Origin: a virus
Strand: one strand, 5' to 3'
Length of the DNA: 33,289 nt
IMG/VR virus record: IMGVR_UViG_3300025879_001511
Location: 1 to 33,289 of that record
The position numbers were made by a program, and so were the translations under genes. Position 1 is the first letter of the stretch. The number at the start of each line of letters is the position of its first letter. Below the pieces are notes generated by a model. The model had not been told where the DNA came from and ran no database searches. It was given only the letters and a program-made list of their open reading frames with translations. Positions 1 to 33,289 of the stretch are shown in pieces.

Positions 1-1
1 A

Positions 2-400
2 TTAACAATGCCATTTGGGGGGTATAAATCTCACGGTGATATTGTACAGTATTATGATATGAAGAACATAAAAGACTACCGAGTGGTGGATTTATGTGAC
101 TTTGAGAATAATGCCGAAATAGTAAACTGTGAGGTGGTTAAAAGTGACATGGTAAAAATTACACCTATAAATGTTCCTTTTAGACGAGTAGGATATTTTA
201 ATCTTCTAAGTCACAAATCTTCAGGATATGACGGTGGTGAATGGAGTGATATAAATATTCGATATAACCAACTAAGGTACCATAATGAAATGGAAAAGGG
301 ATATAGAGATTATATGAACGATGGACTCTCAAACTGTGAATACAAAACATGGGATGAGACAAAACTAAATAAACAAATACATTTATTAGTATCGATATGA
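2..400 (+). CDS. C-terminal part of a LamG-tailed protein (paralogue of the next gene), cut by the window edge
   Basis: The reading frame is open to the left edge, so the ATG at 8 is probably internal and the gene is 5'-truncated. What is visible matches the C-terminal third of the next gene: a G-[DE]-I-x(2)-Y-D strand that looks like the end of a concanavalin A/LamG-like domain, then a shared tail with PFRR-x-G-x-F, L-x-H, G-x-W and DG-x(2)-N-x(2)-Y. The protein is therefore likely a second glycosyltransferase-plus-LamG fusion or a related lectin-like protein, but no catalytic part lies in the window. Its stop overlaps the next start (ATGA at 397-400), as expected of translationally coupled genes. 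Function is inferred only from the paralogue. Confidence 0.6.
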   Translation, partial: LTMPFGGYKSHGDIVQYYDMKNIKDYRVVDLCDFENNAEIVNCEVVKSDMVKITPINVPFRRVGYFNLLSHKSSGYDGGEWSDINIRYNQLRYHNEMEKGYRDYMNDGLSNCEYKTWDETKLNKQIHLLVSI

Positions 401-1776
401 CACATAAATTAGGTATATGTATACCATATAGAAACCGTAAGGAACACTTAGATAAGTTGATTGATGTATTAGGTAAATACCTAAACAAAAAGGGTATCGA
501 CCATGGTTTTTATGTCGCAAACCAAACTGACGATAAACTATTCAATAGGGGATCAATGAAAAACATTGCGGCAATAAAAGCATTCGAAGATGGGTGTGAC
601 TATATTGCGTGGCATGATGTCGATATGTTACCAAATGATGACACATGTGACTATTCCTATCCGGATAAAACACCTGTACATATTGCAACCAAATTATCCA
701 AATACAGTTGGTCTATGGGATATGAGGAATATTTCGGTGGTGTAGTCTTATTCACTAAAGAACAGGTCGAAAAGACTAACGGTTACTCTAACGATTATTG
801 GGATTGGGGACAAGAAGACGATGATTTATTTTGGAGATGTAACTTTGAGGGATATGCAAATAAAGAGGTTATTGAAACAATAAAGGATAAACCAATTGGA
901 ACTTTTAACGGTAAATCCTCATACATCCGTTTTCCTGTTGATAGAACACTATCAAGTTGTTTCCACAGAGACCATACCATTTCGGTATTAGTAAAAACGT
1001 TCATAGATAAAGATGATGTGTGGTTAGTTGGAGATAAGGATCGTAAATTTAAAGAATTCCCTATACTAAGAAAAGAGAAGGGAGCGTTATGGGGTATATC
1101 ATTCAATAATTCCAGAACTTACGCATCATTCTATTACGATAGGTCGTCAACACCAATCTATAATTGGGTAAAAAGATCTGAAAATCTTTGGACTAGGTTT
1201 ACCATTTCATATAACCAAGAGGAGGGTGAATTATATATGTTTATGAACGATAAAATGATTTCAAATAACAGAGACATTGTAAGAGAAGAACCAATTAAGA
1301 TTACAAATAAATTAAAATTGGTTAGTTCTGTTGGCGATTTAATTGTGGGGTTCTGTCCCCACACAAACACGTGTTTTGGGGGTCAAATAGGGGAAATAAA
1401 AATATACGACACCTATTTTAAATCTATGAGTGACATAAATGACGATAATTTAATCCTTAACTACGATTTTGATGGTGGTCAAGAATATATTAATAGTGAC
1501 GTTATTTACACTAAGGAAGATGTTGAGGTTATAAGAAGTATTTTACCGTTCAGAAGACAAGGTAGTTTCCTTTGTTTACCACATATTGATGAGGGGTTCG
1601 TTAATGGTACGTGGTTTAAGGGTGAGACAACAGCAAGAAATGAGAAGAGATTTGTAACTGAGATGCAACAAAATAAAATTGATTATAAAAGTGATGGAAT
1701 TAATAATGTTAACTATAATATTGTTAAAACTATTAATTATAGTGATAATTGTAAAATGTATAATATAGAATTATGA
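397..1776 (+). CDS. GT7-type (beta-1,4-galactosyltransferase-like) glycosyltransferase with C-terminal LamG-like domain
   Basis: The N-terminal ~210 residues carry the hallmarks of family GT7. There is a PYRNR nucleotide-binding motif at residues 10-14, a metal-binding HDVD at 73-76 (DVD in the family), and the acceptor-site block from FGG (113-115) through NGYSNDYWDWGQEDDD (128-143), where animal beta-4-galactosyltransferases have WGGEDDD. Family members transfer galactose or related sugars from a UDP-sugar to an acceptor glycan. Residues ~215-380 are beta-rich and resemble a concanavalin A/LamG lectin fold, followed by a tail shared with the preceding gene. No signal peptide or membrane segment is seen, so it should act in the cytoplasm. 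It is coupled on both sides by ATGA overlaps. Donor and acceptor are unknown; the GT7 assignment itself is strong. Confidence 0.85.
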   Translation: MTHKLGICIPYRNRKEHLDKLIDVLGKYLNKKGIDHGFYVANQTDDKLFNRGSMKNIAAIKAFEDGCDYIAWHDVDMLPNDDTCDYSYPDKTPVHIATKLSKYSWSMGYEEYFGGVVLFTKEQVEKTNGYSNDYWDWGQEDDDLFWRCNFEGYANKEVIETIKDKPIGTFNGKSSYIRFPVDRTLSSCFHRDHTISVLVKTFIDKDDVWLVGDKDRKFKEFPILRKEKGALWGISFNNSRTYASFYYDRSSTPIYNWVKRSENLWTRFTISYNQEEGELYMFMNDKMISNNRDIVREEPIKITNKLKLVSSVGDLIVGFCPHTNTCFGGQIGEIKIYDTYFKSMSDINDDNLILNYDFDGGQEYINSDVIYTKEDVEVIRSILPFRRQGSFLCLPHIDEGFVNGTWFKGETTARNEKRFVTEMQQNKIDYKSDGINNVNYNIVKTINYSDNCKMYNIEL

Positions 1777-2786
1777 AAATATTAATTACGGGTGTAGGGG
1801 GATTATTGGGGTCTAGATTGGCCGATTACGTCATAGAGAAACACCCTCAACACAAAGTTATAGGTATAGACGATTTAAGTGGTGGATATAAAGAAAATAT
1901 AAACCCTAAAGTCGATTTTTGGCAAATGGATTTAGTTAATGATCCTATTGAAAATTGCTTTGAATTACACAAACCGGATATAGTTTACCATTTGGCCGCA
2001 TATGCTGCGGAAGGTTTATCCCCATTCATTAGAACCTATAATTATGATAACAATTTAAAGGCTACAGCTAAAATCGTAAACGAATGTATTAAGTGGAATG
2101 TGGATAGATTAGTGTTTACTTCTACTATGGCGGTATATGGACACGGATGGGAAGGTAAAAGACCTTTTGAAGAGATTGACCCACCAGCACCGATAGATCC
2201 TTATGGTATAGCTAAGTTTGCGTGTGAAATGGATATACAAGCGGCAGGTAACCAACATGGGCTCGACTGGACCATTATTAGACCCCATAACGTTTATGGT
2301 ATTAAACAAAACATATGGGATAAGTATAGAAACGTATTAGGTATATGGATGTACCAATACATGAATAACGAACCGTTAACTATTTTTGGTGATGGAGAAC
2401 AAAAAAGAGCTTGGAGTTATATTGACGATTGTTTGGATCCGTTATGGAAAGCCTCACAATTGAAAGAAGCATCTAAAGAGATTATAAATTTAGGGGGATC
2501 TAAATTTACTACCATTAATGAGGTGTGTCAATTAATTAGAGAGATTATGGGTGGTGGTGACGTAGAAAGAGTTCCTGTAGTGTATAAAGAACCTAGACAT
2601 GAAGTTAAAGACGCATACCCCACTCATAAGAAATCAGAAATAATTCTTGACTATAAAGATACGACCGATTTAAGAGACGGTCTAACCAAGATGTGGGAAT
2701 GGGCTAAGGCTCAACCTATGAGAGAGAGATTTGTGTGGGATAAATATGAATTAGATAAGGGTATTTACTCATTTTGGAAAAATTAA
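1773..2786 (+). CDS. NAD-dependent epimerase/dehydratase (extended SDR), nucleotide-sugar type
   Basis: This is an extended short-chain dehydrogenase of 337 residues, the normal size for nucleotide-sugar epimerases. It has the Rossmann motif GVGGLLG at 7-13, an acidic DD at 33-34 after strand 2, HLAA at 73-76, a serine-bearing strand TSTMAVYG at 116-123 and the catalytic YxxxK as Y144/K148. The RPHNVYG block at 170-176 is typical of UDP-glucose 4-epimerase and dTDP-glucose dehydratase relatives. It probably makes a modified nucleotide sugar for the glycosyltransferases beside it. The ATG overlaps the previous stop (ATGA). Which sugar is converted cannot be told from the sequence. Confidence 0.9.
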   Translation: MKILITGVGGLLGSRLADYVIEKHPQHKVIGIDDLSGGYKENINPKVDFWQMDLVNDPIENCFELHKPDIVYHLAAYAAEGLSPFIRTYNYDNNLKATAKIVNECIKWNVDRLVFTSTMAVYGHGWEGKRPFEEIDPPAPIDPYGIAKFACEMDIQAAGNQHGLDWTIIRPHNVYGIKQNIWDKYRNVLGIWMYQYMNNEPLTIFGDGEQKRAWSYIDDCLDPLWKASQLKEASKEIINLGGSKFTTINEVCQLIREIMGGGDVERVPVVYKEPRHEVKDAYPTHKKSEIILDYKDTTDLRDGLTKMWEWAKAQPMRERFVWDKYELDKGIYSFWKN

Positions 2787-2788
2787 TT

Positions 2789-4174
2789 ATGTCCTTAAAT
2801 CAAAAAGTTAAAGATAAGTTAGATGGTGTTGGATGTGGGTTTTGTTTAGCAAAGTGGACACAGGTTACCATGCATTTACATAATGGAATGACACATTCAT
2901 GTCATCATCCCGCACCACATAAAATACCTCTTTCCGAATTAAAAAATAACCCAAAGGCGTTACATAATACTAAACATAAAAAACTTAGGAGACGAGAGAT
3001 GTTAAATGGTGAAAAACCCGAAGAATGTAACTATTGTTGGAAGGTAGAAGAGTCGTCGAACTCGTTTTCGGATAGGGTTTTTAAGTCGTCTGAAACTTGG
3101 TCACTACCCCATTTAGAAGAAATTAAGGACATGAATTGGAGAGAAGATTATAATCCAAAATATGTTGAAGTTAGTTTCTCTAATACTTGTAACTTTAAGT
3201 GTTCTTACTGTAGTCCTATGTTTTCATCTAAATGGACTGAAGAGATAGACAAACACGGGGGTTACCCAACATCCACCAACTTCAACGACCAAACATGGGT
3301 TAAAGAAACCAATCAAGTACCTTATAAACAGTCAGAAGATAATCCATATGTAGAGGCCTTTTGGGAGTGGTGGCCAGAGCTGTACGGTGATTTACATACG
3401 TTCAGAGTAACAGGTGGGGAACCTCTACTTTCAAAGGACACGTGGAAATTATTGGAGTTTATTGCAAATACAGATACACCGAACAAAAACCTTAATCTAT
3501 CGATAAACACAAATTTAGGTGTACCTAAAAAATTGATTGATAGGTTTGTTAAATTAATTAAGAAAATAATTGATGAGGGTAGAGTTAAAGAATTTATTGT
3601 TTTTACGTCATGTGAATCTTATGGTAAACAGGCGGAATATATTCGTAACGGATTAGATTATGATTATTTTATAGAAAATGTGGAATATATTCTAACTGAG
3701 ATACCAAAAGTTACTATTAATGTAATGGCAACTTTTAATGCCATGTCCGTTTTCGGTTACGGGGATTTTATAGATAAAATTTACGAACTAAAGGTTAAGT
3801 ACCACAATAAAGAAAGGTATTGGATATCGGCTATTCAATTAGATACCTCTTACCTTAGATGGCCAACCCACCAATCCGTTAAAATACTTGATAATGAACA
3901 AAAAGAACTAATTTTAGAATGTGCAAAAAAGGCGTTCTATTATGCAACACAGGAATTTACACACGAATATGTGGGGTTTTCAGATACTGAAGTACAAAAA
4001 ATAAAGAGATTATATGATTATGCAATATCTGAAGATGACTTCGATATTGAGACCAATAGAAACGACTTTATTACATTTGTTGATGAACATGATAATAGGA
4101 GAGGTACTAACTTCATTGAAACCTTTCCAGAATTTAAAAAACTATACGACGATGTTAAAAATACAAGAGGGTGA
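2789..4174 (+). CDS. Radical SAM protein with N-terminal auxiliary-cluster (twitch-type) cysteines, copy 1
   Basis: The 461-residue protein has the radical SAM signature CxxxCxxC as C134, C138 and C141, followed by a GGEP motif (VTGGEPLLS), so it should bind a [4Fe-4S] cluster and S-adenosylmethionine. Four further cysteines (C19, C38, C80, C83) are conserved in the second copy downstream and probably hold an auxiliary Fe-S cluster, as in phage proteins annotated as twitch-domain radical SAM. The ATG at 2789, two bases after the previous stop, is preferred over an upstream TTG at 2774 because it aligns with the start of copy 2. Its substrate is unknown; modification of a peptide or sugar is a guess. 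Three bases separate the neighbouring LamG gene from copy 2. Confidence 0.85.
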   Translation: MSLNQKVKDKLDGVGCGFCLAKWTQVTMHLHNGMTHSCHHPAPHKIPLSELKNNPKALHNTKHKKLRRREMLNGEKPEECNYCWKVEESSNSFSDRVFKSSETWSLPHLEEIKDMNWREDYNPKYVEVSFSNTCNFKCSYCSPMFSSKWTEEIDKHGGYPTSTNFNDQTWVKETNQVPYKQSEDNPYVEAFWEWWPELYGDLHTFRVTGGEPLLSKDTWKLLEFIANTDTPNKNLNLSINTNLGVPKKLIDRFVKLIKKIIDEGRVKEFIVFTSCESYGKQAEYIRNGLDYDYFIENVEYILTEIPKVTINVMATFNAMSVFGYGDFIDKIYELKVKYHNKERYWISAIQLDTSYLRWPTHQSVKILDNEQKELILECAKKAFYYATQEFTHEYVGFSDTEVQKIKRLYDYAISEDDFDIETNRNDFITFVDEHDNRRGTNFIETFPEFKKLYDDVKNTRG

Positions 4175-4733
4175 ACCGTGGGTAATGTGGCCAGATAAAT
4201 TAGTTGGTAATTTTATTGATTATCCGGCAAATAAGATATTTGATTACGATGGGGATTATGAATTTACAATAGATTTTGAATTTGAGAGACCTATCTTAAA
4301 AAAACAAACATTATTTTCTAAATTACCGAGTTACTTTGGATTTGATTTAGAACCTAATGGGTTTACATTTATTTATACTGAGGAAGATAATAACACCGAA
4401 TATGTCTCAGTAAATTACCAATGGCAACATAAGGAAAGATATAAATTAAAAATATTAAAAAGGTCGTTCGAAATATTCATTTACATCGATGATATTTTAA
4501 TAATGACGGAATTTCTAAAGACAAAATTAAAGGTTGATGATATTTCACATATTATCTTTGGTGCGGGTAATTTTCCTAAAAATGGGTTTAATTTAAACTA
4601 TTTTTCAGTTATATTACATAGTGTGAAGATTATAAAAGATAGTGAATTAATATCGGATCACGAATTTAACAAATTCATTCACAATAAAAGTTTCGATTTA
4701 ACTAATAACTGTAATTTCATATATAAAATTTAA
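4152..4733 (+). CDS. Stand-alone LamG/concanavalin A-like domain protein
   Basis: This 193-residue protein consists almost entirely of alternating beta strands, with spacing like the LamG-like region of the GT7 fusion upstream. Shared features are a strand-forming F-x-I-D-F-E-F near the N-terminus, a K-x-K-I-x-K strand and a late V-K-I-I strand. Such jelly-roll domains usually bind glycans. No signal peptide or membrane segment is seen. The ATG at 4152 lies 23 bases inside the radical SAM gene; an alternative ATG at 4185 would give a protein 11 residues shorter. It sits between the two radical SAM copies, so it may present or recognise the same substrate, which is inference only. Confidence 0.6.
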   Translation: MLKIQEGEPWVMWPDKLVGNFIDYPANKIFDYDGDYEFTIDFEFERPILKKQTLFSKLPSYFGFDLEPNGFTFIYTEEDNNTEYVSVNYQWQHKERYKLKILKRSFEIFIYIDDILIMTEFLKTKLKVDDISHIIFGAGNFPKNGFNLNYFSVILHSVKIIKDSELISDHEFNKFIHNKSFDLTNNCNFIYKI

Positions 4734-4736
4734 AAA

Positions 4737-6185
4737 ATGTCAAAAGAATTAATTAATTGGAGAGATAAAAATCTTAATTCGGTGAGTAAAAGTTTCTGTG
4801 CTGCAAAATGGTACAACGCAAGTTTACATTTAGGACATGGGTTTACTAACTCGTGTCATCTACCTTTACCACACCCAATAGATTTAGAAGAGATAAAGGA
4901 TAATCCATCAGCATTACACAATACCAAACATAAAAAAGAAATGAGAAAGATGATGTTGGAGGGTAAAAAACCAGCAGAGTGTTCTTATTGTTGGAAGATA
5001 GAGGATATTGGACGTAATCACATTTCAGATCGTGTATATAAAAGTAGAATCTATAAAGAGGAGGACATAAAGGAACTAAAAGAACTTCCTTACGACCATG
5101 ATGTGTTGTTAAAGACAGTAGAAGTTAGTTTTGATAGGATATGTAATTTTGCTTGTAGTTATTGTAATTCAGGTTACAGTACTACGTGGGCTAAAGATAT
5201 AACAACTAACGGAGCATACCAAAAATTCAAGACAAGTAGTGCAGGGGCATATCATGCTGATGGGTCATGGGCTGAGAAGTTTGGTAAGCACGGACAAAAT
5301 AACCCATATGTGACTGCGTTTTTAGAGTGGTGGCCAGAACTATCAAAAACTTTGGAGGAGATTAGGGTAACCGGTGGAGAACCATCACAGAGTCACAATT
5401 TTTGGAACTTTATTGAGGTTTTAAAACAACATCCCGCTGAAAATCTAAGATTAGCTATAAATTCTAACTTAGGTGTTAATGAGAAGACCTTGGACAAGTT
5501 GATTTCAATGTCTCACGACCTACCAATTAAAGAGTTTGATCTTTACACGAGTAATGAATCGTTTGGGGAACACGCTGAATATATCAGAGATGGTTTAAAC
5601 TATAAAACTTGGAGGGAAAGTATGGTTAAATTCATTGAAAACGCTAAGTTTAGGTCTTTAACTATTATGATGACAGTTAATAGTTTATGTTTATTCAGTA
5701 TAACCGAATTTTTAGATGACATGGTTGTCTTAAAAAAGAAATACGGACCTAATAGACCTAATGTAGATTTAAACATCCTAAGATGGCCGTCATTTATGTC
5801 ACCACTTACACTTCCTGATGATATTAAAAAAGAACTACATAATAAATTAAAAACATGGTTTGATAATTACCGAGAGAGTGATTTATTTAGTATTTCTGAG
5901 AAAGCTCAGTTTGAGAGATTGATAGATTATATTGAGGTAGTTGAAAGAGGACACACGACGACTGAATTAGATAAAGAATTACAATTCCATGATTTTAAAA
6001 GTTTTTACGAACAATATGATAAGAGAAGAGGTAAAAGTTTTGTTAAAACTTTCCCTAAACTGAAAGAATGGTATGAGTCTTTAGTGGTCGATCAAACAAT
6101 TGCTGATGTTAAAGTTACCGATGGTAAAATAACACATTTCGAGGCGGGTGAATACGTATCAGACATAAAACCTAAACTAATATGA
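4737..6185 (+). CDS. Radical SAM protein with N-terminal auxiliary-cluster (twitch-type) cysteines, copy 2
   Basis: A clear paralogue of the radical SAM gene at 2789. It has CxxxCxxC at C136, C140 and C143, a VTGGEP motif, and matching auxiliary cysteines C21, C40, C82 and C85. Blocks such as ALHNTKHKK, PxECxYCWK and NPYVxAFxEWWPEL are almost identical in the two copies. It is 482 residues long and carries about 25 extra C-terminal residues. The start at 4737 follows the LamG gene by three bases and its stop overlaps the next start (ATGA at 6182-6185). Two diverged copies in one operon suggest consecutive or substrate-specific radical steps on related substrates. The reaction is unknown. Confidence 0.85.
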   Translation: MSKELINWRDKNLNSVSKSFCAAKWYNASLHLGHGFTNSCHLPLPHPIDLEEIKDNPSALHNTKHKKEMRKMMLEGKKPAECSYCWKIEDIGRNHISDRVYKSRIYKEEDIKELKELPYDHDVLLKTVEVSFDRICNFACSYCNSGYSTTWAKDITTNGAYQKFKTSSAGAYHADGSWAEKFGKHGQNNPYVTAFLEWWPELSKTLEEIRVTGGEPSQSHNFWNFIEVLKQHPAENLRLAINSNLGVNEKTLDKLISMSHDLPIKEFDLYTSNESFGEHAEYIRDGLNYKTWRESMVKFIENAKFRSLTIMMTVNSLCLFSITEFLDDMVVLKKKYGPNRPNVDLNILRWPSFMSPLTLPDDIKKELHNKLKTWFDNYRESDLFSISEKAQFERLIDYIEVVERGHTTTELDKELQFHDFKSFYEQYDKRRGKSFVKTFPKLKEWYESLVVDQTIADVKVTDGKITHFEAGEYVSDIKPKLI

Positions 6186-7459
6186 TAGACTTTCTTTTTG
6201 AAGACATAGAAAATCTCACAAATTTTAATACATGTAATGACACCAACACATCGGGTATAAAAAGGTTTGGTATATCACCTTTAGTTTCTGCCACTAATAT
6301 GTATTATGTAAGGAAAAAGGTAAAAAGTAAACTCAATTTTTTACCTCATACAGAAAAGTCAGACAAGTATATTATATCGAGTAGTGTTAACCACAGTCCC
6401 GATGATTGGACAGGATATAACCCCAAAGTCAAAAGTCTATTTGAGTACTTGAGTGAAAAGTATTTGAATGATTTACGTAACAGAAAGGCACTCCTTCTAT
6501 TAGATCAAAGTTTTGAAGGATACCAAACACCGTGGTTATGGAAATGGTTTCACGATGAGTGTGAAAAATATAACGTGTCACCAGAATGTATTGTCTATGT
6601 TACTGGTAACATGATAGTGGAGGATGTATACGATGAATGGGTTAAAAATAATGACATAAAAGAAAAAATCTGTGTTATAGGTTACCCACATTTTGAGTTG
6701 GATGTTGCAATGAATTGTGAACAGAAATCATTAAGTGACAACAAATTACCAACATTCGAGGATCACATAATACATAAAACAAAAAACGACATTAAGACAT
6801 TTTCGTGTCTTAATAAAAGAATTAGACCTCATAGGGTTTGGTTTTATAATTATTTATATCAATCGGGAATATTACAGGACGGTTTAGTTAGTATGAATAA
6901 TTTTATGGAACACGGTTATTGGTGGGAAGGAAAGGTTATGGAAATTGAAATTGTTAAAGAACTTAATAGTAGTTTACCATTAAAGGTTTATGATTTGGGT
7001 AACGACACACTAGACGATAGTTTTTATATAAACAGATTTAACCCTGAGGTGTGTATGGATACTTTTGTAAGTGTTGTTAGTGAAGCGCATTGTGGTGATA
7101 GTGACGATACACTTTTCCTAAGTGAAAAGATCTTCAAACCAATTGCGAGTAGACATCCTTTTATGGTTATGGGTAATAGAGGTAGTATAGAAAAGATGAG
7201 GGAGATGGGTTATAAAACATTTGACCAATACATCGACCAAAGTTATGATAATTTACCCACACACGAAAGATTATTAAAAATAGTGGATTCACTAAAACAA
7301 ATAAATAGTATAGAAGATAAGATCGAATGGTTTAAAAAAATGGAGGACGATATTGAATATAACTACGAACTTTTACAGAGTAGGATAAATACTAAACCAC
7401 CTAAATCATTTGAAAAACTACATAACTATTATAAGAATTTTTTTAAAGTATTAATATAA
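6182..7459 (+). CDS. Phage protein of unknown function with glycosyltransferase-like C-terminal motif, copy 1
   Basis: The 425-residue protein is a paralogue of the gene at 9197. Shared blocks are a Y-[VL]-x-GN motif (VTGNM), N-K-R-x-RPHR near the middle, and a C-terminal block LSEKIFKPI..HPF..MGN followed by GYKTFDQYIDQSYDN. The SEKIxKP(I)…PF pattern recalls the nucleotide-sugar-binding region of some GT-B glycosyltransferases (fucosyltransferase and exostosin type), and the surrounding genes act on sugars, so a glycosyltransferase role is plausible but unproven. No transmembrane segment or signal peptide is visible. It is coupled to both neighbours by ATGA and TAATG overlaps. Confidence 0.55.
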   Translation: MIDFLFEDIENLTNFNTCNDTNTSGIKRFGISPLVSATNMYYVRKKVKSKLNFLPHTEKSDKYIISSSVNHSPDDWTGYNPKVKSLFEYLSEKYLNDLRNRKALLLLDQSFEGYQTPWLWKWFHDECEKYNVSPECIVYVTGNMIVEDVYDEWVKNNDIKEKICVIGYPHFELDVAMNCEQKSLSDNKLPTFEDHIIHKTKNDIKTFSCLNKRIRPHRVWFYNYLYQSGILQDGLVSMNNFMEHGYWWEGKVMEIEIVKELNSSLPLKVYDLGNDTLDDSFYINRFNPEVCMDTFVSVVSEAHCGDSDDTLFLSEKIFKPIASRHPFMVMGNRGSIEKMREMGYKTFDQYIDQSYDNLPTHERLLKIVDSLKQINSIEDKIEWFKKMEDDIEYNYELLQSRINTKPPKSFEKLHNYYKNFFKVLI

Positions 7460-8361
7460 TGTATAGGTCACAATATTTAAACACAAACATAACGAAAGAC
7501 TCGAAAATTGTAATTGGGTTAGGTGATAGCTTCACCCAAGGACAGGGAGCATGTAAAGACGAAGTGTGGGAAAAACACGGTTGGTCCACAGAAAGTATGT
7601 ATAAAGACGGTATCACGACCATGCATGAGTATGAAGGGTCGTGGGTACATCAACTAACTAATAATCACCTTACGGATTATATTCCGGTAAATTTGGGGTT
7701 ACGAGGTTGTGGTAATAGGGCGGCAGTCAAAGAATTGTATTTACATCCTGAATTGAATATGGAAGTTGCGAAGGAGAAAATCGTAATATATATGTTAAGT
7801 GGTATGGAGAGGTTTGATTTCATTAATCGTGATTACAACGACCACCACCATTTTTTCGCTATGTGGCCTAACCCATGGGATAAAGACAGTACAAATAAAA
7901 AATTGTGGCAAGCATATGCCGAAAACATATGGTCAGACACATTTGGTTATATCGAAATGTTACTAAATATTGTTGAGGCTCAGACGTGGTGTAAGGCTAA
8001 TAACGCTAAATTAATAATAACCAGTGCATTCAGATGTGATTATACAAAGGAAGATTACATGATGAACCTCAAAAAGGATAACCAATTAAAACTAATTGAT
8101 ACTATTGAGTGGGGTAATTTTCTTTATCCGAATGGTAATCTAAGTATGACCGATATGTTAGTAGGGTTTGAAGATAGGGATGACTTAAAAGGTGGTGGTT
8201 TTTATGGATGGGCCATGGGGGTCGATAAAAAGACACCTAAAGGATTATTTACAAAATGTTCTCACCCAAGTTATGACGGACACAAAATAATTGCCGAAAC
8301 AATATACGATTACATTAAAAACGGTCCTGAGAGACACCAATTAACTAAAAAACTAATATAA
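7459..8361 (+). CDS. SGNH/GDSL-type hydrolase or acyltransferase, copy 1
   Basis: A GDSFTQG block at residues 22-28 gives the nucleophile S24. It is followed by NLGLRGCGN, which supplies the block II glycine and block III asparagine, and by a C-terminal SHPSYDGH block with the catalytic histidine. This is the order of an SGNH hydrolase, a family that removes or transfers acyl groups on sugars and lipids. The usual DxxH aspartate is not in place (the residue three before the histidine is lysine), so it may work as a Ser-His dyad. The 300 residues lack a signal peptide, which argues for action on a cytoplasmic glycan precursor. It starts on a TAATG overlap and ends next to a second SGNH gene. 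Confidence 0.7.
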   Translation: MYRSQYLNTNITKDSKIVIGLGDSFTQGQGACKDEVWEKHGWSTESMYKDGITTMHEYEGSWVHQLTNNHLTDYIPVNLGLRGCGNRAAVKELYLHPELNMEVAKEKIVIYMLSGMERFDFINRDYNDHHHFFAMWPNPWDKDSTNKKLWQAYAENIWSDTFGYIEMLLNIVEAQTWCKANNAKLIITSAFRCDYTKEDYMMNLKKDNQLKLIDTIEWGNFLYPNGNLSMTDMLVGFEDRDDLKGGGFYGWAMGVDKKTPKGLFTKCSHPSYDGHKIIAETIYDYIKNGPERHQLTKKLI

Positions 8362-9252
8362 ATGAAGCACGGTAAGATAGTTGACGGAAGATACATATGG
8401 TATGGGGGTAAACCACTTCCTGATTATTTTGAGGATGGTAATGATATATTACCAATATATTCACCTATGCCCCACACTAAAACACATAAGTTCTATATGG
8501 GAGATAGTGAAGAACTCTACAAACAAAATCTAAAGGATAAACCTGAGGATTGGGTATGGAGAGATCAAAAGGTAGAATATAATATGAACAGTTTAGGTTA
8601 CAGAACAAAAGAATTTGACGAACATGATTGGAAAGAATCTATAGTTGTTTTCGGGTGTTCCTGTGTTTTTGGTGTTGGGGTTGACAATGAACAGACATTA
8701 CCACATTACATATCTGAGTTGACAGCAAGAAATGTCATTAATTTAGGTATACCCGGTGGGTCAAACCAACGTATGTTGGACCTAAGTTTAGCAATGAAAC
8801 GAAAATACGGGGAACCTTACTCCATCATAATGATGTGGACTTGTATGGATAGACTACCGTATTATACAAAAAACGGAGTACATAATATTGGGTTATGGAG
8901 TCACACTATAACAAAACACGACGCGTATGCTCAACGATGGAAATCAATATTTGATAATTTTTATGAGGAAGACTCACACGAAAAAATAACTTTCTATAAT
9001 ATTGCCGAATCAATGAGGAACATATGGTCAGATAAAACAAAATATTATGATTCATCATACTTTGAATCCACATCACATTACGGTAAATTAAATAATTTTC
9101 ACTCATTTTCTGTAGGTGCTAGAGATTTATTACATCCCGGACCTAACGACCATAAAAACGCATCTAAAGAAATAGTTGCAAATCTTATACAAAAATATGG
9201 AAAAAATTATATGCAGCCTGGAGGATTGGGACACGATTTTGGATTATTATAG
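8362..9252 (+). CDS. SGNH-like hydrolase or acyltransferase, copy 2 (GCS instead of GDS)
   Basis: The 296-residue protein has an SGNH layout after an ~80-residue N-terminal extension. FGCS at 97-100 occupies the position of the GDS block with the serine kept (S100); NLGIPGGSNQ at 127-136 carries blocks II and III; a late DLLHPGPNDH provides a proper DxxH pair. The D-to-C change in the first block is unusual. It resembles phage proteins of the SGNH superfamily rather than the first copy closely. Its end overlaps the start of the next gene by 56 bases. An acylation or deacylation step on the operon's glycan is the likeliest role. Confidence 0.55.
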   Translation: MKHGKIVDGRYIWYGGKPLPDYFEDGNDILPIYSPMPHTKTHKFYMGDSEELYKQNLKDKPEDWVWRDQKVEYNMNSLGYRTKEFDEHDWKESIVVFGCSCVFGVGVDNEQTLPHYISELTARNVINLGIPGGSNQRMLDLSLAMKRKYGEPYSIIMMWTCMDRLPYYTKNGVHNIGLWSHTITKHDAYAQRWKSIFDNFYEEDSHEKITFYNIAESMRNIWSDKTKYYDSSYFESTSHYGKLNNFHSFSVGARDLLHPGPNDHKNASKEIVANLIQKYGKNYMQPGGLGHDFGLL

Positions 9253-10459
9253 ACCTAACGGGTCTTCTAAAACGTGGTATTTAAAGGAATTAGGTCAATT
9301 ACACCTACCGTTAATGTGGGCGGAATGGACTTTGTTTTCTGAGGATGGTGAGATGTTTAATTTGGATAGATATAAGAGAACCATTACTGCCCCTTATTCG
9401 GAGAGAGTGGAGTACACGAGTCCCGATAAAATACAAGGACAATCACACATATACATAATAAATGTCAATGACAATAACTTCTTCACGAAGAACTATGATA
9501 TTGGTTTTTCTTGTGTTTCTGAAAATTACCTACAAGATGTTAGAAATGGAAAATCCGCAATAGTTTTATTTTTACCCTATGAGGGTTATTCGGGGACTGA
9601 AGGTAATTACGACTTTGAGATAATTGACAATTGGAGACAAAAATCTAAATTACCTGAAGGGTCGGTATATTATTTAAATGGTAATCTATTAAGTGAAAAA
9701 ATAGTAAAAAAACGAGGACTAGGTATTAAAGGGATTTCATTACATTACTTTGAACCTTGGAATAAATATGACGAACCGTTAGCGGAGTACAAACCAATAG
9801 ACGATAAAAACTTATTTCTTTCATATAATAGACAACCAAGACCACATAGGATAAACCTTGCGATTGATCTATTGAGAAAGGGGATTTTTAATAGAGGTTT
9901 ATTAAGTCTTTATAAATTAGAATCGACCCCACCACATGCAACAACAACGGAGAGTAACTTTTTAATTCAAAATTCTCCATTCACAATTGATAGTAATTAC
10001 GATTTATTTTATAACTTAGCAATTAATATAACCAAAGAGGATTATGAGAGAACATTTATTTCGTTGGTTACTGAGACGTTAGTTAATAAGGGTACATTAT
10101 TTTTATCTGAAAAAATATGGAAACCCATAATGGTGGGACACCCTTTTATTGTTTATGGGAATGTTGGGACATTAGGATATTTGAAGTCGTTAGGGTATAA
10201 AACTTTTGATAAGTGGATTGATGAGAGTTATGATGAAATTATTGACGAATCAGAAAGGTGTTATAAAATAGTATCCGAAGTTAGTAAGTTTTCTAAAATG
10301 TCCGTGGACGAACTTAAAAAAATAAGACAAGAGATGAACGAGGTATGTCTACATAACCAAGAAAACTATAAAAAGGTTTACAAGGAAAGGTACGATGAAC
10401 ACGGTAACTCTTACAAGGTTGAAGAAGTATTGAGTAATATTTGGGATAAAATTAAATAA
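9197..10459 (+). CDS. Phage protein of unknown function with glycosyltransferase-like C-terminal motif, copy 2
   Basis: Paralogue of the gene at 6182, 420 residues from the ATG at 9197. An upstream in-frame TTG at 9176 would add seven residues but is a poorer start. Shared blocks include YLNGN, N-R-Q-x-RPHR and LSEKIWKPI..GHPF..YGN followed by GYKTFDKWIDESYDE. The two copies flank the SGNH pair, giving the order X-SGNH-SGNH-X. The C-terminal block resembles the donor-binding end of GT-B enzymes, but no full fold assignment is possible by eye. Function is unassigned, with glycosyltransferase the leading idea. It ends seven bases before the sugar dehydrogenase. Confidence 0.55.
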   Translation: MEKIICSLEDWDTILDYYRPNGSSKTWYLKELGQLHLPLMWAEWTLFSEDGEMFNLDRYKRTITAPYSERVEYTSPDKIQGQSHIYIINVNDNNFFTKNYDIGFSCVSENYLQDVRNGKSAIVLFLPYEGYSGTEGNYDFEIIDNWRQKSKLPEGSVYYLNGNLLSEKIVKKRGLGIKGISLHYFEPWNKYDEPLAEYKPIDDKNLFLSYNRQPRPHRINLAIDLLRKGIFNRGLLSLYKLESTPPHATTTESNFLIQNSPFTIDSNYDLFYNLAINITKEDYERTFISLVTETLVNKGTLFLSEKIWKPIMVGHPFIVYGNVGTLGYLKSLGYKTFDKWIDESYDEIIDESERCYKIVSEVSKFSKMSVDELKKIRQEMNEVCLHNQENYKKVYKERYDEHGNSYKVEEVLSNIWDKIK

Positions 10460-10466
10460 AAATAAT

Positions 10467-11609
10467 ATGAATATAGGATTTATAGGTATAGGTAAATTAG
10501 GGTTAGACGTAGCACAGGTAATGTCTAAAACACATAACGTTGAGGGGTATGATGTGGTTGAAAGGAAAGATGTTGGATTCACCATGAGATCGAACTTGGA
10601 GGATTTATGTAAAGATAAGGAAATGATTTTTATTGCGGTACCAACACCACATGATCCACTATATGATGGTAAATTACCAACATCACACTTACCACCTAAA
10701 GATTTTAATTATGACATAGTTAAGGGTATTTTAGAAGAGTTAAATAACTATTGTAATAAAGATCAGTTGATCGTGTTAATATCAACCGTATTACCCGGAA
10801 CAACAAGAAAAGAGTTTATACCGATAGTTAAAAATTATAGATTCATTTATAACCCTTACTTGATTGCCATGGGGACTGTAAAGGAGGATTTTGTTAATCC
10901 TGAAATGGTTATAATCGGTACGGAAGATGGGTCACAAACCACCGACGCTAAAAAGTTGGTTGACTTTTATAAGACAATTATCTCGGATGGGTCAAGATAT
11001 GAGATAGGGACGTGGGATGAGGCCGAATCAATAAAGATATTTTATAATACGTTCATATCAGTAAAGATTTCTGTGGTAAACATGATACAAGATGTTGCTG
11101 AAAAAAATACCAATATAGACACAGATATTGTTACGGGGGCATTAGAAAGAAGTACATATAGAGTTACCGGTCCGGCTTATATGAAAGCAGGAATGGGTGA
11201 CGGTGGTTCTTGTCACCCTAGAGATAACATTGCATTACGACACATGGCTGAAGAGTATGGGTTAGGTTACGATTTATTTGATGCAATAATGAAGTCAAGA
11301 GAAGTACAAGCCCAAAACATATCCACTAAATTAATGGACTTATCAAAACAACACGGATTACCCATTGTAATTATGGGTGAGAGTTATAAACCGGGAGTAC
11401 CTTACACAGATGGATCGTACACAAAATTAATTCATCATTATTTAAATGATTCTAACGTACCCTTTGACATTATCAAAGGTCCGGCAGTTTACCTGTTGGG
11501 ACATAGAGGGGTGTTTAATGAAACAAACTTCCCTGAGGGTAGTGTTGTTTTAGACCCATGGAGGGAGAGATCCAATAAAGACACGGTATATTACGGTAAA
11601 CATATTTAA
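10467..11609 (+). CDS. UDP-glucose/GDP-mannose dehydrogenase family protein
   Basis: The 380-residue protein has an N-terminal Rossmann fold with GIGKLG at 7-12 and the family's central block with GGSCHPRDN, where C249 matches the catalytic cysteine that forms the thioester intermediate. It also has a C-terminal MGESYKPGVPYTDGS block typical of the UDP-binding domain. Relatives oxidise UDP-glucose, UDP-N-acetyl sugars or GDP-mannose to the uronic acid using two NAD+. The length is slightly below the usual 390-450. The start is preceded by A/T-only sequence without a Shine-Dalgarno site. It should supply an acidic sugar for the same pathway as the epimerase at 1773. Confidence 0.85.
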   Translation: MNIGFIGIGKLGLDVAQVMSKTHNVEGYDVVERKDVGFTMRSNLEDLCKDKEMIFIAVPTPHDPLYDGKLPTSHLPPKDFNYDIVKGILEELNNYCNKDQLIVLISTVLPGTTRKEFIPIVKNYRFIYNPYLIAMGTVKEDFVNPEMVIIGTEDGSQTTDAKKLVDFYKTIISDGSRYEIGTWDEAESIKIFYNTFISVKISVVNMIQDVAEKNTNIDTDIVTGALERSTYRVTGPAYMKAGMGDGGSCHPRDNIALRHMAEEYGLGYDLFDAIMKSREVQAQNISTKLMDLSKQHGLPIVIMGESYKPGVPYTDGSYTKLIHHYLNDSNVPFDIIKGPAVYLLGHRGVFNETNFPEGSVVLDPWRERSNKDTVYYGKHI

Positions 11610-12613
11610 TGAAGGCTATACATACATATGTTCCGTGTAATGGGAACGACACAATAAGTAAAAAGATGGTTTACAATATGTTACTGTCCACACTTTTAGG
11701 TAATGTATTTTTTGATGACGTAATATTATACACTACAACTAAAATAAAAAAGATAGTGGAGTATATTGGAATACCATATAAACAAATAATTGAAGTACCA
11801 TTTAACGAAACTAAACGGGGTACATTTTCTATACCTAAATTAGAGACGTACTCATTACAAACTGAACCATTTATACATATTGATTTAGATAGTCATTTAT
11901 ATAATATAGACCCCAATAAAGTGGGAAAAATGGACATTTTCTTCTCGTATCCCGACATGTCGGTTGGGGATGGGACATACGAATCTATTGAAAGGTTACA
12001 TAATACGTATCTTAAAAAATTGTATGAGATGTCAGATATAATTCCGGCAGAACTTAAAGAACATATAACTCTTTTTGATATACCTAATTTCTGTGTATTT
12101 GGGGGTAATAACACTCAACTTATTAGGGATTCAACTAATTATTGTTTAGAGATATATAAATCTAACAAAGATCTGTTCGATAAGGACTATTACAACGCCT
12201 GTATTATTGAACAATTATTAATACCGTCAGCAATGAAAATGCTAGGTGGTAAAAGTGAGTTCGATTATTTATATGAAACGAAAGACAAAGTAACTATGGA
12301 TGGTGATTCCTATCCATTTAAAATGATGTATGGGGGTAAAAATGTAAACATAAATAATGAGGAGAGACTTTATAATCTTGTTAATGGGGATTACGGACAA
12401 ATCATACATCTAAACGGATATAAAGATACAGAAACATTACTTTTCCTCACTAGAGAAATGATAATACAAAGGTTTAATGGTTCTAAATATATCTTTAAAA
12501 TTAATGACTTATACCATGAAAAATATGAATTTGAGAATATAAGTAAAAGGTACTACACCAAACTAAAAGAAGAAATAAATCATTGGGATAAAACCCATGA
12601 GAGATTAATATAG
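11609..12613 (+). CDS. DUF6734-like protein, possible GT-A-type sugar-transfer enzyme
   Basis: A 334-residue protein beginning with a short beta strand (KAIHTYVP) and carrying HIDLDSHLY near residue 90, a DxD-like acidic motif at the end of a predicted strand. That layout recalls GT-A glycosyltransferases, and proteins of this look are annotated DUF6734 as far as I remember; this could not be checked. A late N-G-Y-K-D block follows a Q-I-I-H-L-N strand. It starts on a TAATG overlap with the dehydrogenase, which supports a role in the same sugar pathway. The specific reaction is unknown. Confidence 0.5.
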   Translation: MKAIHTYVPCNGNDTISKKMVYNMLLSTLLGNVFFDDVILYTTTKIKKIVEYIGIPYKQIIEVPFNETKRGTFSIPKLETYSLQTEPFIHIDLDSHLYNIDPNKVGKMDIFFSYPDMSVGDGTYESIERLHNTYLKKLYEMSDIIPAELKEHITLFDIPNFCVFGGNNTQLIRDSTNYCLEIYKSNKDLFDKDYYNACIIEQLLIPSAMKMLGGKSEFDYLYETKDKVTMDGDSYPFKMMYGGKNVNINNEERLYNLVNGDYGQIIHLNGYKDTETLLFLTREMIIQRFNGSKYIFKINDLYHEKYEFENISKRYYTKLKEEINHWDKTHERLI

Positions 12614-12618
12614 AAATT

Positions 12619-12747
12619 ATGAAAAAAATAATACAAAAGGTTATTAATTTAATTAAGGTTAGAATACAAAAAAGAAAAAACAAAAAGGAATTTAAGAAAA
12701 GGATTGAAGAACTAAAGAAAAGAGACCCATTTACTTATAACCATTAA
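12619..12747 (+). CDS. Small basic protein of 42 residues beside the carbamoyltransferase
   Basis: A short ORF starts at ATG 12619, five bases after the previous stop, and fills nearly the whole gap before the carbamoyltransferase. The product has an amphipathic, strongly lysine-rich helix and ends in KKRIEELKKRDPFTY. No transmembrane segment is long enough to be convincing. Small genes commonly sit beside NodU/CmcH-type carbamoyltransferases in bacterial and phage sugar loci, so it may be a partner of that enzyme, but this is inference. Coding potential is supported by its fit between neighbours rather than by a known domain. Confidence 0.5.
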   Translation: MKKIIQKVINLIKVRIQKRKNKKEFKKRIEELKKRDPFTYNH

Positions 12748-12760
12748 TACATTTATCAAT

Positions 12761-14446
12761 ATGGTCAACAATAAAAAATATGTAATAGGGATCTCTTGTT
12801 TCTACCACGACTCCTCGGCTTGTCTATTTGTAGATGGGAAGTTGGCATATGCCTGCGAGGAAGAGAAATTCACAGGTATTAAACACGATGATAGATTCCC
12901 AAGTAACTCAATTAATTATATATTTAATATGTACGGTATTGGTTATGATGATGTGAGTGCTGTGTGTTTCTATGAAGACCCTAACTTAAAAAGGGAAAGA
13001 ATTAAAAACAATTACAATCTATCAAAAACATTTCACTTTATGAGATCAATGTTTAGATTTAATTCTAACCAAAAGATTTTATCGAAAGAACTAAAAAAAT
13101 TCACCAACTCAGAAATATTCTATTCAAAACACCACGATTCACACTTATATTATTCGGCATTTAGTTCGGACTTTAAAAAATCTGTAGTGGTGTCAATTGA
13201 TGGTGTTGGTGAAACAGATAGTGCAACTATTGGGGTTTATGATGGTCAAAATATAAAATCGATAAGTATCGGGGAGTACCCTAACTCTTTAGGGTTATTT
13301 TATTCCGCAATGACGGCATTCTTAGGGTTCAGACCAAATGAAGGTGAATATAAAGTAATGGGATTAAGTGCATATGGTAGTTACAAAAAATATATTGAAC
13401 CTTTAAGGGACTTGGTGAAATTTGAAGACGGTAAAATTATCTGTAATATGGATTATTTTACGTGGAATAAATCACATAATACCATGTTTTCTAGTAAATT
13501 ATACAAACTATTAGATGTTTTACCAAGAATACCAGACAGTGAACTAACTAGTGAATATACAGATATTGCCTGTGCGGTTCAAAAAGTTTACGAGGAGTTA
13601 CTTTTTGAAATACTAAACCACTATTCAGAAATTTATGAGGACATTGAAAACATATGTCTTGGTGGTGGATGTGCTTATAATGGTTTAGCTAATGGTAAGA
13701 TATATGAGAATACTAAATTTAAACATATATGGATACCACCATCACCATCAGATGCCGGTTCTTCCGTTGGTGCGTGTATTAATTATATTGTTAATGAACT
13801 TGGCGTAAAACCCACCATTCCTAAGACCCCATTTATTGGTCCGACTTTTAATGTGACAAAATCGTATAAGAAAAAATTAAGAGATTCGGGTGTGATTTAT
13901 TTGGAGGATGACAGTCTTTATAAATTAATTGCACGTGAACTATATAGAGGTAAAGTTATTGGGTGGTATAGAGATGAAATTGAGTTTGGTGCAAGAGCAT
14001 TAGGGAATAGATCCATATTAGCTGACCCAAGTAAACCAAACATGAAAGAAAGGATAAACAAACTCATTAAAAAAAGAGAAGGGTTTAGACCTTTTGCACC
14101 AATGGTCACAAAAGAAAGACAACATGAGTTCTTTAATATGGTTGACGACATACCTTATATGAATCAAGTGGTTACGGTAAAAGAAGAATTTAGAGATAAG
14201 TTACCTTCAATTACCCATGTTGACGGTAGTGCAAGGGTACAAACAGTATATAAGGATAATCAAATACATAGATTATTGAGAGAATTCGAAAAAATATCAT
14301 CAATACCCATTCTATTAAACACATCTTTTAACATTAAAGATAAAACAATGGTTTTAACGCCTGAACAGGCAATACAAACATTACGAGATACTGATATGGA
14401 TATATTGGTGTTACAGAACATATTAATATTTAATAATAAGAAATGA
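12761..14446 (+). CDS. Carbamoyltransferase, NodU/CmcH/TobZ family
   Basis: The 561-residue protein has the full two-domain layout. The N-terminal Kae1-like domain begins IGISCFYHDSSACL and carries KHHDSH, SIDGVGE and LGGGCAYNGLAN. The C-terminal domain carries GWYRDEIEFGARALGNRSILADP, EGFRPFAP and LLNTSFNIKD. Family members move a carbamoyl group from carbamoyl phosphate, through carbamoyl-adenylate, to a hydroxyl on a sugar or antibiotic. The length is normal and no key block is missing, so it should be active. Here it probably carbamoylates the glycan or precursor made by the operon. Its stop overlaps the start of the next gene (14443-14446). Confidence 0.92.
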   Translation: MVNNKKYVIGISCFYHDSSACLFVDGKLAYACEEEKFTGIKHDDRFPSNSINYIFNMYGIGYDDVSAVCFYEDPNLKRERIKNNYNLSKTFHFMRSMFRFNSNQKILSKELKKFTNSEIFYSKHHDSHLYYSAFSSDFKKSVVVSIDGVGETDSATIGVYDGQNIKSISIGEYPNSLGLFYSAMTAFLGFRPNEGEYKVMGLSAYGSYKKYIEPLRDLVKFEDGKIICNMDYFTWNKSHNTMFSSKLYKLLDVLPRIPDSELTSEYTDIACAVQKVYEELLFEILNHYSEIYEDIENICLGGGCAYNGLANGKIYENTKFKHIWIPPSPSDAGSSVGACINYIVNELGVKPTIPKTPFIGPTFNVTKSYKKKLRDSGVIYLEDDSLYKLIARELYRGKVIGWYRDEIEFGARALGNRSILADPSKPNMKERINKLIKKREGFRPFAPMVTKERQHEFFNMVDDIPYMNQVVTVKEEFRDKLPSITHVDGSARVQTVYKDNQIHRLLREFEKISSIPILLNTSFNIKDKTMVLTPEQAIQTLRDTDMDILVLQNILIFNNKK

Positions 14447-14883
14447 TATATTGGTTTACGGGGCAACCCTCACACGGAAAAACGGTTTTAGCAAATAAAC
14501 TTAAAGAACATTTACCCAATGCGTTTAGAATAGATGGGGATGAAATGAGGGAGTTATTCACTAATAAAGATTATAGTATAAATGGTAGGGTTGTAAATGT
14601 CAATACGGCACAGCGTATCGCTCACTACCTACACAATCAAGGACATGATGTCATTGTTGCATTGGTCTCACCTTACATAGATCAGAGAGAGGATTTTAAA
14701 AAACTCATCGGTACGGAAAATATGGTTGAGTTCTATATACACACTACCGAGGTAAGAGAAAGGGATCACTTTAAATCAATTGCTTACACACCACCAATAA
14801 CGGATTATGTGGATATTGATACAACACACGACACACCTGAAGAAAGTTTTGAAATAATAAAAAAATGGATAAATAAATTATAA
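14443..14883 (+). CDS. Adenylylsulfate (APS) kinase-like P-loop kinase
   Basis: At 146 residues it is shorter than the usual ~200-residue APS kinase but keeps the order of motifs: P-loop GQPSHGKT at 7-14, DGDEMR at 32-37 where APS kinase has DGDNxR, a YSINGR segment, and VSPY-x(3)-R. Near the end it has Y-T-PP instead of a longer lid. APS kinase phosphorylates adenylylsulfate to PAPS, the sulfate donor for sulfotransferases. The protein could thus supply sulfate for glycan decoration, though no sulfotransferase is recognised in the window and the short lid leaves room for another small substrate. It overlaps both neighbours. Confidence 0.75.
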   Translation: MIYWFTGQPSHGKTVLANKLKEHLPNAFRIDGDEMRELFTNKDYSINGRVVNVNTAQRIAHYLHNQGHDVIVALVSPYIDQREDFKKLIGTENMVEFYIHTTEVRERDHFKSIAYTPPITDYVDIDTTHDTPEESFEIIKKWINKL

Positions 14884-15284
14884 TGGGAGTAATTAAAACA
14901 CAAGCAGCATTTCAAAGTTCTTCATCGGAAGTAAAGTATTCATTCTTCGCGGGGAGATGGCAACCACTACACAAAGGACATTTGTGGTTGATTAATGAAA
15001 GGTTAAAAGAAGGGTACAACGTATGGTTGGGTATTCGAGACGTGGAGCCAGATGAAAAGAACCCATGGACCGCTCAAGAAATTTTGGAAATGATAAAAGA
15101 GGGTGAGTTGAAAGAACTTATCGAAGAAGGAAAAGTTTTACCGACCATCATACCGGATATTGAATCAATCAATTATGGTCGTGGTGTTGGATATGATATC
15201 ATAGAACACTACCCACCAAAGGAGATAGGTAATATTTCCGCCACCTCTATCAGAGAACAAATGAAAAAAGATGGTAAATTATAA
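14883..15284 (+). CDS. HxGH-type nucleotidyltransferase (cytidylyltransferase/NMN adenylyltransferase fold)
   Basis: The motif F-A-G-R-W-Q-P-L-H-K-G-H near the N-terminus is the adenylyl/cytidylyl-transfer signature (HxGH), and ISATSIR near the C-terminus is the matching ISxTxIR phosphate-binding motif. The 133 residues cover just the catalytic fold. Family members join a nucleoside monophosphate to a phosphorylated substrate such as nicotinamide mononucleotide, phosphopantetheine or glycerol phosphate. ATP sulfurylase belongs to the same superfamily, and the gene follows an APS kinase by a one-base overlap, so making APS is possible but unproven. Its end is overlapped by DUF2061. Confidence 0.75.
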   Translation: MGVIKTQAAFQSSSSEVKYSFFAGRWQPLHKGHLWLINERLKEGYNVWLGIRDVEPDEKNPWTAQEILEMIKEGELKELIEEGKVLPTIIPDIESINYGRGVGYDIIEHYPPKEIGNISATSIREQMKKDGKL

Positions 15285-15495
15285 AAGACACATTGCAAAA
15301 ACTATATCTTGGAGGGTTATCGGTACATTAGACACCATAATTCTCTCAGGTATTATAACGGGTAGTTGGTCCACAGGTCTAACTATTGGGGGTGTAGAGG
15401 TTTTAACTAAAATGGTACTTTATTTTTTTCACGAACGGATTTGGTATAAATTTTCTAAGTTTGGAGTTGAAAAGGGAGTTACTAATGAAATCTAA
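15271..15495 (+). CDS. DUF2061 small membrane protein
   Basis: This 74-residue protein matches DUF2061 closely. It begins with K-R-H-I-A-K-T-I-S-W-R, has two hydrophobic segments (residues ~14-31 and ~36-52) and contains GGVEVLTKMVLYFFHER, the family's most conserved block. The segments suggest a small inner-membrane protein. In bacteria this family is often found beside or fused to APS kinases, as here, but its role is unknown. It overlaps the preceding gene by 14 bases in a different frame, so the three genes from 14443 act as a unit. It ends the glycan operon; a 32-base gap precedes the tail fibre. Confidence 0.85.
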   Translation: MVNYKRHIAKTISWRVIGTLDTIILSGIITGSWSTGLTIGGVEVLTKMVLYFFHERIWYKFSKFGVEKGVTNEI

Positions 15496-15497
15496 AG

Positions 15498-15526
15498 TAT
15501 TTATCTAATAAAGAAAAATATTAGAT
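15498..15526 (+). promoter_or_regulatory. Inverted repeat and TATTTATC box before the tail-fibre start
   Basis: A perfect 8-base inverted repeat (ATCTAATA at 15503-15510, TATTAGAT at 15519-15526, spacer of eight) ends one base before the fibre ATG, so its RNA hairpin would sit against the initiation site. TATTTATC at 15498-15505 overlaps the left arm and resembles the box at 29706-29713, also in an intergenic inverted repeat. Control of fibre translation or a late promoter is possible but untested. Confidence 0.35.
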
Positions 15527-15527
15527 A

Positions 15528-18500
15528 ATGAAAATATTTGATCCACACATCACAGGGTCCCTTTCCGTATCGGCATCTGCCAATATACAAGGGGATTTAC
15601 ACGTAACAGGAACCATTTATGGTAACGCACAAATAACAGGTCAAGTGGATAACGCCATTAGTGCGTCCCACGCAAGTAAATACCTTCTTACATCGAGTTT
15701 TAATGATCGTGTCGGAACACTTGCAACCACAGGTAGTAATATATTTACTGAGGACCAAATTATCAGTGGTTCAATCTTTCCAAGTAAAACAGATACATAT
15801 GATTTAGGGTCACCATCAAAACAATGGAGAGATCTATTCCTATCGTCTGGTTCCCTTTATATAAATGGACAACAGGTATTATCCACAACGGGTGATGAAC
15901 TAAGGATTACAACCGATGCTGGGGAGTCTTTAAAACTTATAGAGACCGATTCTGATACTATTACGTTACAAACCGAAAATGGTGATATTACTCTTACCAC
16001 ATCAGGTAATGGTAATATTGAATTAGATGCACCTATTCAAATTGCTGCGGGTAACAAAATAATATCTTCGGACGGTAATTCAATTGTCTTTGGGGATGGT
16101 TTAGTTATAAGTGGCAGTATTGAGATATTAGGGACCGTTGATGGTGTAGATGTGAGTACGTTACAAAGCACATTCAACACCTATACCTCATCTAATAACA
16201 CAACTAATACAACACAGAATAACAGGTTAAACTCAATTGAGACCGAAACAGGTAGTTTAGATGGTAGAATTACTACAATCGAGGGTGGTTTAGAGTTTAC
16301 GGGTTCGAATGTTACCGTAAAGGGTAATTTACTTGTAAAAGGTACCGAAACAAGGGTTAATTCAACAACTGTTGACATATCAGACAATATAATCTCATTA
16401 AACGGTTCAGGGGCATCAAGTGCGGGTATAGAAGTACGAGACGTCACTTCACCTGGTTTACAATCAGGTTCTTTTATATGGGATTCAACAAATAACCGAT
16501 GGGTGGGAGGACCTAAAGGTTCGGAAGAAAGATTTTTAACTAACACGGATTTAACCGGTTTAGATGGTAGATTAGATTCGTTAGAAATTAAAACAGGTAG
16601 TTTAGATACAACTAACACAACACAAAACAATAGATTAAACTCAATTGAGACCAAAACAGGTAGTATTGAAACCGTTAATAACACTCAAAATAATAGACTA
16701 TCTTCATTAGAAACAAAAACAGGAAGTTTAGATGGGGATATATCAACTTTAGATGGTAGATTAGATTCGTTAGAAATTAAAACAGGTAGTATTGAGACAG
16801 TTAATACGACACAAAACAATAGATTGGTTTCTATTGAGAGTAAAACGGGAAGTTATATTACGGGTTATACCGAAACCGACCCAATATTTACGGCATCACC
16901 TTCAGCGGGTATTACCACAACAAATATAAATAATTGGAACACATCATATGGATGGGGAGACCATTCTATTGAGGGTTATTTAAAAACATATAATGATGAA
17001 TACACAACAGGTGCCACTTTTAATAGTGGTAATGGTGTAATAACATTCACAAGAAATGATGGAGACACTTACACAGTTGATGTTGATGGAAGATACTTAA
17101 CTTCATTTACTGAAACTGACACGTTAGATAGTGTAACCGATAGAGGTGCAACCACAACTAATGACATAAGTGTGGGTGATTTATTATCGACCCACCAATC
17201 AGAGGATAATGCAACGACTAAGGGTGAAATGTTAAGTTATGCGGTTGCTAAATTTAAACCACATTCAACCAATTCAGGAACATTGGCAATTGCTCAGGTT
17301 GATAATGGTAATTCCGTTGGTTTACAATTCACTAATGGTGCTGGTACCTCAAATTGGGATATGTCACTACAACCATTCGGTGGTAATGTTGGTATTAATA
17401 AGGTAGACCCACAAGGCTCTCTTCACGTATATAGTGGTACCTCTGAAAGGTTCTTAATTAGTGGTGATGTACATATACAGGGTTCAACAGATTTAAATAT
17501 TAACGGTAATAGTAGGAGATTGTCCTTTACTAGTGGTACGGGTACAATAAGGACAACAACTGAGAACTCACTTTATTTACAAACAAATTCGACTACCGCA
17601 ATAACAATAGACAGTAGTCAGAATGTTACTTTAAATAATGATTTAATAGTATCAAAGGGTACCACCACTAAACAGGCTCACCATTCTTTATATATTGGTG
17701 GTGATGGTTTGGCAAGTAATGATGCGTCAATATATATTGGTAATAGGGGTGATGGAACCGGTTATGGGTATGAATTTTATTACTATGGGGTTGGAAGTGG
17801 TAATGACAATAAATTAATTATAAGGTCGGAAAACTTAGGTAGTCCTGTTGATATGCTTACGTTTAATGCTAATGGGACGGCAACGTTCGCAAATACAATC
17901 ACTTCCATAGGGGGTAATTCCACAAATTGGAATACTGCGTATGAATGGGGAAACCACGCAAGTGTTGGTTACCTTACATCTTATAATAATGAATATACAA
18001 CAGGGGCGACGTTTAATACGGGTAATGGTATAATAACCTTTACAAGAAATGACGGGGACACATATACGGTTGATATAGATAACCGATACTTACAACTAGA
18101 TGGTGGGACACTTACAGGTGACCTAACCCTTAGCGGTGTAACTCCACAAATAAATTTCAATGGGACTTCCGATGCGGGGATCGATATGGCAATTAAGGCC
18201 ACACCTGAAGGTTTGGATTTCTATGAACCAGAAGATGTTAATAAAATACATTTTCAAATTCTAGATGATATCGGGGTAAATGCCGTGTTTGGTTTACAAG
18301 TCGGAGGTACGAATGTTATAACCTCAAGCAGGGTTCTACAGAACGTATCGGGTAACATTTCAATGTTCACCAACGATTCTAACTATTTAACGGCGGAAGA
18401 TGAGGAGTATACGACGGGAGCAACCTTTAATGGGTCCAACGGTATTATCACATTCACAAGAAATGACGGGGACACATATACGGTTGATATTAGTTCCACG

Positions 18501-21500
18501 TTAACAGACGTTACAGTTACGGGTGGTACATATAATGATAGTACCCAAACACTAAGTTTAACAAAATCTGATGGTAACACGGTAAGCGTTACGGGATTTG
18601 CAATAGAATCAGTTAAATTTACGACCGGTGCGACGTTTAATAACAGTAATGGGGTAATTACATTTACCAATAACGATGCAACCACATACAATGTTGATAT
18701 AGATGGTAGATACTTAACTGGATATACGGAAACAGATACGTTAGAGACTGTGACCGGAAGAGGGGCCGTAACTTCGACATCGGTTAGATTCCAAAACGAT
18801 TTAAACTATTTTGGGTTTAATAACGTAACTAATGAAGCTGAAATAGTTATAAATACAGGTAATTTTGGTAGTCCCCAAATTGGCTTTACGGAAAACGGAG
18901 ATGCTTCTTGGGCTATAGGGGTGGATGACCAAGATAATAACTTTAAAATTCATGGGGTAGAATCCGCGGCAATACCAACAATAGATAATCTTACTACACC
19001 TCTATTTGAAGTAACAACCGCAGCCGGAACCGCTTATTTAAACGGTAGTAGAATATTTTATGATGGGTATCACCCAAATGCGGATAAGTGGACCACAGCA
19101 AGGACAATATCTTTAACGGGAGAGGCAAGTGGGTCTATAAGTTTAGATGGTACATCAAACGTTTCTATAAACGTAACACTTGATGATAACGCACTTAATA
19201 ATAGATATGTTCAGATAGGTAGTAGATTTAGTGGGGATGCGAGTTCGATTACGGAAACTAGTTACCGTTTATGGGATGTAAGCACTAGTACCGACAAACC
19301 GTTAGATGCTGCAGACGGGTTGATATTGACGGGTTATTGGGATAGTTCTAATTGGGCCACACAACAATACCACGATTTTCATACGAATAATTTATATTTA
19401 CGTAGTAAACAGAGTGGTACGTGGCAATCTACGTGGGATAAGGTCTATCATGATACCTACCACCCATATTCGGACAATGCAGGACTATTAGATAATATAG
19501 ACTCAAGTCAATTCTTAAGGAGTGACGCTGACGATTCATTTACCGGAAACTTAACAACTGGTGCAAATAACCATATAACTTTTGGACCTAATACAACTTG
19601 GGGTTCGTATTTAAGGGTTGGTGGAAATGGGTATACCGCCACAGGGACCGAAATGGCAAGTGTTGTGACCACAGACGGTAATTTACATTTAGATGCTGCG
19701 GATTCCGATAACGCTATATACCTAAACTATTATGCGGGAACAACAGGTATAATGTTTGGTAATGGTGATACAGGGATAAGGGCTAGAATGGATTCAAACG
19801 GGAATCTTTATAGGGCAACGACCACAACCAATATTGTTGACACATACCTACATACTGGTAATTACACTTCCACCTTAGATAATAGGTATGTAAATAAGGC
19901 TGGTGACACAATGACGGGTGACCTTACCTTAAGTAGTTCCGGACAGGGGTGGTTAAAAGGTTATGATCCATACCATTCTATTAAATTTAGAGCGGGTACT
20001 GATAATAAAACAGAATATTACGAATATGGTGGTACATTAGCGGCGGGTCTGGGTCATAAATTCTTTACAGGGGGTACCACGGCTCAGACACTAAAATTAC
20101 AAATTGCAGACGACGGATCGTATTTTACAGGTAATTTAGGTATCGGAACTAACGGACCTGACACCAAGGTACATATATATGAAGAATCGGCATCTCCGGT
20201 GTTACTTACCTTACATAATAAGCAGAATGACATAGTTTCAAACGGTACCCAAGGAAATTTTATTGATTTTAAAATGACTGATGGTAATGCTACTTATACT
20301 CCACAGGCTAGAATCGGTATGATTGTGGAAGATTCCGATGGGGATGGTGGTGTGATTAGTGAAGGAACAGGAAATTTTGTTGTATATACGGGTGAAGGTA
20401 CAAATAGTGCGGGTGATGGTATATTAACAGAGAGACTTAGAGTTACCGATAAAGGTAAAGTTAAAACAACCGACTCAGTAATTGTTAATAATAGGTCGGC
20501 ACTATCTATATTACATTGGTCGAGCACCACCACTTCAACAGGAGCAATAAAAATAACAATTCCTGGTTCTCACGGAGGTAATTGGTCTATGATGGTACTT
20601 CGTATCACAACCTACGAATATAATTCAAATAACCATACGGTTTATTACGTGTCCGGTCATGATTGGACATCGGGGTGGTATAATAATGGGGTTACTAAAA
20701 ATGGTGATAGTGATAAAAACATTAGTTTAGGATACGATACCAACAAAGACTATATAATTGTTGGGGACGTTAGTTCTACTTGGGCTTATGGTCACGTTAC
20801 AGTTGATGTAATTGCACATCCGTCATTCTACAATACATCTATGGATATCTCTAAGGGTTGGGAAATAACCCAAACCACAAGTGTTGCGGGAATAACGATA
20901 AATAATGTAACCAACAGAAAGGTACTTACGACATCCGACGAAGGTAGTGGTAATGGGATAGACTCAGATACTATAGATGGGTTACAAGCATCCCAATTCT
21001 TAAGGAGTGACGCTGACGACGCTACGGGATCCACAGTAAAGACTTGGTTACGAGGGGCTATCGATGCGGGTAGTGCCGCAACATTACAAATTAACGGTTT
21101 CCAAAGAACCGGTAACATATACCTACACGACGGAGGTAACGCACCAAACACATCAAGAGCGTCAGATTATATAAATAACCAATCGGGGGATTTATATTGG
21201 AATAAAGATGGTACGGGACAAGGAAAGGTATGGACTAGTTTAAACGATGGTTCGGGGTCAGGTTTAGACTCGGATACTGTTGATGGGTTACAAGCATCAC
21301 AGTTTTTAAGAAGTGATCAGACCGACACAATGACGGGTCACATAAATATGGCCGATAATTTTGTAATTAATAGACCATTTGCGATGATAGAAAATGCATC
21401 ACCGCAATGGATTTTATTATGTGCAAATGCTGGTGGTAACGACGTCAACGGTACTATCTCCATAGATAGAACTAGTGGTAATTACCAAGCGGCTCAAGTT

Positions 21501-22127
21501 AATGTGATAGTTACATCTGGATCGTCCACAATGTTTGGGGGTACGTTATCCACACTCCAAGTCCTACAACAAGGGGAGGATTATAGGTTAGTTTCTGTTA
21601 CATATGGGGGTATTAACTATATAGCAATAAAATATAGCGGTAACACGTACCCAATGACGACACCAGCAAAATTTACGGGTAGAATTGTTGATAGTACGGG
21701 TAACGCCTTTACAGTTGTTAATACAGGTATAACTAATGAAACTCAATTCGGAGGTAATAGTGAGGCATATTATGAAGTTGATAACTTCAATATAATGGGT
21801 AACATGAATGTTTCAGGTGAGGTGACGGCATATTATTCTTCAGATAGTAGATTAAAGAAAAATACCACAGAAATGGTCGGTGTCTTAGATAAATTAAAAA
21901 ACATCGGGGGTTATACATTTGAGTGGGACGAAACAAAACAAAATGTCCATAAAGGTAATGATATCGGTGTAATTGCACAAGAAATAGAAAGTGAATTCCC
22001 CGAATTAGTTGTTGAACGAGATAATGGGTATAAGGCGGTTAAATATGAAAAATTAACGGCAGTATTAATACAAGCATTAAAGGAACAACAAATACAAATA
22101 GATGAGTTGAAATCAAAGTTAAAATAA
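15528..22127 (+). CDS. Giant tail fibre / receptor-binding protein with C-terminal S74 intramolecular chaperone
   Basis: The 2199-residue protein is a trimeric-fibre type. It has an N-terminal ITGSLSVSAS…VTGT region that looks like repeated beta segments. Next come heptad-like NRLNSIETKTGS repeats (about residues 220-445, likely coiled coil), at least four YTTGATFN…TFTRNDGDTYTVD units, and three SQFLRSD segments. The C-terminal ~95 residues form an S74 peptidase/chaperone domain: SDSRLKKN at 2105-2112 gives the Ser2105-Lys2110 dyad, followed by GVIAQE, VKYEKL and a final leucine-rich helix. S74 domains trimerise the fibre and then cut themselves off just before the serine, here between 2104 and 2105. 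It probably binds host surface glycans. It is followed directly by a terminator. Confidence 0.92.
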   Translation: MKIFDPHITGSLSVSASANIQGDLHVTGTIYGNAQITGQVDNAISASHASKYLLTSSFNDRVGTLATTGSNIFTEDQIISGSIFPSKTDTYDLGSPSKQWRDLFLSSGSLYINGQQVLSTTGDELRITTDAGESLKLIETDSDTITLQTENGDITLTTSGNGNIELDAPIQIAAGNKIISSDGNSIVFGDGLVISGSIEILGTVDGVDVSTLQSTFNTYTSSNNTTNTTQNNRLNSIETETGSLDGRITTIEGGLEFTGSNVTVKGNLLVKGTETRVNSTTVDISDNIISLNGSGASSAGIEVRDVTSPGLQSGSFIWDSTNNRWVGGPKGSEERFLTNTDLTGLDGRLDSLEIKTGSLDTTNTTQNNRLNSIETKTGSIETVNNTQNNRLSSLETKTGSLDGDISTLDGRLDSLEIKTGSIETVNTTQNNRLVSIESKTGSYITGYTETDPIFTASPSAGITTTNINNWNTSYGWGDHSIEGYLKTYNDEYTTGATFNSGNGVITFTRNDGDTYTVDVDGRYLTSFTETDTLDSVTDRGATTTNDISVGDLLSTHQSEDNATTKGEMLSYAVAKFKPHSTNSGTLAIAQVDNGNSVGLQFTNGAGTSNWDMSLQPFGGNVGINKVDPQGSLHVYSGTSERFLISGDVHIQGSTDLNINGNSRRLSFTSGTGTIRTTTENSLYLQTNSTTAITIDSSQNVTLNNDLIVSKGTTTKQAHHSLYIGGDGLASNDASIYIGNRGDGTGYGYEFYYYGVGSGNDNKLIIRSENLGSPVDMLTFNANGTATFANTITSIGGNSTNWNTAYEWGNHASVGYLTSYNNEYTTGATFNTGNGIITFTRNDGDTYTVDIDNRYLQLDGGTLTGDLTLSGVTPQINFNGTSDAGIDMAIKATPEGLDFYEPEDVNKIHFQILDDIGVNAVFGLQVGGTNVITSSRVLQNVSGNISMFTNDSNYLTAEDEEYTTGATFNGSNGIITFTRNDGDTYTVDISSTLTDVTVTGGTYNDSTQTLSLTKSDGNTVSVTGFAIESVKFTTGATFNNSNGVITFTNNDATTYNVDIDGRYLTGYTETDTLETVTGRGAVTSTSVRFQNDLNYFGFNNVTNEAEIVINTGNFGSPQIGFTENGDASWAIGVDDQDNNFKIHGVESAAIPTIDNLTTPLFEVTTAAGTAYLNGSRIFYDGYHPNADKWTTARTISLTGEASGSISLDGTSNVSINVTLDDNALNNRYVQIGSRFSGDASSITETSYRLWDVSTSTDKPLDAADGLILTGYWDSSNWATQQYHDFHTNNLYLRSKQSGTWQSTWDKVYHDTYHPYSDNAGLLDNIDSSQFLRSDADDSFTGNLTTGANNHITFGPNTTWGSYLRVGGNGYTATGTEMASVVTTDGNLHLDAADSDNAIYLNYYAGTTGIMFGNGDTGIRARMDSNGNLYRATTTTNIVDTYLHTGNYTSTLDNRYVNKAGDTMTGDLTLSSSGQGWLKGYDPYHSIKFRAGTDNKTEYYEYGGTLAAGLGHKFFTGGTTAQTLKLQIADDGSYFTGNLGIGTNGPDTKVHIYEESASPVLLTLHNKQNDIVSNGTQGNFIDFKMTDGNATYTPQARIGMIVEDSDGDGGVISEGTGNFVVYTGEGTNSAGDGILTERLRVTDKGKVKTTDSVIVNNRSALSILHWSSTTTSTGAIKITIPGSHGGNWSMMVLRITTYEYNSNNHTVYYVSGHDWTSGWYNNGVTKNGDSDKNISLGYDTNKDYIIVGDVSSTWAYGHVTVDVIAHPSFYNTSMDISKGWEITQTTSVAGITINNVTNRKVLTTSDEGSGNGIDSDTIDGLQASQFLRSDADDATGSTVKTWLRGAIDAGSAATLQINGFQRTGNIYLHDGGNAPNTSRASDYINNQSGDLYWNKDGTGQGKVWTSLNDGSGSGLDSDTVDGLQASQFLRSDQTDTMTGHINMADNFVINRPFAMIENASPQWILLCANAGGNDVNGTISIDRTSGNYQAAQVNVIVTSGSSTMFGGTLSTLQVLQQGEDYRLVSVTYGGINYIAIKYSGNTYPMTTPAKFTGRIVDSTGNAFTVVNTGITNETQFGGNSEAYYEVDNFNIMGNMNVSGEVTAYYSSDSRLKKNTTEMVGVLDKLKNIGGYTFEWDETKQNVHKGNDIGVIAQEIESEFPELVVERDNGYKAVKYEKLTAVLIQALKEQQIQIDELKSKLK
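17001..18717 (+). repeat. Four coding repeats of a ~33-residue beta unit within the tail fibre
   Basis: Units begin near 17001, 17994, 18408 and 18618, each reading [YF]TTGATFN-x(2)-NG-[VI]-ITFT-x-N-D-x(2)-TY-x-VD. Copies two and three share a stretch of over 30 identical bases near 18047 and 18457, and a separate stretch of over 20 bases recurs near 19509 and 20994 (SQFLRSDADD). Such identity suggests recent duplication or gene conversion. Confidence 0.75.
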
Positions 22128-22153
22128 TAATAAACTTTAATAACATTTAGTAA

Positions 22154-22184
22154 CCCTCACATTTTTGTGGGGGTTTTTTATTTT
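22154..22184 (+). terminator. Rho-independent terminator after the tail fibre
   Basis: A 7-bp stem (CCCTCAC at 22154-22160 with GTGGGGG at 22167-22173, one T-G pair) and a six-base loop are followed by TTTTTTATTTT. It lies 26 bases past the fibre stop and separates the fibre from the next transcription unit. Confidence 0.85.
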
Positions 22185-22202
22185 AAAAAAAGTAATAAAA
22201 TG

Positions 22203-22233
22203 TTTGGTACATTAAATATAATGACTATATTTG
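22203..22233 (+). promoter_or_regulatory. Bacteroidota-type promoter (TTTG, 19 bases, TATATTTG)
   Basis: TTTG at 22203-22206 and TATATTTG at 22226-22233 match the -33 TTTG and -7 TAnnTTTG elements of Bacteroidetes sigma-ABfA promoters with a 19-base spacer. The start codon of the metallophosphoesterase follows 25 bases downstream. It lies directly after the terminator, where a new transcript is expected. This is the strongest host clue in the window. Confidence 0.6.
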
Positions 22234-22258
22234 TAAAAAATTATACTAAAGAACGGTC

Positions 22259-23008
22259 ATGAAAATTACATTAAACAAAGGACAAAAGATATTCTTCACC
22301 TCAGACACACATTTCCACCACACAAATATTTGTTACGGTGTTTCTAAATGGGCGGATGAGAGAACGTGTAGAATGTTTGACACATTAGAAGAAATGGATT
22401 CTAAAATTGTGGAAAACATTAACTCCGTTGTTGGTGAAAATGACATTCTTATACATTTGGGGGATTGGTCATTTGGTGGGTCAGATCAAATATGGAATTT
22501 CAGAAAACAAATTAAATGTAAGAACATTCATTTGATATTAGGTAACCACGATCACCATATTGCAGGGGATAAAGTTATACCAAACGCACATAGTGGTGAC
22601 GTTACCATAGATGGACCAAACCCAAATACATACGGGGATGATAGAGATAAGTTATTTGATGTACACTTCAAAGATTTATTTGAATCAGTTTCAAATTACA
22701 GAATGTTAACCGTATCAATACCACAAGGTAGTTTTGAGGGTAAGCAGATGAAGAACGCTAAATTTAGATTTGTTCTTTGTCACTTTCCAATAGCATCTTG
22801 GCATGATATGAACCAAGGAGTAATCCATTTACATGGACATATTCATACCCCAAACGAACATAAAATTGGACCAGGTAAAATGATGGATGTTGGTATTGAT
22901 GGGAGTTTAGATTTCAAACCATATGAATTGAATGAGATTTTACAATTAATGAAAGGTCAACCTATTAAAGGGTTACTACAACACGAATACGATCACCACG
23001 GTGAATAA
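22259..23008 (+). CDS. Calcineurin-like metallophosphoesterase
   Basis: All metal-binding blocks are present: SDTHFHH (D16, H18), HLGDWSFGG, ILGNHDHH, CHFPIASWHD and HLHGHIHT. The 249 residues are normal for the phage and bacterial cytoplasmic branch. Such enzymes hydrolyse phosphomonoesters or phosphodiesters with two metal ions, and phage members often work on nucleotides or nucleic-acid ends. It is first in a new transcription unit behind the promoter at 22203, and the next gene is a tRNA nucleotidyltransferase, so a role in RNA end chemistry is possible (2',3'-cyclic phosphate removal is one guess). There is no Shine-Dalgarno site before the ATG. Confidence 0.85.
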   Translation: MKITLNKGQKIFFTSDTHFHHTNICYGVSKWADERTCRMFDTLEEMDSKIVENINSVVGENDILIHLGDWSFGGSDQIWNFRKQIKCKNIHLILGNHDHHIAGDKVIPNAHSGDVTIDGPNPNTYGDDRDKLFDVHFKDLFESVSNYRMLTVSIPQGSFEGKQMKNAKFRFVLCHFPIASWHDMNQGVIHLHGHIHTPNEHKIGPGKMMDVGIDGSLDFKPYELNEILQLMKGQPIKGLLQHEYDHHGE

Positions 23009-23016
23009 AATATATT

Positions 23017-23754
23017 ATGGAACAGTTATATAAAGTAGGTGGGTGTATTAGAGATAATATACTCGGTTTAGATTCAAAAGACATTGACTTTACGTTCGTA
23101 TGTGGTAATTCACAATCGGTAGAGGAAGGTTGGGGTGAAATGGTCACATGGTTAATGGAACACGATTTCGAGATATTCCTACAGACACCTGAATGTTTTA
23201 CAATTAGAGCTAAATTCCCAAAGGGACACCAATACGATGGTTTGGTTGCTGATTTTGTGATGGCAAGAAAAGAGGTTGGATATGTAGAAGGTACCCGTAG
23301 ACCGATACTTGAACTTGGAACATTGGAGGATGATTTAATTCGTAGAGATTTTACGGTTAATGCACTTGCGGAGGATATTAATGGTAATCTTATTGATTTA
23401 TTCGGTGGGGTTGATGATCTGAAGAAAGGTATTTTAAGAACACCAATCGACCCAACCATAACAATGATGGATGATCCGTTAAGAATTTTAAGGGCATTTA
23501 GATTTTCCTTAACTAAGAAACTTACAATATCTGATGATATTATCTCTGCAATGTCACAGGACGATATCCTTGAAAAATTACACACAACTGTTAGTCAGGA
23601 ACGTATTAGAGAGGAAGTAACCAAAATGATGAAATACGACACCATTAAAACAATGAGATTATTGGTGGATATTGATAGGAATATTATACCGGGAATATTA
23701 GATATAACATTTAAAGACAATATGTGGTTAAAACCAACCACAGAAAAGAAATAA
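23017..23754 (+). CDS. Short class II tRNA nucleotidyltransferase (CCA-adding/poly(A) polymerase-like)
   Basis: The N-terminal catalytic domain is clear: VGGCIRDNILG with GG at 8-9, the metal-binding DID at 22-24, RRDFTVNAL at 109-117, DLFGG and MDDPLRILRAFRF at 151-163, which belongs to the neck. The 245 residues are far shorter than cellular CCA enzymes (~400), ending soon after the neck, so the body and tail domains that hold the tRNA are mostly missing. The seven tRNAs in this window do not encode CCA and would need such an enzyme, so maturation or repair of their 3' ends is the likely job. It sits eight bases after the metallophosphoesterase and shares TAATG with the next gene. Confidence 0.85.
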   Translation: MEQLYKVGGCIRDNILGLDSKDIDFTFVCGNSQSVEEGWGEMVTWLMEHDFEIFLQTPECFTIRAKFPKGHQYDGLVADFVMARKEVGYVEGTRRPILELGTLEDDLIRRDFTVNALAEDINGNLIDLFGGVDDLKKGILRTPIDPTITMMDDPLRILRAFRFSLTKKLTISDDIISAMSQDDILEKLHTTVSQERIREEVTKMMKYDTIKTMRLLVDIDRNIIPGILDITFKDNMWLKPTTEKK

Positions 23755-24356
23755 TGATAAACAACTTAGAACAAATAAAACCACTCTTAAACTTCGAGGA
23801 CGAAGGTGACTTCTATATGTTATATGTACTTAAACGTAAGAAGGACCAACCTGAAGGAGAACGTGATAATCAACAGTCAGTTAGAACTATTAAGACCTAT
23901 AGTATCTCAAGTATTGACTACTTAGAAAAGAGATGGGATGAAATAGTTGGTCTATGTGAGATGTTTAAGGCACGTGCATATATTCATGTACAGAAACAAA
24001 ATCATAATGATGTAAGTCTTAATATGATGGTTGCACTAGCACAAAGAATTCAAGATGGTAACTTTAATCAAAGAAACCTGTTTGATTCGGTGGTTGGTCA
24101 AATTAAAACAAGAGAAAAAAGATGGGTTGTTGATATCGACACAAAAGACACTAAAGAACTTTTAAGGGTTCAACACCATGTTGATTATTGTAGACCCCAT
24201 GGTATAGATAAAATTGAGACGATTATTCCTACTAAAAATGGGTATCATTTAATAACTAAGAAATTCGACATTAAGACTTTTAGTGAGAAGTATCCGGATA
24301 TTGATGTACAAAAGAAAAATCCAACACTATTATATTATCCAAATTCACTAAACTAA
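23754..24356 (+). CDS. Conserved hypothetical protein, 200 residues
   Basis: The start is the ATG at 23754 that overlaps the CCA-enzyme stop (TAATG); an in-frame GTG at 23724 is less likely. The protein has a conserved look: an N-terminal N-L-E-Q-I-K helix, then RAYI near residue 80, WVVDID in the second half, IPTKNGYHLI, and a C-terminal F-S-x-K-Y-P-D-I-D-V segment ending in NPTLLYYPNSL. The acidic DID strand with a later basic/aromatic motif faintly recalls archaeo-eukaryotic primase folds, but that is too weak to use as an assignment. Function unknown; context suggests RNA or nucleotide metabolism. Confidence 0.7.
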   Translation: MINNLEQIKPLLNFEDEGDFYMLYVLKRKKDQPEGERDNQQSVRTIKTYSISSIDYLEKRWDEIVGLCEMFKARAYIHVQKQNHNDVSLNMMVALAQRIQDGNFNQRNLFDSVVGQIKTREKRWVVDIDTKDTKELLRVQHHVDYCRPHGIDKIETIIPTKNGYHLITKKFDIKTFSEKYPDIDVQKKNPTLLYYPNSLN

Positions 24357-24835
24357 TGGGAAAGTTATATAACTTTGATAAAATTAAATGGAAACCTTTT
24401 CAACATAGAATAGGTAACATAAGCGTTACTAATTTTTGGATTGATGAAAGGGGCAATAAGAAACCTCTACAATCTCACTTAGACCATCCAAAATATTCAT
24501 TCTTTGAATTGGTAAAATGGGAAGCAAACAATTATTACGGTAAACTTCAAGAATATCTAGATGATGATTGGGTGGTTTCTTTTGGTGGTGAGTTCTTACA
24601 GAAGGGCGGTACTTCAATTAGTTTAAGTTTTTTTACAAGAAGTCCAGAATCTTGTTATATGTTAGCAATGTGGACTAAATTAGACCATGATGAATGTTCA
24701 CCTGACCTGAAATTTGTTGGTAGTAGACCAATGGATTTAAGCAAAGATGAACAGGCTACCTTTATGGAACTTGCAACACTGGGACAAAAACATATTGAAA
24801 AGGTTCTAAGAAAACGGCAACAGTTAAATGATTAG
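24356..24835 (+). CDS. Hypothetical protein, 159 residues
   Basis: I do not recognise this protein. It is soluble, without signal or membrane segment, rich in aromatic residues (W-K-P-F, W-E-A-N-N-Y-Y, DDDWVVSFGG) and ends in a charged helix with R-K-R-Q-Q. The ATG overlaps the previous stop by one base (TAATG), which supports it as a real gene in the operon. Nothing indicates its role. Confidence 0.6.
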   Translation: MGKLYNFDKIKWKPFQHRIGNISVTNFWIDERGNKKPLQSHLDHPKYSFFELVKWEANNYYGKLQEYLDDDWVVSFGGEFLQKGGTSISLSFFTRSPESCYMLAMWTKLDHDECSPDLKFVGSRPMDLSKDEQATFMELATLGQKHIEKVLRKRQQLND

Positions 24836-24838
24836 ACA

Positions 24839-25261
24839 ATGGGAAAGGAAATAATCAAAAATAGGTATGATGAGGTGTTTACATATACCGACTTAGAAAA
24901 TGGTAATGTGTTATGGGAAGGGTCGTTCTTTTTTTCTCGTCACTCGTATGATAATAATTATGATGAGGCATATAAAGAGTATTATAATGCTGAGTGTATA
25001 CCACCACACGACCACACACTTTCTAAAGGGGAATTTATAAATGAAGTGCATAGGGTTAATGTCGATATTGATGGAAATTACTTGGGACCAAATACCTTAA
25101 TGGAAAGATACGGACATTTAATAACGATCAATAAAGATAAAATAACCATGGTTGACCCATCGGGTGGTCCCTACATGTCAAAAGGACAACCATTTAGAGG
25201 TAGACACATTCAAGAGTTTATCCCCCAACCAACAGGGTATGAGATTGTTTTAAAAAATTAA
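24839..25261 (+). CDS. Hypothetical protein, 140 residues
   Basis: The product is not recognised. It is rich in tyrosine, aspartate and asparagine, contains PPHDHT near the middle and a glycine-rich DPSGGPYMSKGQPFRGRH block near the C-terminus. The start follows the previous stop by three bases, with no Shine-Dalgarno site. Composition and packing are like the neighbouring genes, so it is accepted as real without a function. Confidence 0.55.
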   Translation: MGKEIIKNRYDEVFTYTDLENGNVLWEGSFFFSRHSYDNNYDEAYKEYYNAECIPPHDHTLSKGEFINEVHRVNVDIDGNYLGPNTLMERYGHLITINKDKITMVDPSGGPYMSKGQPFRGRHIQEFIPQPTGYEIVLKN

Positions 25262-25265
25262 TATT

Positions 25266-25805
25266 ATGAGTAAAACTAAAAAACAAATGGAGGGGTTATT
25301 ATCCACCCTACATGGGAATAGGGGTACGGGTAACACGACATTATCATTAAAAGGGGTGGAATCCTTCGATAAAGAACATTTTGTATTATGTAATGATTTG
25401 GTGTCGTTTAAAGGAAAAAAAATAAAAAACAGTAAGTCTTTACCTTTAACACTTAATAACTTAGAAAAGAGTAGAGGGTCACACTTACCCATTTCTGTTG
25501 ATGTCGATGTTTTATCTATAATTATGGATAAGTTACTCCACGAGATTGATAAAAATGAGATAGAGTATATTAGTAGGTTGAAGACTGCAAATGACTACAT
25601 AGATATTGCTAAAGACCTCGCTGAGAGATCGACAACCATTGCTGAGGATCAACAGAGAAAATCAATAAATAGGGGTGAACTACTTATAAAGATATCACAA
25701 ATGAGTTGGTGGGAAAAAATATTTATGTCAAGTACGTTAATCAAACAACTATTTATGTTGGAACTTAAAAACGAAAACAAATATGAAGGCGACGTTAATT
25801 TTTGA
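25266..25805 (+). CDS. Hypothetical protein with a degenerate P-loop-like N-terminus
   Basis: This 179-residue protein is unknown. Near residue 16 it reads LHGNRGTGNTT, which looks like a Walker A motif (GxxGxGKT) but with asparagine in place of the essential lysine. A predicted helical middle (I-D-I-A-K-D-L-A-E-R) precedes a hydrophobic C-terminal part (WWEKIFMSSTLIKQLF) that might touch membrane or pack in a complex. If the ancestor was a P-loop ATPase, this copy has probably lost ATP hydrolysis. Its last 23 bases overlap the next gene. Confidence 0.5.
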   Translation: MSKTKKQMEGLLSTLHGNRGTGNTTLSLKGVESFDKEHFVLCNDLVSFKGKKIKNSKSLPLTLNNLEKSRGSHLPISVDVDVLSIIMDKLLHEIDKNEIEYISRLKTANDYIDIAKDLAERSTTIAEDQQRKSINRGELLIKISQMSWWEKIFMSSTLIKQLFMLELKNENKYEGDVNF

Positions 25806-26007
25806 TCTACCGGAAGACCGTGAAGAATTTGAAACATCATCTAATGCTGGAAAATGGAAATCAGTTGCATGGGAAATGGACCAATGGTTAAGGGGTCAAA
25901 CTAAACACGCTCCTGACGATATGAGTGAAGATAAATACAACACCCTTCTAAGGTGTAGAAAACAACTTAGAGAAATAATAGAAGTGGAAAACTTAAATTT
26001 AGATTAA
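25783..26007 (+). CDS. Conserved small phage protein, 74 residues
   Basis: The pattern MKATLIFDLPEDREEF at the N-terminus, W-E-M-D-Q-W-L-R in the middle and R-K-Q-L-R-E-I at the end is familiar from small conserved proteins of T4-like and other phages, whose function is unknown. No membrane or signal segment. Its ATG lies 23 bases inside the previous gene and it ends three bases before the next. The call as a real gene is firm; function is not assigned. Confidence 0.7.
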   Translation: MKATLIFDLPEDREEFETSSNAGKWKSVAWEMDQWLRGQTKHAPDDMSEDKYNTLLRCRKQLREIIEVENLNLD

Positions 26008-26010
26008 ATT

Positions 26011-26643
26011 ATGGAACCAGAAAAAGATATGTTCGAACAATGGAAAGAAGAGAGAGAATCTCGTCCATGGTATAAAAAAATATGGAATAGTATTTCAATT
26101 AGATGGGAACATGATTGGAAGTATATCCCTAAAGAAACTGTAAGAGGATTAAAAAGTATTTGGTATTGGTTACCAATTATTTGGAAAGATAGAAATTGGG
26201 ATAGTCATTATATTTTTGAAATTCTAAAACACAAACTTAAAACTCAAGCAGATTATATAAGTAAGATGGATAGACATACACGAGCTCAACATGATGCTCG
26301 TAATATGAGGATATGTACAGAATTAATACAAAAAATACAAGATGATTTCTATGAATTAGAACACTCAGATTACCATAAAACTAAACATTGGTTTGAACCT
26401 TGTGAAGATAAAGAGGGTTATTCAACTTGGGAAAGTAGACAATTAGAAGAAAACTTTGATGATTACTTTGCCAAATATCCACTAATCCATAAGAGAGTCC
26501 TAAATGGTGAAGGTCCATTTAAACCAGAAGGTCCAGAAGATAAACAAAGAATTGCAATGAATATTTCACATATAAACCACAAAAGAGCAAGGAAATTACT
26601 CTTCAATATAATGGAAAGTCAAATTGAGGGTTGGTGGGATTAA
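26011..26643 (+). CDS. Conserved hypothetical phage protein, 210 residues
   Basis: A soluble, aromatic-rich protein: the N-terminal half carries W-Y-K-K-I-W and several tryptophans (WKYIPKET, SIWYWLPIIW), the middle helices are basic (T-R-A-Q-H-D-A-R), and HWFEPCED lies before a C-terminal helical end at EGWWD. It resembles conserved phage hypotheticals but I cannot name the family. The start at 26011 follows the previous gene by three bases. No catalytic motif is evident. Confidence 0.65.
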   Translation: MEPEKDMFEQWKEERESRPWYKKIWNSISIRWEHDWKYIPKETVRGLKSIWYWLPIIWKDRNWDSHYIFEILKHKLKTQADYISKMDRHTRAQHDARNMRICTELIQKIQDDFYELEHSDYHKTKHWFEPCEDKEGYSTWESRQLEENFDDYFAKYPLIHKRVLNGEGPFKPEGPEDKQRIAMNISHINHKRARKLLFNIMESQIEGWWD

Positions 26644-26669
26644 TAAATAATTAAATAAAAACAAAAAAT

Positions 26670-26978
26670 ATGGGATTTGGAAATTTTATAAAAAAAGTAG
26701 GAAAGAGTGTAAGTAATGTTGGTAAAACGGTATGGGACGGTACCCAAAAAGCAACAACGTGTCTTAACGCAATTAATAAGGTACAATCTAACGTTCAGGG
26801 ACATGACCCTAGAGGGTGGATGACGGCCTGTGCTAAAGAGACGTTATTTAAATTACAGGGTCCTGATCACTTTAAAAGTTGTTTAACTAATAAAATAAAA
26901 CAGGAAATTAAAGACATAAAAAATCCGGAAAAGTATGCGGAGAAGTTATGGGATGAGATAAAAGGAGGGTGTAGTTAA
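26670..26978 (+). CDS. Small protein with amphipathic N-terminal helix, 102 residues
   Basis: The N-terminus MGFGNFIKKVGKSVSNVGKTVW is a glycine/lysine amphipathic helix of the kind found in membrane-active or virion-associated small proteins. The rest is charged and has four cysteines (three near C-A-K-E-T, K-S-C and the C-terminal G-G-C-S). There is no classical signal peptide or full transmembrane span. A 26-base A/T-rich gap precedes it, longer than between its neighbours. A structural or membrane-active role is a guess. Confidence 0.6.
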   Translation: MGFGNFIKKVGKSVSNVGKTVWDGTQKATTCLNAINKVQSNVQGHDPRGWMTACAKETLFKLQGPDHFKSCLTNKIKQEIKDIKNPEKYAEKLWDEIKGGCS

Positions 26979-27028
26979 AACAGAATTAACGAATTAATTG
27001 TAGAATATAAAAAATTAGCATAAACAAT

Positions 27029-27706
27029 ATGAAGTACATTTCAATAGATATAGAAACTACAGGGTTGGACCCGATAAACGATCAAATACTAAGTATTGGT
27101 GCAATTATCGAGGATACAGAGAATCTGTTACCATTTGATGAGATCCCTAAATTTCACGGAGTAATCAAGAGAAACAGAATTGAAGGTGGTCTCTATGCAA
27201 TTAATCTTAATAGGGACCTTTTAGAAACTATTAATCAATATATGTGCACTAGGGATCAGGATGAAAAGAATGATATAGTTCATATGACTGGTATGTGGTT
27301 TTTTGAAGAGGGTGAAATTGTTGAGGAATTCTATTATTGGTGTGCAATGAACGGATTGGTTGATTTTAACCCAATAGAATCTGGTGGTTTTGTAACCGTT
27401 AAAAATGGAAAATCAGTTCCAGCAATTACAAATAAGACCAAACCATTAACAATTAATGTTGCCGGTAAAAACTTCGGGACTTTCGATAAACTTTTTATTG
27501 AGAGATTACCGAGATGGAAACAACTATTCAGAATAAGACAACGTATCCTTGATCCTGCAATTTTATATGTGGATTGGAAAGAGGATGAAAGTTTACCGGG
27601 TCTGTCTACATGTAAAGAAAGGTCGGGACTTGAGTCAAACATAGTAACCCATAATGCGGTAGAGGATGCGTGGGATGTAATTGAAATACTTAGAAACAAA
27701 TATTAA
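27029..27706 (+). CDS. DEDDh 3'-5' exonuclease (DnaQ-like)
   Basis: Exo I is SIDIETTGLDP with D7 and E9, the Exo II block is probably around NFGTFDKLFI, and Exo III is HNAVEDAWD with H208 and D213, the H-x(4)-D spacing of the DEDDh branch. At 225 residues it is a stand-alone exonuclease, without a polymerase. An insert of ~80 residues between Exo I and II is longer than in oligoribonuclease. Such enzymes trim DNA or RNA 3' ends; the next genes include an RNA ligase and tRNAs, so an RNA role is possible. A 50-base AT-rich gap without a clear promoter precedes it. Confidence 0.85.
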   Translation: MKYISIDIETTGLDPINDQILSIGAIIEDTENLLPFDEIPKFHGVIKRNRIEGGLYAINLNRDLLETINQYMCTRDQDEKNDIVHMTGMWFFEEGEIVEEFYYWCAMNGLVDFNPIESGGFVTVKNGKSVPAITNKTKPLTINVAGKNFGTFDKLFIERLPRWKQLFRIRQRILDPAILYVDWKEDESLPGLSTCKERSGLESNIVTHNAVEDAWDVIEILRNKY

Positions 27707-27719
27707 AACAATTAAAGTT

Positions 27720-27863
27720 ATGAAAATAGACGAAGATAAAGTCTTCGGTGAATTGTATAAAACATACAATAAGAGCGAAATGTTCATGGAAGATGAACAG
27801 TTAGTTAGAGATGTGATACGAATTATAGAACAATTAGAAGAAAAAGTTGATAGAATAAGATGA
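27720..27863 (+). CDS. Small acidic protein, 47 residues
   Basis: The ATG at 27720 is preferred to an in-frame TTG at 27681 that lies within the exonuclease. The product begins MKIDEDKVFGELYK and ends in a leucine/glutamate helix (IIEQLEEKVDRIR), likely a short coiled coil. It ends in an ATGA overlap with the RNA ligase start, so it is probably translated with it. No function is assigned. Confidence 0.5.
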   Translation: MKIDEDKVFGELYKTYNKSEMFMEDEQLVRDVIRIIEQLEEKVDRIR

Positions 27864-28906
27864 GAAAATTAGCAAGTATAAAAAAGATTGATAAACTAGA
27901 ACCTATTGAAGGTGCAGATAGAATTGAACTGGCAACTATTGGAGGCTGGAAAGTTGTAGTTGCAAAAGATGTAGGTCACCAAGAAGGTGATTCAGTAGTT
28001 TACTGTGAAATTGATAGTTTCTTACCAATTGAACCAGAGTTTGAATTCTTAAGAAAGAGTTCTTACAAGAAATTGGTTGATGGTACTGAAGGATTTAGAT
28101 TAAAGACTATTCGTTTAAGAGGTCAATATTCTCAAGGGTTAATTTTACCCCTAAAAGATGCGGTTGAAGTAATGAAACGTAAAGGTGATATTAGACACGT
28201 TGAACCTCTTGGTGAAGGTGATGATGTTACTGAAATGTTAGGTATTATTAAATGGGACCCACCAATTCCTGCAAATCTTGCCGGAGTTGCTAAAGGTAAC
28301 TTCCCATCATTCTTACAAAAGACAGATGAGGAGAGAGTTCAAAACCTTAAAGATGAATATGAAACCTGGAAAGGTGAAGACCACCAATTCTATGTTACAG
28401 AGAAACTTGATGGTAGTTCTGCAACGTTTTACTACAGAGATGGAGAATTTGGGGTTTGTTCAAGAAACTTAGAACTTGAAAGAAACGAAGATAATACGTT
28501 TTGGAAAGTTGCAAAAGAACTGGACCTAGAGGCTAAGTTAGCAGCGGTTGGTAAGAACATTTGTATTCAAGGCGAATTAATCGGTGAAGGAGTTCAAAAG
28601 AACAGATATAAAATCAAGGGACAAACTGTAAGATTCTTTAATGTATTTGATATCGATAGTTACGAAAGAATGAGTTACGGTGAAATGACAAATCTAATCA
28701 GTGAAGTCATGGAACTACAAATGGTACCAGTAGCCGCAGTACCAGGCTTTAAATTACCAGATACTATTGAGGATTTATTAGTAATAGCAGAAGCAAAATC
28801 AATAATGAACGATAAAGCAGAGCGTGAAGGTATTGTAATCCGAAGCGCAGATAACAAAATCTCATTTAAAGCAATTAGTAATAAGTTCCTCCTAAAATCA
28901 GAATAA
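27860..28906 (+). CDS. RNA ligase of the DraRnl/Rnl5 type (N-terminal OB-like module, nucleotidyltransferase C-terminal)
   Basis: The 348 residues fit an N-terminal module (1-~170) plus a ligase domain. Motif I is EKLDGSS with K182 as the AMP-accepting lysine, then CSRN at 200-203, motif III CIQGELIGEGVQ at 235-246, motif IV EGIVIRS, and motif V SFKAISNKFLLK at the C-terminal end. The layout matches the Deinococcus DRB0094 ligase, which seals 3'-OH to 5'-phosphate RNA nicks, rather than T4 Rnl1. It is a second ligase besides the Rnl1-type gene at 32823. Overlap with the previous gene is ATGA. It probably repairs broken tRNA or other RNA during infection. Confidence 0.88.
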   Translation: MRKLASIKKIDKLEPIEGADRIELATIGGWKVVVAKDVGHQEGDSVVYCEIDSFLPIEPEFEFLRKSSYKKLVDGTEGFRLKTIRLRGQYSQGLILPLKDAVEVMKRKGDIRHVEPLGEGDDVTEMLGIIKWDPPIPANLAGVAKGNFPSFLQKTDEERVQNLKDEYETWKGEDHQFYVTEKLDGSSATFYYRDGEFGVCSRNLELERNEDNTFWKVAKELDLEAKLAAVGKNICIQGELIGEGVQKNRYKIKGQTVRFFNVFDIDSYERMSYGEMTNLISEVMELQMVPVAAVPGFKLPDTIEDLLVIAEAKSIMNDKAEREGIVIRSADNKISFKAISNKFLLKSE

Positions 28907-28907
28907 G

Positions 28908-29060
28908 ATGGCAAATAAGAAAAAAGTAACATACAACTATAGACCCTTTAACCCGGTCCCATTTATTACGGGAGTACTTTCGGTAATGGTAAGTTGGTAT
29001 TTTAACAAGAGTGAAATTATCTCCAAACCATTTATAATAGTGTTGGAAACATTAAGTTGA
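28908..29060 (+). CDS. Small hydrophobic protein, 50 residues
   Basis: A short ORF starts one base after the RNA ligase stop and ends where the tRNA region begins. The product starts MANKKKVTYNYRPFNPVP and then has a hydrophobic stretch (FITGVLSVMVSWYF) and a second one near the end (IISKPFIIVLETL). A small single- or double-span membrane protein is likely; N-terminal lysines suggest the N-terminus stays in the cytoplasm. No family is recognised. Confidence 0.5.
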   Translation: MANKKKVTYNYRPFNPVPFITGVLSVMVSWYFNKSEIISKPFIIVLETLS

Positions 29061-29080
29061 TTAGATAGGAACAATCTAAT
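29060..29080 (+). ncRNA. Perfect 7-bp hairpin at the start of the tRNA region
   Basis: ATTAGAT (29060-29066) pairs exactly with ATCTAAT (29074-29080) across a seven-base loop, overlapping the stop codon of the small gene before it. No T-run follows, so it is not a standard terminator. It may mark the 3' end or a processing site of the upstream messenger. Confidence 0.3.
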
Positions 29081-29107
29081 ACAGCTATTATAGATGGTTA
29101 AAAATTA

Positions 29108-29162
29108 AAAGTTAGACGTTCATAGGGAACTTAAAAGGGATTCAAATCACCATTCTAACTTT
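29108..29162 (+). ncRNA. Candidate structured RNA closed by a 9-bp helix
   Basis: AAAGTTAGA (29108-29116) pairs perfectly with TCTAACTTT (29154-29162). Inside are a GTTC/GAAC mini-hairpin (29118-29130) and the sequence AACTTAAAAGGGATT (29129-29143), which recurs in altered form near 29249 and 32191. The size and closed ends look like a degenerate tRNA but no D-arm, anticodon arm or proper T-arm can be drawn. Confidence 0.3.
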
Positions 29163-29171
29163 ATCATAAGT

Positions 29172-29212
29172 ACTTACCACGATAAACATAAGAACATCGT
29201 ACCAGGGTAAGT
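29172..29212 (+). ncRNA. Long stem-loop, 7+5 bp, upstream of tRNA-Thr
   Basis: ACTTACC (29172-29178) pairs with GGTAAGT (29206-29212) and stacks on ACGAT/ATCGT (29179-29183 with 29196-29200), leaving a five-base bulge and a twelve-base loop. Perfect pairing of twelve positions in a non-coding stretch argues for a folded RNA; TCTTTT follows at once, so it could also act as a weak terminator. Confidence 0.35.
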
Positions 29213-29219
29213 CTTTTGC

Positions 29220-29312
29220 GAAGAGGTAGTGAAGCTGTTAGGGTAGGTAACTTAAAAAGGGTTTGTAATATACCTACCAAACCAGAAACCCTGAAAGACC
29301 CGAAACCTCTTC
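29220..29312 (+). ncRNA. Candidate pseudoknot RNA flush against tRNA-Thr
   Basis: An 8-bp closing helix (GAAGAGGT 29220-29227 with ACCTCTTC 29305-29312) ends four bases before tRNA-Thr. Inside, GGTAGGTA/TACCTACC (29242-29249 with 29271-29278) forms a hairpin whose loop sequence GGGTTT (29259-29264) can pair with AAACCC (29286-29291), giving an H-type pseudoknot. AAACC also occurs at 29279-29283, an alternative partner. No known RNA family is recognised. Confidence 0.4.
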
Positions 29313-29316
29313 ATTT

Positions 29317-29388
29317 GCTCGGATAGTTTAGTTGGTAAAACAATTGACTTGTAATCAATAGTCCTCAGTTCGAACCTGAGTCTGAGCT
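29317..29388 (+). tRNA. tRNA-Thr (anticodon UGU)
   Basis: A full cloverleaf can be drawn: acceptor GCTCGGA/TCTGAGC with one G-T pair, D-arm GTTT/AAAC, anticodon stem ATTGA/TCAAT with loop CTTGTAA (anticodon TGT at 34-36), and T-arm CTCAG-TTCGAAC-CTGAG. The discriminator is T. CCA is not encoded: CAA follows. It reads ACA and other ACN codons. Confidence 0.93.
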
Positions 29389-29605
29389 CAACGAGTAAGA
29401 GATACTCACAGACATCTATGGAGTCTATAAATAAAATAGGGGTATTAGACTGGACATCCTTAATGCCGGTCTCTGAGGAATAAAGGCAGGTAGTAGAGCC
29501 TCCCAGTAACTTGACTTGTTTTTATGTGGTAAGACACTAATGGTTTAAATGAAAGTATGAGAAAACCGTTAAAATCTAGTTTGGCAAATCTCACTAAACG
29601 AAAAT
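29389..29605 (+). ncRNA. 217-base structured spacer between tRNA-Thr and tRNA-Gly, with pseudoknot
   Basis: No ORF of note is present. Helices seen are GAGTA/TACTC (29393-29407), AGACTGG with CCGGTCT (around 29447-29472, one wobble) and a 9-bp stem TAATGGTTT/AAACCGTTA (29538-29546 with 29563-29571, one wobble). The loop of the last contains TGAGA (29558-29562), which pairs with TCTCA (29589-29593), giving a classic H-type pseudoknot with no gap between the stems, 12 bases before tRNA-Gly. A stable RNA is suspected, as in the T4 tRNA cluster, which also encodes non-tRNA stable RNAs. Confidence 0.4.
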
Positions 29606-29677
29606 GCGGCTATCGTATAATGGTCATTACTTTAGACTTCCAATCTAAAGATGAGAGTTCGATTCTCTCTAGCCGCT
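29606..29677 (+). tRNA. tRNA-Gly (anticodon UCC)
   Basis: Acceptor GCGGCTA/TAGCCGC is perfect, anticodon stem TTAGA/TCTAA with loop CTTCCAA gives TCC, and the T-arm is GAGAG-TTCGATT-CTCTC. Discriminator T; followed by CCG, so CCA is not encoded. It reads GGA/GGG. Confidence 0.93.
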
Positions 29678-29692
29678 CCGGGAAGTTGTTTT

Positions 29693-29727
29693 TGTACTTC
29701 CTTACTATTTATTAGAAAGGAAGTACA
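29693..29727 (+). promoter_or_regulatory. 11-bp perfect inverted repeat over the ribosome-binding region of the GIY-YIG gene
   Basis: TGTACTTCCTT (29693-29703) and AAGGAAGTACA (29717-29727) pair exactly across a 13-base loop that contains TATTTATT. The right arm carries GGAAG, a purine-rich site three to nine bases before the ATG at 29730, so the hairpin would hide it. In T4, hairpins that hide start sites block early translation of I-TevI and some late genes; the same logic may apply here. Confidence 0.5.
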
Positions 29728-29729
29728 TT

Positions 29730-30410
29730 ATGGCAAAAAAACAATACGGTACAAGAAAAAAGTACCACTTTATTTATAAGACCACAAATTTATTGAGTGG
29801 AAGATATTATATAGGAATGCATTCAACAGATGATTTGAATGATGGATATTTAGGATCTGGAATACTACTAAGGAGATCGATAAATAAATATGGTAAAGAA
29901 AATCATTCGATAGAGATCTTGGAATTTTTAAATTCAAGAGAGGAATTAGCAGTAAGAGAAAAAGAGGTAGTATCTCTTCAAGAAATTGCTAAGAAGGAAT
30001 GTATGAATCTAAAAGTAGGTGGAGATGGAGGCTTTACCAAAGAACAGGCACAAAGAGGTAGGAGAAAAACAAACGAGATCTTAGTTGGAAAATATGGAAA
30101 GGAATATGGAAAGTTTATAGCAAAACGATGGAGAGATTCACTAAACGAAGATGACCATGAAAAACTTTCAAATAAAATATCAGAAGGACTAAAAGCAGTT
30201 AACTTTAATCATGCAACAATGTTAGGTAGGACACACAGTACCAGCACTATTAAACTGATGAAAGCGACTAAAAAAGGTCATGGCAAAGGTAAGGAAAACT
30301 CACAGTACGGAACCTGTTGGATTACAAATGATGTTGAGAGTAAGAAAATTCATAAAGGAGATGCAATACCTGAGGGTTGGAGATTAGGTAGAAAAGTAAA
30401 AAAGAAATAA
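29730..30410 (+). CDS. GIY-YIG homing endonuclease (free-standing)
   Basis: The N-terminal 90 residues are a GIY-YIG nuclease domain: F-I-Y-K-T-T-N replaces GIY, Y-Y-I-G-M-H is the YIG part, with SINKYGKENHSIEILE and N-L-K-V-G-G-D-G-G after it. A basic linker leads to a C-terminal module with GTCWITND and I-P-E-G-W-R-L-G-R, a DNA-binding end seen in many phage homing endonucleases. The 226 residues are complete. It lies between tRNA-Gly and tRNA-Glu, as T4 SegB lies in the T4 tRNA region, and probably spreads the tRNA block by cutting tRNA-lacking relatives. Expression may be gated by the hairpin before it. Confidence 0.85.
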   Translation: MAKKQYGTRKKYHFIYKTTNLLSGRYYIGMHSTDDLNDGYLGSGILLRRSINKYGKENHSIEILEFLNSREELAVREKEVVSLQEIAKKECMNLKVGGDGGFTKEQAQRGRRKTNEILVGKYGKEYGKFIAKRWRDSLNEDDHEKLSNKISEGLKAVNFNHATMLGRTHSTSTIKLMKATKKGHGKGKENSQYGTCWITNDVESKKIHKGDAIPEGWRLGRKVKKK

Positions 30411-30525
30411 GCCCGAAGTACAAGGGAACGAAGATAGGTACTGCCTCTTAACAATGCACACTGATACCTCCAAATCGTATGTTGGCACAGTTAGTAACTA
30501 TGGGGATAATTTAAAAGTTACAAAT
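30411..30525 (+). other. 115-base spacer between the endonuclease and tRNA-Glu
   Basis: No gene is seen. Short helices can be drawn: AGGTA/TACCT (30436-30440 with 30465-30469), TGCC/GGCA (30442-30487), and GTAACT/AGTTAC (30494-30499 with 30516-30521), whose loop holds GGGGAT and which ends four bases before tRNA-Glu. The pairing is weaker than in other spacers of the cluster. Confidence 0.3.
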
Positions 30526-30597
30526 GCTCCGTTCGACAACTGGCTAAGTCACCACCCTTTCACGGTGGAGTAAGGGGATCGATACCCCTACGGAGTA
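30526..30597 (+). tRNA. tRNA-Glu (anticodon UUC)
   Basis: Acceptor GCTCCGT/ACGGAGT with a G-T first pair, D-stem GAC/GTC, anticodon stem CCACC/GGTGG with loop CTTTCAC (TTC), and T-stem AGGGG/CCCCT with the variant loop ATCGATA. Discriminator A; CTA follows rather than CCA. It reads GAA/GAG. Confidence 0.92.
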
Positions 30598-30598
30598 C

Positions 30599-30704
30599 TA
30601 TTGAATGGCGTTGCACCGGCACCTGGGCTAGTTTGGGTTACAAATAAGAATCGGTCTTTGTATAGTGTGTGGTTTTTGAACCTCGCCCTATAACACATTC
30701 AATA
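30599..30704 (+). ncRNA. Candidate structured RNA exactly filling the tRNA-Glu/tRNA-Ala gap
   Basis: A perfect 9-bp helix (TATTGAATG 30599-30607 with CATTCAATA 30696-30704) starts two bases after tRNA-Glu and stops four bases before tRNA-Ala. Nested inside are GGGC/GCCC (30625-30628 with 30685-30688) and two hairpins, TACAAA/TTTGTA (30639-30662) and GGTT/AACC (30671-30682). TGC-ACCG-GCA at 30612-30621 may add a third. The nested, gap-free arrangement suggests a multibranched RNA released together with the tRNAs. No known family fits. Confidence 0.45.
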
Positions 30705-30707
30705 TTT

Positions 30708-30780
30708 GGGGATTTGGTGAAATTGGCTATCATCATAGATTTGCATTCTATAGTTCCGGGTTCGAGTCCCGGTTTCTCCA
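30708..30780 (+). tRNA. tRNA-Ala (anticodon UGC)
   Basis: Anticodon stem ATAGA/TCTAT with loop TTTGCAT gives TGC; T-arm CCGGG-TTCGAGT-CCCGG is perfect; D-stem GTGA/TCAT. The acceptor GGGGATT/TTTCTCC keeps the G3-U70 pair and A73, the known alanine identity elements, but has T-T mismatches at 6-67 and 7-66. CCA is not encoded (CAA follows). It reads GCA and other GCN. Confidence 0.88.
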
Positions 30781-30781
30781 C

Positions 30782-30935
30782 AAAATAATAAGCGAGGTAA
30801 GACTGGTAGGCTACTAATCCTAATGCTTGAAAGAGTACTGGAGAGGCTAACGAAAGAACCAAACGAGTAGTTAGTTGAAGGGATTTACTTGAAGGTTAAG
30901 TTTGGTGTAGAGTAAATTGTGTAACTTATTATTTT
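30782..30935 (+). ncRNA. Candidate pseudoknot RNA between tRNA-Ala and tRNA-Asp, closed by an 11-bp helix
   Basis: AAAATAATAAG (30782-30792) pairs perfectly with CTTATTATTTT (30925-30935), starting two bases after tRNA-Ala. Inside, ACCAAAC/GTTTGGT (30858-30864 with 30900-30906) interleaves with ATTTACT/AGTAAAT (30883-30889 with 30911-30917), an H-type pseudoknot of two 7-bp stems; the last loop is only four bases, which is tight. An eleven-base perfect helix in non-coding sequence is unlikely by chance at this position, although A/T-rich. Confidence 0.45.
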
Positions 30936-30944
30936 AATTATGAG

Positions 30945-31003
30945 ATATCTACCTTTGGTAGGTATTATGTCAAGGTTTTCTTGGTTGTACCCGAAACAAC
31001 CAA
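30945..31003 (+). ncRNA. Two strong hairpins just before tRNA-Asp
   Basis: ATATCTACC/GGTAGGTAT (30945-30953 with 30957-30965, one wobble, three-base loop) and TTGGTTGT/ACAACCAA (30981-30988 with 30996-31003, seven-base loop) lie in tandem; the second ends five bases before the tRNA. The sequence ACCCGAAAC in the second loop also occurs just before tRNA-Thr (29298-29306). Confidence 0.4.
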
Positions 31004-31008
31004 TTGCT

Positions 31009-31080
31009 GGTCTATTGGTGAAGTGGCTATCATATCTGCCTGTCACGCAGAAGTAGAGGGGTCGGAACCCTCATAGACCG
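31009..31080 (+). tRNA. tRNA-Asp (anticodon GUC)
   Basis: Acceptor GGTCTAT/ATAGACC is perfect, D-stem GTGA/TCAT, anticodon stem TCTGC/GCAGA with loop CTGTCAC (GTC), T-stem GAGGG/CCCTC with the unusual loop GTCGGAA. Discriminator G73 is an aspartate identity element. CAA follows, so CCA is not encoded. It reads GAC/GAT. Confidence 0.92.
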
Positions 31081-31132
31081 CAAATCTTAGGAGTAATTAA
31101 CCTGAGACTGAGAGGTTCGAAACTCTCGTTTG
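31081..31132 (+). ncRNA. tRNA-like three-way element directly after tRNA-Asp
   Basis: CAAA/TTTG (31081-31084 with 31129-31132) closes two hairpins: TCTTAGG/CCTGAGA (31085-31107, nine-base loop) and GAGAG/CTCTC (31110-31127) with a GTTCGAAA loop like a T-arm. It resembles a tRNA lacking the D-arm, with a short acceptor. It may be a decayed tRNA or a tRNA mimic that recruits processing enzymes. Confidence 0.35.
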
Positions 31133-31190
31133 GTAGTAGTGTAGTGGGCACACTGTGAAGTTGGAACCGATATGGGGAATGCGGAACGGA

Positions 31191-31219
31191 GGTATAGAGG
31201 TTCGAATCCTTACCATACC
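31191..31219 (+). other. Orphan T-arm-like hairpin, possible decayed tRNA 3' end
   Basis: GGTAT/ATACC (31191-31195 with 31215-31219) and GAGG/CCTT (31197-31200 with 31208-31211) enclose TTCGAAT, the canonical T-loop. Upstream, AGTGT-AGTGGGC-ACACT (31137-31153) looks like a D-arm, but no acceptor or intact anticodon stem joins them. It lies just before the second GIY-YIG gene. Confidence 0.3.
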
Positions 31220-31256
31220 AACTAATATCACTGTGAGTGATTACATTCCTATTAAT

Positions 31257-31766
31257 ATGAAATATACGGTATACAAAACAACAAACAAAATAAATGGTAA
31301 GGTTTATATTGGAAAACACCAAACCAAAAATCCATATGATAACTATATGGGTAGTGGTAGGGCAATCAGGGAAGCATTAAAAAAGTATGGAAAAGGATCC
31401 TTTGAAAAACAAGTTTTGTTTATATTTGATAGTGAGGAAGAAATGAATAATAAAGAAAAAGAACTAGTAAACGAGTCGTTTATCTCAACTAGTGAAACCT
31501 ATAATATGGGTTTAGGTGGTGAGGGTGGACCAATGTTCTTAGGGTTAAAACACACACTTGAGACCAAGAAAAAGTTGTCTGAAATTAATAAAGGGAAAAA
31601 ACCAACTAACGAAACGAGAAAAAAAATTTCAGATGCAAATCGTAGAAGGGGGATATCAGAAGAAACCAAAAAGAAAATATCAGAAAAGGCAAAACAAAGG
31701 TGGTCAAATAAAACTCATAGAAAAGAACATTCTGAGATCATGAAAAACTATTACAACACTAAGTAA
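31257..31766 (+). CDS. GIY-YIG homing endonuclease with NUMOD3-like repeats
   Basis: The start is the ATG at 31257, where the nuclease fold begins (KYTVYKTTNKINGKVYIGKHQ); upstream in-frame sequence to 31155 lies in structured RNA and is not expected to be translated. The nuclease domain is followed by repeated basic helices, G-L-K-H-T-x-E-T-K-K-K-L-S, K-P-T-N-E-T-R-K-K-I-S and G-I-S-E-E-T-K-K-K-I-S, which are NUMOD3-type DNA-binding units. At 169 residues it is a normal free-standing homing endonuclease. It is a distant relative of the gene at 29730, with a different DNA-binding end, and lies next to tRNA-fMet. It likely mobilises the tRNA block. Confidence 0.85.
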   Translation: MKYTVYKTTNKINGKVYIGKHQTKNPYDNYMGSGRAIREALKKYGKGSFEKQVLFIFDSEEEMNNKEKELVNESFISTSETYNMGLGGEGGPMFLGLKHTLETKKKLSEINKGKKPTNETRKKISDANRRRGISEETKKKISEKAKQRWSNKTHRKEHSEIMKNYYNTK

Positions 31767-31776
31767 AATAATATAT

Positions 31777-31851
31777 AGTGGGGTGGACTGGAGGTGGTTC
31801 CAGCTCGGGCTCATATCCCGAACGACGCAGGTTCGAATCCTGCCCCCGCAA
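31777..31851 (+). tRNA. Initiator tRNA-fMet (anticodon CAU)
   Basis: The CTCATAT loop gives anticodon CAT on a stem TCGGG/CCCGA that contains the three consecutive G-C pairs diagnostic of bacterial initiators. Positions 1 and 72 are A and A, an unpaired first position like C1-A72 of E. coli fMet; the rest of the acceptor is GTGGGG/CCCCGC with one wobble. T-arm GCAGG-TTCGAAT-CCTGC is perfect and D-arm CTGG/CCAG is preceded by two extra bases. CTA follows A73; CCA is not encoded. Confidence 0.85.
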
Positions 31852-31903
31852 CTAAAAACAAAAACATTATGAAAGGAAAAGAAAAAATTAACTCACCATA
31901 GTC

Positions 31904-31920
31904 TTGTTCTATTAGAACAA
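31904..31920 (+). promoter_or_regulatory. 6-bp hairpin before the 76-residue gene
   Basis: TTGTTC (31904-31909) pairs with GAACAA (31915-31920) around a TATTA loop, five bases before the ATG at 31926. It could affect initiation there or end the tRNA-fMet precursor. A ten-codon reading frame (31869-31901) precedes it; no evidence supports translation. Confidence 0.25.
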
Positions 31921-31925
31921 AGATT

Positions 31926-32156
31926 ATGACTCAGAAATTGAGGATTTGGAGAGTAGTTCCCGTTAGAAACGGTGTTCAGGCTCCCACATTTTTCGTAGAA
32001 ACTACGGAATCTGTACGTGAGAAGTCGGAGAAATCCGCAATTAAACAAGCCAGAGAGATGTCTGGTTTAGGTAGGTTTGATGAATGGAATTTTAAAATTG
32101 AGAGACTCAATGTTAGAGTTGATCGTTTCGGAAGATACATTCGATACCATCAGTAA
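31926..32156 (+). CDS. Hypothetical protein, 76 residues
   Basis: The small basic protein begins MTQKLRIWRVVPVRNG, contains a T-E-S-V-R-E-K-S helix and ends in arginine/tyrosine-rich sequence (R-F-G-R-Y-I-R-Y). Its predicted beta-helix-beta layout with many basic residues would suit nucleic-acid binding, but no family is recognised. It lies between the fMet and CAU tRNAs, an unusual place for a protein gene other than a mobile one. Confidence 0.5.
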   Translation: MTQKLRIWRVVPVRNGVQAPTFFVETTESVREKSEKSAIKQAREMSGLGRFDEWNFKIERLNVRVDRFGRYIRYHQ

Positions 32157-32167
32157 ACAATGACCGC

Positions 32168-32239
32168 TGTGGGTCTTTAATTACACAGTGAACTTTAGGG
32201 GGTTAAAGTCATGTAGGTCTTAACCGACAAAACCCCACA
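32168..32239 (+). ncRNA. Candidate pseudoknot RNA directly before the CAU tRNA
   Basis: TGTGGG (32168-32173) pairs with CCCACA (32234-32239), one base before the tRNA. ACTTTA/TAAAGT (32192-32197 with 32204-32209) forms a hairpin with loop GGGGGT; GGGGT (32199-32203) can pair with ACCCC (32232-32236) to give a compact H-type pseudoknot that competes with the outer helix. The two forms are mutually exclusive, so the element could switch. Confidence 0.4.
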
Positions 32240-32240
32240 C

Positions 32241-32314
32241 GGTCCTCTAGCACAATTGGTTAGTGCACCTCGCTCATAACGAGAAGGTTTCAGGTTCGAG
32301 TCCTGGGGGGACCA
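32241..32314 (+). tRNA. tRNA with anticodon CAU, probably tRNA-Ile2 (AUA-reading), otherwise elongator tRNA-Met
   Basis: Acceptor GGTCCTC/GGGGACC with A73, D-stem GCAC/GTGC, anticodon stem CCTCG/CGAGA (one C-A mismatch) with loop CTCATAA, T-stem TCAGG/CCTGG. The consecutive pairs C4-G69 and C5-G68 match the determinants that E. coli TilS uses to convert the CAU anticodon to lysidine, unlike elongator Met. Since AUA is frequent in this AT-rich DNA and an initiator is already present, Ile2 is favoured. CAA follows, so CCA is not encoded. Confidence 0.85.
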
Positions 32315-32428
32315 CAAAATATTCTATCCAATAAAGTCAATGACTCACTTCACTAAAAAAATCACTTTATATTAGGCGGGTTTATTTATTTTTACTAATT
32401 TTACAAAAAATTAAGAATAAACAACGTC

Positions 32429-32821
32429 ATGAAAGAACTATACTTATTAAGAGGATTACCAGGTAGTGGTAAATCAACCTTAGCAAAATCATTAGGTGGA
32501 GAACATTTTGAAGCTGATCAATTCTTTATTCACCCATTAACAGGTGCATATATTTTTGAAGCTACTAAATTACATTCAGCACATACATGGTGTCAAAACA
32601 ATACGGATTGGGCGATGCAACAAGAAACTAGTAGAATTGTAGTCTCAAACACATTTACTCAAGAATGGGAAATGAAACCATACTATGAACTTGCAGAAAA
32701 ACATGACTATAGAGTTTATTCACTAATTGTTGAAAACAGACATGGTGGAGTAAATGAACATGGAGTACCAGAAGAAAGTTTACAGAAGATGGAAGATAGA
32801 TTTGAAATTAAACTAAGATAA
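32429..32821 (+). CDS. P-loop kinase, polynucleotide kinase-like
   Basis: Walker A is GLPGSGKST at 9-17, directly at the N-terminus, followed by F-E-A-D-Q-F-F, where related kinases have the acidic residue that activates the acceptor hydroxyl. S-N-T-F-T near residue 73, a strand V-Y-S-L-I-V, then E-N-R-H and H-G-V-P-E-E complete the layout. This matches small phage relatives of the T4 Pnkp kinase and N4BP2-type kinase domain. At 130 residues there is no phosphatase domain. It is followed by a T4 Rnl1-type ligase two bases later, the same pairing as in T4 RNA repair, so it likely phosphorylates 5'-OH RNA ends before ligation. Confidence 0.8.
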   Translation: MKELYLLRGLPGSGKSTLAKSLGGEHFEADQFFIHPLTGAYIFEATKLHSAHTWCQNNTDWAMQQETSRIVVSNTFTQEWEMKPYYELAEKHDYRVYSLIVENRHGGVNEHGVPEESLQKMEDRFEIKLR

Positions 32822-32822
32822 T

Positions 32823-33289
32823 ATGAACTTAGAATTATTAAACAAATACTACGAAGATGGTTGGTTGATTAAACAAACTCACCCAACCCTACCTTTGACT
32901 ATTTGGAACTATTCTCAGGCAACTCAATATGAAGGTAAGTGGGATGAAATTACTCTACAATGTAGAGGACTGGTTACTGATGAAAGTGGTAATGTAGTAG
33001 CAAGACCATTTAAAAAGTTCTTTAATATCGAGGAACAAAAACATACAATAACTGATGAGTTTGAGGTATATGAGAAAATGGATGGTTCGTTAGGTATTGC
33101 ATTTTACTATGATGGTAAATGGATTTTTGCAAGTAGAGGTTCTTTTACTTCCGAACAGGCAATTAAAGGTGGTGAGATGTTTAAGGATAAATTTCAACAA
33201 TCTCATTTTTCTAAAGATTCAACCTATATGTTTGAAATCATCTATCCAGAAAACAGAATTGTTGTAGATTACGCAGGTTCAGAGAGATT
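32823..33289 (+). CDS. T4 RNA ligase 1-like protein (3' end outside the window)
   Basis: The visible 155 residues begin MNLELLNKYYEDGWLI and carry CRGLV, VARPFKKFFN, then motif I YEKMDGS with K85 as the AMP-accepting lysine, followed by ASRGSF (motif Ia) and MFEIIYPENRIVVDY (motif III). This is the T4 Rnl1 family, which reseals tRNAs cut in the anticodon loop. The start lies one base after the kinase stop, implying co-translation. The gene runs off the right edge, so motifs IV and V cannot be checked. With the kinase and the second ligase at 27860 it forms an RNA repair system. Confidence 0.88.
   Translation, partial: MNLELLNKYYEDGWLIKQTHPTLPLTIWNYSQATQYEGKWDEITLQCRGLVTDESGNVVARPFKKFFNIEEQKHTITDEFEVYEKMDGSLGIAFYYDGKWIFASRGSFTSEQAIKGGEMFKDKFQQSHFSKDSTYMFEIIYPENRIVVDYAGSER

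Follow-up and report, generated by a model that had tools for sequence, protein, structure and literature searches.

The window, by which we mean the whole stretch of 33,289 nucleotides analyzed here, carries a glycan block that adjoins a long tail fiber gene. The genes, all on the + strand, are as follows.

2–400, + strand: GT7 glycosyltransferase, first copy, C-terminal part only, the 5' end being cut by the window (GT7 profile columns 344–468)
397–1776, + strand: second GT7 glycosyltransferase copy, its catalytic domain split into two halves by a LamG-like insert (PF02709, PF13733; DVD, EDDD)
1773–2786, + strand: NAD-dependent nucleotide-sugar epimerase/dehydratase (PF01370, 157.6 bits; phrog_540)
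2789–4174, + strand: rSAM_A, twitch-domain radical SAM (rSAM) enzyme, position before LamG (NF033640; clade A)
4152–4733, + strand: LamG-like protein, free-standing (hhalign 99.7 to the GT7 insert)
4737–6185, + strand: rSAM_B, twitch-domain radical SAM enzyme, position after LamG (NF033640; clade B)
6182–7459, + strand: X1, protein of GT-B fold with no Pfam family, most likely a glycosyltransferase (structure model; tree)
7459–8361, + strand: S1, SGNH-hydrolase-like protein (GDSFTQG at 22, N86, HP at 269)
8362–9252, + strand: S2, divergent SGNH-like protein (GCSCVFG at 98; weak NF047475; profile match to the S1 family)
9197–10459, + strand: X2, paralogue of X1 (29% identity), adjoining UGDH in relatives
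10467–11609, + strand: UDP-glucose 6-dehydrogenase-like protein, UGDH (PF00984, PF03721; phrog_9148, 290 bits)
11609–12613, + strand: DUF6734 protein (PF20508, 72.6 bits)
12761–14446, + strand: NodU/CmcH-type carbamoyltransferase (PF16861, PF02543)
14443–14883, + strand: APS-kinase-like P-loop kinase (PF01583, 59.6 bits)
14883–15284, + strand: cytidylyltransferase-like protein (PF01467, 26.6 bits)
15528–22127, + strand: long tail fiber with intramolecular chaperone (Peptidase_S74), adjoining the glycan block (PF13884; phrog_11011)

The order given in an earlier note on this DNA for the seven genes from rSAM_A to X2 (rSAM, LamG, rSAM, X1, SGNH, SGNH, X2) was confirmed. From 397 to 12613, neighboring genes either overlap or are separated by no more than 7 bases, the start of the LamG gene overlapping the end of the rSAM_A gene by 23 bases. 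This packing leaves no space in the cassette for a concealed precursor peptide, a possibility that was therefore rejected. The T4 late-promoter octamer was not in excess in the window (9 seen versus 7.7 expected). The virus is probably a contractile-tailed phage.

Two classes of radical SAM enzyme bracket a LamG-like protein

Both rSAM proteins are members of the twitch-domain radical SAM family NF033640, scoring 352.6 bits (rSAM_A) and 308.3 bits (rSAM_B) against a curated cut-off of 170 bits, and neither reached the curated cut-off of any other listed NCBIfam family. A viperin-like identity was rejected at 22.1 and 15.3 bits, compared with a curated score of 180 bits. The two proteins share 37% identity across 473 columns (E = 3e-100), consistent with the earlier note, which had related copies bracketing LamG. 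rSAM_A carries C134-C138-C141, GGEP at 209, and N-terminal cysteines C19, C38, C80, and C83, and rSAM_B carries CNFACSYC at 136 and GGEP at 213. Among the 246 rSAM copies kept after exclusion of ORFs shorter than 330 aa, the SAM-cluster cysteines (CxxxCxxC) and GG were universally conserved. The four N-terminal cysteines, a putative auxiliary cluster site, were present in 238/239, 239/239, 238/239, and 238/238 of the rows reaching them, rows gapped at a column being uncounted.

In a tree of 29 hand-picked loci, including the window, and 10 cellular sequences, the copies preceding and following LamG formed two clades with support of 99 and 97, values that derive from a quick method without bootstrap and come with a long-branch warning. 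rSAM_A and rSAM_B represent two phage clades within NF033640. Eight positions were conserved within each class yet different between the classes, a pattern that agrees better with two different sites or substrates than with mere dosage.

The rSAM_A structure was modeled with a pLDDT of 94.5. Fold comparison returned the peptide maturase SkfB as the top match (Z 14.6), with SuiB and anSME near, and the sugar-acting enzymes BlsE (Z 13.5) and DesII (Z 13.3) also ranked high; Foldseek placed viperin first (E = 3.5e-4) and listed AprD4 as well. Because peptide- and sugar-acting enzymes lie this close in fold, with SkfB best, the fold leaves the substrate unsettled. BlsE, DesII, and AprD4 have their core fold in common with the window rSAM (18% identity for BlsE and 14% for DesII in the VIA rows), but the window rSAM differs in its N-terminal four-cysteine auxiliary domain. 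A tblastn search of 50,697 phage records with rSAM_A detected two Vibrio phages, at 22.6% identity, and among the cellular genomes scanned the enzyme family occurred mainly in predatory Bdellovibrionota.

No Pfam LamG model matched the LamG-like protein at E 0.1. Its sole Pfam match, to the trans-sialidase C-terminal domain PF22925 (E = 0.0027), fell below cut-off. It is clearly related by homology to the segment inserted in the GT7 glycosyltransferases (hhalign probability 99.7). Its near-invariant residues are few: G136 (78/78), D181 (76/76), and six more above 75%. As a LamG module is also built into the GT7s, a binding role would fit better than a role as rSAM substrate.

A recurrent cassette within a longer ordered block

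Gene order was compared across the best 80 of 251 rSAM-seeded viral loci, a set that includes many near-copies and in which an rSAM is present by construction; across a dereplicated set of 52 loci (less than 90% identity in the first rSAM); and across 41 GT7-seeded contigs, namely those among 60 loci absent from the rSAM-seeded set, which were not dereplicated. Shuffled gene-order controls ignore operon structure. The order rSAM-LamG-rSAM was observed in 50 of the 80 rSAM-seeded loci (best 80 of 251), in 29/52 dereplicated loci as compared to 2.8 after shuffling, and in 24/41 GT7-seeded contigs, a count in which the LamG-like family c34 (hhalign 99.8) was taken as LamG. The rSAM-LamG-rSAM arrangement is therefore an ancient cassette, commoner than chance. 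The earlier note would have abandoned it for unrelated copies in an adjacency unique to this contig; two clades and a recurrent order were found instead. LamG directly followed an rSAM in 71/80 loci (best 80 of 251) without c34, a figure that would rise to 76/80 were c34 counted as LamG. An rSAM directly followed LamG in 51/80 (best 80 of 251), rSAM_B thus being optional. The two copies supposed by the earlier note are not a fixed number, since rSAM copies ranged from one (19 loci) to eight (4 loci) among the best 80 of 251 loci.

A tandem GT7 pair just upstream of the rSAM_A region (2–400 and 397–1776; E = 2e-12), which the earlier note missed, extends this order. Both halves of the second copy scored over cut-off (PF02709, 68.1 bits; PF13733, 67.2 bits), and it carries DVD at 74 and EDDD at 140, which we take to be the catalytic motifs of GT7 (β-1,4-galactosyltransferase family). 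In a tree of the 30 pairs obtained from 32 hand-picked loci plus that of the window, first and second copies (31 versus 31 rows) were split by a single branch with support of 100 (quick method, not bootstrap). The window's first copy fell with the first copies, with 27% of its columns filled. By this tree, the GT7 copies form a further ordered paralogue pair. A supposed third GT7 of ∼240 aa, seen in many loci, matched only the LamG-insert columns of the profile and was counted as LamG rather than as a glycosyltransferase. A family of roughly 82 aa also occurs near GT7 genes in 10 loci, ORFs of at least 80 aa having been considered in the relatives.

The longer block reads methyltransferase-GT2-GT7-GT7-rSAM_A-LamG-rSAM_B-(rSAM)n. 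Its methyltransferase and GT2 are known from relatives only and in this phage would precede the truncated start of the window. The order GT7-GT7-rSAM-LamG was present in 51/80 rSAM-seeded loci (best 80 of 251) and in 31/52 dereplicated loci, where the mean of shuffled gene orders was 0.08. An rSAM was present in 35 of the 41 GT7-seeded contigs outside the rSAM-seeded set; in the remaining six, the locus stops inside the GT7 pair or no more than about 230 bases from it.

X1, a predicted GT-B-fold protein, and its paralogue X2

X1 and X2 are paralogues (29% identity over 347 columns, E = 2e-25). The structure model of X1 (pLDDT 93.7) indicates a GT-B, two-Rossmann fold, with the GT10 fucosyltransferase 2nzx as best match (Z 12.7) and the T4 β-glucosyltransferase also matching (1c3j, Z 11.9). 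Both the GT10 α-1,3-fucosyltransferase and the T4 enzyme have this fold in common with X1 over its whole length, at 8–9% identity, and X1 carries an SEK motif that resembles the TEK motif of GT10. All 50 of the matches listed by VIA-align were glycosyltransferases, as judged by title or general knowledge. X1 is most likely a glycosyltransferase on the strength of this model. Foldseek also lists UDP-GlcNAc 2-epimerases of the same GT-B fold (3ot5, rank 10), and transferase activity is for that reason rated likely and no higher.

A Pfam profile search assigned no family to X1. Across 62 X members, 42 Pfam families were weakly matched by any member, with no GT10 among the 25 listed, and a sequence search of X against the PDB gave weak, unrelated matches only (best E = 0.015). 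As single queries with peptide patterns, X1 retrieved no viral relatives and X2 retrieved 68; the viral relatives of X1 were found by profile labeling. Searches of the 50,697 phage records by tblastn with X1, X2, S1, and S2 gave no match at E 1e-5.

In dereplicated loci, 17/52 X genes adjoined epimerases (shuffled 6.9) and 13/52 adjoined SGNH-like genes (shuffled 4.1), with 0/500 shuffles as high in either case. X was not nearer to rSAM than chance (12/52; 116/500 shuffles as high) and never adjoined GT7 in these loci. In L059 (motif judged by eye) and L060 (c5 profile, a family assigned to SGNH on its GCSFTWG motif), X is fused with an SGNH-like domain; L076 and L080 instead encode fusions of X with an epimerase.

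X-SGNH-SGNH-X is not a unit

In S1, residues S24, G80/G85, N86, and H269 were invariant over 8 rows, which we take to be the catalytic Ser, the oxyanion Gly and Asn, and the catalytic His. No Pfam or NCBIfam family scored over cut-off, so S1 is called SGNH-like only. S2 has GCSCVFG at 98 and HP at 258, with matches to NF047475 (GDSL-type, E = 0.0087) and DUF6071 (E = 0.0021) that were both below cut-off. The families of S1 and S2 match at the profile level (hhalign probability 99.5), and the best local match between the two proteins is 23% (E = 0.021). In a tree of 86 rows labeled from profiles, the window's S1 fell within a set of 14 S1 rows (support 100, not bootstrap), and its S2 clustered, far from the rest, with just the S2 rows from L157 and L158 (likewise 100). 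S1 and S2 are neither sisters nor close copies. The earlier note's X pair around an SGNH pair therefore holds for gene order and for the X paralogues but not for the SGNH proteins as close copies.

X-SGNH-SGNH-X was found in 0/80 rSAM-seeded loci (best 80 of 251). Outside the window it was seen only in the close relative L157, L158 ending inside S2. X1-S1 and X2-UGDH lie apart in four contigs (L074/L160, L072/L162, L070/L163, and L071/L164, each pair of loci being one contig), with ten genes between S1 and X2 in L074/L160. In a tree of 32 hand-picked sources (quick method without bootstrap, with a long-branch warning), the X genes that precede S1 formed a set with support of 100, X1 and X2 falling in different clades: 8/9 X-then-S1 rows lay in the X1 set and 7/11 X-then-UGDH rows in the X2 set. 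X1 occurs without S1 in L068 and L073, and the partners of X are imperfect clade marks. As a unit, X-SGNH-SGNH-X is no commoner than chance; it joins the separate pairs X1-S1 and X2-UGDH. A truly symmetric, co-duplicated module would accord with the paralogy of X1 and X2, with the excess adjacency of X and SGNH-like genes, and with X-S1-X in L018 and L022 (2/80, best 80 of 251) and in L114. We nevertheless consider it very improbable: X1 and X2 differ in clade and usual partner and are separated in L162–L164 and relatives, S1 and S2 are not sisters, and the X genes of L114 group with neither X1 nor X2 of the window. Of the symmetric paralogue pairs proposed earlier, then, rSAM-LamG-rSAM recurs in many loci, and the X-SGNH arrangement was seen again in one close relative only.

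Discussion

We place slightly more belief than doubt in a phage-encoded island that makes and tailors a surface glycan, in which rSAM_A and rSAM_B make two different changes. Gene content, the ordered and ancient paralogue pairs, conserved catalytic residues, the GT-B fold of X1, and the homology between LamG and the insert of the GT7s are directly supported; from these we infer a glycan as rSAM substrate, the chemistry performed on it, LamG as chain holder, and a place for the glycan on the virion or host surface. The conserved core (methyltransferase, GT2, two LamG-bearing GT7s, rSAM_A, LamG, and rSAM_B) would build and tailor the base of a sugar chain, and the variable downstream genes (X, epimerases, SGNH-like proteins, UGDH, and carbamoyltransferase) would build and decorate its outer part. 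LamG domains, both as the GT7 insert and as the separate protein between the rSAMs, may hold the growing glycan while rSAM_A and rSAM_B introduce two different radical changes, e.g., epimerization, dehydrogenation, or deoxygenation. The resulting glycan would decorate the virion or the host surface. Speaking for this reading are the recurrent gene order, the rSAM and GT7 clades, the adjacency and fusion of X with epimerase and SGNH-like genes, and the sugar-acting enzymes high in the fold list; speaking against it are SkfB as best fold match, the 2-epimerases that Foldseek lists for X1, the optional rSAM_B, the position of X (no closer to rSAM than chance, never beside GT7), a PqqD-like gene near rSAM in bacteria, and the T4 late-promoter octamer not being in excess.

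DesII acts on TDP-sugars and BlsE on cytosylglucuronic acid, and the phage rSAMs could similarly modify nucleotide sugars in free form, ahead of their transfer, with LamG outside catalysis. The high ranking of BlsE and DesII in the fold list, AprD4 in Foldseek, and the presence of UGDH and an epimerase in the same island are consistent with such action. However, no single sugar-nucleotide gene tracks rSAM: among the 41 GT7-seeded contigs, which are short loci, rSAM occurred in 35, UGDH in 6, and an epimerase in 7, and UGDH was present in 16/80 rSAM-seeded loci (best 80 of 251), where rSAM is there by construction. Since LamG beside rSAM_A in 71/80 loci (best 80 of 251) is also left unexplained, we judge action on free nucleotide sugars rather unlikely. 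Twitch/SPASM rSAMs act mostly on peptides and proteins, and modification of amino acid side chains in the tail fiber or LamG, with the glycosyltransferases then using the modified residue, would accommodate SkfB as best fold match with SuiB and anSME near, the position of LamG between two rSAMs, and the tail fiber next door. It would also suit the PqqD-like (peptide-recognition) gene that adjoins an rSAM in the bacterial locus L142 (PF05402 at 21.1 bits, short of the cut-off of 23.4), members of its cluster lying near rSAM in four bacterial loci altogether. Side-chain modification is unlikely in our estimate, as a precursor gene could not be fitted into the window, near-invariant residues are few in LamG, which is found in GT7s too, and GT2 genes lie among the rSAMs in the one cluster examined of genome G003 (titled Halobacteriovoraceae).

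Phage rSAM genes are often listed as auxiliary metabolic genes; the Baltic set includes 261 ahbD genes, termed speculative by its authors in the portion of PMC9301287 drawn on here, and phage rSAM genes are discussed as Fe-S metabolism in part of PMC5332604. That the present genes are ordinary host-derived genes of heme, cofactor, or Fe-S metabolism, paired by chance, is nonetheless highly unlikely given that both rSAMs reach NF033640 alone among listed NCBIfam cut-offs and, in both of the independently seeded sets, stand with glycosyltransferases in a fixed order.

Returning to the glycan-tailoring island, rSAM genes in phage glycan islands are already in print. The hypervariable host-recognition cluster of pelagimyophages, as described in part of PMC7029224, likewise lies in a T4-like marine phage tail-fiber region with many glycosyltransferases, a UDP-glucose dehydrogenase, and radical SAM cassettes. 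Unlike here, those cassettes are noted only as additions differing between two genomes, and the same part of that paper mentions neither the order GT7-GT7-rSAM-LamG-rSAM nor ordered paralogues nor an X family. The T4-like environmental genome TARA_ERS488813_N000010 carries 12 radical SAM genes (here up to 8 in ≤∼21 kb), treated without a link to glycan genes in the relevant portion of PMC5332604. Virion glycosylation is known for mycobacteriophages, as told in part of PMC12619734, and the parts of PMC10783043 and PMC7150976 consulted add nothing decisive. The open-licence PubMed Central literature, as far as its texts were covered, yielded no account of the ordered GT7-GT7-rSAM-LamG-rSAM cassette, and a search there by short name yielded no function for NF033640.

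A wider proposition, which we hold tentatively and regard as doubtful, is that in aquatic tailed phages the sugars of a surface glycan are remodeled during or after polymerization by an ordered series of rSAMs, one to eight in a locus and each acting at a site of its own, and that LamG, common to glycosyltransferases and rSAMs, holds the chain. Glycosyltransferase islands are common in marine phage tail-fiber regions, and the cassette described here, in which two GT7s, LamG, and a pair of radical SAM enzymes keep a fixed arrangement in many such phages, provides a defined, testable enzyme set. If the glycan reading is true, it would caution against listing such rSAM genes as cofactor metabolism and would point to a role for NF033640 as well as for a family of GT-B proteins that lacks a Pfam model. 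Phage glycans would then join the substrates of radical SAM chemistry.

Gene layout of the window

The window is a virus record of 33,289 bases. Its genes from 2 to 12613 run in a single direction, overlapping or spaced by at most 7 bases, and include the following:
2-400 (5' cut) and 397-1776, + strand: GT7 glycosyltransferase pair, the second copy with a LamG-like insert
2789-4174, + strand: rSAM_A, twitch-domain radical SAM enzyme
4152-4733, + strand: LamG-like protein, ATG start at 4152, 23-base overlap with the rSAM_A stop
4737-6185, + strand: rSAM_B, twitch-domain radical SAM enzyme
6182-7459 and 9197-10459, + strand: X1 and X2, paralogues of family X (X1 with a modelled GT-B fold)
7459-8361 and 8362-9252, + strand: S1 and S2, SGNH-like

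Both radical SAM proteins belong to NF033640 and share 37% identity, X1 and X2 share 29%, and S1 and S2 are scarcely similar (E 0.021) and non-sister in a tree of 86 rows. The GT7 genes form a second tandem pair immediately upstream (mutual E 2e-12), and the complete copy exceeds the cut-off for both Pfam halves. Elsewhere, seven tRNA genes (Thr, Gly, Glu, Ala, Asp, and two Met) occupy 29317-32315, with a homing endonuclease gene inside the array (29730-30410) and a tRNA-repair-like set close to it, comprising a tRNA nucleotidyltransferase (poly-A polymerase head domain) and an RNA ligase at 23017-23754 and 27860-28906.

Recurrence of the rSAM-LamG-rSAM cassette

A viral scan seeded with rSAM_A yielded 251 stretches with a relative, the best 80 of which were analyzed, with genes assigned by profile labelling. 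These loci share the recurrent block c1-c0-GT7-GT7-rSAM-LamG-rSAM, in which clusters c1 and c0 are a Methyltransf_24 and a GT2-like protein, respectively (one tested member each). Among these best 80 of 251, rSAM-LamG was present in 71 loci (46 of 52 dereplicated at <90% first-rSAM identity; shuffled gene order, mean 9.6), rSAM-LamG-rSAM in 50 (29/52; shuffled 2.8, maximum 7), and GT7-GT7-rSAM-LamG-rSAM in 40 (21/52; shuffled 0.01). By the first-ATG rule, an rSAM-LamG overlap of variable length was found at 72 of 75 junctions examined. A second scan, seeded with GT7 to reduce seeding bias, gave 41 contigs new to the set; 35 contain an rSAM gene, the remaining six loci stopping in or within ∼230 bases of the GT7 pair, and 27 and 24 of the 41 exhibited rSAM-LamG and rSAM-LamG-rSAM, respectively.

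In a tree of 110 rSAM sequences, including 10 bacterial rows (quick method, no bootstrap, as for all branch supports here), all 27 before-LamG rows fell in one set of 29 (support 99), whose two other members are a second L019 rSAM and that of L062 (X gene intervening). Another set (support 97) held 26 of 27 after-LamG rows plus L022 (one ORF intervening), the 27th being that same second L019 rSAM in the before-LamG set. A single branch (support 100) likewise separates 31 first from 31 second GT7s. Accordingly, rSAM and GT7 are two ordered paralogue pairs with a shared inheritance. The rSAM-LamG-rSAM arrangement described in the earlier note thus holds, in both seeded sets and as two position clades, and is a real, ancient cassette. 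Its emphasis on two copies does not: rSAM copies number 1 to 8 per locus among the best 80 of 251, so nothing singles out a count of two.

All 246 rSAM copies retain the GG motif and the cysteines of the SAM cluster; each of the four N-terminal cysteines is present in 238 or 239 of the 238-239 rows that extend to its column. Comparison of A with B (27 vs 26 sequences) gave 70 positions conserved alike and 8 conserved yet different (e.g., Y355 in A vs I347 in B). Whole or partial viral cassettes also occur in L114, L119, and L083 (filed Flavobacteriales, Pelagibacterales, and Gammaproteobacteria), perhaps phage contigs binned with bacteria. Several loci carry a further block, c18, c17, c14 (L018, 13451-16096); c17 is aminotransferase-like by eye only and c14 a weak dimethylargininase match, hinting at a guanidino sugar.

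The rSAM family multiplies in cells as well: at E 1e-20, the five genomes to which loci led gave 20, 1, 12, 7, and 0 matches, and 14 control genomes gave none. Peptide patterns located 74 cellular loci (the last 8 being short or distant matches), of which 52 are Bdellovibrio-like by record title, Oligoflexia included. Eight of 10 bacterial rows lie on the A side (support 99; seven titled Bdellovibrionota, one Rickettsiales), and L091 and L122 lie elsewhere on long branches. Genome G001, titled Bdellovibrionia, has >10 twitch rSAM genes within 30 kb (L285-L286, C1 about 745-774 kb), among them a c14 homologue. L140 and L143 (filed Rickettsiales, Pelagibacter) each group five rSAM genes, two split by one ORF in L140, with an S2-labelled gene behind.

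X-SGNH-SGNH-X as a junction

The symmetry proposed for X-SGNH-SGNH-X is not borne out, S1 and S2 being non-sister and X1 and X2 falling in separate sets. In the X tree, X1 lies in a set of 10 rows (support 100), eight with S1 next, and X2 in another of 10 (support 95), seven with a UDP-glucose 6-dehydrogenase-like gene (UGDH) next; outside these sets are one X-then-S1 and four X-then-UGDH rows. X-S1-S2-X was found in none of the best 80 of 251 rSAM-seeded loci, and in L157 only among other sets examined. On a contig represented twice (L074, L160), rSAM_B is followed by X1-S1, with X2-UGDH ten genes further on; S2 alone separates S1 from X2 in the window and L157. The arrangement is a junction of X1-S1 and X2-UGDH. 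The X-SGNH neighborhood itself is real: in the dereplicated loci, 13 of the 52 X genes adjoin an SGNH-like gene (4.1 after shuffling; 0/500 shuffles as high), and X-SGNH-like fusions occur in L059 (by visual reading of the motif) and L060. Antisense X-family genes also lie between opposite-strand genes in many further viral contigs (L170-L224), often beside one and the same ∼404-aa gene.

X1 matched no Pfam family, and weak matches of other X members, among 25 of 42 families listed, did not agree. An X1 model built on 62 aligned X proteins (mean pLDDT 93.7) gave 50/50 glycosyltransferase rows in VIA-align (by title or general knowledge), spanning the model, led by GT10 fucosyltransferase 2nzx (Z 12.7, rmsd 5.1, 280 aligned) and including T4 beta-glucosyltransferase 1c3j (Z 11.9). 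Foldseek by itself was weaker (best E 8.9e-5, TM 0.41), with UDP-GlcNAc 2-epimerases, of the same fold, also among its matches. X1 contains a SEKI-KPI-HPF motif, which we take to be reminiscent of the GT10 TEK motif.

Substrate and location of the product

The rSAM model (pLDDT 94.5) matches SkfB (Z 14.6), BlsE (13.5), and DesII (13.3); peptide- and sugar-acting enzymes lie close in this list, and therefore fold alone does not decide the substrate. For some relatives, a PqqD-like gene close to rSAM, present in four bacterial loci, points to a peptide. The surroundings (epimerase, UGDH, carbamoyltransferase, X) favor a sugar, as do GT2 genes within the rSAM cluster of one predatory bacterium, and homology of LamG to the GT7 insert ties the rSAM pair to glycosyltransferases beyond neighborhood. 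On these grounds rSAM_A and rSAM_B would tailor a glycan whose chain LamG would hold, a statement that, taken whole, we consider slightly better than evenly balanced.

Among the titles and abstracts listed in searches of the open-licence literature, none described the ordered cassette or the X family. Already in print are pelagimyophage host-recognition clusters with cassettes of radical SAM genes (PMC7029224) and a T4-like genome with 12 rSAM genes (PMC5332604). The phage probably has a contractile tail, since its relative L011 carries a tail-sheath gene. PMC7029224 argues for a host-surface location. A long tail fibre gene adjoins the glycan block and virion glycans are known in mycobacteriophages (as told in PMC12619734), so a glycan on the virion is plausible.
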